Of a stretch of 41,613 nt of DNA, positions 1 through 41,613 are shown one piece after another. The position numbers and the translations under genes are program-made. The notes under the pieces were generated by a model that saw only the letters and a program-made list of their open reading frames with translations, had not been told where the DNA came from and ran no database searches. The number at the start of each line of letters is the position of its first letter. Positions within the stretch are counted from its first letter, which is position 1. Source of the DNA: Phycisphaerae bacterium (GTDB lineage: Bacteria; Planctomycetota; Phycisphaerae; Sedimentisphaerales; Anaerohalosphaeraceae); NCBI GenBank assembly GCA_018433925.1, contig JAHDQI010000125.1:1-41613 (forward strand). Reading direction: 5' to 3'.

Positions 1-3000
1 ATCATACAGATCGGGTGGGTCGCTATGACACCAGCCAGATAAGGTGTGTTTTACCTGTCCATCAACCGGAAGAATCAAGAGGGTATCCGGGCCGGCATTT
101 ACCTGTAGTGCGGGACTCGTCTGGTCTGTGGTGATGGTCAATGTTGCCTGGTCGGAGGCAGAGTACTGGCCGTCGTCGGCGGTCAGTTGGAGGGTGTATA
201 CTCCGGATTCAAAAAAGGTAACATCCGGATTGGTTGCTGTCGGACTGCTCAGAGCCAGGCCGGATTGGGAGCCGCCGATCAGGGTCCATTGTTTGTTCAG
301 GATGCCGGTGGGAGTGGAATCCTCGGCAAACGCCTGGCTGAGCGTGATTGTAAACGGTGTAAAGGGGCTGCGGTGGATGGTCTGATCCCCTCCGGCCGAG
401 ACCTCCGGCGAACCGTTATCCACCGGCACAGACGGCGGCAGGACCTGCACAAGGACCGGCCGAGATGTTTGTTTTTCACCATCGTCGGCCGTCAGGGTGA
501 GTTCATATACCCCCGGCCTGGAAAACGTAACGGTTGTATCGGGGTTTTGGGCCGAATAGTCACCCAAATAAACCTGACCGCCTGTGGTTGAACTTCCCGG
601 CTCCCACTTGACGCTAAGCCGCCCATTGGGCAGGCCGTCATCGGATGCCCGGCCGTAAAGATAGGTTGTGTTGACCGGCCAGGTGATTTCGGCGGGGTCG
701 GCCGAGGCCTGGATCAACGGGGCTGTATTCCCGTCAGGATTGATGAGAGAATGTTTGGCCGTGACGATGGTTTCGTCAGCGAATGCGACCCCTTCAAAAC
801 CGGCAAATTCGGCTGTGAGGCAGAGGGCATATTTTCCGGGGCCGGTAAACTCGGCCGTGGTATCGTAATTGGATTGGTTATAAGTACCGAAGACAACATC
901 ATTTGAGGTGGAGTATTGCGGCAGGATGCTCCATTGGACGCTTGCCGGGCTTGCGCCCTCGATCGTCGCATCAAGATGGGCTTTGTTCGGCAGATAAAGG
1001 ATCTGGCTGAGACCGGCATCGATGCTGACAACGGTAATGGAGACCGTATCTGAGACAACGGAATACCCGTCATCGGCCGACAGTTGGAGGGTATAGGTAC
1101 CCGGCCGCGAAAAACGAACGCTTGGATTCAGTGTTTCCGGGCCTGCGTCCGGATGGAAGGTTACTGTGCCCGGACCTTCGGAGAGGGTCCAATCAAGCAC
1201 AAGCGGATCACCATCGGAGGCCTCCGCATCACTGAGGGTCAGCCAGTTATTGAGTTTGCTGATTGTGTCGCTTCCTGCATAGACTTGCGGAGGCGTACCG
1301 GTGTTCGGATCAACGGGGGGAGCTTGCGACGGCTGGTATTCATAGGCGCCCCTGTCAACGAGAGGCGGCAATCCGTTTCCTGTATCGGGAGTGTTGGGAT
1401 CATCGATTCGCCGAGGATTACCGTCCAGATCCATAGGAGGCAAAGACGGATCCGTACTATTGGTTCCGGCATCGATACAGGGAGAGCCGGCCTTCAGCCG
1501 CAAATCTCCGTAATCGTCGTTTGGGTCCCAAATGCCATCGGCTCCCTTATACGGCTCGCGAATAAAGTTGGGATCGGCACTGCTGTTTCCGATTCCATCA
1601 TATCCGCCCTGAACACAGGAATAGGTTACGATATTATCCGGGCACCAAATCTGAGGATCATCAACTTCCGCTTCATTTTTCCAAAATATACAATTTGTGA
1701 CCTCTCCCTCAATATTAATTTCATTTATAATATATAGCCCTCCTGCGTATCTGCCTGCATCATTCATGACAAATGTACAATTTCGGATTTTCGGATTGCA
1801 GCCATATTTTGTGTAGATTCCGCCCCCGTCCTCGGCTTCATTGGCAATAAAAACACAGTTTGCAACGATTGCATCACTGTTGTACGCGTAAAATATTCCT
1901 CCGCCATATTGATCGGCATAATTCTTCTTAAAGATACAATTCATAATCGTCGGAGATGCGCTCTCGGGAGGTTGCAGATAGGTCCCACAGGCAATCGCAC
2001 CGCCCGATCCGCTGCCATAGCTTAAATCAGGATGGGAAGAACTAACATATCCATTTTGAATTGTAAAACCGGAAACCATGGAATCGGGGCCTTCTCCGGA
2101 ATGGAAATAAAATCCTCGATGAGGATTTTGAGAGGTTCCCTGGCAATCAATGATACAGGCCTGCGGACCATTTAAACTGCGCAGCGTAATGGCTCTCTGG
2201 TCAAAATCCAGGTCTCGATTTCGATTCGGATCCTCATAGCCGCCGCCCGTATAGAGGCCGTCTGCCACGAAAACGACATCTCCGTTCTCACTGATGTTGA
2301 TTCCTTCCTGAATGGTCTTTTTGGCGGTTGCCCAGGTTTTTCCGTCTCCGCTGGAGACCACAGCGCAGTCCACATGCCAGATTCTCGGGGTCTCATAAGC
2401 CCCCCTGTCCACAGTCGCCGTCTGGTCGTGATTTCCGTCTCGATAACGATTCTGTCCCGTGATGTCCTTTACGACGGCCGGAGAAAGAGCCGCGTCATTT
2501 CCTGTATCTATGCATGGACCGGACCCGTGCAAAACAAGGCCGTCGTCGGCGGTACCCCAGGTTTGGTCCGGTCCCTTTACATCGAATGCATTTCGGAATT
2601 GGGGATCGGCAGAGACATTGCTGCCGCTGCCGCCCGGCATACAAGTATAGGTTGGGAGTACGGAGTCTGTAAACAGGGCGCCCATATTGTCCCAGAGAAT
2701 GCAATTTGTGATACTTCCGGTACAGGAAGCGAGGATTCCGCCGGCCAGGGTTGTATTATTCACAACGGTACAATTAACAATATCGCCAATGCAATTGCTC
2801 AGAGCCCCGCCACGGCACGCCTCATTGCCGACAATCACACAATTGACGATAAGATCGTTGCAATCGGCCAGGCCGCCGCCATTGGCCTGAGATTTATTAT
2901 TGAGAATAAAGCAGTTCGTGATAGTTCCATCGACATTCCCGATTCCGCCGCCGTCGGTTTCAGATTCGTTGTCTCGAATGATACAATTAGAAATAGACGC

Positions 3001-6000
3001 GGTAGTTTCCTGTCCTCGGATCCCTCCTCCGCCTTCATACAACGCGAATACCTCGGCCGCAGTCAGCGCCGCGTCATACACCCGAACCTCATCAATCAGG
3101 CCGTTCCATTCCGATTGATTGGCCATCGTTGGAACTTTAAAATTGCCAAGGCGAATAACACCATCCGTGTTTTCTCCAAACCGAACTTCTGTACTGTCAC
3201 AACGCCCATCAATATACAAAGAAGCATATTTCCCATCATAGACCAATCCGAGATGACGCCATCTATGCGTGGAGTCGAAAACCGGCTGGGTCGAATAAAA
3301 GGGCGTTCCTCCGAAAGAAGTCCCCAGACGATCATCCGCGGTGACTCGATATAAAAGAATTCGTCCCACCTGATCTCCGGTTCCGGTCATATGCTGAACA
3401 GCGACCTGGACCACACTGTCCGTATCCTTCTCATCCAGCCGAACCCAGGCAAATAAGCTAAACGGTTTTTTGGTATTCAGTTCAAAAGGATTTTCTGAAT
3501 CATCTGTGTCTACATAATGATCGTAGTGGCCTGCCGCATCCTGCAGATTATCGCCATCGAAACCAAGGGCTTTTCCTGAAATGCCCGGCATATAAGAAGG
3601 ACTTGCGTTTTCAGGATAGTAAAGGCCGGGGGTATACCCCCCCTCTTCGGCCGAATCCTCTAAATTATCATCCAGTTTCCAATGGGCGATCAACTTCGGC
3701 CTTGGAGAAGAGGCGGCATGAAAGCTGGCCAGCATGTCCACTTCCCGGCTGGTTAAGACCGTATTGAATATCTTGACTTCATCGATATAACCGTCAAAAT
3801 ACCTTCCCTTTTTGGATCGGGCTCCAATTTCAACACGGGAATAAGAATCTCCCCCGTTATTTAATACCAGCGGAAAGACCAGGCCGTCATTGTCATAACG
3901 GCCGTAATATCGACCGTCCACATACAATTCAATTTCTTTCGCATCCGAATCAACAGTTCCGACTGCATGATGCCAGTTGCCGTCGGCCATCCCCACGGCC
4001 GAATAAAGATTGGTTCCATAAGTGCCGGATCCATAGGGATCGCCGCCGTTAATAAATACTTTGTCGACATAGAGATTCATTTCGGGCCGGCCATGAGATT
4101 CTGTGCTTGCGGTATGGGCATCCTGGAATAAGGGATTATTTAACTGGTTATCCGACTTAAACCACATGCTGACAGAGTACTGGTTATAGGTTACTGAGTC
4201 GTTACAATCGACAATCACATAATCCCCGGAACCATCAAAAAGATATGCGTTGCCGAAGAATCCTGCCCCTAATACGGTATCTCCCTGGACGAGCCCATGA
4301 TAACCGGTTACGCAATCAGGAGTTTGGCTATTGTCAATTTCATCGAATTTGTAATGGATTTTAAGATTCGGATGCTGCTCTGCTAAGATAATAATTTCCG
4401 GTTCACTTAAGGCCCGGCTGTAGATCCGCAGATCATCGATCGATCCGGAAAAGCCCGGCCCAATCACCACCTCATTCTCTGTTCCGGTGTTGACGGCAGA
4501 GGAATTGCTCTGACTGAATGTCTCTACGCTCCCGTCTACATACAGTTGTGCATCTGTAATATTGGGGGTACTGTCACTGTCCCATACAATCGCGATATGA
4601 TGCCATCCGGAAGACAGCGTCGTAGTTCCGGTCACACTGCCATTGGTCACATCAACTTTCAGTTTTCCACCGGCAATCAGGATATTCCAAAGTCTCCCAT
4701 CCGCAGAAGAATCGCCCCAGGAGATAATACTGCCATCTGAAGAGGCGTTAATCCATGCCGTAACGGAACGGGGTTTTGTATCGGGGATCCCTGAATAATC
4801 ATCGATTACAATACTCCTGTTTCCATCAAAATCAGCGGCCTCATTCAAGCAGCCGGCCGGCCAGGTGAACGTTCCGCCTGCGGCGATGCCATGTCTTTCT
4901 TTTCCCGAACGGTCCAGCGTATCGCCATCCATATTCCAATACGCTTCCAGGCCCGGATACCCGGCCAGCTCTTTGATCTCCGCGGCATTCAGCGCCCGGC
5001 TGTAAATACGAACATCATCAATTTTCCCTTCAAAAAAATTCCCCAATACTGTGCTGTTATACAGTTCATGAACTCCTACATAGACCGATATTCCTGACAC
5101 TGTGTAAATGGGCTGATTTTCCTGAAGACCACTACCCCCGTAAGTAACATCTGTTTCGGCTACTCCATCTATGTAAAGGCGAATATCCTCCACTTTCTTG
5201 ACTCCGTCTCCCGTAATCTCCTCCAGTACTGCTGCCACATGATGCCATGATCCATCGTCAATTGTCGTCGAGCTAAGAATATATCCTCCCCAAACAGGCA
5301 GTTGTACTTGGCCATTTATAACACTCATAATCCATTTGCCGCCCATTTCCGTCCCGTGGGTACCGTAGGACAGAAATGTACCGCCGGCGGTTGTTTTCAC
5401 CCAAGCACATACCGTCCGGTCAGCATCTCCTAAAATCCCTGCATATTCCTCAGTCTCCACATAATCATCCCCGTCAAATTCGAGGGAGCCGCCCTCTCGG
5501 CCATCGGTCCAGTTTGGAGTTCCGTCAAAATGCAACGTTCCATTTCGCCCCTTGCCGGAGATCTCTGTCGCATCTGTATCCAGCGGCAAATGGAAGGCCA
5601 GGCCGTCGCCTGCCGGGGCGCCGCCGGTAATGGTAAATCCCCGGAGATTACTCTGGCCGACACCCGGAATTGTCTCATCGCCTCGAAACACTATTGCGGT
5701 TCCCTCTTTCCGGGCATCGATTATTGTATTTTGCACGGTCTGCCAGTCATCCGGATCTTCACTGTGGATGTTTAGACTCTTGCCCTTCATCTCCAGTAGT
5801 TCGTAATACGTTCCTTCTGCGACAATAATCTCCTCTCCGTCGCCGGCTGAATCAATCGCCATCTGGATGGTTCGGAAGGACGTCTGGCCGGTTTGTCCGT
5901 TGTTGTCGTCATCCCCATCGGGGCGGACATACCAGACAGGCCCGGCCGACAGGATAGTGACCGGTTCCGAAGCCGGGCCGTACCAGTACCCGTCATACAG

Positions 6001-6279
6001 GAAATATACCTGAATGGTCTCATTTCCATTCGGATTAAACTTACAGGAGACCTGACTGGTTCCCAATCCTGATATATGATAGGCCGACTCCGGCAAAATC
6101 CATTCATAACCCTGAGGGCTTATGTCACAGACGGCCGTAAAGGTCACGGTCTGGCCCACAACCACCGGACTATCCGGCGCGGCGCTGATTTCCATGACCG
6201 TCGGACAGGCCCAAACGATCCCGCTCAAAATTCCGGCACTGATTACGGCGATGGCTGCTTTTTTTACGAAGGTATCCAT
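1..6279 (-). CDS. Giant secreted LamG / right-handed beta-helix / Ig-like repeat protein (3' end outside window)
   Basis: I read the frame from ATG 6279 to base 1 and found no stop: 2,093 codons, with the C-terminus beyond the left edge. GGAGAG lies just upstream of the ATG. Residues 1-24 look like a signal peptide (basic KK, hydrophobic stretch, then WA-CP). Next comes the start of a beta-helix with the usual opening (WYVRPDGDDDNNG, then TIQMAIDSAGDGEEI, then LRGFTITGG near 213-220). Four LamG-like jelly rolls follow, starting near 226, 441, 636 and 860; each has an opening such as AYWNMDG or AHWKLDD, a W-HH centre and an ending like IDDVRIYSRAL. The beta-helix resumes at 1083 (GGGGIRG, then SISNCIIRDN). 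A second beta-helix spans about 1297-1650, and Ig/PKD-like repeats (YTLQLSADDG) fill 1650-2093. Such proteins are surface or secreted and probably bind glycan. It follows the TPR gene by 55 bp, so the two are probably cotranscribed. Exact function unknown. Confidence 0.9.
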   Translation of the reverse strand, partial: MDTFVKKAAIAVISAGILSGIVWACPTVMEISAAPDSPVVVGQTVTFTAVCDISPQGYEWILPESAYHISGLGTSQVSCKFNPNGNETIQVYFLYDGYWYGPASEPVTILSAGPVWYVRPDGDDDNNGQTGQTSFRTIQMAIDSAGDGEEIIVAEGTYYELLEMKGKSLNIHSEDPDDWQTVQNTIIDARKEGTAIVFRGDETIPGVGQSNLRGFTITGGAPAGDGLAFHLPLDTDATEISGKGRNGTLHFDGTPNWTDGREGGSLEFDGDDYVETEEYAGILGDADRTVCAWVKTTAGGTFLSYGTHGTEMGGKWIMSVINGQVQLPVWGGYILSSTTIDDGSWHHVAAVLEEITGDGVKKVEDIRLYIDGVAETDVTYGGSGLQENQPIYTVSGISVYVGVHELYNSTVLGNFFEGKIDDVRIYSRALNAAEIKELAGYPGLEAYWNMDGDTLDRSGKERHGIAAGGTFTWPAGCLNEAADFDGNRSIVIDDYSGIPDTKPRSVTAWINASSDGSIISWGDSSADGRLWNILIAGGKLKVDVTNGSVTGTTTLSSGWHHIAIVWDSDSTPNITDAQLYVDGSVETFSQSNSSAVNTGTENEVVIGPGFSGSIDDLRIYSRALSEPEIIILAEQHPNLKIHYKFDEIDNSQTPDCVTGYHGLVQGDTVLGAGFFGNAYLFDGSGDYVIVDCNDSVTYNQYSVSMWFKSDNQLNNPLFQDAHTASTESHGRPEMNLYVDKVFINGGDPYGSGTYGTNLYSAVGMADGNWHHAVGTVDSDAKEIELYVDGRYYGRYDNDGLVFPLVLNNGGDSYSRVEIGARSKKGRYFDGYIDEVKIFNTVLTSREVDMLASFHAASSPRPKLIAHWKLDDNLEDSAEEGGYTPGLYYPENASPSYMPGISGKALGFDGDNLQDAAGHYDHYVDTDDSENPFELNTKKPFSLFAWVRLDEKDTDSVVQVAVQHMTGTGDQVGRILLYRVTADDRLGTSFGGTPFYSTQPVFDSTHRWRHLGLVYDGKYASLYIDGRCDSTEVRFGENTDGVIRLGNFKVPTMANQSEWNGLIDEVRVYDAALTAAEVFALYEGGGGIRGQETTASISNCIIRDNESETDGGGIGNVDGTITNCFILNNKSQANGGGLADCNDLIVNCVIVGNEACRGGALSNCIGDIVNCTVVNNTTLAGGILASCTGSITNCILWDNMGALFTDSVLPTYTCMPGGSGSNVSADPQFRNAFDVKGPDQTWGTADDGLVLHGSGPCIDTGNDAALSPAVVKDITGQNRYRDGNHDQTATVDRGAYETPRIWHVDCAVVSSGDGKTWATAKKTIQEGINISENGDVVFVADGLYTGGGYEDPNRNRDLDFDQRAITLRSLNGPQACIIDCQGTSQNPHRGFYFHSGEGPDSMVSGFTIQNGYVSSSHPDLSYGSGSGGAIACGTYLQPPESASPTIMNCIFKKNYADQYGGGIFYAYNSDAIVANCVFIANEAEDGGGIYTKYGCNPKIRNCTFVMNDAGRYAGGLYIINEINIEGEVTNCIFWKNEAEVDDPQIWCPDNIVTYSCVQGGYDGIGNSSADPNFIREPYKGADGIWDPNDDYGDLRLKAGSPCIDAGTNSTDPSLPPMDLDGNPRRIDDPNTPDTGNGLPPLVDRGAYEYQPSQAPPVDPNTGTPPQVYAGSDTISKLNNWLTLSDAEASDGDPLVLDWTLSEGPGTVTFHPDAGPETLNPSVRFSRPGTYTLQLSADDGYSVVSDTVSITVVSIDAGLSQILYLPNKAHLDATIEGASPASVQWSILPQYSTSNDVVFGTYNQSNYDTTAEFTGPGKYALCLTAEFAGFEGVAFADETIVTAKHSLINPDGNTAPLIQASADPAEITWPVNTTYLYGRASDDGLPNGRLSVKWEPGSSTTGGQVYLGDYSAQNPDTTVTFSRPGVYELTLTADDGEKQTSRPVLVQVLPPSVPVDNGSPEVSAGGDQTIHRSPFTPFTITLSQAFAEDSTPTGILNKQWTLIGGSQSGLALSSPTATNPDVTFFESGVYTLQLTADDGQYSASDQATLTITTDQTSPALQVNAGPDTLLILPVDGQVKHTLSGWCHSDPPDLYD

Positions 6280-6334
6280 TTGATCTCTCCTGTGAGCTTG
6301 GTTCTACGGCCTTGTTTATCAGTCCCCGGATGAG

Positions 6335-8365
6335 TTACAGCCATTTCTGTTTGGCGGCCGCGGCTTTGGCCGCTGAAGAGTCCGGATACTTGTCGATCAG
6401 GAGCTGATAAGCCGCCTTCACCTCTTCGGATGAAACCTGGTTGTCTTTGGCCAGTTCTTCGCAACACCGGGCAATCCTGTACTGCGAAAAACAGCCCTTC
6501 TCGTAAGCCGGCCACTGGCTGACGATCTGCTGATAAGAAGCCAATGCCTTTTCATACTGACCGATCTTATAACAGGCCTCCGCAGAAAAGTAGACGGCAT
6601 GAATCTGATGCAAAGGGTCCGCGGATTGTGCCCGGACGGTTTCCCAGGTCGCAAGGGCCCGGACCAGGGCCTCCCGGCCCTCTTCGAACCGGCCTTCGCC
6701 GATCCTCTTTTCCCCCTGTACATAATATTCTTCGCCGATGACAAATAAAGAGTAAGTAATCCGTTTTTCCTCGGCATATTTGGACAGGAGAATCGTTATT
6801 ATTTCGTCGGCCTTTGCCTCCTGCCCTAACTGAATACAGACCTGTGCCAGTCCCGTGTACGCCGCCAGCCGCATTGCCGAACTCGGATTTTGGTTCAGAA
6901 TCTTCTCCGAAAGCGCAATCACCTCCGCGGTCCTGCCCGCCCGGCAATACTGATGGATCACCTCGGCCATCCTGATCTCAAGACCCGGCTGATCCGTAAA
7001 ATCAGACAGGAGTTTTTCGGCGGCCGTCTGCCCGGACGCAGAATCCCCCAGGTTGATTTTTGCCATCGCCAGGCCTCTTTGGGCGGCCATCGCCTCGGAA
7101 CTATTCGGCCAGTCCCGCAGAATCCGCTGGTACAAGGCACAGGCCCTGGCAGGATCATTGCCGTGATAAAAATACCGGTCGGCTACTTCCCGAACCGCCA
7201 AAGCAATCCGCGGATGCGTTGAATAATCCGACAGGAGTTTTTCGGCGGCCGTCTGTGCGGCCGTCTTGTCTGCCAGTTCAATGGCCGTCAGGGCCAGCCC
7301 GCGCTGGGCGGCCATCGCCTCGGAACTGTCCGGCCAGTCCGCCAGAATCCGCTGATACAACTGCCGCGCCCTGACAGGATCATTGGCATCGTACAAATAG
7401 GCATTGGCGACTTCTTTAACCGCCAGGGCAATTCGCGGATGGGCAAGATATTTTGAAAGAAGCGTCTCCATCGCCGATTCAGCCAGCCCGTATTCCGCCA
7501 TCCGGAGGTGGGTGAGAACCAGCCCTCGCTGGGCGGCCATCGCCTCCGAACTGTCCGGCCAATCCGACAGAATTCGCTGATACAAAAGATGGGCCTGCGA
7601 AGAATCGCTGGTGTAATAAAAATAGGCATTGGCGATTTCTTTTACGGCCGGGGCAATTCGCGGATGATCCGAGTGGTCCGAAAGAAGGGTTTGTAAGATC
7701 GCCTCCGCAGAAGAATGATCTCCCAGCCGAAGATGAGTCATGACCAACCCGCGCCGGACGAGCAGGATCTCCTCGCCCGATGCTTTCCCGAGCGCCTGCT
7801 GGTACAGATATTGAGAGGCGGATATCTGCCCGGAATAATAATACAGATCGGCCGCTTCGCGAAGGATCGCGGATAATTGCGGAGGATCGGAACAGTCGGC
7901 CTGGAACCGGCTTAGCGTCTGCTCCGCGGCCGCAAAGCGTTTGCTTTGAATTTGCAGAAACAGAAGGTGCTTCCGGGCATATAAGGCGACCTCCGAATCG
8001 GGCTGACTGGTTAGGAGGTCCGTAACCATCTGCATGGCCTCTGCATACAGCAAATCCGCCCCGGAAGTATTTGAGTACTTCCTGAAATAGTCAGAGACCG
8101 GCTGATACATCCGTGCCGTGAGACTGTCTTGAATGAGCTGCCGCCAATCCGAGAGCGAGAATGCGGGGGTCTTTGGTTCCGCGGAAACTATCGAATCCAG
8201 CCAGGTACGGTCACTCCTTCCGGCGGCGTGCTGTTCATCTGCCGGGGGATCATTAGGGTCAGCCGCCAAAACAGAGATCGGCACGATACAGAAGAGGGCA
8301 GAGATTGTGATTGGAATCAGTGAAAAAACAAGACGTCGCGGGCGAAAGAAATGTGTGGGTAACAT
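6335..8365 (-). CDS. Secreted or periplasmic TPR-repeat protein
   Basis: 676 residues if started at ATG 8365, which has AAAGGAG a few bases upstream; a TTG five codons earlier is open but lies on the wrong side of that ribosome site. The N-terminus has an RPRR basic patch and a hydrophobic segment ending VLA-ADPND, a signal peptide or anchor. The rest is helical TPR-like repeats. Three units carry a nearly identical core (LYQRIL-DWP-SSEAMAAQRG) with a 75-residue period, near residues 260-430. The C-terminal quarter has more typical TPRs, including one like the YbgF/BamD type (YQLLIDKYPDSSAAKAAAAK). TPR proteins are scaffolds for protein-protein contacts; no catalytic motif is visible. It is first in a probable two-gene unit with the giant LamG protein, so a role in its assembly or display is possible, but this is inference from position only. 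Confidence 0.88.
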   Translation of the reverse strand: MLPTHFFRPRRLVFSLIPITISALFCIVPISVLAADPNDPPADEQHAAGRSDRTWLDSIVSAEPKTPAFSLSDWRQLIQDSLTARMYQPVSDYFRKYSNTSGADLLYAEAMQMVTDLLTSQPDSEVALYARKHLLFLQIQSKRFAAAEQTLSRFQADCSDPPQLSAILREAADLYYYSGQISASQYLYQQALGKASGEEILLVRRGLVMTHLRLGDHSSAEAILQTLLSDHSDHPRIAPAVKEIANAYFYYTSDSSQAHLLYQRILSDWPDSSEAMAAQRGLVLTHLRMAEYGLAESAMETLLSKYLAHPRIALAVKEVANAYLYDANDPVRARQLYQRILADWPDSSEAMAAQRGLALTAIELADKTAAQTAAEKLLSDYSTHPRIALAVREVADRYFYHGNDPARACALYQRILRDWPNSSEAMAAQRGLAMAKINLGDSASGQTAAEKLLSDFTDQPGLEIRMAEVIHQYCRAGRTAEVIALSEKILNQNPSSAMRLAAYTGLAQVCIQLGQEAKADEIITILLSKYAEEKRITYSLFVIGEEYYVQGEKRIGEGRFEEGREALVRALATWETVRAQSADPLHQIHAVYFSAEACYKIGQYEKALASYQQIVSQWPAYEKGCFSQYRIARCCEELAKDNQVSSEEVKAAYQLLIDKYPDSSAAKAAAAKQKWL
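7081..7755 (-). repeat. 225-bp in-frame tandem repeat inside the TPR gene
   Basis: The plus-strand word GGGCGGCCATCGCCT begins at 7081, 7306 and 7531, exactly 225 bp (75 codons) apart, and the flanking bases are also largely conserved. The unit beyond 7756 is diverged. This fits recent internal duplication of one double-TPR unit, with room for copy-number change by recombination. Confidence 0.85.
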
Positions 8366-8392
8366 CTCCGCTCCTTTCAAAAAAGAGTTTGA

Positions 8393-8427
8393 GATAACGG
8401 TTTTTTTCGCGCAAAAGACCCGTTATC
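8393..8427 (-). promoter_or_regulatory. Leader hairpin upstream of the TPR gene
   Basis: On the minus strand GATAACGG (8427-8420) and CCGTTATC (8400-8393) form a perfect 8-bp stem with a 19-nt loop, about 18 nt before the ribosome-binding site. The position suggests an mRNA leader structure affecting stability or translation. There is no U-run directly after the stem, so I do not call it a terminator. Confidence 0.4.
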
Positions 8428-8596
8428 ACACAGACAGAGCGCAGATATTCTCCAGCCGTGGATAATAGAAGTGATAAGAACTACCTCCTCTTACACTCCT
8501 GACCCTCTCGCGCAGCCCTAATACTGATCTCCTTAGGACAGTAACACGCTCTTTTCAATTTTTAGCCACTGTCGTATTAAAAAGCCCAATCGGATC

Positions 8597-8627
8597 ATAA
8601 TGTGTAACAGAAAAAAGAAAATGTCAA
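8597..8627 (-). promoter_or_regulatory. Weak candidate promoter for the TPR/LamG pair
   Basis: On the minus strand a perfect TTGACA (8627-8622) is followed after 19 nt by CATTAT (8602-8597). The spacing is long and the -10 is only 4/6, in AT-rich DNA, so this is tentative. It would give a leader of about 225 nt that includes the hairpin at 8393-8427. Confidence 0.3.
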
Positions 8628-8749
8628 GAAAATTTGTATGAAAAAAACAAAAATTTTTTGAATTAGGTAATTATACGGAGAGTCCAAAATTCTTTTTCAC
8701 AATGGTTCCAGAACCTAAGAGTGCCTGACAAAGAAAGTTAAATCAAAAA

Positions 8750-9052
8750 TTGCCTGCGGTCATAATGAATTATATAAAAAGTCGGTCAGACTTTCCTTGG
8801 GCGCGCTTCGCTGGGCAGTTTGTTCGAATCGACATCGAACTGAAAGGCTACGCCACCATCATCGCCTGTATGCTGGTCCGCTTGAGGATCGGCAGGAAAC
8901 CCACCCTTCGGGCCTGCAAGAGGATCTGCTGGTATTTCAGCGTCACGGTCTCAGAGGATGAAGGACTGGCTCATAGTGCCTGTCTGCAAAAACAAGAGCA
9001 ACCCCGTCAAGGCCGATATCCGCCCTCGCTGCCGCGGGCGATGGGGCGATGA
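8750..9052 (+). pseudogene. Degenerate transposase C-terminal fragment (IS4-like)
   Basis: An open frame of 100 codons contains GYATIIACMLVRLRIGRKPT, then a KRICWYFS segment and an EDEGLAH segment. From memory this matches the C-terminal end of IS4-type transposases common in Planctomycetota (pattern: LIAxML, GRKPTxRTYEM, xCFYFxGWAxxxELxAHI). The catalytic DDE core is missing, conserved positions are altered (RIGRKPT, CKRICWYFSV), and no terminal inverted repeats or intact IS are visible. It is most likely a decayed IS remnant rather than a gene. Family assignment is from motif memory only. Confidence 0.6.
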
Positions 9053-9578
9053 AATACCTATAGACATCCGCCTTTGCACCCCTTAAAATACCCTGGATTC
9101 TGAAACGCTCTCAGAAATTGTTAATGAGCAAATAACAGGCCGAACAGGTTTGACCTCATTGCGTTTATTGCGTATCGTTTACCGCTTTTTTAGACCAATT
9201 ATTTCCGGCAAAAACAAGTCCGGAATTTTCCAATTAAAATATGTGGTTTGGCTGGAAATGTGGGGATTTTAAACAAAACAATCCGAGATAATACATGTTT
9301 TGATGACCAACGAAAGCGGCTTTCCAGTCACTTTTTCGTCTTGTCTTCGCATAGATATCTCATGCCATCCTTATTTAGGCCACACCCATTGGCAGAATCC
9401 TGTTCATTAAAACAGCACGACATACATATATTGATATAGCATAGGTATATTTTATATATCAATGCAACGCGGCGGGACAAAAAAGATATAACAATATGCA
9501 GTTAAAGAACTTATATTAATTTTATCAAAACGAAACACTTGTAAGCCAAAAAAAAATAATTTTTATTTAATTTTTTGA
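9053..9578. other. Noncoding AT-rich spacer with an inverted repeat
   Basis: No convincing gene on either strand; the longest frame (9248-9439) has no family-like features. The only structure seen is a 9-bp inverted repeat, ATTGATATA (9430-9438) and TATATCAAT (9455-9463), separated by 16 nt. Base composition drops sharply toward AT from about 9400. Confidence 0.55.
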
Positions 9579-9607
9579 TTGACACATTTAAATAATCGAT
9601 ATATTAT
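9579..9607 (+). promoter_or_regulatory. Sigma70-like promoter of the GntR/LacI-type regulator
   Basis: TTGACA (9579-9584) is separated by 17 nt from TATTAT (9602-9607). This is a full -35 consensus and a 5/6 -10 at the ideal spacing. Transcription would start near 9614, giving a leader of about 60 nt before GTG 9675. Confidence 0.65.
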
Positions 9608-9660
9608 TAACACAAGAGTTTAAAGCATGTGATATATTGTTAAATTGAATTTGATATATT
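9597..9660 (+). repeat. Helically phased GATATATT direct repeats (candidate autoregulatory operators)
   Basis: CGATATATT at 9597-9605, TGATATATT at 9630-9638 and TGATATATT at 9652-9660 are spaced 33 and 22 bp apart, i.e. three and two helical turns. The first overlaps the -10 of the regulator promoter and the others lie in its leader. The same word occurs as an inverted pair at 9430-9463. Regulator autoregulation is inference; AT-rich composition makes chance matches more likely. Confidence 0.4.
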
Positions 9661-9674
9661 TTGAGGATTTTGGC

Positions 9675-10763
9675 GTGCCAACAATAATATCAAAACCAAG
9701 CCATGCAATTTCATCTGTCATTTCTCAATTAGAAGAAGATATCAAAAAACACGGCCTCAAAGCAGGCGACCGTCTGCAGCCGGTCCGTGATCTTGCCGCC
9801 CGATATGGCGTCTCTTATGTAACGATGCAAAAATCCGTCAACCTGCTTAATCACAAAGGATTGTTGGAGGTTAAGCGGGGCTCCGGTGTATTTGTAAAAG
9901 CACAAAGCGGAAACAATGGTTCTGATGAAAGGGGATTTATTTTTTACTTAATTCTCGCCGGCTATGATTGCGACATGGCTCGGTTTCCGGTCTATGCAAA
10001 GATGCTTTACGGAATTGAAAATGAAGTTGCAAATTTCGGCGGAAAGTTAGTTGTAGTCAGGGTGGCAAATGAAACTGAAGTTGAAAAAATAGACGGGGAC
10101 GCAGACGGTTATTTACTGTTCTGGAATGATGAAATGCCCACTTTAAAAGAGAGATTGCATGGAAAGCCATGCGTATGGCTCATGGGAATAGACAAACAAT
10201 GGGGGGATCATATCACCTTTAATGATTTCAGCGTCGGCAAAGTAGTGTGTGAATACTTCTCGGATAAAAAATACAGCAAGGTTGCCTACGTCGGCGCGGG
10301 GCTGGGAGCCAATCATGAACGAAAGGTAGGGTTTGAGTACTATGCCAAGCGAAGGGGATTAGACATCACTTATATGCTGGATGAAAAAGCGATTGAAAAA
10401 GGAAAGCTGGGGGATCGTTTTAACAGCACAATTATTGATCGCTGGCTGGATTGTATATTGGATCCGGCGGAGCGATATGACGCTGTTTTCGTAGAGATGG
10501 ATTCCATGGCTGTCTGGGTATACAACGCCATGGAAAGACGCGGAGTTTCCGTTGGCAAAGACATTGAGATCGTAGGCTGCAATTGCGAAGAAAGTCTTTT
10601 GTCGAGTCTTCCGAAGATGCCCACCACCGTGGATATCCATTCCGAGGAAATCGGTGCGATGGGCATTGAACATATTCTGTGGAGAAAAAGAAATCTTTCG
10701 GCAGATCGAAGAGTCATCAAGATTGAACCCTCGATCCGAGTCTTTCAGGATGATATGAAATAG
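9675..10763 (+). CDS. GntR-family transcriptional regulator with LacI-type sensor domain
   Basis: 362 residues from GTG 9675, chosen because TGAGGA sits at the right distance; a TTG at 9645 extends the frame by 10 residues but has no ribosome site. Residues about 5-75 form a GntR winged helix-turn-helix (GLKAGDRLQPVRDLAARYGVS, HKGLLEVKRGSGVFVK pattern). Residues about 85-355 resemble the LacI/periplasmic-binding fold (KVAYVGAG, ERKVGFEYYAKRRG, DAVFVEMDSMAVWVYNAME, VGCNCEE). This is the AraR-like combination, which normally binds a sugar that releases DNA. It is the first plus-strand gene before the long glycan run and probably controls it. The ligand is unknown. The promoter and phased repeats just upstream suggest self-regulation. 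Confidence 0.9.
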   Translation: MPTIISKPSHAISSVISQLEEDIKKHGLKAGDRLQPVRDLAARYGVSYVTMQKSVNLLNHKGLLEVKRGSGVFVKAQSGNNGSDERGFIFYLILAGYDCDMARFPVYAKMLYGIENEVANFGGKLVVVRVANETEVEKIDGDADGYLLFWNDEMPTLKERLHGKPCVWLMGIDKQWGDHITFNDFSVGKVVCEYFSDKKYSKVAYVGAGLGANHERKVGFEYYAKRRGLDITYMLDEKAIEKGKLGDRFNSTIIDRWLDCILDPAERYDAVFVEMDSMAVWVYNAMERRGVSVGKDIEIVGCNCEESLLSSLPKMPTTVDIHSEEIGAMGIEHILWRKRNLSADRRVIKIEPSIRVFQDDMK

Positions 10764-10830
10764 GAAAACGGATCCAGCCATAACCGCCGTGCAGATCATT
10801 ACAAAGAGAGTCAAGAGCAGGAACGTAGCG

Positions 10831-10843
10831 GGTATTTGATACC
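10831..10843 (+). promoter_or_regulatory. Palindromic operator-like site
   Basis: GGTAT-TTG-ATACC is a perfect 5-bp dyad with a 3-nt centre, 30 bp before the ATG of the first secreted-protein gene, in the 110-bp gap after the regulator gene. It could bind the upstream regulator, or form a small mRNA hairpin. No clear -10/-35 pair was found around it. Confidence 0.3.
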
Positions 10844-10873
10844 TTAAACATATTTTGTTTGGAGGATTGTGTT

Positions 10874-12013
10874 ATGAAGAGAAACAGTATGTTGTTCATG
10901 GCAGTATCCGTTCTTTCCGTACTGATCCTGATCCCGGATGCCAAAGCGAATGTTCTGATTGGGATTCGCGGCATTGACGGGGATGTCCATGACGGATGGC
11001 AGGTCTTTGATTATGATGGGACATATGTTGACGGGAGTGAGGTGGTGGTAACACAGCCGGCCATGCTGTGGTCCAGTCGATATCTCTCAGGGTATACGAT
11101 CAAGCCCGGCGACGGATTTAAAACCGTTACCGCCCTGGTAACGCGGGATGACTTCAACAATCAATATCAGTTTCTGACACGCTGGGAAATCGCAGATGCC
11201 AATGTTGTGGAGGTCTTAGAGGTCGGCATGAACTCGTTTCATTTATGGTATACACAATATCAACTCTTTGATGCCGCCTACCTTCAGGATGTCGGCGGAG
11301 ATCCGGTATGGGCCTATGCGGTCAGCAAGAAACCGGCTTATGATCGCGAGGACATGGCCTACGGAGCTCTTCTGGACGGCAGTTTGGTGGGTGAATACGC
11401 GATGGATTTCGGGCCCTATTATACGAATACGTCATCGCGAATATGGAAAGGGATGGCCTACGATGGCACCACAAACACCGCTTATGTGTCCACGACCACA
11501 ACGTGGGGCGAGGTGGGTCTGGATACGATCAGGATGTATGCGGTTTCCGGACACCACTGGGCTTTTGAAGGAGAGGTATCCGTTCCCGAAGAATGGACAT
11601 CCTACTGCAAAATCGCAGCGATGTCAGTCGGTCCTGACTACAATTTTGACGGCGACAAAGATTTGTACGTAGCTGTGCGAAATCGTACGGACATGCTTCC
11701 GATTGCCTATCGTGGCGGCGCAGACTTCTGGGCGGTTCTTGATATAGACCCTGTAGAAGAAGAGTATGGGCTCTCCCAGGTCTTTGCCTCGGATCCCATC
11801 GAAACCCTCGGTGAAGTCTTTGGCATCGCGGTAGATCCCAATGAAATAATCCCCGAACCCGCCAACTGCGGAGACCCGGGTACGGTATACCTGTCCGGAG
11901 ATATCAATAAGGATTGCCGTGTCGGGATAGACGATATCGGCAGGATGGTTTCAGATTGGCTCAAATGCACTGATCCGGCTATCTTGGAATGCAGCCAGTA
12001 TTATCCGGATTAA
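10874..12013 (+). CDS. Secreted protein with C-terminal dockerin-like tail (paralogue A)
   Basis: 379 residues from ATG 10874, which has GGAGG eight bases upstream. The signal peptide (MKRNSMLFMAVS...DAKA) precedes NVLIGIRGIDG. The body is rich in W, Y, G and D and repeats strand-like blocks. It contains an acidic DYNFDGDKDLYVAV segment like the calcium loops of FG-GAP/VCBS blades, so a beta-propeller-like fold is plausible. The tail (CGDPGTVYLSGDINKDC, then WLKCTDP) has a single DxNxDxxxxxxD calcium loop and four Cys. I recognise no catalytic family. It shares architecture and motif order with the next gene, its tandem paralogue. Probably an extracellular or surface glycan-binding protein. 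Confidence 0.85.
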   Translation: MKRNSMLFMAVSVLSVLILIPDAKANVLIGIRGIDGDVHDGWQVFDYDGTYVDGSEVVVTQPAMLWSSRYLSGYTIKPGDGFKTVTALVTRDDFNNQYQFLTRWEIADANVVEVLEVGMNSFHLWYTQYQLFDAAYLQDVGGDPVWAYAVSKKPAYDREDMAYGALLDGSLVGEYAMDFGPYYTNTSSRIWKGMAYDGTTNTAYVSTTTTWGEVGLDTIRMYAVSGHHWAFEGEVSVPEEWTSYCKIAAMSVGPDYNFDGDKDLYVAVRNRTDMLPIAYRGGADFWAVLDIDPVEEEYGLSQVFASDPIETLGEVFGIAVDPNEIIPEPANCGDPGTVYLSGDINKDCRVGIDDIGRMVSDWLKCTDPAILECSQYYPD

Positions 12014-12057
12014 TCTTGTACAAAGAGATCAAACAATACACAGATAAGGAGAATGGC

Positions 12058-13203
12058 ATGAATAAAAAACAGATCGGGATAGGCACGTTACTGATTCCCC
12101 TGCTCATTTTTGTGGTTCAATCAAAGGCCAATGTCTTGATAGGAATTCGCGGCATTGACGGAGGCATTTATGACGGATGGCGGGTTTACAATTTCGACGG
12201 AAACATGGTTCCTGACAGCGAAGTACAGGTCACCTGGCCGGCCGTCGCCTGGAATTCAAGATACCTTGCCGGCTATTCCATTAAACCGGGATCAGGATTC
12301 TTTACGGTAACGGCCCTGTGTACCCGGGACGATCTCAGCAATCAGTTTCATTTTTTGATTAAAATGGATATCTCTAACGGAACGGTATTGTCTTCCGTTC
12401 AGGGAGACAAAAATTCCTTCAACAGCTTTTTTGGAACGTGGGCGCATTACGACGCAACCTACCTGGACGATGTGGACGGAGTGCCCGTCTGGGGATATGC
12501 CGTGACCAAAAAAGAACCTTATGAGCGCGGCAATATTGCCTGGGGTGTTCTAATGGACGGCAATATCGGCGATGCGATGGAGTTCGGGCCGTATTACGAA
12601 ACGGACCCGAATGTTACCCGGCCCTGGTTTGGCCTGGCTTACGACCCGGATACTCAGTTGGCGTATGTTTCTACAACGCCCTACGAAGATGAGTATGGGC
12701 GTGATACAATCCAAATATATTCCGTCGAATCCGAACACCTCTGGACTTTTCTGGGTGAGGTTTATGTCCCCGCCGAATGGACTGCCGCGACCGATATCGT
12801 GGCGATGTCCGTGGGCGGAGACTATAACGATGATGGAGACAAAGAGTTGTATGTCGCCGTTCAAAATCGAACAGATCCCAATTCCGTGGGGTATGCCGAG
12901 GGAAAAGATTTTTGGACAGTTCTTGACGTCGATTTCAATGGCGACGAATGGATACTGACCCAACTCAGCGATCCCTTCCTTGTGGATCTGCCAAACGGAG
13001 GAGATATTTTCGGGATCGCGCTGGATGCGAATATGCCGACCGGGCTTGCCCCCCTGTGCGGAAGCGCGGGAACCGTGTATTTATCCGGCGATGTGAACCG
13101 GGACTGTTATGTAAACCTCAAGGATTATGTTTTGATTGCTGAACAATGGTTACTGTGTACGGATCCGGCCCTGCCGGAATGTGATGTGAACTGGAAACAT
13201 TAA
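12058..13203 (+). CDS. Secreted protein with C-terminal dockerin-like tail (paralogue B)
   Basis: 381 residues from ATG 12058 (AGGAG at 12047-12051). Signal peptide MNKKQIGIG...QSKA, then NVLIGIRGIDGG, the same mature start as the gene before it. Matching blocks follow in the same order: DGW-V-N-DG, W-SRYL-GYSIKPG, DAT-L-DV-GVPVWGYAV, AYVSTT, DYNDDGDKELYVAV. The dockerin-like tail (LCGSAGTVYLSGDVNRDC, WLLCTDPALPEC) ends the protein. Tandem duplication followed by strong divergence is evident. The two genes are 44 bp apart and probably cotranscribed. Function unknown; it could bind or sense glycan at the cell surface. Confidence 0.85.
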   Translation: MNKKQIGIGTLLIPLLIFVVQSKANVLIGIRGIDGGIYDGWRVYNFDGNMVPDSEVQVTWPAVAWNSRYLAGYSIKPGSGFFTVTALCTRDDLSNQFHFLIKMDISNGTVLSSVQGDKNSFNSFFGTWAHYDATYLDDVDGVPVWGYAVTKKEPYERGNIAWGVLMDGNIGDAMEFGPYYETDPNVTRPWFGLAYDPDTQLAYVSTTPYEDEYGRDTIQIYSVESEHLWTFLGEVYVPAEWTAATDIVAMSVGGDYNDDGDKELYVAVQNRTDPNSVGYAEGKDFWTVLDVDFNGDEWILTQLSDPFLVDLPNGGDIFGIALDANMPTGLAPLCGSAGTVYLSGDVNRDCYVNLKDYVLIAEQWLLCTDPALPECDVNWKH

Positions 13204-13221
13204 TTTGTGGAGGATGTAACG

Positions 13222-13890
13222 ATGAAAACGATGGGTTGTGTGTTAGGGATGTTGGCCGTCGCCTCAATGGCTCACGGCGCTTACCTGGAATGGAATCCCG
13301 GCGGGGAAGGGATTGTTGCGGCCACGGCTTCAAGTTATTTTACTTCGGGCAGCATTGGAGCTCTTCTTCCCGAGTACACCGTCAATGGAGCCGGAATGCA
13401 TGAGGATGACACCCACATGAACAGTTGGGCGGCCATTCACTGGATGTGCAATAACGGCAACAGCCAATCCGCCTGGATTCAATATGAATTTGACAAAGCC
13501 TATGAGTTGGGCGACCTGTATGTGTGGAATTACAACCATGCTTTCGCATCCGGCAATGAGCTGGATCGCGGAATGCGGACCGTTCGAATTACCTACTCTG
13601 CGGACGGTATTGAATTTACGGAATTGGGTGTCTTTGAATTGGCAATGGCAACCGGCGAGTATCGGTATGCCCATAATACGGTGGTGGATTTTGCAGGGGC
13701 CAGCGCTCAGTATGTCAACCTTGCAGTTGTTGTAGGCGATGATCCGGAAAATCCGGTACACAACTGGGGCGATCCGACCTACACCGCTTTGAGTGAAGTG
13801 CGGTTTAATCTGGTCCCGGAACCGGCCACCCTGGCCCTGCTCGGCGGCGGGGTTCTTGCTGTGATTCGCAGGAAACGAAGAGTCAACTAA
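13222..13890 (+). CDS. PEP-CTERM protein with discoidin-like (F5/8 type C-like) domain
   Basis: 222 residues from ATG 13222 (GGAGG eight bases upstream). Signal peptide MKTMGCVLGMLAVASMAHG-A. Residues about 20-190 form a beta-sandwich-like module starting LEWNPGGEG and containing the paired W-I-H-W, W-I-QYEFDKAYELGDLYVWNYNH and GMRTVRITYSADG segments, typical of F5/8 type C carbohydrate-binding folds. The end (VPEPATLALLGGG, hydrophobic stretch, RRKRR) is a classical PEP-CTERM sorting signal, processed by an exosortase in other bacteria. The same module occurs at 16820-17554 and in the C-terminal part of 17596-20247, where a dockerin-like tail replaces the PEP-CTERM. Likely a surface-anchored glycan-binding protein. 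Confidence 0.88.
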   Translation: MKTMGCVLGMLAVASMAHGAYLEWNPGGEGIVAATASSYFTSGSIGALLPEYTVNGAGMHEDDTHMNSWAAIHWMCNNGNSQSAWIQYEFDKAYELGDLYVWNYNHAFASGNELDRGMRTVRITYSADGIEFTELGVFELAMATGEYRYAHNTVVDFAGASAQYVNLAVVVGDDPENPVHNWGDPTYTALSEVRFNLVPEPATLALLGGGVLAVIRRKRRVN

Positions 13891-13902
13891 AAACAGAAAA
13901 AC

Positions 13903-13951
13903 CGGGGAGTGACAGTCTGAGCTTGTATCCGATTAGGACTGTCACTCTCCG
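13903..13951. terminator. Strong intergenic hairpin (15-bp stem)
   Basis: Bases 13903-13917 pair with 13937-13951, including a perfect 11-bp core GAGTGACAGTC / GACTGTCACTC and one G-T pair, with a 19-nt loop. On the plus strand no T-run follows; instead an A-rich stretch (AAAAACAGAAAAACC) precedes it, so it reads as a factor-independent terminator for the minus strand. For the plus operon it may be an mRNA processing or 3'-protective stem between the PEP-CTERM and pseudopilin genes. Confidence 0.55.
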
Positions 13952-13979
13952 CTGAGAATTCCATGTTTGGAGCGGCACT

Positions 13980-14696
13980 ATGAGAATCAGAAAAGGATTT
14001 ACGCTTATCGAGTTGCTTGTAGTGATTTCAATTATCGCTTTATTGCTGTCTATCATTTTGCCTTCTCTGCGGCTGGCAAAGGAAACGAGCCGGTCTTTGG
14101 TATGCAAAACAAGATTGAAAGAAATTGGCCTGGGGCTGTATTTTTATGGCAATAATTATGACGAATGTTTCCCGTCCAATGATGTGTTGTCGGGACAGAT
14201 GAATAATCTCAACCTGGGCGGAACGACCAATGTAGCCGAATACATGTTTCCGGATCGCCTGATGACGATGGTCAATCCCTATCTGGCGGGCCTGGGCGCA
14301 TTAACCAAAGGGGGATTCATCGAAGATACCGAAATTTTTTACTGCCCCACGGAAAAGAAGGAGGACTATGACTTTGTAGCCAGAGAAAATTACAGTTCCT
14401 ACAGCTATCGCGGAACGACATCAACATGGCTGGCGTCAAACTGGTGGAATTGTTATGGAGCGGACAAGACAACCAATCGAATGCGCGCCATGGTCAGCGA
14501 TCATTTTACCCGGGACGAGGGGCCGCACTCGTTCGGAAGAATTTTTAACCTGTGGTATTCAGACGGCCACGTCGGCCAATTTGAATTTGATCAATACAAC
14601 CATCCTGAAATTGCAAATTTCTCAACGGATTTCAAACGCCAGGAGGTCTGGGAATTGATGAATCCAACAAGGCGAGGGCAAAATAATAACTGGTAA
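13980..14696 (+). CDS. Type II secretion / type IV pilin-like prepilin (pseudopilin)
   Basis: 238 residues from ATG 13980. The N-terminus MRIRKG-FTLIELLVVISII is a class III signal: short basic leader, Gly at -1, Phe at +1 and Glu at +5, then a long hydrophobic helix to about residue 30. A prepilin peptidase should cleave after Gly6. The rest is a globular domain with few Cys and a late W-YSDGHVGQFEF motif, the DG-H pattern common near the end of planctomycete pseudopilins. No other pilus or secretion genes are nearby; such orphan pseudopilins are abundant in Planctomycetota. Lying in the glycan run suggests a surface or periplasmic role with the neighbouring secreted proteins, but that is inference. 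Confidence 0.9.
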   Translation: MRIRKGFTLIELLVVISIIALLLSIILPSLRLAKETSRSLVCKTRLKEIGLGLYFYGNNYDECFPSNDVLSGQMNNLNLGGTTNVAEYMFPDRLMTMVNPYLAGLGALTKGGFIEDTEIFYCPTEKKEDYDFVARENYSSYSYRGTTSTWLASNWWNCYGADKTTNRMRAMVSDHFTRDEGPHSFGRIFNLWYSDGHVGQFEFDQYNHPEIANFSTDFKRQEVWELMNPTRRGQNNNW

Positions 14697-14760
14697 CAGG
14701 GGCCGGGCAGAGGCGGCGGCGTAATGGTATAACCGCATTTCTCACGAGTCTATAGAGACG

Positions 14761-14788
14761 CCGTTCCCGGGGACGGGAAGACGGTTTT
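14761..14788 (+). terminator. Candidate intrinsic terminator after the pseudopilin gene
   Basis: CCGT-t-CCCG-GGGA-CGGG-aag-ACGG followed by TTTTATAAA can fold as a G/C-rich stem with an asymmetric bulge, then a short T-run. It sits in the 128-bp gap before the first large toroid gene, so it may end or attenuate the upstream transcript. Confidence 0.42.
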
Positions 14789-14824
14789 ATAAACGGAATT
14801 CATGAATTAAATGAAAGCCAGGAT

Positions 14825-16807
14825 ATGTACGCGGTGTTAAAATGGGTACTATTGGGAGTGTTGTTTTGCGGCGGCCATCCCTATTTAAATGCGGCCGAGA
14901 CCGAACCGAACGATCCTCCTGCACCTGAAAACCGAAAGCACAATCGCCCGGCCGAATTATGGCAGTACTATATGTACGGCATGGTGGATTATTTTGCCGA
15001 ACCCGTAGCCATTGAAGCGTTGTTTGGGCCTGACCAGGACCGAAGCAAATGGCTCGTAAAGGGGCATCCGATCCATAATCCTTATAAACAATCTGAGGCG
15101 CCTGCGTTGATGCTTCAGGGAACCAGCGAGTTCATGTCCGGAAAGCCGCTGTCGATCAAAATGGAGAAGGTGCACGGCAGAACGGTTCGAATTTATTTCT
15201 GGGAAAAAGGAATTGAGGCAGGCCGGGAAGAATCGCTGAATAGCTGGGGCGATCCGCCGGACGTATATATCTATATTAAAAATGCAGAAAATGAGACCGT
15301 GTCATTTAAGTTCCTGCATCTGGGCACGCAGGGGACCTTTCCCTGGCATTGCTATTACGGGGAAACATTTGTGCCGAAAACAGCCGCAGGGATTTACTTG
15401 AAATTTCTCAACCGGCACGGGGACAGGGTATTTTTTTCGAATCTGTCATGGGAGATTGTAACAAAAGAGAATGCCCTGGATGAGTTGAATGAAAAACAAG
15501 ATCCGGTTACAGGAAGTCTTGCCTATAATCCGTATTATGACGATTATAATTTTTCACTGATTTATGGCAGGGCCGACCGTTATAAATGGAACTTCTGGAA
15601 GGGTGTCAACGGCGGCCTGAAGGGCAACCAATACGATATCCGAACCCGGGCGGGTTTGCGGAAGTATTTTACTGAAAAAGTGCTGATCGACGCCGATCAC
15701 ATGAATCACGGGGTCATGTATCTTGCGGATCGTTACAACTGGGGCAAACAGCGAAACGTGCTTCCCGACGGCATGGAAGACGGCTGGCTGGAATGCCTTG
15801 CGGAACTTGTTATTGGAGCCCAGGACCCTGACACCGGCTATTGGGGAACCAAAGGATTTCCATTGAGCATGGGCATGACCTTTCATATAACAGAAGGGTT
15901 ATTTGACTACTACGGCGTAGAACACCCCGATCGCCCGAGCCGGGAACGAAACAGCATCCGTCATATGGGGATCAAAGAAATTCCTCTGGCGGATAAGATT
16001 GTCGAAACAACCCTGAACATGCAGGCCGGTTATATTGACGAGGACGGCGTTGAGCGAAAAGCCGGCTGGCCCAGGCACGCATACAATTTTACGGAGAATC
16101 CAAACAGCGAAAAACAGCGAGGCTCGCTTATTGTGTGTGCCAATGCAATGTGGATGATGCGCCGGATGGAACGATTTGTTCAGCCGCCTCTCCAACAAAA
16201 AATATATGATTCATCCAAAGCAGCCATTCGATACATACTGCGCAAATGCGTTCTTGACAGCGGTCTCTATCTTCAGTCAGATACGGACAGGGAGATTACA
16301 AGCGGCGAGTATTTTATGGAATGGATATTGGACCATACAAATTATCTTGAGCGGAAGATAGTTGAGAACATTCCCGAGCCGGAAATGACCGCCAGAAAAC
16401 AGAATGACGTTTTGATTATCGAGTGGGGCAATCCCCTGCCGGAACAGAACTGTGTGCGGGTCTATGCCGCCTCGAAACACAGGAAAGGAGCTGATTTGAA
16501 CGAATCAGACCTTGTTGGGATAATCCATCGAACGGGGCACAGGATTTATGAAATGGATCCGCTGCTCGTGGCCAGAAAAATAAGCATCGCTTCAAAGGAG
16601 CACTGGGGAAAGGGATTTGAAAAACAGGAGGGTTACCTGGGCTGGAAAATCAACGTTTTAACGCCGCAGAATCTTGCCGTTGTAAAGGATGCGGCTCCTT
16701 TAGAGATTCCTATTGAAGACATGGAAAATAAGAAAATATATGTCTCGGCTGCGAATTGGTACGGAGAAGAATCCAACCCCGTATTGCTGTATAATGAATC
16801 ATTATAA
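14825..16807 (+). CDS. Secreted alpha-toroid protein, candidate polysaccharide-active enzyme (paralogue 1)
   Basis: 660 residues from ATG 14825; GTG 14834 is a possible alternative because AGGA ends only one or two bases before the ATG. Signal peptide ends near LNA-AETEP. From about 35 to 210 there is a beta-rich domain (RPAELWQYYMYG). From about 230 to 540 there is a helical region with toroid-type motifs: HGVMYLADRYNWG, DPDTGYWGTKG, FHITEGLFDYYG, and a late E-W-ILDHTNYLERKI. From about 545 a fibronectin-III-like segment (WGNPLPEQNCVRVYAAS, ESDLVGIIHRTG) leads to the end. The same order occurs in 17596-20247. No known family is recognised; the fold suggests a lyase or hydrolase, but catalytic residues cannot be assigned. 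Probably exported to the periplasm or surface. Confidence 0.82.
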   Translation: MYAVLKWVLLGVLFCGGHPYLNAAETEPNDPPAPENRKHNRPAELWQYYMYGMVDYFAEPVAIEALFGPDQDRSKWLVKGHPIHNPYKQSEAPALMLQGTSEFMSGKPLSIKMEKVHGRTVRIYFWEKGIEAGREESLNSWGDPPDVYIYIKNAENETVSFKFLHLGTQGTFPWHCYYGETFVPKTAAGIYLKFLNRHGDRVFFSNLSWEIVTKENALDELNEKQDPVTGSLAYNPYYDDYNFSLIYGRADRYKWNFWKGVNGGLKGNQYDIRTRAGLRKYFTEKVLIDADHMNHGVMYLADRYNWGKQRNVLPDGMEDGWLECLAELVIGAQDPDTGYWGTKGFPLSMGMTFHITEGLFDYYGVEHPDRPSRERNSIRHMGIKEIPLADKIVETTLNMQAGYIDEDGVERKAGWPRHAYNFTENPNSEKQRGSLIVCANAMWMMRRMERFVQPPLQQKIYDSSKAAIRYILRKCVLDSGLYLQSDTDREITSGEYFMEWILDHTNYLERKIVENIPEPEMTARKQNDVLIIEWGNPLPEQNCVRVYAASKHRKGADLNESDLVGIIHRTGHRIYEMDPLLVARKISIASKEHWGKGFEKQEGYLGWKINVLTPQNLAVVKDAAPLEIPIEDMENKKIYVSAANWYGEESNPVLLYNESL

Positions 16808-16819
16808 AAGGATATGATT

Positions 16820-17554
16820 GTGAAAAAGCCGGTTTATCTGTTACTGCTTTCGTTTGCGTTTTCCACGTCTCAGGCAGTCTATCTGGAATGGAATCCCGGC
16901 GGCGAGGGCATGATTGCCGCAACCGCCTCAAGCTACTTCACATCCGCCAATATCGGAGCGTTGCTTCCAGAGTACACCGTCAATGGGGCCGGCATGAATC
17001 CCGATGATACACATCAATGCACCTGGCAGCCGATCCACTGGGTGGCAGACAACGGCGACAGCCAGTCCTGCTGGATAAAGTTTGAGTTTGACAAGGCCTA
17101 TCGTCTCGCCGCCCTCTATGTATGGAATTACAACCATACGTTTTCTTCCGGCAACGAGCTCGATCGCGGAATGCGAAAGGTAAGAATCACTTACTCTCAG
17201 GACGATGTGAATTATTCAGAGCTGGGTGTTTATGAATTTGCGCAGGCGACCGGGGAAAATAATTACGCCTGCAATACCGTAGTGGATTTCGAAGGAAACA
17301 ATGCGAAGTATGTAACGCTTGCTGTGGTGTATGATCCCGTCAATCCGATGCACAACTGGGGGGATCCGTCCTATACCGGCCTGAGTGAAATTCGCTTCAC
17401 CCGATTGAGTGATCCTGTTTGCGGAGATCCAGGCACCGTCTATCTGGCGGGCGATCTGAATAAGAATTGCTATATAGACCTTGAGGATCTTGTACTTCTT
17501 CTTTCCAACTGGCTGAAGTGTTCGGATCCTGCCAACATCGAATGTGACTTGTAA
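16820..17554 (+). CDS. Secreted discoidin-like protein with dockerin-like tail
   Basis: 244 residues from GTG 16820, preferred because AAAAGGA ends seven bases before it; ATG 16814 is only one base from that site. The ribosome site overlaps the stop of the gene before. Signal peptide VKKPVYLLLLSFAFSTSQA. Residues about 18-195 closely match the module of 13222-13890 (LEWNPGGEG, TASSYFTS-NIGALLPEYTV, ELDRGMRKVRITYSQD, HNWGDPSYTGLSEIRF). The tail is dockerin-like (CGDPGTVYLAGDLNKNC, WLKCSDPANIEC) in place of PEP-CTERM. It lies between the two toroid genes and is likely a non-catalytic glycan-binding partner for them. Confidence 0.86.
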   Translation: MKKPVYLLLLSFAFSTSQAVYLEWNPGGEGMIAATASSYFTSANIGALLPEYTVNGAGMNPDDTHQCTWQPIHWVADNGDSQSCWIKFEFDKAYRLAALYVWNYNHTFSSGNELDRGMRKVRITYSQDDVNYSELGVYEFAQATGENNYACNTVVDFEGNNAKYVTLAVVYDPVNPMHNWGDPSYTGLSEIRFTRLSDPVCGDPGTVYLAGDLNKNCYIDLEDLVLLLSNWLKCSDPANIECDL

Positions 17555-17595
17555 GGGTCTATGAAAAGTCGTGGCCAAGAAAAGGAATAGGAATC

Positions 17596-20247
17596 ATGCG
17601 TTATGAGAGCGGTTATAAATGGTTTTGGGTTGGGATAGTTTCGATGGTTGTCTTGACCTCCTTTGGCAAGGCATCTTGTCACGACAACAAAGATTCCCGG
17701 CCGGCGGACTTGTGGCGCTATTATCAGCACGGCATAGCGGATTTGTGCGCGGTTCCCGTCGATATGATTTCCATGTTCGGCGCCGGTCAGAATCCGGCGA
17801 ACTGGCTGAATCCGGCGAATTTAATCAATACTCCTTATGTCGAATCCGATGAAGCTGCGTTTGAGATATCCGGCTACAAAAGCTCGTTTCCTTTCGGCAA
17901 CCCGATGGATATTGACATGAACGCCGCACGAGGCAATACAATTCGTATTTATGCCTGGGCCATGCAGAACTCAGGCGCCGCCGTGATCACGTTTACGGTA
18001 AAAAACGCCGGCGGAAGCACCTTGCTAAGCGATAGCATTACATGGCTTTCGACCAACTGCGAGGCGGCCGCCACAAGGCCCTGGTACTGTGATTATAAGG
18101 AGTTGACGATTCCCGGCGATGCGGCAGGGATATACGTGACCTTGCATAACAATCCTACAGGGGCTTCCGGCCGCAACGGAACCTCCGGGTTTTCCCGGTT
18201 TTCATGGGAACTCGTGACGTCTGTTAATACGTATACGGACAATCAGAAACAGGATCCGTGGACGGGAGCCAAGTATCTCCCTGACGGCAGCCTGGATACC
18301 CCCCTGTATCGATTGTTCGGACAGGAGCACCTTCGATGGGGCGGCACCAATTATACACAGTATCCCTGGAATTTCTGGCGAGGCCCTGAGATCGATTGTC
18401 CCGGCGTAACGCACGATATGACAACAAAGCAGGGGATTGAAGACTGGTATCTTACGGTAACGCCTTACAATACCGAAGAGCGAAATCACGGTGTGATGTA
18501 CCTGGCAAGCAGGTATCAGTACGGGCTCTTATATGGCACACTGCCGCCGATGGAACCGGGCTGGGCCAGTCACATTGCAGACGTGATCCTCGCCGATCAG
18601 CATCCCGTAACCGGCTATTGGGGCAATGCCATTTATCCTTCCGGCAGTATGGCGATCACCTTTCATTTCCTTGAGGGGCTTTTCAATTATTACAGTCATC
18701 CTCGCAGCGACCGGGCGGATAGTACCAATCCGATGCGTTATTGGGGACCCGGTTATGAAAATGTCCCGCGGCCGGTTGATCTAATAAATACGACTCATTC
18801 CCTGCAGTCAACCTATGTCAATGACGAAGGCCAGAGTGTCTATGCCGCCTGGCCCCGCAAAACCTATCACTGGACCACCAATCCGAATAGCTCGACTTCA
18901 GACGGCCTAAGAGATAAGTGCTGGCTGCCCGCTACAGCCAACGCCATACAGATCCTCAGCCAGGGATCTCGATGGCTTAGTGAGCCGCTGAAAACAGAAA
19001 ATTATAACCGCATCAAATCAGGGGTCCACTACGCCCTGAAATACAATGTCCTGCCGGATGGAACCTGGCAGGACTCCGATGCCAGCGGCGGAACTTCCGC
19101 AATGTGGGCGGCGGAGTGGATAATCGAATATTCGGATTATCTGGAACGCCGGATCGTCCCGGAAATCGCCGCCCCGGATGCCGGCTTGTCTTATGAACAG
19201 GGGCATTGGTCTGTGAAATGGAATGAACCGTATGGGGAACAGAACTCACTGCGTATCTATTCAGTCGCCGCCGGCTCTGATGCCGCTTCGTTGAATGAGT
19301 CAAATCTCGTGGGGATAATCCAGCGGTATGGGGACCGGGCTCATAATATGGATCCCTTGCTGACGGTCAAAATCAAGATGAACATGAGCGGTCATAATTA
19401 CATGGATTGGAAAATCGGGATGGTAAACTGGCCGCTTGCCTATACGGACAACGGAGCGGACATTCATATGCCTTCCTCCTCTGTTGAAGACAGGGATATT
19501 TATGTTACGGCCGCGACCTGGTACGGGGAAGAGTCGATCCCTGTGCTTCTCGAGAAAGAGGGCATCCAGGGATCTTCTCTCGAATGGAATCCGGGCGGCG
19601 AGGGGATGATCGCTGCCGTCGCATCGAGCGTTTATTCAAGCAGTATCGGACCTCTTCTTCCCGACTATGTTGCCAACGGAGCCGGCATGAATGATAGGAA
19701 CACCCATAGAAATGACTGGGAGCCGATCCACTGGCTGTGCAGTTTTGGCGACAGTACCGCTGCATGGATCCAATTTGAATTTGACCAGGTGTACAATCTG
19801 GAAACAATGCAGGTTTGGAATTACAATCATGTTTACACAGGCGGCTCCGCGACAAACCGGGGAATGCGGACGGTAAGGATTACCTATTCTAACGACGGCA
19901 GCAATTATTCAGAACTGGGAGTTTTTGAATTCGCACAGGCCACAGGGGAATCTGATTATGCCTCCAATACGGAGGTTAATTTCACAGGAGTACCCGCCAA
20001 ATATGTCAAGCTTGCCGTTGCCGTAATCGATCCCGAAAATCCGCAGCACAACTGGGGCGATCCGATCTTTACCGGTTTGAGCGAAGTGAGATTCAGGCGC
20101 TCCGCTGTCTGCGGGGATCCGGGTACGGTCTATCTGCCGGGGGATCTGAATGAGGATTGTTATGTCGATTTCAAGGACCTTGCGATATTTGCCTCACACT
20201 GGCTTACATGCACAGATCCCGCCAATCGTGACTGCGAACCCTATTGA
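17596..20247 (+). CDS. Large secreted toroid protein fused to discoidin-like and dockerin-like modules (paralogue 2)
   Basis: 883 residues from ATG 17596, with a signal peptide of about 28 residues. Order: beta-rich domain (DSRPADLWRYYQHG, about 35-210), toroid domain (HGVMYLASRYQYG, HPVTGYWGNAIYPSG, FHFLEGLFNYYS, EWIIEYSDYLERRI; about 210-530), Fn3-like segment (WNEPYGEQNSLRIYSVA; about 535-650), discoidin-like module (LEWNPGGEG; about 661-835), and dockerin-like tail (CGDPGTVYLPGDLNEDC, WLTCTDP; about 838-883). In effect it is paralogue 1 (14825-16807) joined to the gene at 16820-17554. This supports a catalytic region plus binding module plus surface tag. No named enzyme family recognised; substrate unknown. 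Confidence 0.84.
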   Translation: MRYESGYKWFWVGIVSMVVLTSFGKASCHDNKDSRPADLWRYYQHGIADLCAVPVDMISMFGAGQNPANWLNPANLINTPYVESDEAAFEISGYKSSFPFGNPMDIDMNAARGNTIRIYAWAMQNSGAAVITFTVKNAGGSTLLSDSITWLSTNCEAAATRPWYCDYKELTIPGDAAGIYVTLHNNPTGASGRNGTSGFSRFSWELVTSVNTYTDNQKQDPWTGAKYLPDGSLDTPLYRLFGQEHLRWGGTNYTQYPWNFWRGPEIDCPGVTHDMTTKQGIEDWYLTVTPYNTEERNHGVMYLASRYQYGLLYGTLPPMEPGWASHIADVILADQHPVTGYWGNAIYPSGSMAITFHFLEGLFNYYSHPRSDRADSTNPMRYWGPGYENVPRPVDLINTTHSLQSTYVNDEGQSVYAAWPRKTYHWTTNPNSSTSDGLRDKCWLPATANAIQILSQGSRWLSEPLKTENYNRIKSGVHYALKYNVLPDGTWQDSDASGGTSAMWAAEWIIEYSDYLERRIVPEIAAPDAGLSYEQGHWSVKWNEPYGEQNSLRIYSVAAGSDAASLNESNLVGIIQRYGDRAHNMDPLLTVKIKMNMSGHNYMDWKIGMVNWPLAYTDNGADIHMPSSSVEDRDIYVTAATWYGEESIPVLLEKEGIQGSSLEWNPGGEGMIAAVASSVYSSSIGPLLPDYVANGAGMNDRNTHRNDWEPIHWLCSFGDSTAAWIQFEFDQVYNLETMQVWNYNHVYTGGSATNRGMRTVRITYSNDGSNYSELGVFEFAQATGESDYASNTEVNFTGVPAKYVKLAVAVIDPENPQHNWGDPIFTGLSEVRFRRSAVCGDPGTVYLPGDLNEDCYVDFKDLAIFASHWLTCTDPANRDCEPY

Positions 20248-20290
20248 ACTGATGAGAATTAACCGTTGAAGCAGCGAGTCAGGAGACAAA

Positions 20291-22075
20291 ATGAAAAACA
20301 AACAGGATTTTATTAACAAACTGATCGGCGATATGACAATTGAACAGAAAGTCGGACAATGCCTTGTGATCGGTTTCGTCGGTACGGTAGTAACCCCTGA
20401 AATTCTCAGAAGAATCAGAAATTATTACCCTGCCGGGATTCGAGCAGGCCTTACCTTCCGCGTGAAAACAGCCCTGCATGATCCCACCGCCGTAGGGGGA
20501 ACAAAGTTCAGCGATCGGATTTTGCGAAAACCCGTAAGAACCATAAAAGATTATCGACCGGGGTTTTCCGTACCCCACTGTACGAACGAAGAATACTGTG
20601 CCTTTCTGAATACATTGAAAAAAGAAGCGTTAGATAACGGGCTGGGGATTCCGCTTCATATTACACTGGACATGGAAGGAGATCTCAGTGCGGATTATTC
20701 ACGAGGCGGCATCCATTATTTCCCAAGTGCCATGGGGCTTAGCAGATCAGGAGACATTCAGATCGTTCAGGATGTTGCGTGGGCAACCGCCCGCCAGGTG
20801 GTCCCGCTTGGTTTCAACTGGATCCACTCTCCGGTACTGGATGTGAATACCAATCCATACAATCCGGAGATTGGCACCCGCAGTTACAGCGAGGATTTCG
20901 AAGAGGTTTTGCAGTGTGCCGGCGCAGCGCTGAAAGGATATCAGAAAGGCGGCCTGATTGCCACGGGCAAGCACTTCCCGGGCAGAGGCCCCTCGGGGAC
21001 CGATGCCCATGACGGACTGCCTGTCATTGATGCGGATCGAAAAACCATGAACAAACATCTGGGACCGTACAGAAAGCTCATTGAGGCCGGGCTCCCGGCC
21101 ATCATGACGGCTCATACGGTCTATCCGGCACTGGATTCCTCCGGCCTGCCTGCAACCCTCTCAAAAACGATTCTTACGGATATTCTGAAGAAGGAAATGG
21201 GATTCCAGGGCGTGATCACGACCGATGCCATTGAAATGGGAGCCATTCTCGAAATGCTTGAGCTGCCGCAGGCGTGCGTCGAGGCCCTGAACGCCGGTGC
21301 GGATCTTGTGCTGCTGCGCGATGAAGGATCGATTATTGACGAAGTGTTTGCCGGAATGGTCGAGGCCGTACGCAGCAACAAACTGTCCGAAGATCGGCTG
21401 GATGACGCCATTGCAAGAACGCTTTCCGTGAAATATGATTACGGGTTATTTGAAAACGGAAATCTCCGTGATGAATCCGCGGCCGGTGAAGGAATAAACG
21501 ACCCTGCGGTGGAAATCATTACACGCCAGGCGGCGTCCAGGTCTGTCTGCATTCTTAAGGATGAAGAGAATATCCTGCCTTTGTCGCCTGCCCGCAGGAT
21601 TCTGCTTATCGAGCAGATGAATCCCCTGCACATCATGACCAACAGCCAGGCATGTCATCCGGGCATTCTCTGGGAACAGATGCTCCGTTATTCGACGAAC
21701 GTCGGGATGGTTGAGACCTCGCTTCAGTTTGAAGAGAGTGATCAGCAGCGAGTGATGGACCGAATCGAGGAAGCAGAGACTTTGGTCATCACGAGTTATT
21801 ATTATCGGAATCAGAAAAAAAACGACGCTTTCGTTCGAACGCTGCATAAACTCGGCAAACCCATTGTTGTGGTGACGAATACCCATTATCCGGTCATCGT
21901 ACATCCTGAATACAAAACGGTTATTACCACATACGGCGTCGGTCCTGAGTCCATGGAAGCCGTAGCGGCAACCTTGTTTGGGGCAGATCTAACGATCCGA
22001 AAGGGTCTTTATCGCAGCCTTTCGCAAGCTGAATCGGGCAGTTTTGAAACCGTGTCCGGCGGAAAGCAGAAATAA
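20291..22075 (+). CDS. Glycoside hydrolase family 3 beta-N-acetylhexosaminidase-like enzyme (NagZ type)
   Basis: 594 residues from ATG 20291 (CAGGAG upstream). GH3 barrel motifs include KHFPGRG near 226, TDAHDGLP near 238 (the Asp-His pair used by NagZ-type enzymes as acid/base) and GVITTDAIEMGA near 309-318 (Asp nucleophile). After about 380 comes a Rossmann-like C-terminal domain (SVCILKDEENILPLSPARRILLIE style). There is no signal peptide, so it should act in the cytoplasm on imported oligosaccharides, removing beta-linked N-acetylhexosamine or another sugar; GH3 specificity cannot be fixed from sequence. The canonical KHFPGHG has Arg for the second His, a modest variant. Confidence 0.92.
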   Translation: MKNKQDFINKLIGDMTIEQKVGQCLVIGFVGTVVTPEILRRIRNYYPAGIRAGLTFRVKTALHDPTAVGGTKFSDRILRKPVRTIKDYRPGFSVPHCTNEEYCAFLNTLKKEALDNGLGIPLHITLDMEGDLSADYSRGGIHYFPSAMGLSRSGDIQIVQDVAWATARQVVPLGFNWIHSPVLDVNTNPYNPEIGTRSYSEDFEEVLQCAGAALKGYQKGGLIATGKHFPGRGPSGTDAHDGLPVIDADRKTMNKHLGPYRKLIEAGLPAIMTAHTVYPALDSSGLPATLSKTILTDILKKEMGFQGVITTDAIEMGAILEMLELPQACVEALNAGADLVLLRDEGSIIDEVFAGMVEAVRSNKLSEDRLDDAIARTLSVKYDYGLFENGNLRDESAAGEGINDPAVEIITRQAASRSVCILKDEENILPLSPARRILLIEQMNPLHIMTNSQACHPGILWEQMLRYSTNVGMVETSLQFEESDQQRVMDRIEEAETLVITSYYYRNQKKNDAFVRTLHKLGKPIVVVTNTHYPVIVHPEYKTVITTYGVGPESMEAVAATLFGADLTIRKGLYRSLSQAESGSFETVSGGKQK

Positions 22076-22124
22076 GGCCCCCCATGAAATCACAGACCGA
22101 TAAGATTGGAAAACCAAGGGAACC

Positions 22125-24116
22125 ATGGCTTTTACTGTAACAGATCCTGACTTTAAACACAGTCCGTTTACCGGAATGACACGAAAACATTGGCTGGAAA
22201 CCGCAACGTTCCTGCTCGACGGCGTCTTTATGCACATTCCGAATTTTGATGCGCCGATTATTTTGCCGAGGCAGCATACGATTTCGTACCCCCAGCCGGA
22301 TTCGCCGAAATGGCAGTTCCAGGCAGAACAATACGAAGGCCTGGCACGTACCTTCATGGCCGCTTCGCACCTGATCCGGGAGTCTCCCGATCTTTCCATT
22401 CAGGGATATAATCTCAGAGAGTACTACGCCAATCAGATTCTCCGTGCCGTGAACCCCGAATCCGAGGGCTACCTCGGCAGTCTGTCCGGCCTTCTCCGGG
22501 AACACGGGCTGCGTCATTTTCAGCATACGGTTGAAGGCGCCGCCCTGGTCATCGGGTTAATGAATTGCCGGTCCGAAATATGGAATGCTTATACTCGAAA
22601 CGAACAAAATCAAGTCGCTGAATACATCTCTGATGCCGCTCACAACCGAACTCTATCGCACAACTGGCGATTTTTCAATGTTCTCATGTTGACATTTCTG
22701 AAACGGAATGAGTATCCCATTGATGAAGCCGCCCTCAGGGATCATCTTCAGCATCTTATGTCTTATTATGCCGGCAACGGATGGTATCGAGACCATTCCA
22801 GCTTTGATTATTACAATGCCTGGGCTTTTCAGTTTTATGGCCCGATCTGGTGCTCGTGGTATGGATATGAACACGAGCCCCGAATTGCGCAGATCATTGA
22901 AAAAAGACACCATGAATTCACGGAAACCTACCCTCTTATGTTCAGCAGGCAGGGGCATCAACTGATGTGGGGCCGAAGTATTATATATCGCTGTGCGGCC
23001 GCTTCATCACTGGGGGCCGCTTTTCTGCTGAACAATACCCGCATGAGCCCCGGCTGGGCACGGCGGATCGCCTCCGGAAACCTCCTGCAGTTTTTGACGC
23101 GCGAGGATGTTTTTTTCAAACACGTCCCCTGCCTCGGTTATTATGGGCTCTTTGAGCCGCTTGTCCAGTTTTACAGTTGTTCGGCCAGTCCCTTTTGGAT
23201 GTCGAAAATATACACCGCCCTGTCTCTGCCTGCGGACTCTCCTTTCTGGACAGAAACAGAAGAGACCGGAGTATGGCGGGACCTGAAGGATCAACAAAAA
23301 ACCATAACCCTGCCGGGCCCGGGGCTGACCCTGACGGTGCACGGCAAAACAGGCACCTCGGAATTAAGGCCCGGCAAGGTGGCAAACAACCTGCCCTACA
23401 ACAATCGTTTGGCCTATAACAGTTCATTTCTATGGGAAAGCGATTCCCCCGAAGGGGCAACGGCAATGACATATTCAATAAAACAACTCGGGAAAGACAC
23501 GGAATTCGCGTTCCCGTTAACGATCAGTTTCTGCAAAGAAGAAGCGGGAGTGATTTACAGACAGCTAAACCTCGGCCTCGGCGACACGTACTTTGGACCG
23601 GCCCGGATCGATCTGGCCGACATCATAATCCCCGGGGGGGTCATCCGAATTGACAGGGCCAGAATAGCCGTTCGTCATGAAATTCATTTGGGACACTTCG
23701 GTCTTCCGCATAGTAACGGACAGACACCGCGAATCCAGGAGACGGCCCGGAACGGCGCCCGGGCGATCATCGCATCGATTTCCAATAGACAGCTCGCCCT
23801 GGTTGCCTGCCGTGGATGGGACCGCCTCGGAGCCATGGAACATACCGGAAAAAATGCGGAGGCCGAAAAAAGCACGGTTCTTTATGCCGAACGTATACGG
23901 AATAAGGATTATTCCGGAATGGAGCTTTTTGTCACCCTGATGCTTCACCGTACCGACAATGAGGACTTTTCGGACAGCGAATTGTTTCCGATCAGGAAAC
24001 TTACGTATAGGGACTGGACCCGGACCGATCAGCCCTGCGGAGTAGAGCTGACGTTAACCGACGGTCAGGTTTATCAAATCGATTTTGGCAACATTGAAGG
24101 CCAGGTTAGTCAATAG
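22125..24116 (+). CDS. DUF2264-family protein, probable cytoplasmic glycosidase
   Basis: 663 residues from ATG 22125; AAGGGA lies about four bases upstream. No signal peptide. Family markers of DUF2264 are visible: NWRFFNVLMLTFL near 186, GWYRDHSSFDYYNAWAFQFYG around 224 onward, HEFTETYPLMFSRQGHQLMWGRS near 275, and a terminal beta-sandwich from about 390. The N-terminal part is predicted as an (alpha/alpha)-barrel. I recall some DUF2264 proteins being placed in CAZy GH154 as beta-glucuronidases, but I cannot confirm this here. It lies between GH3 and a UroD-like gene and probably trims an imported, possibly uronic-acid-containing, oligosaccharide. Confidence 0.85.
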   Translation: MAFTVTDPDFKHSPFTGMTRKHWLETATFLLDGVFMHIPNFDAPIILPRQHTISYPQPDSPKWQFQAEQYEGLARTFMAASHLIRESPDLSIQGYNLREYYANQILRAVNPESEGYLGSLSGLLREHGLRHFQHTVEGAALVIGLMNCRSEIWNAYTRNEQNQVAEYISDAAHNRTLSHNWRFFNVLMLTFLKRNEYPIDEAALRDHLQHLMSYYAGNGWYRDHSSFDYYNAWAFQFYGPIWCSWYGYEHEPRIAQIIEKRHHEFTETYPLMFSRQGHQLMWGRSIIYRCAAASSLGAAFLLNNTRMSPGWARRIASGNLLQFLTREDVFFKHVPCLGYYGLFEPLVQFYSCSASPFWMSKIYTALSLPADSPFWTETEETGVWRDLKDQQKTITLPGPGLTLTVHGKTGTSELRPGKVANNLPYNNRLAYNSSFLWESDSPEGATAMTYSIKQLGKDTEFAFPLTISFCKEEAGVIYRQLNLGLGDTYFGPARIDLADIIIPGGVIRIDRARIAVRHEIHLGHFGLPHSNGQTPRIQETARNGARAIIASISNRQLALVACRGWDRLGAMEHTGKNAEAEKSTVLYAERIRNKDYSGMELFVTLMLHRTDNEDFSDSELFPIRKLTYRDWTRTDQPCGVELTLTDGQVYQIDFGNIEGQVSQ

Positions 24117-24125
24117 ACAAAAACC

Positions 24126-25265
24126 ATGACATCCAAAGAAAGAGTACAAGCGATTTTATCCAAAAAGAGGCCCGACAGAACACCGATCGGTTTTTTCGCA
24201 ATCGATTCTGACACCGCTTCCAGGGTATTGGGCAGGGAAACATATTGGAGAGCCAAGGCCAAAACACAAATCGCCTTCTGGGAGGGTCGCCGAGATGAAG
24301 TCGTTGAAAGCCTGATTGCCGACGGGATCGAATTATATAAAAAACTGGACTTGATTGACATCATCCCCGTCTGCTGCATGGCAGCCGGAGTCGTGCCGCC
24401 GCGTAATTATACCCCCAAACCGCCCCGCAAAATAGCAGAGGACACCTGGGAAGACAGGGAGGGACGTATTTATAAATACTCTTCCGTCACGAAGGATATT
24501 ACCATTGTTCATGATCCTCAGATGTGGACACGCGAACACAAGGTCAGTGACAGGATATGGGAGGGCAGGATACAGGCGCCGGATGAATCCATATTTGAGG
24601 TGGTTGACGCGGTTATAGCGGCCTTCAAAGAGGATCGTTTTGTGCTGGGACCCTGCGGGCATCTGGATGCCTGGCTTTTGCTCGGCGGGATGGAAAGAGG
24701 TTTGATGGAAATCGCGATGCGGCCCGGGGAAATCCGAAGGATCTATGAAACCCTGGCTGAAAAGGCCATTGCGGAGGATGCTTTTTATGTCCGGGAGGGA
24801 CAGGACGGTGTTCTCGAGGGGACCGATCTGGCAAGTACGGCCGGGCCAATGATCAATCCCCTGACCTACCGTGAACTGTTTCTCACTTCCTTTCAAAAAC
24901 GCATCGCAATGCTGAAGAACAGGGGACAGCGTTTTTTTAAGCACGCCTGTGGAAATAACTGGAAATTACTGGACCTGTTTACGGAACTCGGGATTGACTG
25001 CTATCAGTCAATCCAGACATCGGCCGGAATGGATCTGGCCAGGGTCCACGAATTGTATTCGGACAAGTTTGTAATCTGGGGCGGTGTACAGGTAGAACAC
25101 CTCATCGAAGGAACGGTTGACGATATACGCCGCGAGGTCGATTTTGTAATGAGAGAAATCGCTCCGTCCGGACGGTTCATTCTTGGAACGAGTCATTCTG
25201 TGGCGGTGGGGACGAAATATGAAAACTTTATGGCATTGCTCGATCAGTTCAGCAAATGGATTTAA
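24126..25265 (+). CDS. Uroporphyrinogen decarboxylase-like / MtaA-type methyltransferase family protein
   Basis: 379 residues from ATG 24126, nine bases after the previous stop. Belongs to the URO-D superfamily: TSKERVQAILSKKRPDRTPIGF start, HACGNN near 273, IQTSAGMDLARV near 299, WGGVQVEH, then FILGTSHSVAVGT. The His-x-Cys pair resembles the zinc site of corrinoid methyltransferases such as MtaA/CmuA more than true HemE, which needs a conserved N-terminal Arg cluster I do not see. True heme synthesis would be odd in this context. A role in transferring a methyl group, for example from a methylated sugar, is a hypothesis; no corrinoid partner protein is in the window. Confidence 0.86.
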   Translation: MTSKERVQAILSKKRPDRTPIGFFAIDSDTASRVLGRETYWRAKAKTQIAFWEGRRDEVVESLIADGIELYKKLDLIDIIPVCCMAAGVVPPRNYTPKPPRKIAEDTWEDREGRIYKYSSVTKDITIVHDPQMWTREHKVSDRIWEGRIQAPDESIFEVVDAVIAAFKEDRFVLGPCGHLDAWLLLGGMERGLMEIAMRPGEIRRIYETLAEKAIAEDAFYVREGQDGVLEGTDLASTAGPMINPLTYRELFLTSFQKRIAMLKNRGQRFFKHACGNNWKLLDLFTELGIDCYQSIQTSAGMDLARVHELYSDKFVIWGGVQVEHLIEGTVDDIRREVDFVMREIAPSGRFILGTSHSVAVGTKYENFMALLDQFSKWI

Positions 25266-25296
25266 TTACGCTTCTGTTGTTTGATAAGGAGGGTAC

Positions 25297-27486
25297 ATGT
25301 TCGGCCTTCATATTGCAGATATTGTGGTCATTCTGGTCTATTTTCTCATTGTCATAGGCATTGGCTTTTGGTCAATGAGGCGTATTAACAATCAGGAGGA
25401 CTATTTTCTCGCCGGCAGGCGCTTTGGGAAATTCGTTCAGACATTTGCCGCTTTCGGACAGGCGACCAGTACGGAAAGCGCCACGGTGATCTCGACAACA
25501 ACATTTAAAAACGGCGCGGCGGGCATCTGGAGCGGTCTCAATATGTTGTTTGCGACCCCTGTGTATTGGATAACAAGCACCTGGTACAGGCGAATGAGAG
25601 TGCTTACCCTGGCGGATTACTTTGAGGAACGATATCAGTCCAAATCCCTGGCCGGCATCTATGCGGCCGTCCAAAGCATCTTTTTTATGTTGGTTCTTTC
25701 TCTTTCTTTTAACGCCATTGGAAAAACCGTTTTCGTCCTTACCCCCAAAACGCAGGATCAGTTAACCGCCTCTGAACAGCAGGAATACAAGCGGGCCGTC
25801 GAGAAGGAAAAACTGGAAAACAGGGATTACGCCTCCTTGTCGCCGCAGGAGGCAGACAGACTGATGCAGCTCCGAATCGAGAAGCCCAGGAGTGTCTTCA
25901 GTCACATCAACATGAATATCCTCGTCTTCCTGATCTGCCTGGTCGTGTTGATCTATGCCGTTGCGGGAGGTCTTGAAGCGGCTTTTTTAACCGATACCCT
26001 GCAGGGAGTAGGGATTATTCTGATCTCGGTGATCTTAATCCCTTTTGCACTGATCAGGACCAATCAGGTCTATGGCGGAAGCGGGATCCTGGAACCGTTC
26101 AGAATACTTCATGCCAAACTGCCGGAATCATTTTTTGATATCTTTGGGTCCCCTGCGAATATTGACTTTACCTGGTATTACGTAGTCGCGGTCATGCTGA
26201 TGGTTACCCTGAATGTGTTGCAGCAGGCCAATCAGCTTACGGCAACCGGTTCGGCCAAAGGAGAGTACGAAGCGAGGTTTGGATTTACACTGGGTTTGTA
26301 TATCAAGCGTATCTGCACTGTATTCTGGGGGTTGGTGGCATTATTCGCCGTCCTTCTTTACAGCGATCAAATAACCGATCCGGATATGGTGTGGGGATAT
26401 GCTTCGAAAGATTTGCTGGGTTCGCTGAATATCGGCCTTGTCGGACTCATGCTGGCCTGCATGCTCGCCGCCTTAATGTCCACGGCCGACTGCCTGATGA
26501 TTACGGCCTCCAGTCTAATCACCCGAAACGTGTACCGGCCCTTGTATCCGGATAAACAGGAGAATCATTATGTGATGGCAGGCCGTATTTCAGGCGCGTT
26601 TGTAATCATTGGCGGAGCGCTTTTGGCGCTTTACTTTGACAGCCTGCTTCAGCAGATGAAACTGACATGGGAGTTCGGCATCATTTTTGCCGCTCCTTTT
26701 CTGCTTGGCGTGGTATGGAGAAAAGCCAACAAAAGAGCGGCGTGGGCAACGGTGGCCGCATCGCTTATGATTTTCTTTGCCCTGCCTTTCTTTCTTCCGA
26801 TATTCCTGCCGACCTTGAAAACCAATTCATACCTTCTGGGAACCACCGGCAGTTATGCCATTGAAAGAGAATATACCGCGCATGAAATAGACGTTAGAGA
26901 AAGGCAGGAAATGATCGACCGGTGGGAAACGCGCCACGCCCTGGGGCAGGCGAAAAGCCAGCGGCCTGCGCCATTGCTGGAAGGGCAGAAATTTGTAAAA
27001 CAATATGCCCAGCCGGAAAAATCGATTTTTTGGACCGAGGGAATCCGGATCAACCGCGACGATAAATTGGAAGGCAGAGGCCTGCTGAACCTGGAGCTGT
27101 TGGTGTGCAACGGGCTGGGCTTTGATCTGTCAAACAATCCGTACGCCCTCAATGAGACAATCCGCATAGGAATACGTGTATCGGTTCCCTTTCTCCTCTT
27201 GATACTGCTGAGTCTGATAACGAGACCGGATGACAAAACAGCGCTCGACAGGTTTTTTGTGAAAATGAAAACCCGGGTCAATCCTGATCGGAAAAAAGAT
27301 GAGGAGGAAATACAGCATTCATACAACAATCCCCGTCGGTTTGATCATCATAAGCTGTTTCCAAATTCGGACTGGGAATTCTGCCAATGGGACAAAGTTG
27401 ACACCGTTGGATTTCTAATATCGCTCATGGTGGCGTTCGGCATTATCGGCTTTTTTTATTGGATCGTATCAATTGGGAGGCCGTAA
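25297..27486 (+). CDS. Sodium:solute symporter (SSS) family transporter, long form
   Basis: 729 residues from ATG 25297, with a perfect AAGGAGG upstream. The SSS core has YFLAGRRFGKFVQTFAAFGQATSTESA near residues 36-62, repeated hydrophobic segments, and a family-type LMLACMLAALMSTADCLMITAS segment near 384-405. It is longer than the usual 500-550 because of a charged insertion at about 151-203 (TASEQQEYKRAVEKEKLENR type) and a large soluble block at about 505-615, plus a hydrophilic region before the last helix (KKDEEEIQHSYNN). Likely imports sugar, uronate or oligosaccharide with sodium across the inner membrane. It is the only transporter in the window, between the cytoplasmic enzymes and a secreted protein. 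Confidence 0.93.
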   Translation: MFGLHIADIVVILVYFLIVIGIGFWSMRRINNQEDYFLAGRRFGKFVQTFAAFGQATSTESATVISTTTFKNGAAGIWSGLNMLFATPVYWITSTWYRRMRVLTLADYFEERYQSKSLAGIYAAVQSIFFMLVLSLSFNAIGKTVFVLTPKTQDQLTASEQQEYKRAVEKEKLENRDYASLSPQEADRLMQLRIEKPRSVFSHINMNILVFLICLVVLIYAVAGGLEAAFLTDTLQGVGIILISVILIPFALIRTNQVYGGSGILEPFRILHAKLPESFFDIFGSPANIDFTWYYVVAVMLMVTLNVLQQANQLTATGSAKGEYEARFGFTLGLYIKRICTVFWGLVALFAVLLYSDQITDPDMVWGYASKDLLGSLNIGLVGLMLACMLAALMSTADCLMITASSLITRNVYRPLYPDKQENHYVMAGRISGAFVIIGGALLALYFDSLLQQMKLTWEFGIIFAAPFLLGVVWRKANKRAAWATVAASLMIFFALPFFLPIFLPTLKTNSYLLGTTGSYAIEREYTAHEIDVRERQEMIDRWETRHALGQAKSQRPAPLLEGQKFVKQYAQPEKSIFWTEGIRINRDDKLEGRGLLNLELLVCNGLGFDLSNNPYALNETIRIGIRVSVPFLLLILLSLITRPDDKTALDRFFVKMKTRVNPDRKKDEEEIQHSYNNPRRFDHHKLFPNSDWEFCQWDKVDTVGFLISLMVAFGIIGFFYWIVSIGRP

Positions 27487-27552
27487 ATAAGCGTACTCTG
27501 GGCATCACGAAACAGGGTCGGCTCACAATTCGCTTGAAAGGACAGGAATCAG

Positions 27553-28689
27553 ATGAATAGAAAATCAACCCGTATTTTCATGGCGGCAGTCGTATTCCTA
27601 ACGGCGGTCTCCTTTGCAAAACCGGATTATCACTTGGCGGAACTGAGAGGCGGCTGTTTCAAGGACAAGTACGTCGATTTATCCGTTATTCGCCGGGAGG
27701 TGATGAATCGATTGATCGCCCTCGAAGTTGAGGGAGGACCGTATGGAGCGTATCGACTGAAGACAAACGGGCCCGCAGAGCTCTATGCCACCTGTGACGC
27801 GGCCCTGATACGGACGATCATGGGCGAAGAGTTCAAAGAATCGCTGACGGAGGCCCAGCGGCAGCAGTGGATTGACTATATCAATTCATTTGCGGAACCC
27901 GATGGAGTGTATCAGGGCGGCCGGCATGCCAAACTGCATCGCAATGGAATGGTGATTGGCGCACTGGGACCCCTGGGGGGCAGGCAGAAATATCCGGTTC
28001 GACTCTACGATGAGTTCAGCCGGGCCGACCGAGTCGCCCTTTGGCTGGAGACAAAAGTGGACTGGGAAAATTTCTGGCCCGGCTCCCATCTGTTTTGGGG
28101 AGGAATGCATTGTTTCAGCAAGAGCAAAGGATGTACGGAGCAGTGGCTCCGCAATGTCTTCGAATGGCTGGATCACAATCTTGATCCGGACACAGGTTTC
28201 TGGCGAAAAGGCGTAACGAGCTCCCCTCACAACGGGATTGGAGGCGGGGCCCACATCTGGCCTATTTATCAGGAGCATGGACATGCTTTTCCGTATCCGG
28301 AACGCGCCATAGACTCGATCCTGAAATTACAGAGGGAGGACGGGTTCTGGATCAGCGAAAAACGCAGCAGACTCGCGGATAAAGAGCATACTTATTATCT
28401 CGAACTGGATGCCTTGTATGGTCTTAAATATTTCGGAACACTGGCCCCCTGTTATCGAAACGAGGATATCGCAGAGGCCGTTCGGAAAAGCGGAAAGGCA
28501 ATTATGAGCGGGTATTATAAATTTATGAACAGCGATCCGGACCTCCATCAGGTTCTCGGCCTGGTCGGAACCATTGGACTTTTCCAGCAGCATGATCCGG
28601 TGACCTATCGGGATACTGTCCGGTGGACGGATATCTTTTCCGATCCTCGCCTTTATCAGACGGACAAAGTCGAGGTACGGCCCGATTAA
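27553..28689 (+). CDS. Secreted alpha-toroid protein of unknown specificity
   Basis: 378 residues from ATG 27553. Signal peptide MNRKSTRIFMAAVVFLTAVSFA, then a helical protein with squalene-cyclase/toroid-style repeats: DPDTGFWRKGV near 214, HNGIGGGAHIWPIYQEHGH, AIDSILKLQREDGFW, DALYGLKYFGTLAPCYR. The DPxTGxW motif is shared with the two larger toroid proteins upstream, but it lacks their accessory domains and dockerin tails. Secreted or periplasmic. A lyase, hydrolase or epimerase are all possible; I cannot assign active-site residues. Confidence 0.8.
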   Translation: MNRKSTRIFMAAVVFLTAVSFAKPDYHLAELRGGCFKDKYVDLSVIRREVMNRLIALEVEGGPYGAYRLKTNGPAELYATCDAALIRTIMGEEFKESLTEAQRQQWIDYINSFAEPDGVYQGGRHAKLHRNGMVIGALGPLGGRQKYPVRLYDEFSRADRVALWLETKVDWENFWPGSHLFWGGMHCFSKSKGCTEQWLRNVFEWLDHNLDPDTGFWRKGVTSSPHNGIGGGAHIWPIYQEHGHAFPYPERAIDSILKLQREDGFWISEKRSRLADKEHTYYLELDALYGLKYFGTLAPCYRNEDIAEAVRKSGKAIMSGYYKFMNSDPDLHQVLGLVGTIGLFQQHDPVTYRDTVRWTDIFSDPRLYQTDKVEVRPD

Positions 28690-28841
28690 GAAAAACTATT
28701 CCTTACCGCTTCCTGTGTATTGGCCGAACTGATTTGGGAACATCCAGGCATCGGTTATTAAGGCGCACCAGGAAGCATCATACGGCAGGCCATAACGAGC
28801 GATGAGAATCATTACCATCAAATTCGGAAAGGAAGAACAGG

Positions 28842-29225
28842 ATGGAAAAGAAAAAAAGGGTACTGACAGGAACCCTTGTAATCGGTGTGCTGATTGCAGG
28901 AGGGGTATTTTGTCGGGGCCTGTTTTCGAACAGCTCTGAAAACAGCGGGGAGCGAAACATCGTTCTGTGGTGCAGCCAGTGCGGCGGGTTTGAAATCCCC
29001 GACGCTGAATTTCGCCATCTTCTAAGCAATCACCCTGACGATATGATGTCTATCCAATTCGGCCAGACGATTGCCCTGAAGTGCCCGAAATGCGGCCAAA
29101 AAACATGTTACAGGGCTCACAAATGTCAGCACTGTGACCATATCTTTGTGTTGGGCCAGGCAAAAGACCCGCAATGTCCGGATCGCTGCCCGAAATGTAA
29201 ATTCAGCGCAACTGAAAATCAATAA
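28842..29225 (+). CDS. Membrane-anchored zinc-ribbon protein
   Basis: 127 residues from ATG 28842. One N-terminal membrane helix (about 7-29) after a KKKR basic start. Then paired cysteine knuckles: CSQC near 44, CPKC near 81, CQHC near 96, and C-x3-CPKC near the end. This fits two zinc ribbons. The anchor and KKKR imply the zinc-ribbon part is outside the cytoplasm if the N-terminus stays in. No enzyme motif. Role unknown. Confidence 0.75.
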   Translation: MEKKKRVLTGTLVIGVLIAGGVFCRGLFSNSSENSGERNIVLWCSQCGGFEIPDAEFRHLLSNHPDDMMSIQFGQTIALKCPKCGQKTCYRAHKCQHCDHIFVLGQAKDPQCPDRCPKCKFSATENQ

Positions 29226-29308
29226 CCGAATCGAGCATTCGCCGACTTCTCTTCGAATCCAGGGAATCCAATCCGGCAGGACGACAGGAATGGAGGACCC
29301 ATTGACAA

Positions 29309-30223
29309 ATGGATCACAGCATGACATCACAAAAGCAAACGATCTGTGAGGGTAATCCGAAACAGGATTTCTTAATTGCGATTGATTCAGATGGCTGTGT
29401 CTTTGACGCCATGGGAATTAAACAGCGGGAATGTTTCTGTCCGATGATGATTGCATATTTCGGGTTGCAGCCGGTCGCGGAGGCCGCCCGTCAGTGTAAG
29501 GAATTCGCCGACCTGTTCAGTAAAACCCGCGGGGCCAACCGGCACGTCACCATCGCACGGATTTTGACGGAACTTCTTCCGTCCCATCCGCTGGTAAAAA
29601 AAAGAAATTACAAAGTGCCGCCATTCAGGCATTATGTCGAATGGGTCAATAACCCGGACAGCTTCCTTTCAAATGAGGGCCTGAAGAAAGCCATCTCAGA
29701 ATCCGCACAGGCGGAAGTCCGACAAGAGCTTTCCTTGGCTTTAACATGGAGCCGGCGTGTCAATGAAATGGTAGCGGAAATTGTACGAAACATTCCGCCG
29801 TTTCCCTTTGTCCGGGAAAGTTTTGAAAAAATCTCTCCTCGGGCGGACCTCATGGTCTGTTCGGCCACCCCGGCCGAAGCCCTTGAAAGAGAGTGGGCCG
29901 AACACGGGCTTCTGCAGTATGTTCAACTCATAGCCGGGCAGGAGAGGGGGAGCAAAACCGATGTTCTGGCCGCAATCCGCCGGGAAAAATATCCGAAAAA
30001 TCATATTCTTATGATCGGGGATGCCCCCTCGGATCAAAAAGCAGCTTTCCAAAATCAGGTTCTGTTTTACCCGATCATTCCCGGCCAGGAAGAAATCAGT
30101 TGGAAACGGTTTTACGAGGAGGCATCCGGGAAATTTTTTGCCCATGAATATTCCGGGGCGTATGAAAAAACTTTACTTTCAGAATTTGAACAGTGTCTCC
30201 CGGAACATCCTCCCTGGGGATAG
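29309..30223 (+). CDS. HAD-superfamily phosphatase-like protein
   Basis: 304 residues from ATG 29309; ATG 29321 is a possible later start. Motif I is DSDGCVFD near residue 26 (DxDGxxxD), motif II MVCSATPAE near 188, a Lys in GSKTD near 213, and motif IV MIGDAPSDQKAA near 233. Together these support a HAD phosphohydrolase with a helical cap. No signal peptide. As the last plus-strand gene, it may dephosphorylate a sugar phosphate made by this locus, but the substrate cannot be read from sequence. Confidence 0.86.
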   Translation: MDHSMTSQKQTICEGNPKQDFLIAIDSDGCVFDAMGIKQRECFCPMMIAYFGLQPVAEAARQCKEFADLFSKTRGANRHVTIARILTELLPSHPLVKKRNYKVPPFRHYVEWVNNPDSFLSNEGLKKAISESAQAEVRQELSLALTWSRRVNEMVAEIVRNIPPFPFVRESFEKISPRADLMVCSATPAEALEREWAEHGLLQYVQLIAGQERGSKTDVLAAIRREKYPKNHILMIGDAPSDQKAAFQNQVLFYPIIPGQEEISWKRFYEEASGKFFAHEYSGAYEKTLLSEFEQCLPEHPPWG

Positions 30224-30241
30224 CGCAGACATCCTTAGAAA

Positions 30242-30298
30242 GCGCCTGCGGCATGAATTAAGACGACGGTGAGTTTCCAAGGGCGCCATGCCGCAGGC
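30242..30298. terminator. Convergent-gene hairpin, perfect 13-bp inverted repeat
   Basis: CGCCTGCGGCATG (30242-30254) and CATGCCGCAGGCG (30286-30298) are perfect inverted copies with a 31-nt loop, between the ends of the HAD gene (plus) and the mannitol-dehydrogenase gene (minus). It probably acts as a bidirectional transcript end. No T-run follows on either strand, and the loop is long for a standard terminator. Confidence 0.5.
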
Positions 30299-30339
30299 GA
30301 AATAACGACTCCCGGTTCGCTGCCGGAAAATTTGTCGGA

Positions 30340-31597
30340 TCAAGTCCCTCTGTTGATCAGAGACGGCAACCGTGTCCGGGCCATTTCCGTTCGTTCAATC
30401 AGCCCGGTCCTGTAAGGGCTGCTCTCCTTTTTCCAGAGCCGATCAAGAGCTGCTTGGCAGGAAATATCAGCGGCCAGCCCGGCCTGTTGGATATAATAAA
30501 CAAGGCCTGCGGCGGCTCCCAGGGCCATGTTTTTCGGCTCAATCCCCTGTTCCAAACACAATGTCATCGTCCCGAACAGCCGGTCGTTCAGACCCAGCTT
30601 GCGAACCGGATCTCGACCCGCACGTTCGATCGTATCTTCCAGATAAGGATTGGTCATCCGCTCCAGTAAATCCTCCGCGTATTTTTGAAAGCCCGCCGTG
30701 GTAAATAATTCATCCCTGATCGAGGAATGCTTTTGAATCAATGCCGCGCCGGACTCCCGAATAAATGCCTCCCCGGCAATCTGCATGAGGATCGGATCCT
30801 CTCGCAGTTGGCTCATCAGGGTGTATCCCCGAAACGCACCCAGATACGCCATCAGGGCATGAATCGCATTATGGCCGTACAATTTCGCTTCTTCAAAAGG
30901 CAGCAACCGGTCTTTTTCAATCAACATCCGACGAGCTTCCCATCTTAAAACCAAGGATCTTATTGCGGCTGACCAGAATTTTATCAAACTCTTCTACCAG
31001 GAAGGCTCGATCCAGCCCCGGAGCGACAGGACGCAATTTCATCCGGCGGATTGTACCCGGATCGGTAACGATCTGACTCATCTTGCCGATCACCGTATTC
31101 AGGTATTGCACAAAGTGATGGGCAGGATTATCCATCTTTTCCTGGACCGCTTTTTCAAGAATCTCCGCTGCGTAATTATTGTTCTCTGCCGTGTAAATAA
31201 ATGTCGCCGGCACCCCCCGGCTGGCGTGAAGGCCTTTGGCAATTTGGGCCGCCACGGAACGGTTTTGGCCTAAGGTATAAAAGGAAACCGAAGGCAGCGA
31301 AGTCACGATTTCCGTGGCATGGGCCAGGGCACCGTGAAGAACCTCTTGGTCCTCATCCAGGGTCGTATTCAGAATCTCAATCCCATCCATCCGAACGGCC
31401 TCAATACGGTCTTTGTGGGCGATATTGACAAAATAACTTCCGCCGTTTTCTCGGACGGCATTGACCAGGGGACCATCGATCTCCGCAATGACAATCCGTG
31501 AAAACGTCCCGCTTCCGATGGCTTCCGGCACAAAAAAGCCCGCCTGAATCGGGCCAAATCCGAATCCGACAAACACATGTTTTGGGATCTTTTCCAT
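30340..31597 (-). pseudogene. Mannitol dehydrogenase-family oxidoreductase, broken by a +1 frameshift
   Basis: Two overlapping frames make one protein of about 420 residues. The first part (from ATG 31597; GTG 31603 also open) is a Rossmann domain: VFVGFGFGPIQAGFF, NTTLDEDQ, FIYTAENNNYAAEI. It stops at 30917. The second part (30340-30987) carries the catalytic signature KLYGHNAIH, which has the K-x4-N-x2-H pattern of the polyol dehydrogenase family, and NDRLFGTM. Removing one C from the CCC at 30939-30941 joins the frames as GFKMEARRMLIEKD. Expected reaction: NAD(P)-dependent polyol/ketose or uronate interconversion. It is last in the operon. It could be a true pseudogene, a sequencing error, or a rare programmed shift; nothing supports the last. 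Confidence 0.85.
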
Positions 31598-31612
31598 GGC
31601 CACTCAAAACAA

Positions 31613-32569
31613 TCAATAGGTGAGAAGCTCAATCTCGATTTCTTTTTGAACATCCTGCCACGATTTATGAGGCACCCATCCCCATGCCTTTGCGGCAGCC
31701 GCCTTGATCCCCGCGATAAGGCGTTGCCCAATCCCCGTAGAATCAGGCAACGAAAGATACCCCGCTAACAAATAATCTCCGCAGCCGACCGTATGCACAG
31801 GATCCTTCCGGGGACGGCTAACTCTGCAATAAAAGGAATCCCCTTTCGTAACCGCCACCGCTCCGGCCGCTCCCAGACTGACAATCACAACTTCCACCCG
31901 GTCACAAAACCGGACCGCCGATGAAATGATCTTTTCTGGATCATTTTCAACCGGTTCACCCAACAACATGGAAAACTCTTCAAGGTTCGGCTTGATCACC
32001 CCAATACCGCCTTGATTCACTATCGTCCCAAGGGCGCGGCTGGACGTGTCTGCCATCAATGGGTTGCCTTGCCGGGCGACTGCGGCGATCAGGGAAATAC
32101 AGGCTTCCTGAAGGGCCCCATCCGGCAGAGAACCGGCAAAAATCACTCGACACGGCTGGTTAAGATGGTTAAGACGTTTTTGAAGATCCCGGTCTAACTG
32201 CTGCAGCGCTTCCAACGTGACCAGCGTTTCCGCGGATCGCAGGTGAAATTCTCGTTTTTTCCGGATATCCGCAACCGTCACATTCTGCCGGGTATGTCCC
32301 TCAACCACGGTAAAAGCCGGATCGATCAGGCCCTGATATTCCGATACTTTTTCAAGCATTTCCGGGGAATCGGCGGATCCCCACAATCCGGCGGCGATTG
32401 AGGGGATCGACATCCAGGCCAGGGCCTTATTGATATTCAACGCCTTCCCGGCAGGGGTTAAGGTTTCGAACGCGATGCCCTTATGATCCCCCCACTCGAG
32501 CCCATCGACAAAACAGGTCCGATCCCAGGCGGGATTGAAACCGACCGTTATGATTGGCAAAGACTGCAT
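31613..32569 (-). CDS. PfkB-family sugar kinase, 1-phosphofructokinase / tagatose-6-phosphate kinase type
   Basis: 318 residues from ATG 32569; GAGGT lies nine bases upstream. Opening ITVGFNPAWDRTCFV and GKALNINKALAWM, then VIFAGSLPDG, IKPNLEEFSMLLGE, VIVSLGAAGAVAV and TVGCGDYLLAGYL, whose GCGD holds the catalytic Asp. This is the FruK/LacC group (ketohexose-phosphate kinases) rather than ribokinase. Likely turns a ketose phosphate into a ketose 1,6-bisphosphate for the aldolase encoded upstream in the same operon. The specific sugar is not determined. Confidence 0.9.
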   Translation of the reverse strand: MQSLPIITVGFNPAWDRTCFVDGLEWGDHKGIAFETLTPAGKALNINKALAWMSIPSIAAGLWGSADSPEMLEKVSEYQGLIDPAFTVVEGHTRQNVTVADIRKKREFHLRSAETLVTLEALQQLDRDLQKRLNHLNQPCRVIFAGSLPDGALQEACISLIAAVARQGNPLMADTSSRALGTIVNQGGIGVIKPNLEEFSMLLGEPVENDPEKIISSAVRFCDRVEVVIVSLGAAGAVAVTKGDSFYCRVSRPRKDPVHTVGCGDYLLAGYLSLPDSTGIGQRLIAGIKAAAAKAWGWVPHKSWQDVQKEIEIELLTY

Positions 32570-32626
32570 TTCTGAATCACCTCTTCCGCATTACGGATCC
32601 ACAGATCGGATGGATTCCAGGGCCCC

Positions 32627-33649
32627 TCACACGGCGACCGCTCGAATCTCCAACCGGTACTTTCTTGTCTGGCCGGGTTCCAGCATAATGAGATCCCCGG
32701 ACTGCCTCGCTTTATTTTGACCGATTGGAAAATGGGTTCCGGGTTCCAGGGCACAAACATATTCACCCGGGCCCCAATGCTGCCAATTGGTCAACGCCGG
32801 AAGTTGCCGTTTTTCGTACTTCATGGTCAGGGCAAGATTTCGCCTGCTGTTTACAAGTCCAACATGGCAAAACCCATCGGCATCCGGGGAGACATCAATA
32901 AAACCGCAGGCCTCTCCGGCCCCCCGGTGACTGGCCATCGGCTTTTGACACTTCTTATAATCATGTTTTTTAGAAAATAACTCATCATCCGCATCCATTC
33001 CCCTGGACCGACAGGTTCCCTCGTAAACAATATCCGCACCTTCATCTACCAAAGGCCAGCCAAAATTGCAATGGTATAAAATCATGTGCGGACAGGGCGT
33101 GTTGCCGCGATTGGTCACTTCATCACAGATCGTAATCGCCGGTTCGCCCAGGGTACTTGTTAGGGTTCTTCGCAGCTCCAAATGAGGCCCAAAAACCCGG
33201 GACTGTCTGATGACAGCCGTGATCGACATGTCCATCGTTCCGGATGCGGGATTGGGTTGGATGACCGATTCCACGGCCGCGGGAATGTTGCTGATCCGCC
33301 CATGCAGGCCGCGGATTTCGTTTTCATCTGATTCCGGGCCGCCGACATGGGTCAGACCGCAGGTGGTCAGCAGGCCCCCGGCAAAGGCATACAGCCATTC
33401 CAGGCCGCAATTGGCATCCGGCCGAGGGACGGTTAGTCCGCCGTCGCTGAGCCACGCCAAACTATGTTGGTTATAAAATGCATCCACAATATCCAATCCT
33501 CGGTCGATTGCCACCTTATAGCGAAGGCCGCTTCCGGTATTGACCCAGGCAATCCGGCTGCCCCTCGCCGGGCCGTTATCCAGGACGGAGATTTCAATCC
33601 CGCCAATCTGCTGAATCGTACTGATTTTGTCTTTCCATGCCTTTGTCAT
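32627..33649 (-). CDS. DUF4432 aldose 1-epimerase-like protein
   Basis: 340 residues from ATG 33649 (GGAG at suitable spacing; a GTG seven codons earlier is open but overlaps the ribosome site). DUF4432 / galactose-mutarotase-like signs: RGLDIVDAFYNQHSLAWLS, GGLLTTCGLTHVGGPE, GLHGRISN, MILYHCNFGWPLVDEGA, NWQHWGPGEYVCALEPGTH. The His and Glu in those blocks are at the usual beta-sandwich sugar-binding positions. It probably interconverts anomers or binds the sugar entering the operon pathway. A 165-bp gap with a small hairpin separates it from the aldolase gene. Confidence 0.87.
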   Translation of the reverse strand: MTKAWKDKISTIQQIGGIEISVLDNGPARGSRIAWVNTGSGLRYKVAIDRGLDIVDAFYNQHSLAWLSDGGLTVPRPDANCGLEWLYAFAGGLLTTCGLTHVGGPESDENEIRGLHGRISNIPAAVESVIQPNPASGTMDMSITAVIRQSRVFGPHLELRRTLTSTLGEPAITICDEVTNRGNTPCPHMILYHCNFGWPLVDEGADIVYEGTCRSRGMDADDELFSKKHDYKKCQKPMASHRGAGEACGFIDVSPDADGFCHVGLVNSRRNLALTMKYEKRQLPALTNWQHWGPGEYVCALEPGTHFPIGQNKARQSGDLIMLEPGQTRKYRLEIRAVAV

Positions 33650-33705
33650 ATCATCATGCTCCTGCAACACCTAAGCGCCGGAACGACATCATCGGCGACA
33701 CGGCC

Positions 33706-33724
33706 GCAGGCAATCACTGCCTGC
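33706..33724. promoter_or_regulatory. Small intercistronic hairpin
   Basis: GCAGGCA-atcac-TGCCTGC is a perfect 7-bp stem with a 5-nt loop in the 165-bp gap between the aldolase gene and the DUF4432 gene. No T-run follows on the minus strand, so it is more likely an mRNA processing or stability element than a terminator. Confidence 0.4.
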
Positions 33725-33814
33725 AGGACCGATGGAATCGAACCATTTATTGTAGGGTAAGAATTGTCGGATCCGGTCACTTGCATTCCGATCAAATTTT
33801 CAGGGAACTCGTTT

Positions 33815-34840
33815 TTATGCTCCAAGATCATCCATGTATCCAAACGCCTGCATGAACTCTTCCACCATTCCGGCCACGCTCGGAACTTTGATGCAGGTTC
33901 GCCGGTAAACCTCCGTCAAATACTGTAATTCCGGTTTTGCGGAGGGAAGGGCGTCAAAAACTGAACCCAGCAACCCCTTTTTAATCAACTCCGTGATGCG
34001 GGGTTGGGGCAATATTTTTTTTAATTGCGTAATCAGTTCAACGGCCAGATTCTGGCCTGTTTTCGTTTCCAGGACGGTCCAGATATTGACCTTGGCAATC
34101 CCGTCATTCCGCAGGGATGTCAAATCGCCGTGTGAAAGGGAACTTGTGCCGTGAAGGACAAGTTTAAAACCAACCTTTTTGTAGATTTTTCCGGCGATGT
34201 CGCTTCGATATCTCAATTCGGCTGCCGTCGCCCGGTGCTCCGTGCCTAAATTGACAACCATTAAATCAACGCCTGTTTCTTTCAGGTACCGTTCGGCATC
34301 CTCCGGATCCGTCAGTTTCATCGCGCCATGGCCGGACTCGGTGATCTCATCAACGCACCCTTCCACAATGTAATGGCGGCTGTTTTTTCTGACAAATTCA
34401 GCCACCTTTGCCCGGTTTTCTTCCAGGGCCATTGTCGAGCAGTCATACATCACACAACCCCAAAATCCCTTTCCCTCTTCAAACAGGAACTCATCGAAAC
34501 CGGGCTGGCCGTGATCCAGGCTTGCAATCACACAAACCTGCTCAAACGCCCCGTGTGTTCGGGTCAGTCGCCGAAGATCGTCACGAAATGCCAAAAATCC
34601 CTCTTCCGTGTCGCCCAAAGAGGTATAATTCTTCAACTGCTGCCGGCCATGATAATTGCCGGTGGCGGCGACAAAAATCGCAGCGTTTTTACCGGTGGTC
34701 CTTGCGCAGTTCGCGGCTCCTTCTAATATTCCTTCCATCGTAAAGGTGTTCTCGGCACAGAAACAGGGAATCGAGATTTTCCTTTCCTTATAATCGGATA
34801 GGATTTGACGAACCTCTGTGGGATTGATCACCAAAGGCAT
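33815..34840 (-). CDS. Class II fructose/tagatose-bisphosphate aldolase family protein
   Basis: 341 residues from ATG 34840; GGAGG lies in the end of the isomerase gene, whose stop is one base before this ATG. Zinc-dependent aldolase motifs: ASLDHGQP near 110, VEGCVDEI near 158, NLGTEHR near 196 and LHGTSSLSHGDL near 226. The His residues in DHGQP, GTEHR and LHGTSS are the expected zinc ligands. Should split a ketose 1,6-bisphosphate (or a ketose 1-phosphate) into DHAP and an aldehyde. Substrate stereochemistry is not decided by the sequence. Confidence 0.91.
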   Translation of the reverse strand: MPLVINPTEVRQILSDYKERKISIPCFCAENTFTMEGILEGAANCARTTGKNAAIFVAATGNYHGRQQLKNYTSLGDTEEGFLAFRDDLRRLTRTHGAFEQVCVIASLDHGQPGFDEFLFEEGKGFWGCVMYDCSTMALEENRAKVAEFVRKNSRHYIVEGCVDEITESGHGAMKLTDPEDAERYLKETGVDLMVVNLGTEHRATAAELRYRSDIAGKIYKKVGFKLVLHGTSSLSHGDLTSLRNDGIAKVNIWTVLETKTGQNLAVELITQLKKILPQPRITELIKKGLLGSVFDALPSAKPELQYLTEVYRRTCIKVPSVAGMVEEFMQAFGYMDDLGA

Positions 34841-34841
34841 C

Positions 34842-36278
34842 TTAGGCCCCTCCGGTCATCTGGGGAATCGAGACAGAATAGCCAAGGTAATACTCCAGAG
34901 CTTCACGCATCGGCGCCACGATTCGCTCGCCCGGTGTAATACTGACATGATGCCGATGGCCGTTTTTGCCGACAAACAGCAAAAGATCCTGTAAATGCTC
35001 AATATGAGCCACGCCCCCGCAACCGAAATACTCATCCGGAATCGGATCCTTGGTAAATTCACCGGATCCCAGGTAAAACTCAAGCTTTCCGTTTCGTGTT
35101 GTCATAGAGCCGAAACTGAATGGAAACGCTGCAATTCGACCCTCATTACACCCGAAGGAACAATTCGGACCCACCTGCGGATCATGCTGCAGCATGGAGT
35201 GGTCTGACACACGTCCTTTCCCTTTCATCAAACTCTGGGCCGTGGAGCCGCAGTGAAACAGGATGCATTTGTTCTCCTCATCGCCGTAATTATTATTCCA
35301 GTCCAGGCACGCCGTTGGCTGACCGCTTGCTCGATACAATGCATATTGCATCACCGCATTGCCCATATCCACTTCACAGGCCACCGGCAGGCATCGGTCA
35401 TTCATTTCACTCAACAAAACGCAGGCGGATATATTCAGTTGCCGCTGCAGTTCAATCCAGCAGCGAAACCCCATTGCATCCAGGTTCCACTCGTCAAACA
35501 GGTGATCGAGAACGACTCCCAAACGGACAATCTTGTCAAAGGCCGCCCCCGGTACCCCCCCGAAGTTCGTATACGCTTTCAGCCGCTCTGCCTTGGCCTT
35601 GTACTCGGAGGAGGAATCCGCCAGTTCTTTCACCCTGGCAAATACTTCAACAAGATCAATGACCTCCATCGTAATGCCGTTTTGCTGCAGGGCCAGTTCA
35701 TCAATCCGCACGGTCTTAAATGCGGTCGTCCGGGACCCCACCGCCCCGATCACCATGTCCTTGAAGCCGTTGACAATACGGCATACCCTGTCGAAATGCT
35801 CAATATTCATCTCAAATTCTTTGGATGCCGGAGAAACAACGTGGGGTTTCAATGCGGTAAACTTGACGCCGTACTGATAAAAAACATCCATGACGGAGAA
35901 TTTACCGCAGAAGCTGTCCCTCCTGAACTCCGGCGCCATCTTCTCCATCTCATCCGGATACCCCTGAATCAAAATCGGAACCCCGGCCGCCCGAAGGGCT
36001 TCAACGGCCGAGGACTCATCGCCAAAATTCGGCAAGCTCAGAATGACGCCGTCATAGCGGCCTTCATGGTCTTTGAGAAAGGCCGCATAGTTCGCCGCAT
36101 CCTCCTTGTTGGACACCGCGCCGTATCGGGTTGCCTCCGCATCCATCAACAGGGTTTCATGCCCCAGTCTTTTCAGCACGCCGGCCATTTCTTCTCTGGC
36201 CTGCATAATTAGTTCCGGCGGGAAAAATCCCCGATTGCCGAAAAATAATGCAAATCTCGATTTGCCGTTTGGTCTCAT
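34842..36278 (-). CDS. L-fucose/L-arabinose isomerase-family aldose-ketose isomerase
   Basis: 478 residues from ATG 36278, which overlaps the kinase stop (ATGA), with GGGAGA upstream. Family features: RFALFFGNRGFFPPEL start, a Rossmann-like N-domain (DGVILSLPNFGDESSAVEAL), then CEVDMGNAVMQYAL, CLDWNNNYGDEENKCILFHCG and HHVSITPG. Glu, Asp and His of these late motifs match the metal-binding set in FucI/AraA-type enzymes. Converts an aldose to its ketose using a divalent metal. Which sugar (fucose, arabinose or another) is not clear; it is shorter than E. coli FucI (591) and closer to AraA in length. Confidence 0.88.
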   Translation of the reverse strand: MRPNGKSRFALFFGNRGFFPPELIMQAREEMAGVLKRLGHETLLMDAEATRYGAVSNKEDAANYAAFLKDHEGRYDGVILSLPNFGDESSAVEALRAAGVPILIQGYPDEMEKMAPEFRRDSFCGKFSVMDVFYQYGVKFTALKPHVVSPASKEFEMNIEHFDRVCRIVNGFKDMVIGAVGSRTTAFKTVRIDELALQQNGITMEVIDLVEVFARVKELADSSSEYKAKAERLKAYTNFGGVPGAAFDKIVRLGVVLDHLFDEWNLDAMGFRCWIELQRQLNISACVLLSEMNDRCLPVACEVDMGNAVMQYALYRASGQPTACLDWNNNYGDEENKCILFHCGSTAQSLMKGKGRVSDHSMLQHDPQVGPNCSFGCNEGRIAAFPFSFGSMTTRNGKLEFYLGSGEFTKDPIPDEYFGCGGVAHIEHLQDLLLFVGKNGHRHHVSITPGERIVAPMREALEYYLGYSVSIPQMTGGA

Positions 36279-37810
36279 AATGATTGTCTCCCTTTCAATT
36301 GATTCATGGCATTTTTAACGGGCGTCATCAATTCGTAGAGCCCTTTATAGATTTCATGCTGCTGACGATAAAAAGATGTTTTTTTCGGATCCGGTTCATA
36401 GACTCTTGAAACTCTCACCCATTGAGCACAGCACTCCTTTACGGAATTCACGTCGCCTGCCGCTTTTACGGCAAGCATCGCGGCCCCCAGGCATCCCGCC
36501 TCTCGGACCTCAAGACATTCTACAGGGAGTCCCAGCACATCGGCCTTAATCTGCATCCAGGTCTCATTTCGCACCCCCCCGCCAAAGGCCCGAAGCCCGC
36601 TGATTTTGATCCCACTGTTCTCCAGAAGAGTCAGATTCAATCTCATTTCATGCGTGATCCCTTCAAGCAGTCCTTTTAAAAGCCCGCCTTTTGTCGTATT
36701 CAGATCAATCCCGAGAAAGGCCCCCAACGGCGAGGAATCAAAAGACGGGGTGCCGGTTGAAGTCAAATGAGGCAGCACCATCAGATTCGTAGGATCTTCC
36801 GGCATGCTCTCCAGCAGTTGTTCATACACATTGAATCCATTTTTCTCGGCCCGGTTCTTTTCACAGGCCGAGAGGTGATCGACAAACCACTTCAGCCCCG
36901 AACCGCCCGTCATACAAAACGCGACGGTGGTATACAGATCGCCGATCGGATAAGGATAGGTCGCCAGGTTGGACTTCATCATAGTCTCATTCAGGACACA
37001 GTCTTCAAACGCCGGGGTAATGCATTCAACGGTTCCTATGCTGTAAGCCGCCATCCCCGCTCCCGTCACACCGACCCCGATACTGCCGCAGCATTGGTCA
37101 TGTCCCCCTGTCGCGACAATCACATTTTTATCAACGCCTAATTCTTTAACGATTGACGGTTTGACAGGACCGGCAGAGATTCCCGACTCGACAGGAACGG
37201 ATAACCTGTCTTCCGAAAGATCGAATTCATCAAGAATCTCTGTCGACCATCTCTTCCGGGAAATATCGAACAGCATCGTTCTGGCGGCGAGATTGTGACT
37301 GATCATCGCCTGTCCGGTCAGTTCATAACGAAGCAGATCGCCAAAACACAGCAGACGCCGGGTTTGATTAAATAAGTCCGGTTGATTTTCCCGGATCCAT
37401 AGCAGTTTGAACAAGCTGAAAATCGTGTGCGCCGTATGCCCGGTGATGGAATACAGTTTTTCCTTACCGAAAATCCGGCAGACTTTTTCAACTTGCCTCT
37501 GGCTGCGAACATCAAACGAAACCATGGCGCCGGACAGATACCGATCCTTTGAATCAAGCAGGGTAAACGCTTCCCCCTGACTGGCAATCCCAATGGCGGT
37601 AACCGGATCACTGGAGCGGACCTGGGCGGCCGCATCCGCAATAATCTTCTTACACAACCTGATCACTTCGAAGGAATCAAGTTCAAACCACCCGCTCTGC
37701 AGGGACTTGACCGAATAGTCCCCGGCGGATTCCGCGCGAATCTTACCCCTGCGGTCAAAAACAACCGCTTTCGAACCGGTGGTACCCACATCAATTCCCA
37801 AATAAGACAT
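36275..37810 (-). CDS. FGGY-family carbohydrate kinase (xylulokinase-like)
   Basis: 511 residues from ATG 37810 (GCGGAG a few bases upstream; the longer frame has no ribosome site). FGGY features: YLGIDVGTTGSKAVVFDRRG at the start, a GIASQGEAFTLLD segment near 88, DLLRYELTG, GGHDQCCGSIGVG, and the family signature region AFGGGVRNETWMQIKADVLG near 420. Phosphorylates a ketose (or similar sugar) with ATP. It opens the operon and is divergent from the PocR-AraC regulator gene, which likely controls it. Xylulose is a guess from family resemblance only. Confidence 0.9.
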   Translation of the reverse strand: MSYLGIDVGTTGSKAVVFDRRGKIRAESAGDYSVKSLQSGWFELDSFEVIRLCKKIIADAAAQVRSSDPVTAIGIASQGEAFTLLDSKDRYLSGAMVSFDVRSQRQVEKVCRIFGKEKLYSITGHTAHTIFSLFKLLWIRENQPDLFNQTRRLLCFGDLLRYELTGQAMISHNLAARTMLFDISRKRWSTEILDEFDLSEDRLSVPVESGISAGPVKPSIVKELGVDKNVIVATGGHDQCCGSIGVGVTGAGMAAYSIGTVECITPAFEDCVLNETMMKSNLATYPYPIGDLYTTVAFCMTGGSGLKWFVDHLSACEKNRAEKNGFNVYEQLLESMPEDPTNLMVLPHLTSTGTPSFDSSPLGAFLGIDLNTTKGGLLKGLLEGITHEMRLNLTLLENSGIKISGLRAFGGGVRNETWMQIKADVLGLPVECLEVREAGCLGAAMLAVKAAGDVNSVKECCAQWVRVSRVYEPDPKKTSFYRQQHEIYKGLYELMTPVKNAMNQLKGRQSL

Positions 37811-37890
37811 ACATTCTCCGCTATAATCCGCAATTTCCCTTGGATTCTTCAAATCTATGTCTTTGAGAACGATGATTCCATAGTTTTAGA

Positions 37891-37930
37891 TGCAAAAATG
37901 ATGGACTTTCTTGCAGTTTTTTAATATAAT
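37891..37930 (+). promoter_or_regulatory. Promoter with overlapping dyad upstream of the AraC regulator
   Basis: TGGACT (37902-37907), 17-nt spacer, TATAAT (37925-37930). The predicted start of transcription is at or within a base or two of the A of ATG 37937, which implies a leaderless mRNA; no ribosome-binding site is present. An imperfect dyad TGCAAAAAT (37891-37899) / TTTCTTGCA (37907-37915) overlaps the -35, a plausible operator. The opposite promoter for the kinase operon must lie in the same 126-bp gap but I cannot define it. Confidence 0.5.
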
Positions 37931-37936
37931 AACATT

Positions 37937-38815
37937 ATGAAAACGGATGTAAATTTCATTTTCCAGGAAGATGCCCAGTGTATTTTCAACCATTTTACGC
38001 GTCTTTTGGGGATTAAAATCACATTTTTTACCGCGGACTTCGCAGAAGTGCGAACCGGGGCCAATAAAGGACATTGCAGATACTGTGAGCTCCTCAGGAC
38101 CCGGCTCGGCCGGGAGATGTTATGTCAAAAACTCGACCGGAAAAAACAAATCCAGGCCCTGCAAAAAAAACGACTGGTATCCTATCAATGTCACGGTGGA
38201 ATGAGGGAGGCCATCCTGCCGGTCTTCACCGTGGATAAGCTGGTCGGGTATATCATGATCGGACAGTTTCGGACCCGGGATCGATGCCCCGAAAAGTATC
38301 GGAGGGACTGGAAAAAAAAGTATCACAATGAGTGGCTTCAGGAAGCGTATCTGCAGGCGCCCTACTATCCCGCAAAAAAATTGGACGATATTTTTGGAAT
38401 GTTCGAGTTGATTGTGGAGTCCATTGTCACACGTCATTTAATTGCCACGAAAACATCCAGTTCAATTGAAAAATTAATTTCCTATATTGATCAGAACCCG
38501 CACGTGAATTTAACACTGCCCCAGGCGGCCGGCATGATGTACCGCAGCTCATCCAGCCTTTCTCATGAATTCAGACAAGCCGCCGGAATCAGCTTCAAGA
38601 AATATCTCATTCTGAAAAAACTTGAAAAAGCCGATGAATTAATGACTCGCAGCGGAGAACTCAAAATTTATGAAATCGCACGAAAGGTCGGCTATTCCGA
38701 TCCCTATCTGTTTTCGCGAATCTATAAAAAACACAGAAACTGTTCACCGAATTCTTTTAAGAAAAAAGTCCGCCGAAACAAGACAGGCCCGGATAAGGAA
38801 AGACAGGGCCCATGA
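37937..38815 (+). CDS. AraC-family regulator with N-terminal PocR ligand-binding domain
   Basis: 292 residues from ATG 37937. Residues about 10-165 form a PocR-type domain: FNHFTRLLGIKITFF, GHCRYCELLRTRLGREMLC, YQCHGGMREAILPVF, GYIMIGQF. The spaced Cys residues (C-x2-C, then C, then C) are typical of that family. Residues about 180-285 form the two helix-turn-helices of AraC/XylS (LTLPQAAGMMYRSSSSLSHEF, then IYEIARKVGYSDPYLFSRIYKK). It is transcribed away from the sugar operon and probably activates it in response to a small polyol or sugar compound; PocR itself senses 1,2-propanediol. The ligand here is unknown. Confidence 0.93.
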   Translation: MKTDVNFIFQEDAQCIFNHFTRLLGIKITFFTADFAEVRTGANKGHCRYCELLRTRLGREMLCQKLDRKKQIQALQKKRLVSYQCHGGMREAILPVFTVDKLVGYIMIGQFRTRDRCPEKYRRDWKKKYHNEWLQEAYLQAPYYPAKKLDDIFGMFELIVESIVTRHLIATKTSSSIEKLISYIDQNPHVNLTLPQAAGMMYRSSSSLSHEFRQAAGISFKKYLILKKLEKADELMTRSGELKIYEIARKVGYSDPYLFSRIYKKHRNCSPNSFKKKVRRNKTGPDKERQGP

Positions 38816-38836
38816 TCAAGGGGACCTCCGAAAAAT

Positions 38837-38854
38837 GCGTTTCAGGCGAAACGC
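38837..38854 (+). terminator. Candidate terminator stem after the AraC gene
   Basis: GCGTTTC-AGGC-GAAACGC is a perfect 7-bp stem with a tetraloop, 21 nt after the regulator stop and facing the convergent beta-helix gene. No T-run follows, so it may be a processing stem rather than a true terminator. Confidence 0.42.
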
Positions 38855-38943
38855 CGGCGAAGACGACTTCATAGGGTGGCGATTCGATAGGGTACTTGAT
38901 TTCCCGCCTTCACCCGCGCAGGCAGATCATCAGCCAGCGCGAA

Positions 38944-41613
38944 TCAATCAAAAACCGTCCATTGTCCGATGAAAATCACCAGATCATCCAGATCCACGTC
39001 ACCGTCCCGATCCAGATCCGCATCCATTAAAACCTTCTCGAACATCCAGTCATCCGCCCACAGTCCCCAGTCCGCCAGATCAACCGCGCCGTCGTGATTC
39101 AGATCCGCAACATTTCCAACCGGATTGGGCGACATACTCGCTTCGGCCGTCCCGCCAAATGCTCCCAGATTAATCCGACCCCCATGCGGCCATAACTCAT
39201 TCTTCCACCCCTCATCATTCGGATCCCCCGCATCGATACATGGACTGCTCACTGCATCGGTTACCCATTGCCCAATAGAAGCATCCCATCGTCCCGCTTG
39301 GCTTCGCAGATGGTAATCTCCCTCAATCCAGACATCATCTTCCGGTTCGGCCGTTCCCTGCCCGTCCCAGGTACCGCCTGTCGCAAAGTTGGGATCGATA
39401 TTCATACATTCTTCAAAAATCAAACCATAATAGCTCTCCAGACTTGGCCAATCCTGAATGTTGCAGTATTTTACACTAAACATAGGTTCATCAGGATATG
39501 AATGAGAAGGTCCCGGAGCAAAAATTTGCTGGTACAATGACAGATAAGAATCGTATACCCCTGATTCATTCCCCCATAGAATGGAGTTGATAAGGTTACC
39601 ATTTGTACCATTCAGGTGAATTCCTCCACTGCCATATACGGGCAAATTAGGCAGTACATGATTCCAGAGAATATTACAGTTCCTGACATTCAGAGTGGCG
39701 GGGTACACGAAATGGTACCTGGGATCCGGATGGGGGAAATAAGAGAGTCCATAACTTTCAATACCGCCCCCCCAACCGATTGTTGTATTCCCCTGGATGG
39801 TGGAATTAGAAAGGGTCAAATCCCCCCCCAGTAAACAAATTCCGCCGCCGCTAAACAGGGAAGCATTATTGGTAATCTCGCAATGTCCCAGTTCACTCAT
39901 GCCCCGATATAAACAAATCCCGCCGCCGTTCCCGTCTCCCCACTCAGATTCACTGCTGCCGGCTGTATTGCCTTTGATAATTCCATAGTCAAGATTCACC
40001 TGCCCCATATACGAATAGATCCCCCCTCCGTCACGCTCCGCTGTATTGTCCAGAACAGACAGATTTCTGAGAGAAGTGATGCTGTTTTGAATAAAAATTC
40101 CGCCCCCATCCTTGCCGCATGAATTATCGTTGATTAATGAACTCTCGATCAGTCCGTTCGCACTGGCAGCGATTGTAATACCACCACCTGTCGTTCTGGA
40201 AAAGTTGCTTTCAATGATGCAATCCTGCAAAGAACAATCCCCTTCCAGATACGCTCCGCCGCCTCCCAATTTGTCTAAGGAGACACCCAAAGCCACATTA
40301 TCCCGGATTCGGCAATTGTCAATCTGTGCACCATCGAAGGCAAATATTCCGCCGCCCGTCCCGCCCACATTCGCCAGAATATCACAGTTTTCAAATAAGG
40401 CGGTGGCTGGCGAGAAGATCCCGCCTCCGTACCTGCTTGTATTGAAATTATTACGAATTATACAATTTCGGATTTCCGTATGGGTGGATGTATTATATAG
40501 TCCCTGTTCGAAACCCGTGACGGTGAGTCCCTCAAGTTTATATTCACCGCCGGTGATCCCCTTCATATTCATCCGCCCCGTTCCGGCCAGAATGCAATAG
40601 TCCGGACCGGTTGCGCCTTTCAGGAGGATGGGTTTGTTGATCGTCAGACTTTCATGATAGGTCCCGTCGGCAACCAGAATCGTATCATTCGCCCCGGCCG
40701 CATCCACGGCCGACTGAATCGTTGGATAATGGAAGGGCACCCAAAAGGCAGTCTCCGGCACCACATAAAGAAGAACCGTTACTGGATAAGGGCTGTTCAG
40801 GGCCGCCGGATCAGTCAGGGCAAGCGAGCCGGTGTAAATACCGGGCTCCAGCCCTGCCGCATCAATGGATACGGACACGAAACTGTTGGGATCCGCTGTT
40901 CCGGAATAAGCACTGACCTCCAGCCAGTCGCATGCTTCCTCGATGGTCCAGTTCACAACTCCCTGCCCGCTGTTAAAAATCCGCAGTGTCTGCTCCTGCT
41001 GCAAGGGGCTGCCTGTCAGACAGGTAAAATACAGTCTGGACGGTTCCGCCTGAATCACGGACTCACCCGAAGGCACATATTCACAACACCCCATATCCGC
41101 GGCCGCAGTACCGTTACCATCGCCATCCAGAATCCGGACCTGCCCATCTAAATCCGTCAGACAGACACCCCCGGCAGATTCATGATCTACGGCATCGATA
41201 CACGGAGACTCCGGATTCAGGTGATAATCCCCGTTTTCCCCGTCCACAAAATTCGGATCCGTTGAAAAAGTATCGCGCAAAATAAGATTCGATTCATCAG
41301 GAAAATAATAAAGCGGATTATCCTCAATAACAGAATGAGATACAATAATCAGATCGTTGACGGCAAGCTGGGCTCCCAAATCAGCGCGATTGCCCCACAC
41401 GACACTGTTTGCAATCCTGCATCCTCCCCACAATCCCCCGCCTCGGGAAACGGCATGATTATTGACAATCGTACAATGTCGTATCTCGGCAAACGCATTG
41501 TTGTAGGTATGCGCCATAATGGCACCCCCGTTATTGGCTTGATTATCCGTGAATAGACAATTTTGTAATGTGATATATCCTCGTGCCCAAATCCCTCCAC
41601 CGCTGACGGAAGC
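38944..41613 (-). CDS. Secreted right-handed beta-helix protein with BACON-like domain and C-terminal dockerin-like repeats (5' end outside window)
   Basis: The frame is open to the right edge (889 codons with no start required). The internal ATG at 41517 is not the start: the 32 codons before it read as beta-helix (GGGIWARGYITLQNC). The first helix ends near MGCCEYVPSGE; a BACON-like beta-sandwich (LRIFNSGQGVVNWTIEEACD, GIYTGSLALTD) links to a second, longer helix full of GGGI and NCxI turns; the end (ADLNHDGAVDLADWGLWADD, then DADLDRDGDVDLDD) has two DxNxDG/DxDxDG calcium loops, a dockerin-like pair. The protein ends VFD. Secretion cannot be proved without the N-terminus. Like the protein at the left edge, it is probably a surface glycan-binding or lyase-type protein. 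Confidence 0.9.
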   Translation of the reverse strand, partial: ASVSGGGIWARGYITLQNCLFTDNQANNGGAIMAHTYNNAFAEIRHCTIVNNHAVSRGGGLWGGCRIANSVVWGNRADLGAQLAVNDLIIVSHSVIEDNPLYYFPDESNLILRDTFSTDPNFVDGENGDYHLNPESPCIDAVDHESAGGVCLTDLDGQVRILDGDGNGTAAADMGCCEYVPSGESVIQAEPSRLYFTCLTGSPLQQEQTLRIFNSGQGVVNWTIEEACDWLEVSAYSGTADPNSFVSVSIDAAGLEPGIYTGSLALTDPAALNSPYPVTVLLYVVPETAFWVPFHYPTIQSAVDAAGANDTILVADGTYHESLTINKPILLKGATGPDYCILAGTGRMNMKGITGGEYKLEGLTVTGFEQGLYNTSTHTEIRNCIIRNNFNTSRYGGGIFSPATALFENCDILANVGGTGGGIFAFDGAQIDNCRIRDNVALGVSLDKLGGGGAYLEGDCSLQDCIIESNFSRTTGGGITIAASANGLIESSLINDNSCGKDGGGIFIQNSITSLRNLSVLDNTAERDGGGIYSYMGQVNLDYGIIKGNTAGSSESEWGDGNGGGICLYRGMSELGHCEITNNASLFSGGGICLLGGDLTLSNSTIQGNTTIGWGGGIESYGLSYFPHPDPRYHFVYPATLNVRNCNILWNHVLPNLPVYGSGGIHLNGTNGNLINSILWGNESGVYDSYLSLYQQIFAPGPSHSYPDEPMFSVKYCNIQDWPSLESYYGLIFEECMNIDPNFATGGTWDGQGTAEPEDDVWIEGDYHLRSQAGRWDASIGQWVTDAVSSPCIDAGDPNDEGWKNELWPHGGRINLGAFGGTAEASMSPNPVGNVADLNHDGAVDLADWGLWADDWMFEKVLMDADLDRDGDVDLDDLVIFIGQWTVFD

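Follow-up and report, generated by a model that had tools for sequence, protein, structure and literature searches.

The window, that is the whole stretch of 41,613 nucleotides that was analysed, contains three genes for predicted secreted proteins with a helical toroid, here called tor1, tor2 and tor3. The features of the locus are listed below with their coordinates, strand and, where it applies, the basis of the assignment.

9645..10763, + strand: GntR regulator with a sugar-binding (Peripla_BP_3) sensor domain
13980..14696, + strand: pseudopilin with a DUF1559-like region, directly upstream of tor1 (Pfam)
14825..16807, + strand: tor1, 660 aa, predicted secreted (ORF, homology, model, hydropathy)
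tor1, about aa 1-24: signal peptide (hydropathy)
tor1, about aa 44-215: CBM-like beta-sandwich (model)
tor1, about aa 212-518: alpha/alpha toroid (model)
15458..16378, + strand: toroid domain of tor1, modelled and searched alone
15824..15844, + strand: QW-like motif DPDTGYW of tor1, aa 334 (motif scan)
tor1, about aa 521-657: Fn3-like C-terminal domain (model)
16814..17554, + strand: discoidin and dockerin-like protein, predicted secreted, with its own signal peptide
17596..20247, + strand: tor2, 883 aa, predicted secreted homologue of tor1 (BLASTP, Pfam)
18601..18621, + strand: motif HPVTGYW of tor2, aa 336 (motif scan)
19690..20019, + strand: discoidin / F5_F8_type_C domain of tor2 (Pfam)
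20291..22075, + strand: GH3 protein without a clear signal peptide, N-acetylglucosaminidase/NagZ-like
22125..24116, + strand: DUF2264 protein related to GH154
24126..25265, + strand: URO-D / MtaA-CmuA-like protein
25297..27486, + strand: sodium:solute symporter (SSF)
27553..28689, + strand: tor3, 378 aa, predicted secreted, single-domain toroid, remote homologue of the tor1/2 toroid
28183..28203, + strand: motif DPDTGFW of tor3, aa 211 (motif scan)
38944-41517: beta-helix-like protein

The three open reading frames named in the sequence-only reading, at 14825, 17596 and 27553, are present, and each product contains one copy of the common motif which that reading had written as DPxTGxW or HPVTGYW. 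The DNA form of [DH]PxTG[YF]W matched three times in the 3.76-Mb genome, once in each tor gene, and the backwards control of the pattern gave no match in the whole genome; among 60,000 shuffled copies of the three proteins the motif arose in 4. All three N-termini show a hydrophobic, signal-peptide-like segment, judged from hydropathy and not from SignalP or another dedicated predictor, which agrees with the earlier view that the proteins are secreted.

Comparison of tor1 with tor2 showed 34% identity across 655 aa, over the full length (BLASTP), and the two therefore share the N-terminal beta domain, the toroid and the Fn3-like part, as had been proposed. At its C-terminus tor2 has in addition a discoidin (F5/8 type C) domain and a dockerin-like tail. 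They do not appear to stem from a recent duplication; in the tree tor1 clusters with one Hydrogenedentota and one Phycisphaerae sequence (support 95/92), and the branch of tor2 lies outside this group. No significant relation of tor3 to tor1 or tor2 was found by BLASTP, which aligned the motif or less. Profiles made from alignments of 13 members per family (tor1/2 and tor3) gave a probability of 94% (P 1.3e-7) for the tor1/2 toroid and tor3, in an alignment that spans the motif, the next TFH / GAHI helix and then a hairpin, and places H354 of tor1 near the invariant H234 of tor3. As controls against the tor1/2 toroid, the reversed tor3 profile reached 0.6% and block-shuffled profiles 2-25%, and the toroid controls DUF2264, PL10 and GH88 did not exceed 20% with either tor family; the P values of the toroid and shuffled controls were 5e-4 or worse. 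Sub-alignments of either clade (clade A and the Lentisphaerae clade, B, described below) retained the local signal at 83-94%. A homologous toroid with [DH]PxTG[YF]W, the combination by which the superfamily was delimited, was thus found in all three proteins. The earlier grouping of the three stands for tor1 and tor2 by BLASTP and for tor3 by profiles, but not for the other domains of tor1 and tor2, as tor3 has the toroid alone in common with them.

The toroid parts had been said to fit no named family, and the library searches bear this out. Against Pfam and NCBIfam, tor1 gave no families, tor2 gave discoidin-type families only, its toroid part being without a match, and tor3 gave no significant match; a Pfam scan of 13 members each of the tor1/2 and tor3 families likewise found no toroid family. 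Weak matches to the Pfam family Prenyltrans occurred in 5 of the 13 tor3-family members (best E 0.014), tor3 itself scoring 11.8 bits where the gathering score is 26.5. Sequence searches of the PDB with single proteins and profiles (phmmer) gave no match, the best E values, 0.23 to 1.8, all belonging to unrelated proteins. No Pfam match was obtained to the PL10 sequence family PF09492 (hhalign 9.8% with tor1/2, 20% with tor3) or to GH88/GH105 PF07470 (hhalign 2.4-3.3% with the tor families), the DUF2264 profile stayed below 1% probability with tor1/2 or tor3, and PL8, PL12, PL15, PL17, PL21 and GH127 showed no sequence match to the tor toroids. A literature search returned nothing on DUF2264 by name, on PF10022 as a Pfam family or on planctomycete toroid lyases. 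It is well supported that tor1, tor2 and tor3 represent a new, uncatalogued superfamily of helical-toroid proteins whose role in this locus probably concerns carbohydrates.

The helical toroid seen in the sequence-only reading was recovered in the predicted fold of tor1. In the AlphaFold2 model, made from 13 sequences (mean pLDDT 90.6, pTM 0.88), a CBM-like beta-sandwich is followed by a helical toroid and then by an Fn3-like domain. The N-terminal sandwich resembles CBM16, CBM22, CBM61, a porphyran-binding module and the hyaluronan-binding module of a PL8 lyase, those matches tabulated with Z scores lying at about 9 to 10. Toxin and phage-fibre sandwiches were among the same matches, so the similarity indicates the fold and not the ligand. 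Because the beta-sandwich filled the full-length structure search, the toroid was refolded alone (pLDDT 83.8). Its top matches were prenyltransferase beta subunits (Z 11.0), followed at Z 9 to 10 by PL10 pectate lyases, cellobiose 2-epimerase and the GH105 protein YteR; GH76 and GH78 were also among the middling matches, and complement thioester domains among the nearest folds. PL8, PL12, PL15 and GH127 were not among the toroid-model matches listed, an absence that excludes nothing. The fold-search matches of the tor1 toroid were only middling and lay in a range where a common arrangement alone may account for them.

The protein prenyltransferase beta subunits and squalene-hopene cyclases share with the tor proteins a QW-like Q-x-P-x-T-G-x-W motif, and the nearest geometry of the toroid is that of RabGGTase beta (Z 11, rmsd of 4.0 over 171 residues); neither group matches the tor proteins significantly by sequence, and the Z score may reflect only the common arrangement. 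PL10 pectate lyase is likewise a helical toroid (Z 9.7-9.9 to the tor1 toroid model), but at an rmsd of 4.4-7.6 A, with 6-8% identity and a profile probability of at most 20%. The GH88/GH105 unsaturated uronyl hydrolases have the same kind of toroid, YteR at Z 9.2, but no Pfam match and a profile probability of about 3% or less. The toroid uronate lyases (PL8, PL12, PL15, PL17, PL21, PL35 and others) resemble the tor proteins in combining a secreted helical toroid with beta domains and in conserving toroid His, Tyr and Arg residues, whereas by sequence the tor proteins are related to none of the solved lyases of this kind, and in tor1/2 the CBM-like domain before the toroid and the Fn3-like domain after it contrast with the C-terminal antiparallel beta-sheet domain usual in those lyases. 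GH154 / DUF2264 is also a helical toroid family; its member in the locus, a putative glucuronate dehydratase, adjoins the tor genes, without a profile relation to the tor families.

Within the toroid, H295, Y299, Y339, H354, Y362, D369, R370 and Y420 (tor1 numbering) are invariant in the 8 sequences of clade A, the clade of tor1 and tor2, and may line the toroid cavity. In the Lentisphaerae clade other residues mostly stand in place of H295, Y299, Y339, H354, Y362 and Y420. All 15 tor1/2 sequences, from both clades, have D369 and E509, and the Lentisphaerae clade retains the tryptophans as well. Such a pattern would be expected if one clade had lost an active or binding site. The invariant residues of the tor3 family are D82, R103, H125, H129, H179, D211, H234 and D286. 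The conserved toroid residues hint faintly at His/Tyr catalysis as in toroid lyases.

The carbohydrate-enzyme neighbours of the tor genes were confirmed as GH3 and the GH154-related DUF2264 protein. The GH3 protein is nearest to N-acetylglucosaminidases and contains the KHFPG..D.H signature. The DUF2264 protein is homologous to GH154 (E 4.9e-14 to 9o4u, BcGDH) and keeps seven of the eight mapped active-site residues (N177, W178, F181, Y229, R285, Y289 and Y354, with N176 being His); an E-x3-R motif is present and may correspond to E74/R78. The GH154 family is reported to comprise glucuronate dehydratases acting on beta-D-glucuronate, which prime terminal GlcA for GH88 (PMC12269599). The relation of DUF2264 to GH154 and the N-acetylglucosaminidase-like GH3 therefore suggest that the substrate of the locus may be a glycan containing both uronic acid and N-acetylhexosamine. 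The statement that no other secreted enzyme is present went too far, since the proteins at 10859, 11989, 13207 and 16814 also look secreted, with no recognised enzyme domain, and a beta-helix-like protein is encoded at 38944-41517. Elsewhere in the genome there are four strong GH88/105 matches and known depolymerases, e.g. PL10.

Relatives of tor1/tor2 were found in 2 of 392 genomes of the phylum with a single sequence and in 5 of 397 genomes of the class with an alignment, the own genome being counted in both, and also at Hydrogenedentota, Lentisphaerae and Verrucomicrobia loci; the scan of genome contigs gave no relatives with a single protein and 12 loci with an alignment. For tor3, relatives turned up in 11 of the 392 genomes of the phylum, again with the own genome counted. 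Two of them have an N-terminal concanavalin-like domain, some lie near AraC regulators and sugar enzymes, and several apparently lack a signal peptide. In every planctomycete relative locus examined a pseudopilin gene lies upstream of the toroid gene, and the pairs mostly adjoin a LacI or GntR sugar-sensing regulator. Just nine DUF1559 matches were reported for the whole genome of the window, which makes it unlikely that mere abundance produced the pairing by chance. No GH3, DUF2264 or symporter gene was found next to the toroid genes of the other loci examined. Several Lentisphaerae relatives follow leuC/leuD-type genes and others lie by pseudopilin or dxr-like genes, not by CAZymes. Because some Lentisphaerae relatives adjoin housekeeping genes and have mostly lost the candidate residues, the superfamily is not uniformly one of CAZymes. 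The claim of a new CAZyme family is partly supported, by the uncatalogued toroid, the predicted CBM-like domain and the carbohydrate-enzyme neighbours, with catalysis, endo-action and substrate as proposals.

We consider it nearly an even chance that the tor proteins are extracellular carbohydrate-active proteins at this locus, most likely depolymerases, with lyase chemistry the most plausible; the endo-acting role proposed earlier is plausible. The fuller reading, that they form two related new secreted families of polysaccharide-cleaving toroids derived from a prenyltransferase-like QW-motif toroid and acting on a glycan of uronic acid and N-acetylhexosamine, is tentative and, taken as a whole, rather unlikely. 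In the proposed mechanism, glycan binding would fall to the tor1/tor2 beta-sandwich and the tor2 discoidin domain, and cleavage, outside the cell, to the toroid cavity with its conserved His, Tyr, Arg and Asp residues; beta-elimination next to uronic acid, as in other toroid lyases, would be the most plausible chemistry. The products would enter the cell via the symporter, where the cytoplasmic GH3 would remove N-acetylhexosamine and the cytoplasmic DUF2264 protein would dehydrate the terminal glucuronate, ready for release by a GH88/105 enzyme whose gene lies elsewhere in the genome.

The CBM-like fold of the N-terminal domain, the discoidin domain of tor2 and the separate secreted discoidin protein between tor1 and tor2 would suit non-catalytic, secreted or cell-surface glycan binders that capture or present polysaccharide, the cutting enzyme being encoded elsewhere in the genome, where known depolymerases such as PL10 occur. 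We regard this as unlikely, since the His/Tyr/Arg/Asp set of clade A, mostly lost in clade B, and the invariant His and Asp positions of tor3 would be less usual in a binding platform than in a catalytic protein. Should the proteins be enzymes, they could still be glycoside hydrolases and not lyases, like the toroid hydrolases of the GH88/105/76/127 type, with an acid/base pair drawn from D369, D486 or E509 of tor1 and from D211/D286 of tor3. The invariance of D369 and E509 in all 15 tor1/2 sequences and of D211 and D286 in the tor3 family, and the presence of GH105 YteR, GH76 and GH78 among the middling structure matches, agree with this; but D369 and E509 may be structural, because they persist in the Lentisphaerae clade that lacks the His/Tyr set, and no GH family was matched by sequence, which makes a hydrolase distinctly unlikely. 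It is highly improbable that the proteins are no polysaccharide enzymes at all and that a toroid like those of prenyltransferases and terpenoid cyclases serves another exported role (cell-envelope assembly or protein modification) tied to the pseudopilin. The prenyltransferase beta subunits at the top of the toroid matches, the Prenyltrans matches in the tor3 family, the pseudopilin as constant neighbour and the housekeeping genes beside some relatives speak for such a role, but those structure matches are middling, the Prenyltrans matches are weak, and the CBM-like domain, the sugar-sensing regulators and the GH3, DUF2264 and symporter genes indicate glycans.

If the preferred depolymerase reading is right and the tor proteins are enzymes, they would be two related CAZyme families, unnamed in current annotation, in polysaccharide-degrading planctomycetes and their relatives. 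The GlcNAcase-like GH3 and the GH154-type dehydratase beside them narrow the substrates to try first, and the Lentisphaerae clade without the candidate residues provides a natural negative control.

The protein at 16814 shares 64% identity with the tor2 tail. The possibility that this protein is the broken end of tor1, separated by one in-frame TAA, was rejected in view of its own signal peptide, and is also countered by a similar standalone discoidin gene at 13207. In three related loci a DUF1961 gene lies between the pseudopilin and toroid genes; the literature on DUF1961 consisted of one unrelated paper.

The end of tor2, the secreted-looking toroid protein encoded at 17596..20247 (+), carries a dockerin-like tail with a cysteine, GDLNEDCYVDFKDLAIFASHWL (window 20098-20244), which was not flagged in a Pfam scan of this protein. 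Genome-wide, the tail was also found at about 25 further sites, matching many large ORFs, and it may represent a common sorting or attachment tag. Dockerin-like ends occur in the following products of the window:

10859-12013, secreted-looking paralogue, starting NVLIGIRGIDG, with a dockerin-like tail
11989-13203, secreted-looking paralogue, starting NVLIGIRGIDG, with a dockerin-like tail
38944-41517, minus strand, beta-helix-like protein of 857 aa, ending in a dockerin-like segment and showing matches that are BACON-like and disaggregatase-related

The first two are adjoining paralogues of each other, and nothing in Pfam matched either of them. The beta-helix-like protein could be a further extracellular polysaccharide-active protein.

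The minus strand also holds genes of sugar catabolism:

30340-38815, minus strand, sugar catabolism cluster (FGGY kinase, fucose-isomerase-like protein, class II aldolase, DUF4432, PfkB kinase), accompanied by a plus-strand PocR/AraC regulator
30340-30987, minus strand, mannitol dehydrogenase C-terminal domain
30917-31603, minus strand, second ORF in another frame, overlapping the preceding domain

Because the last two ORFs overlap in different frames, 30340-31603 looks like a single gene broken by a frameshift or an assembly error.

Among the loci of toroid relatives, the chromosomal toroid gene of L010/L012 (genome G352, CP087563.1) spans both ends of the deposited sequence, its two parts being one base out of frame with each other, and this break is probably a circularisation artefact. 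Three Phycisphaerae loci (L018, L019 and L026) showed a near-constant module composed of a LacI regulator, a pseudopilin, DUF1961 and the toroid gene.
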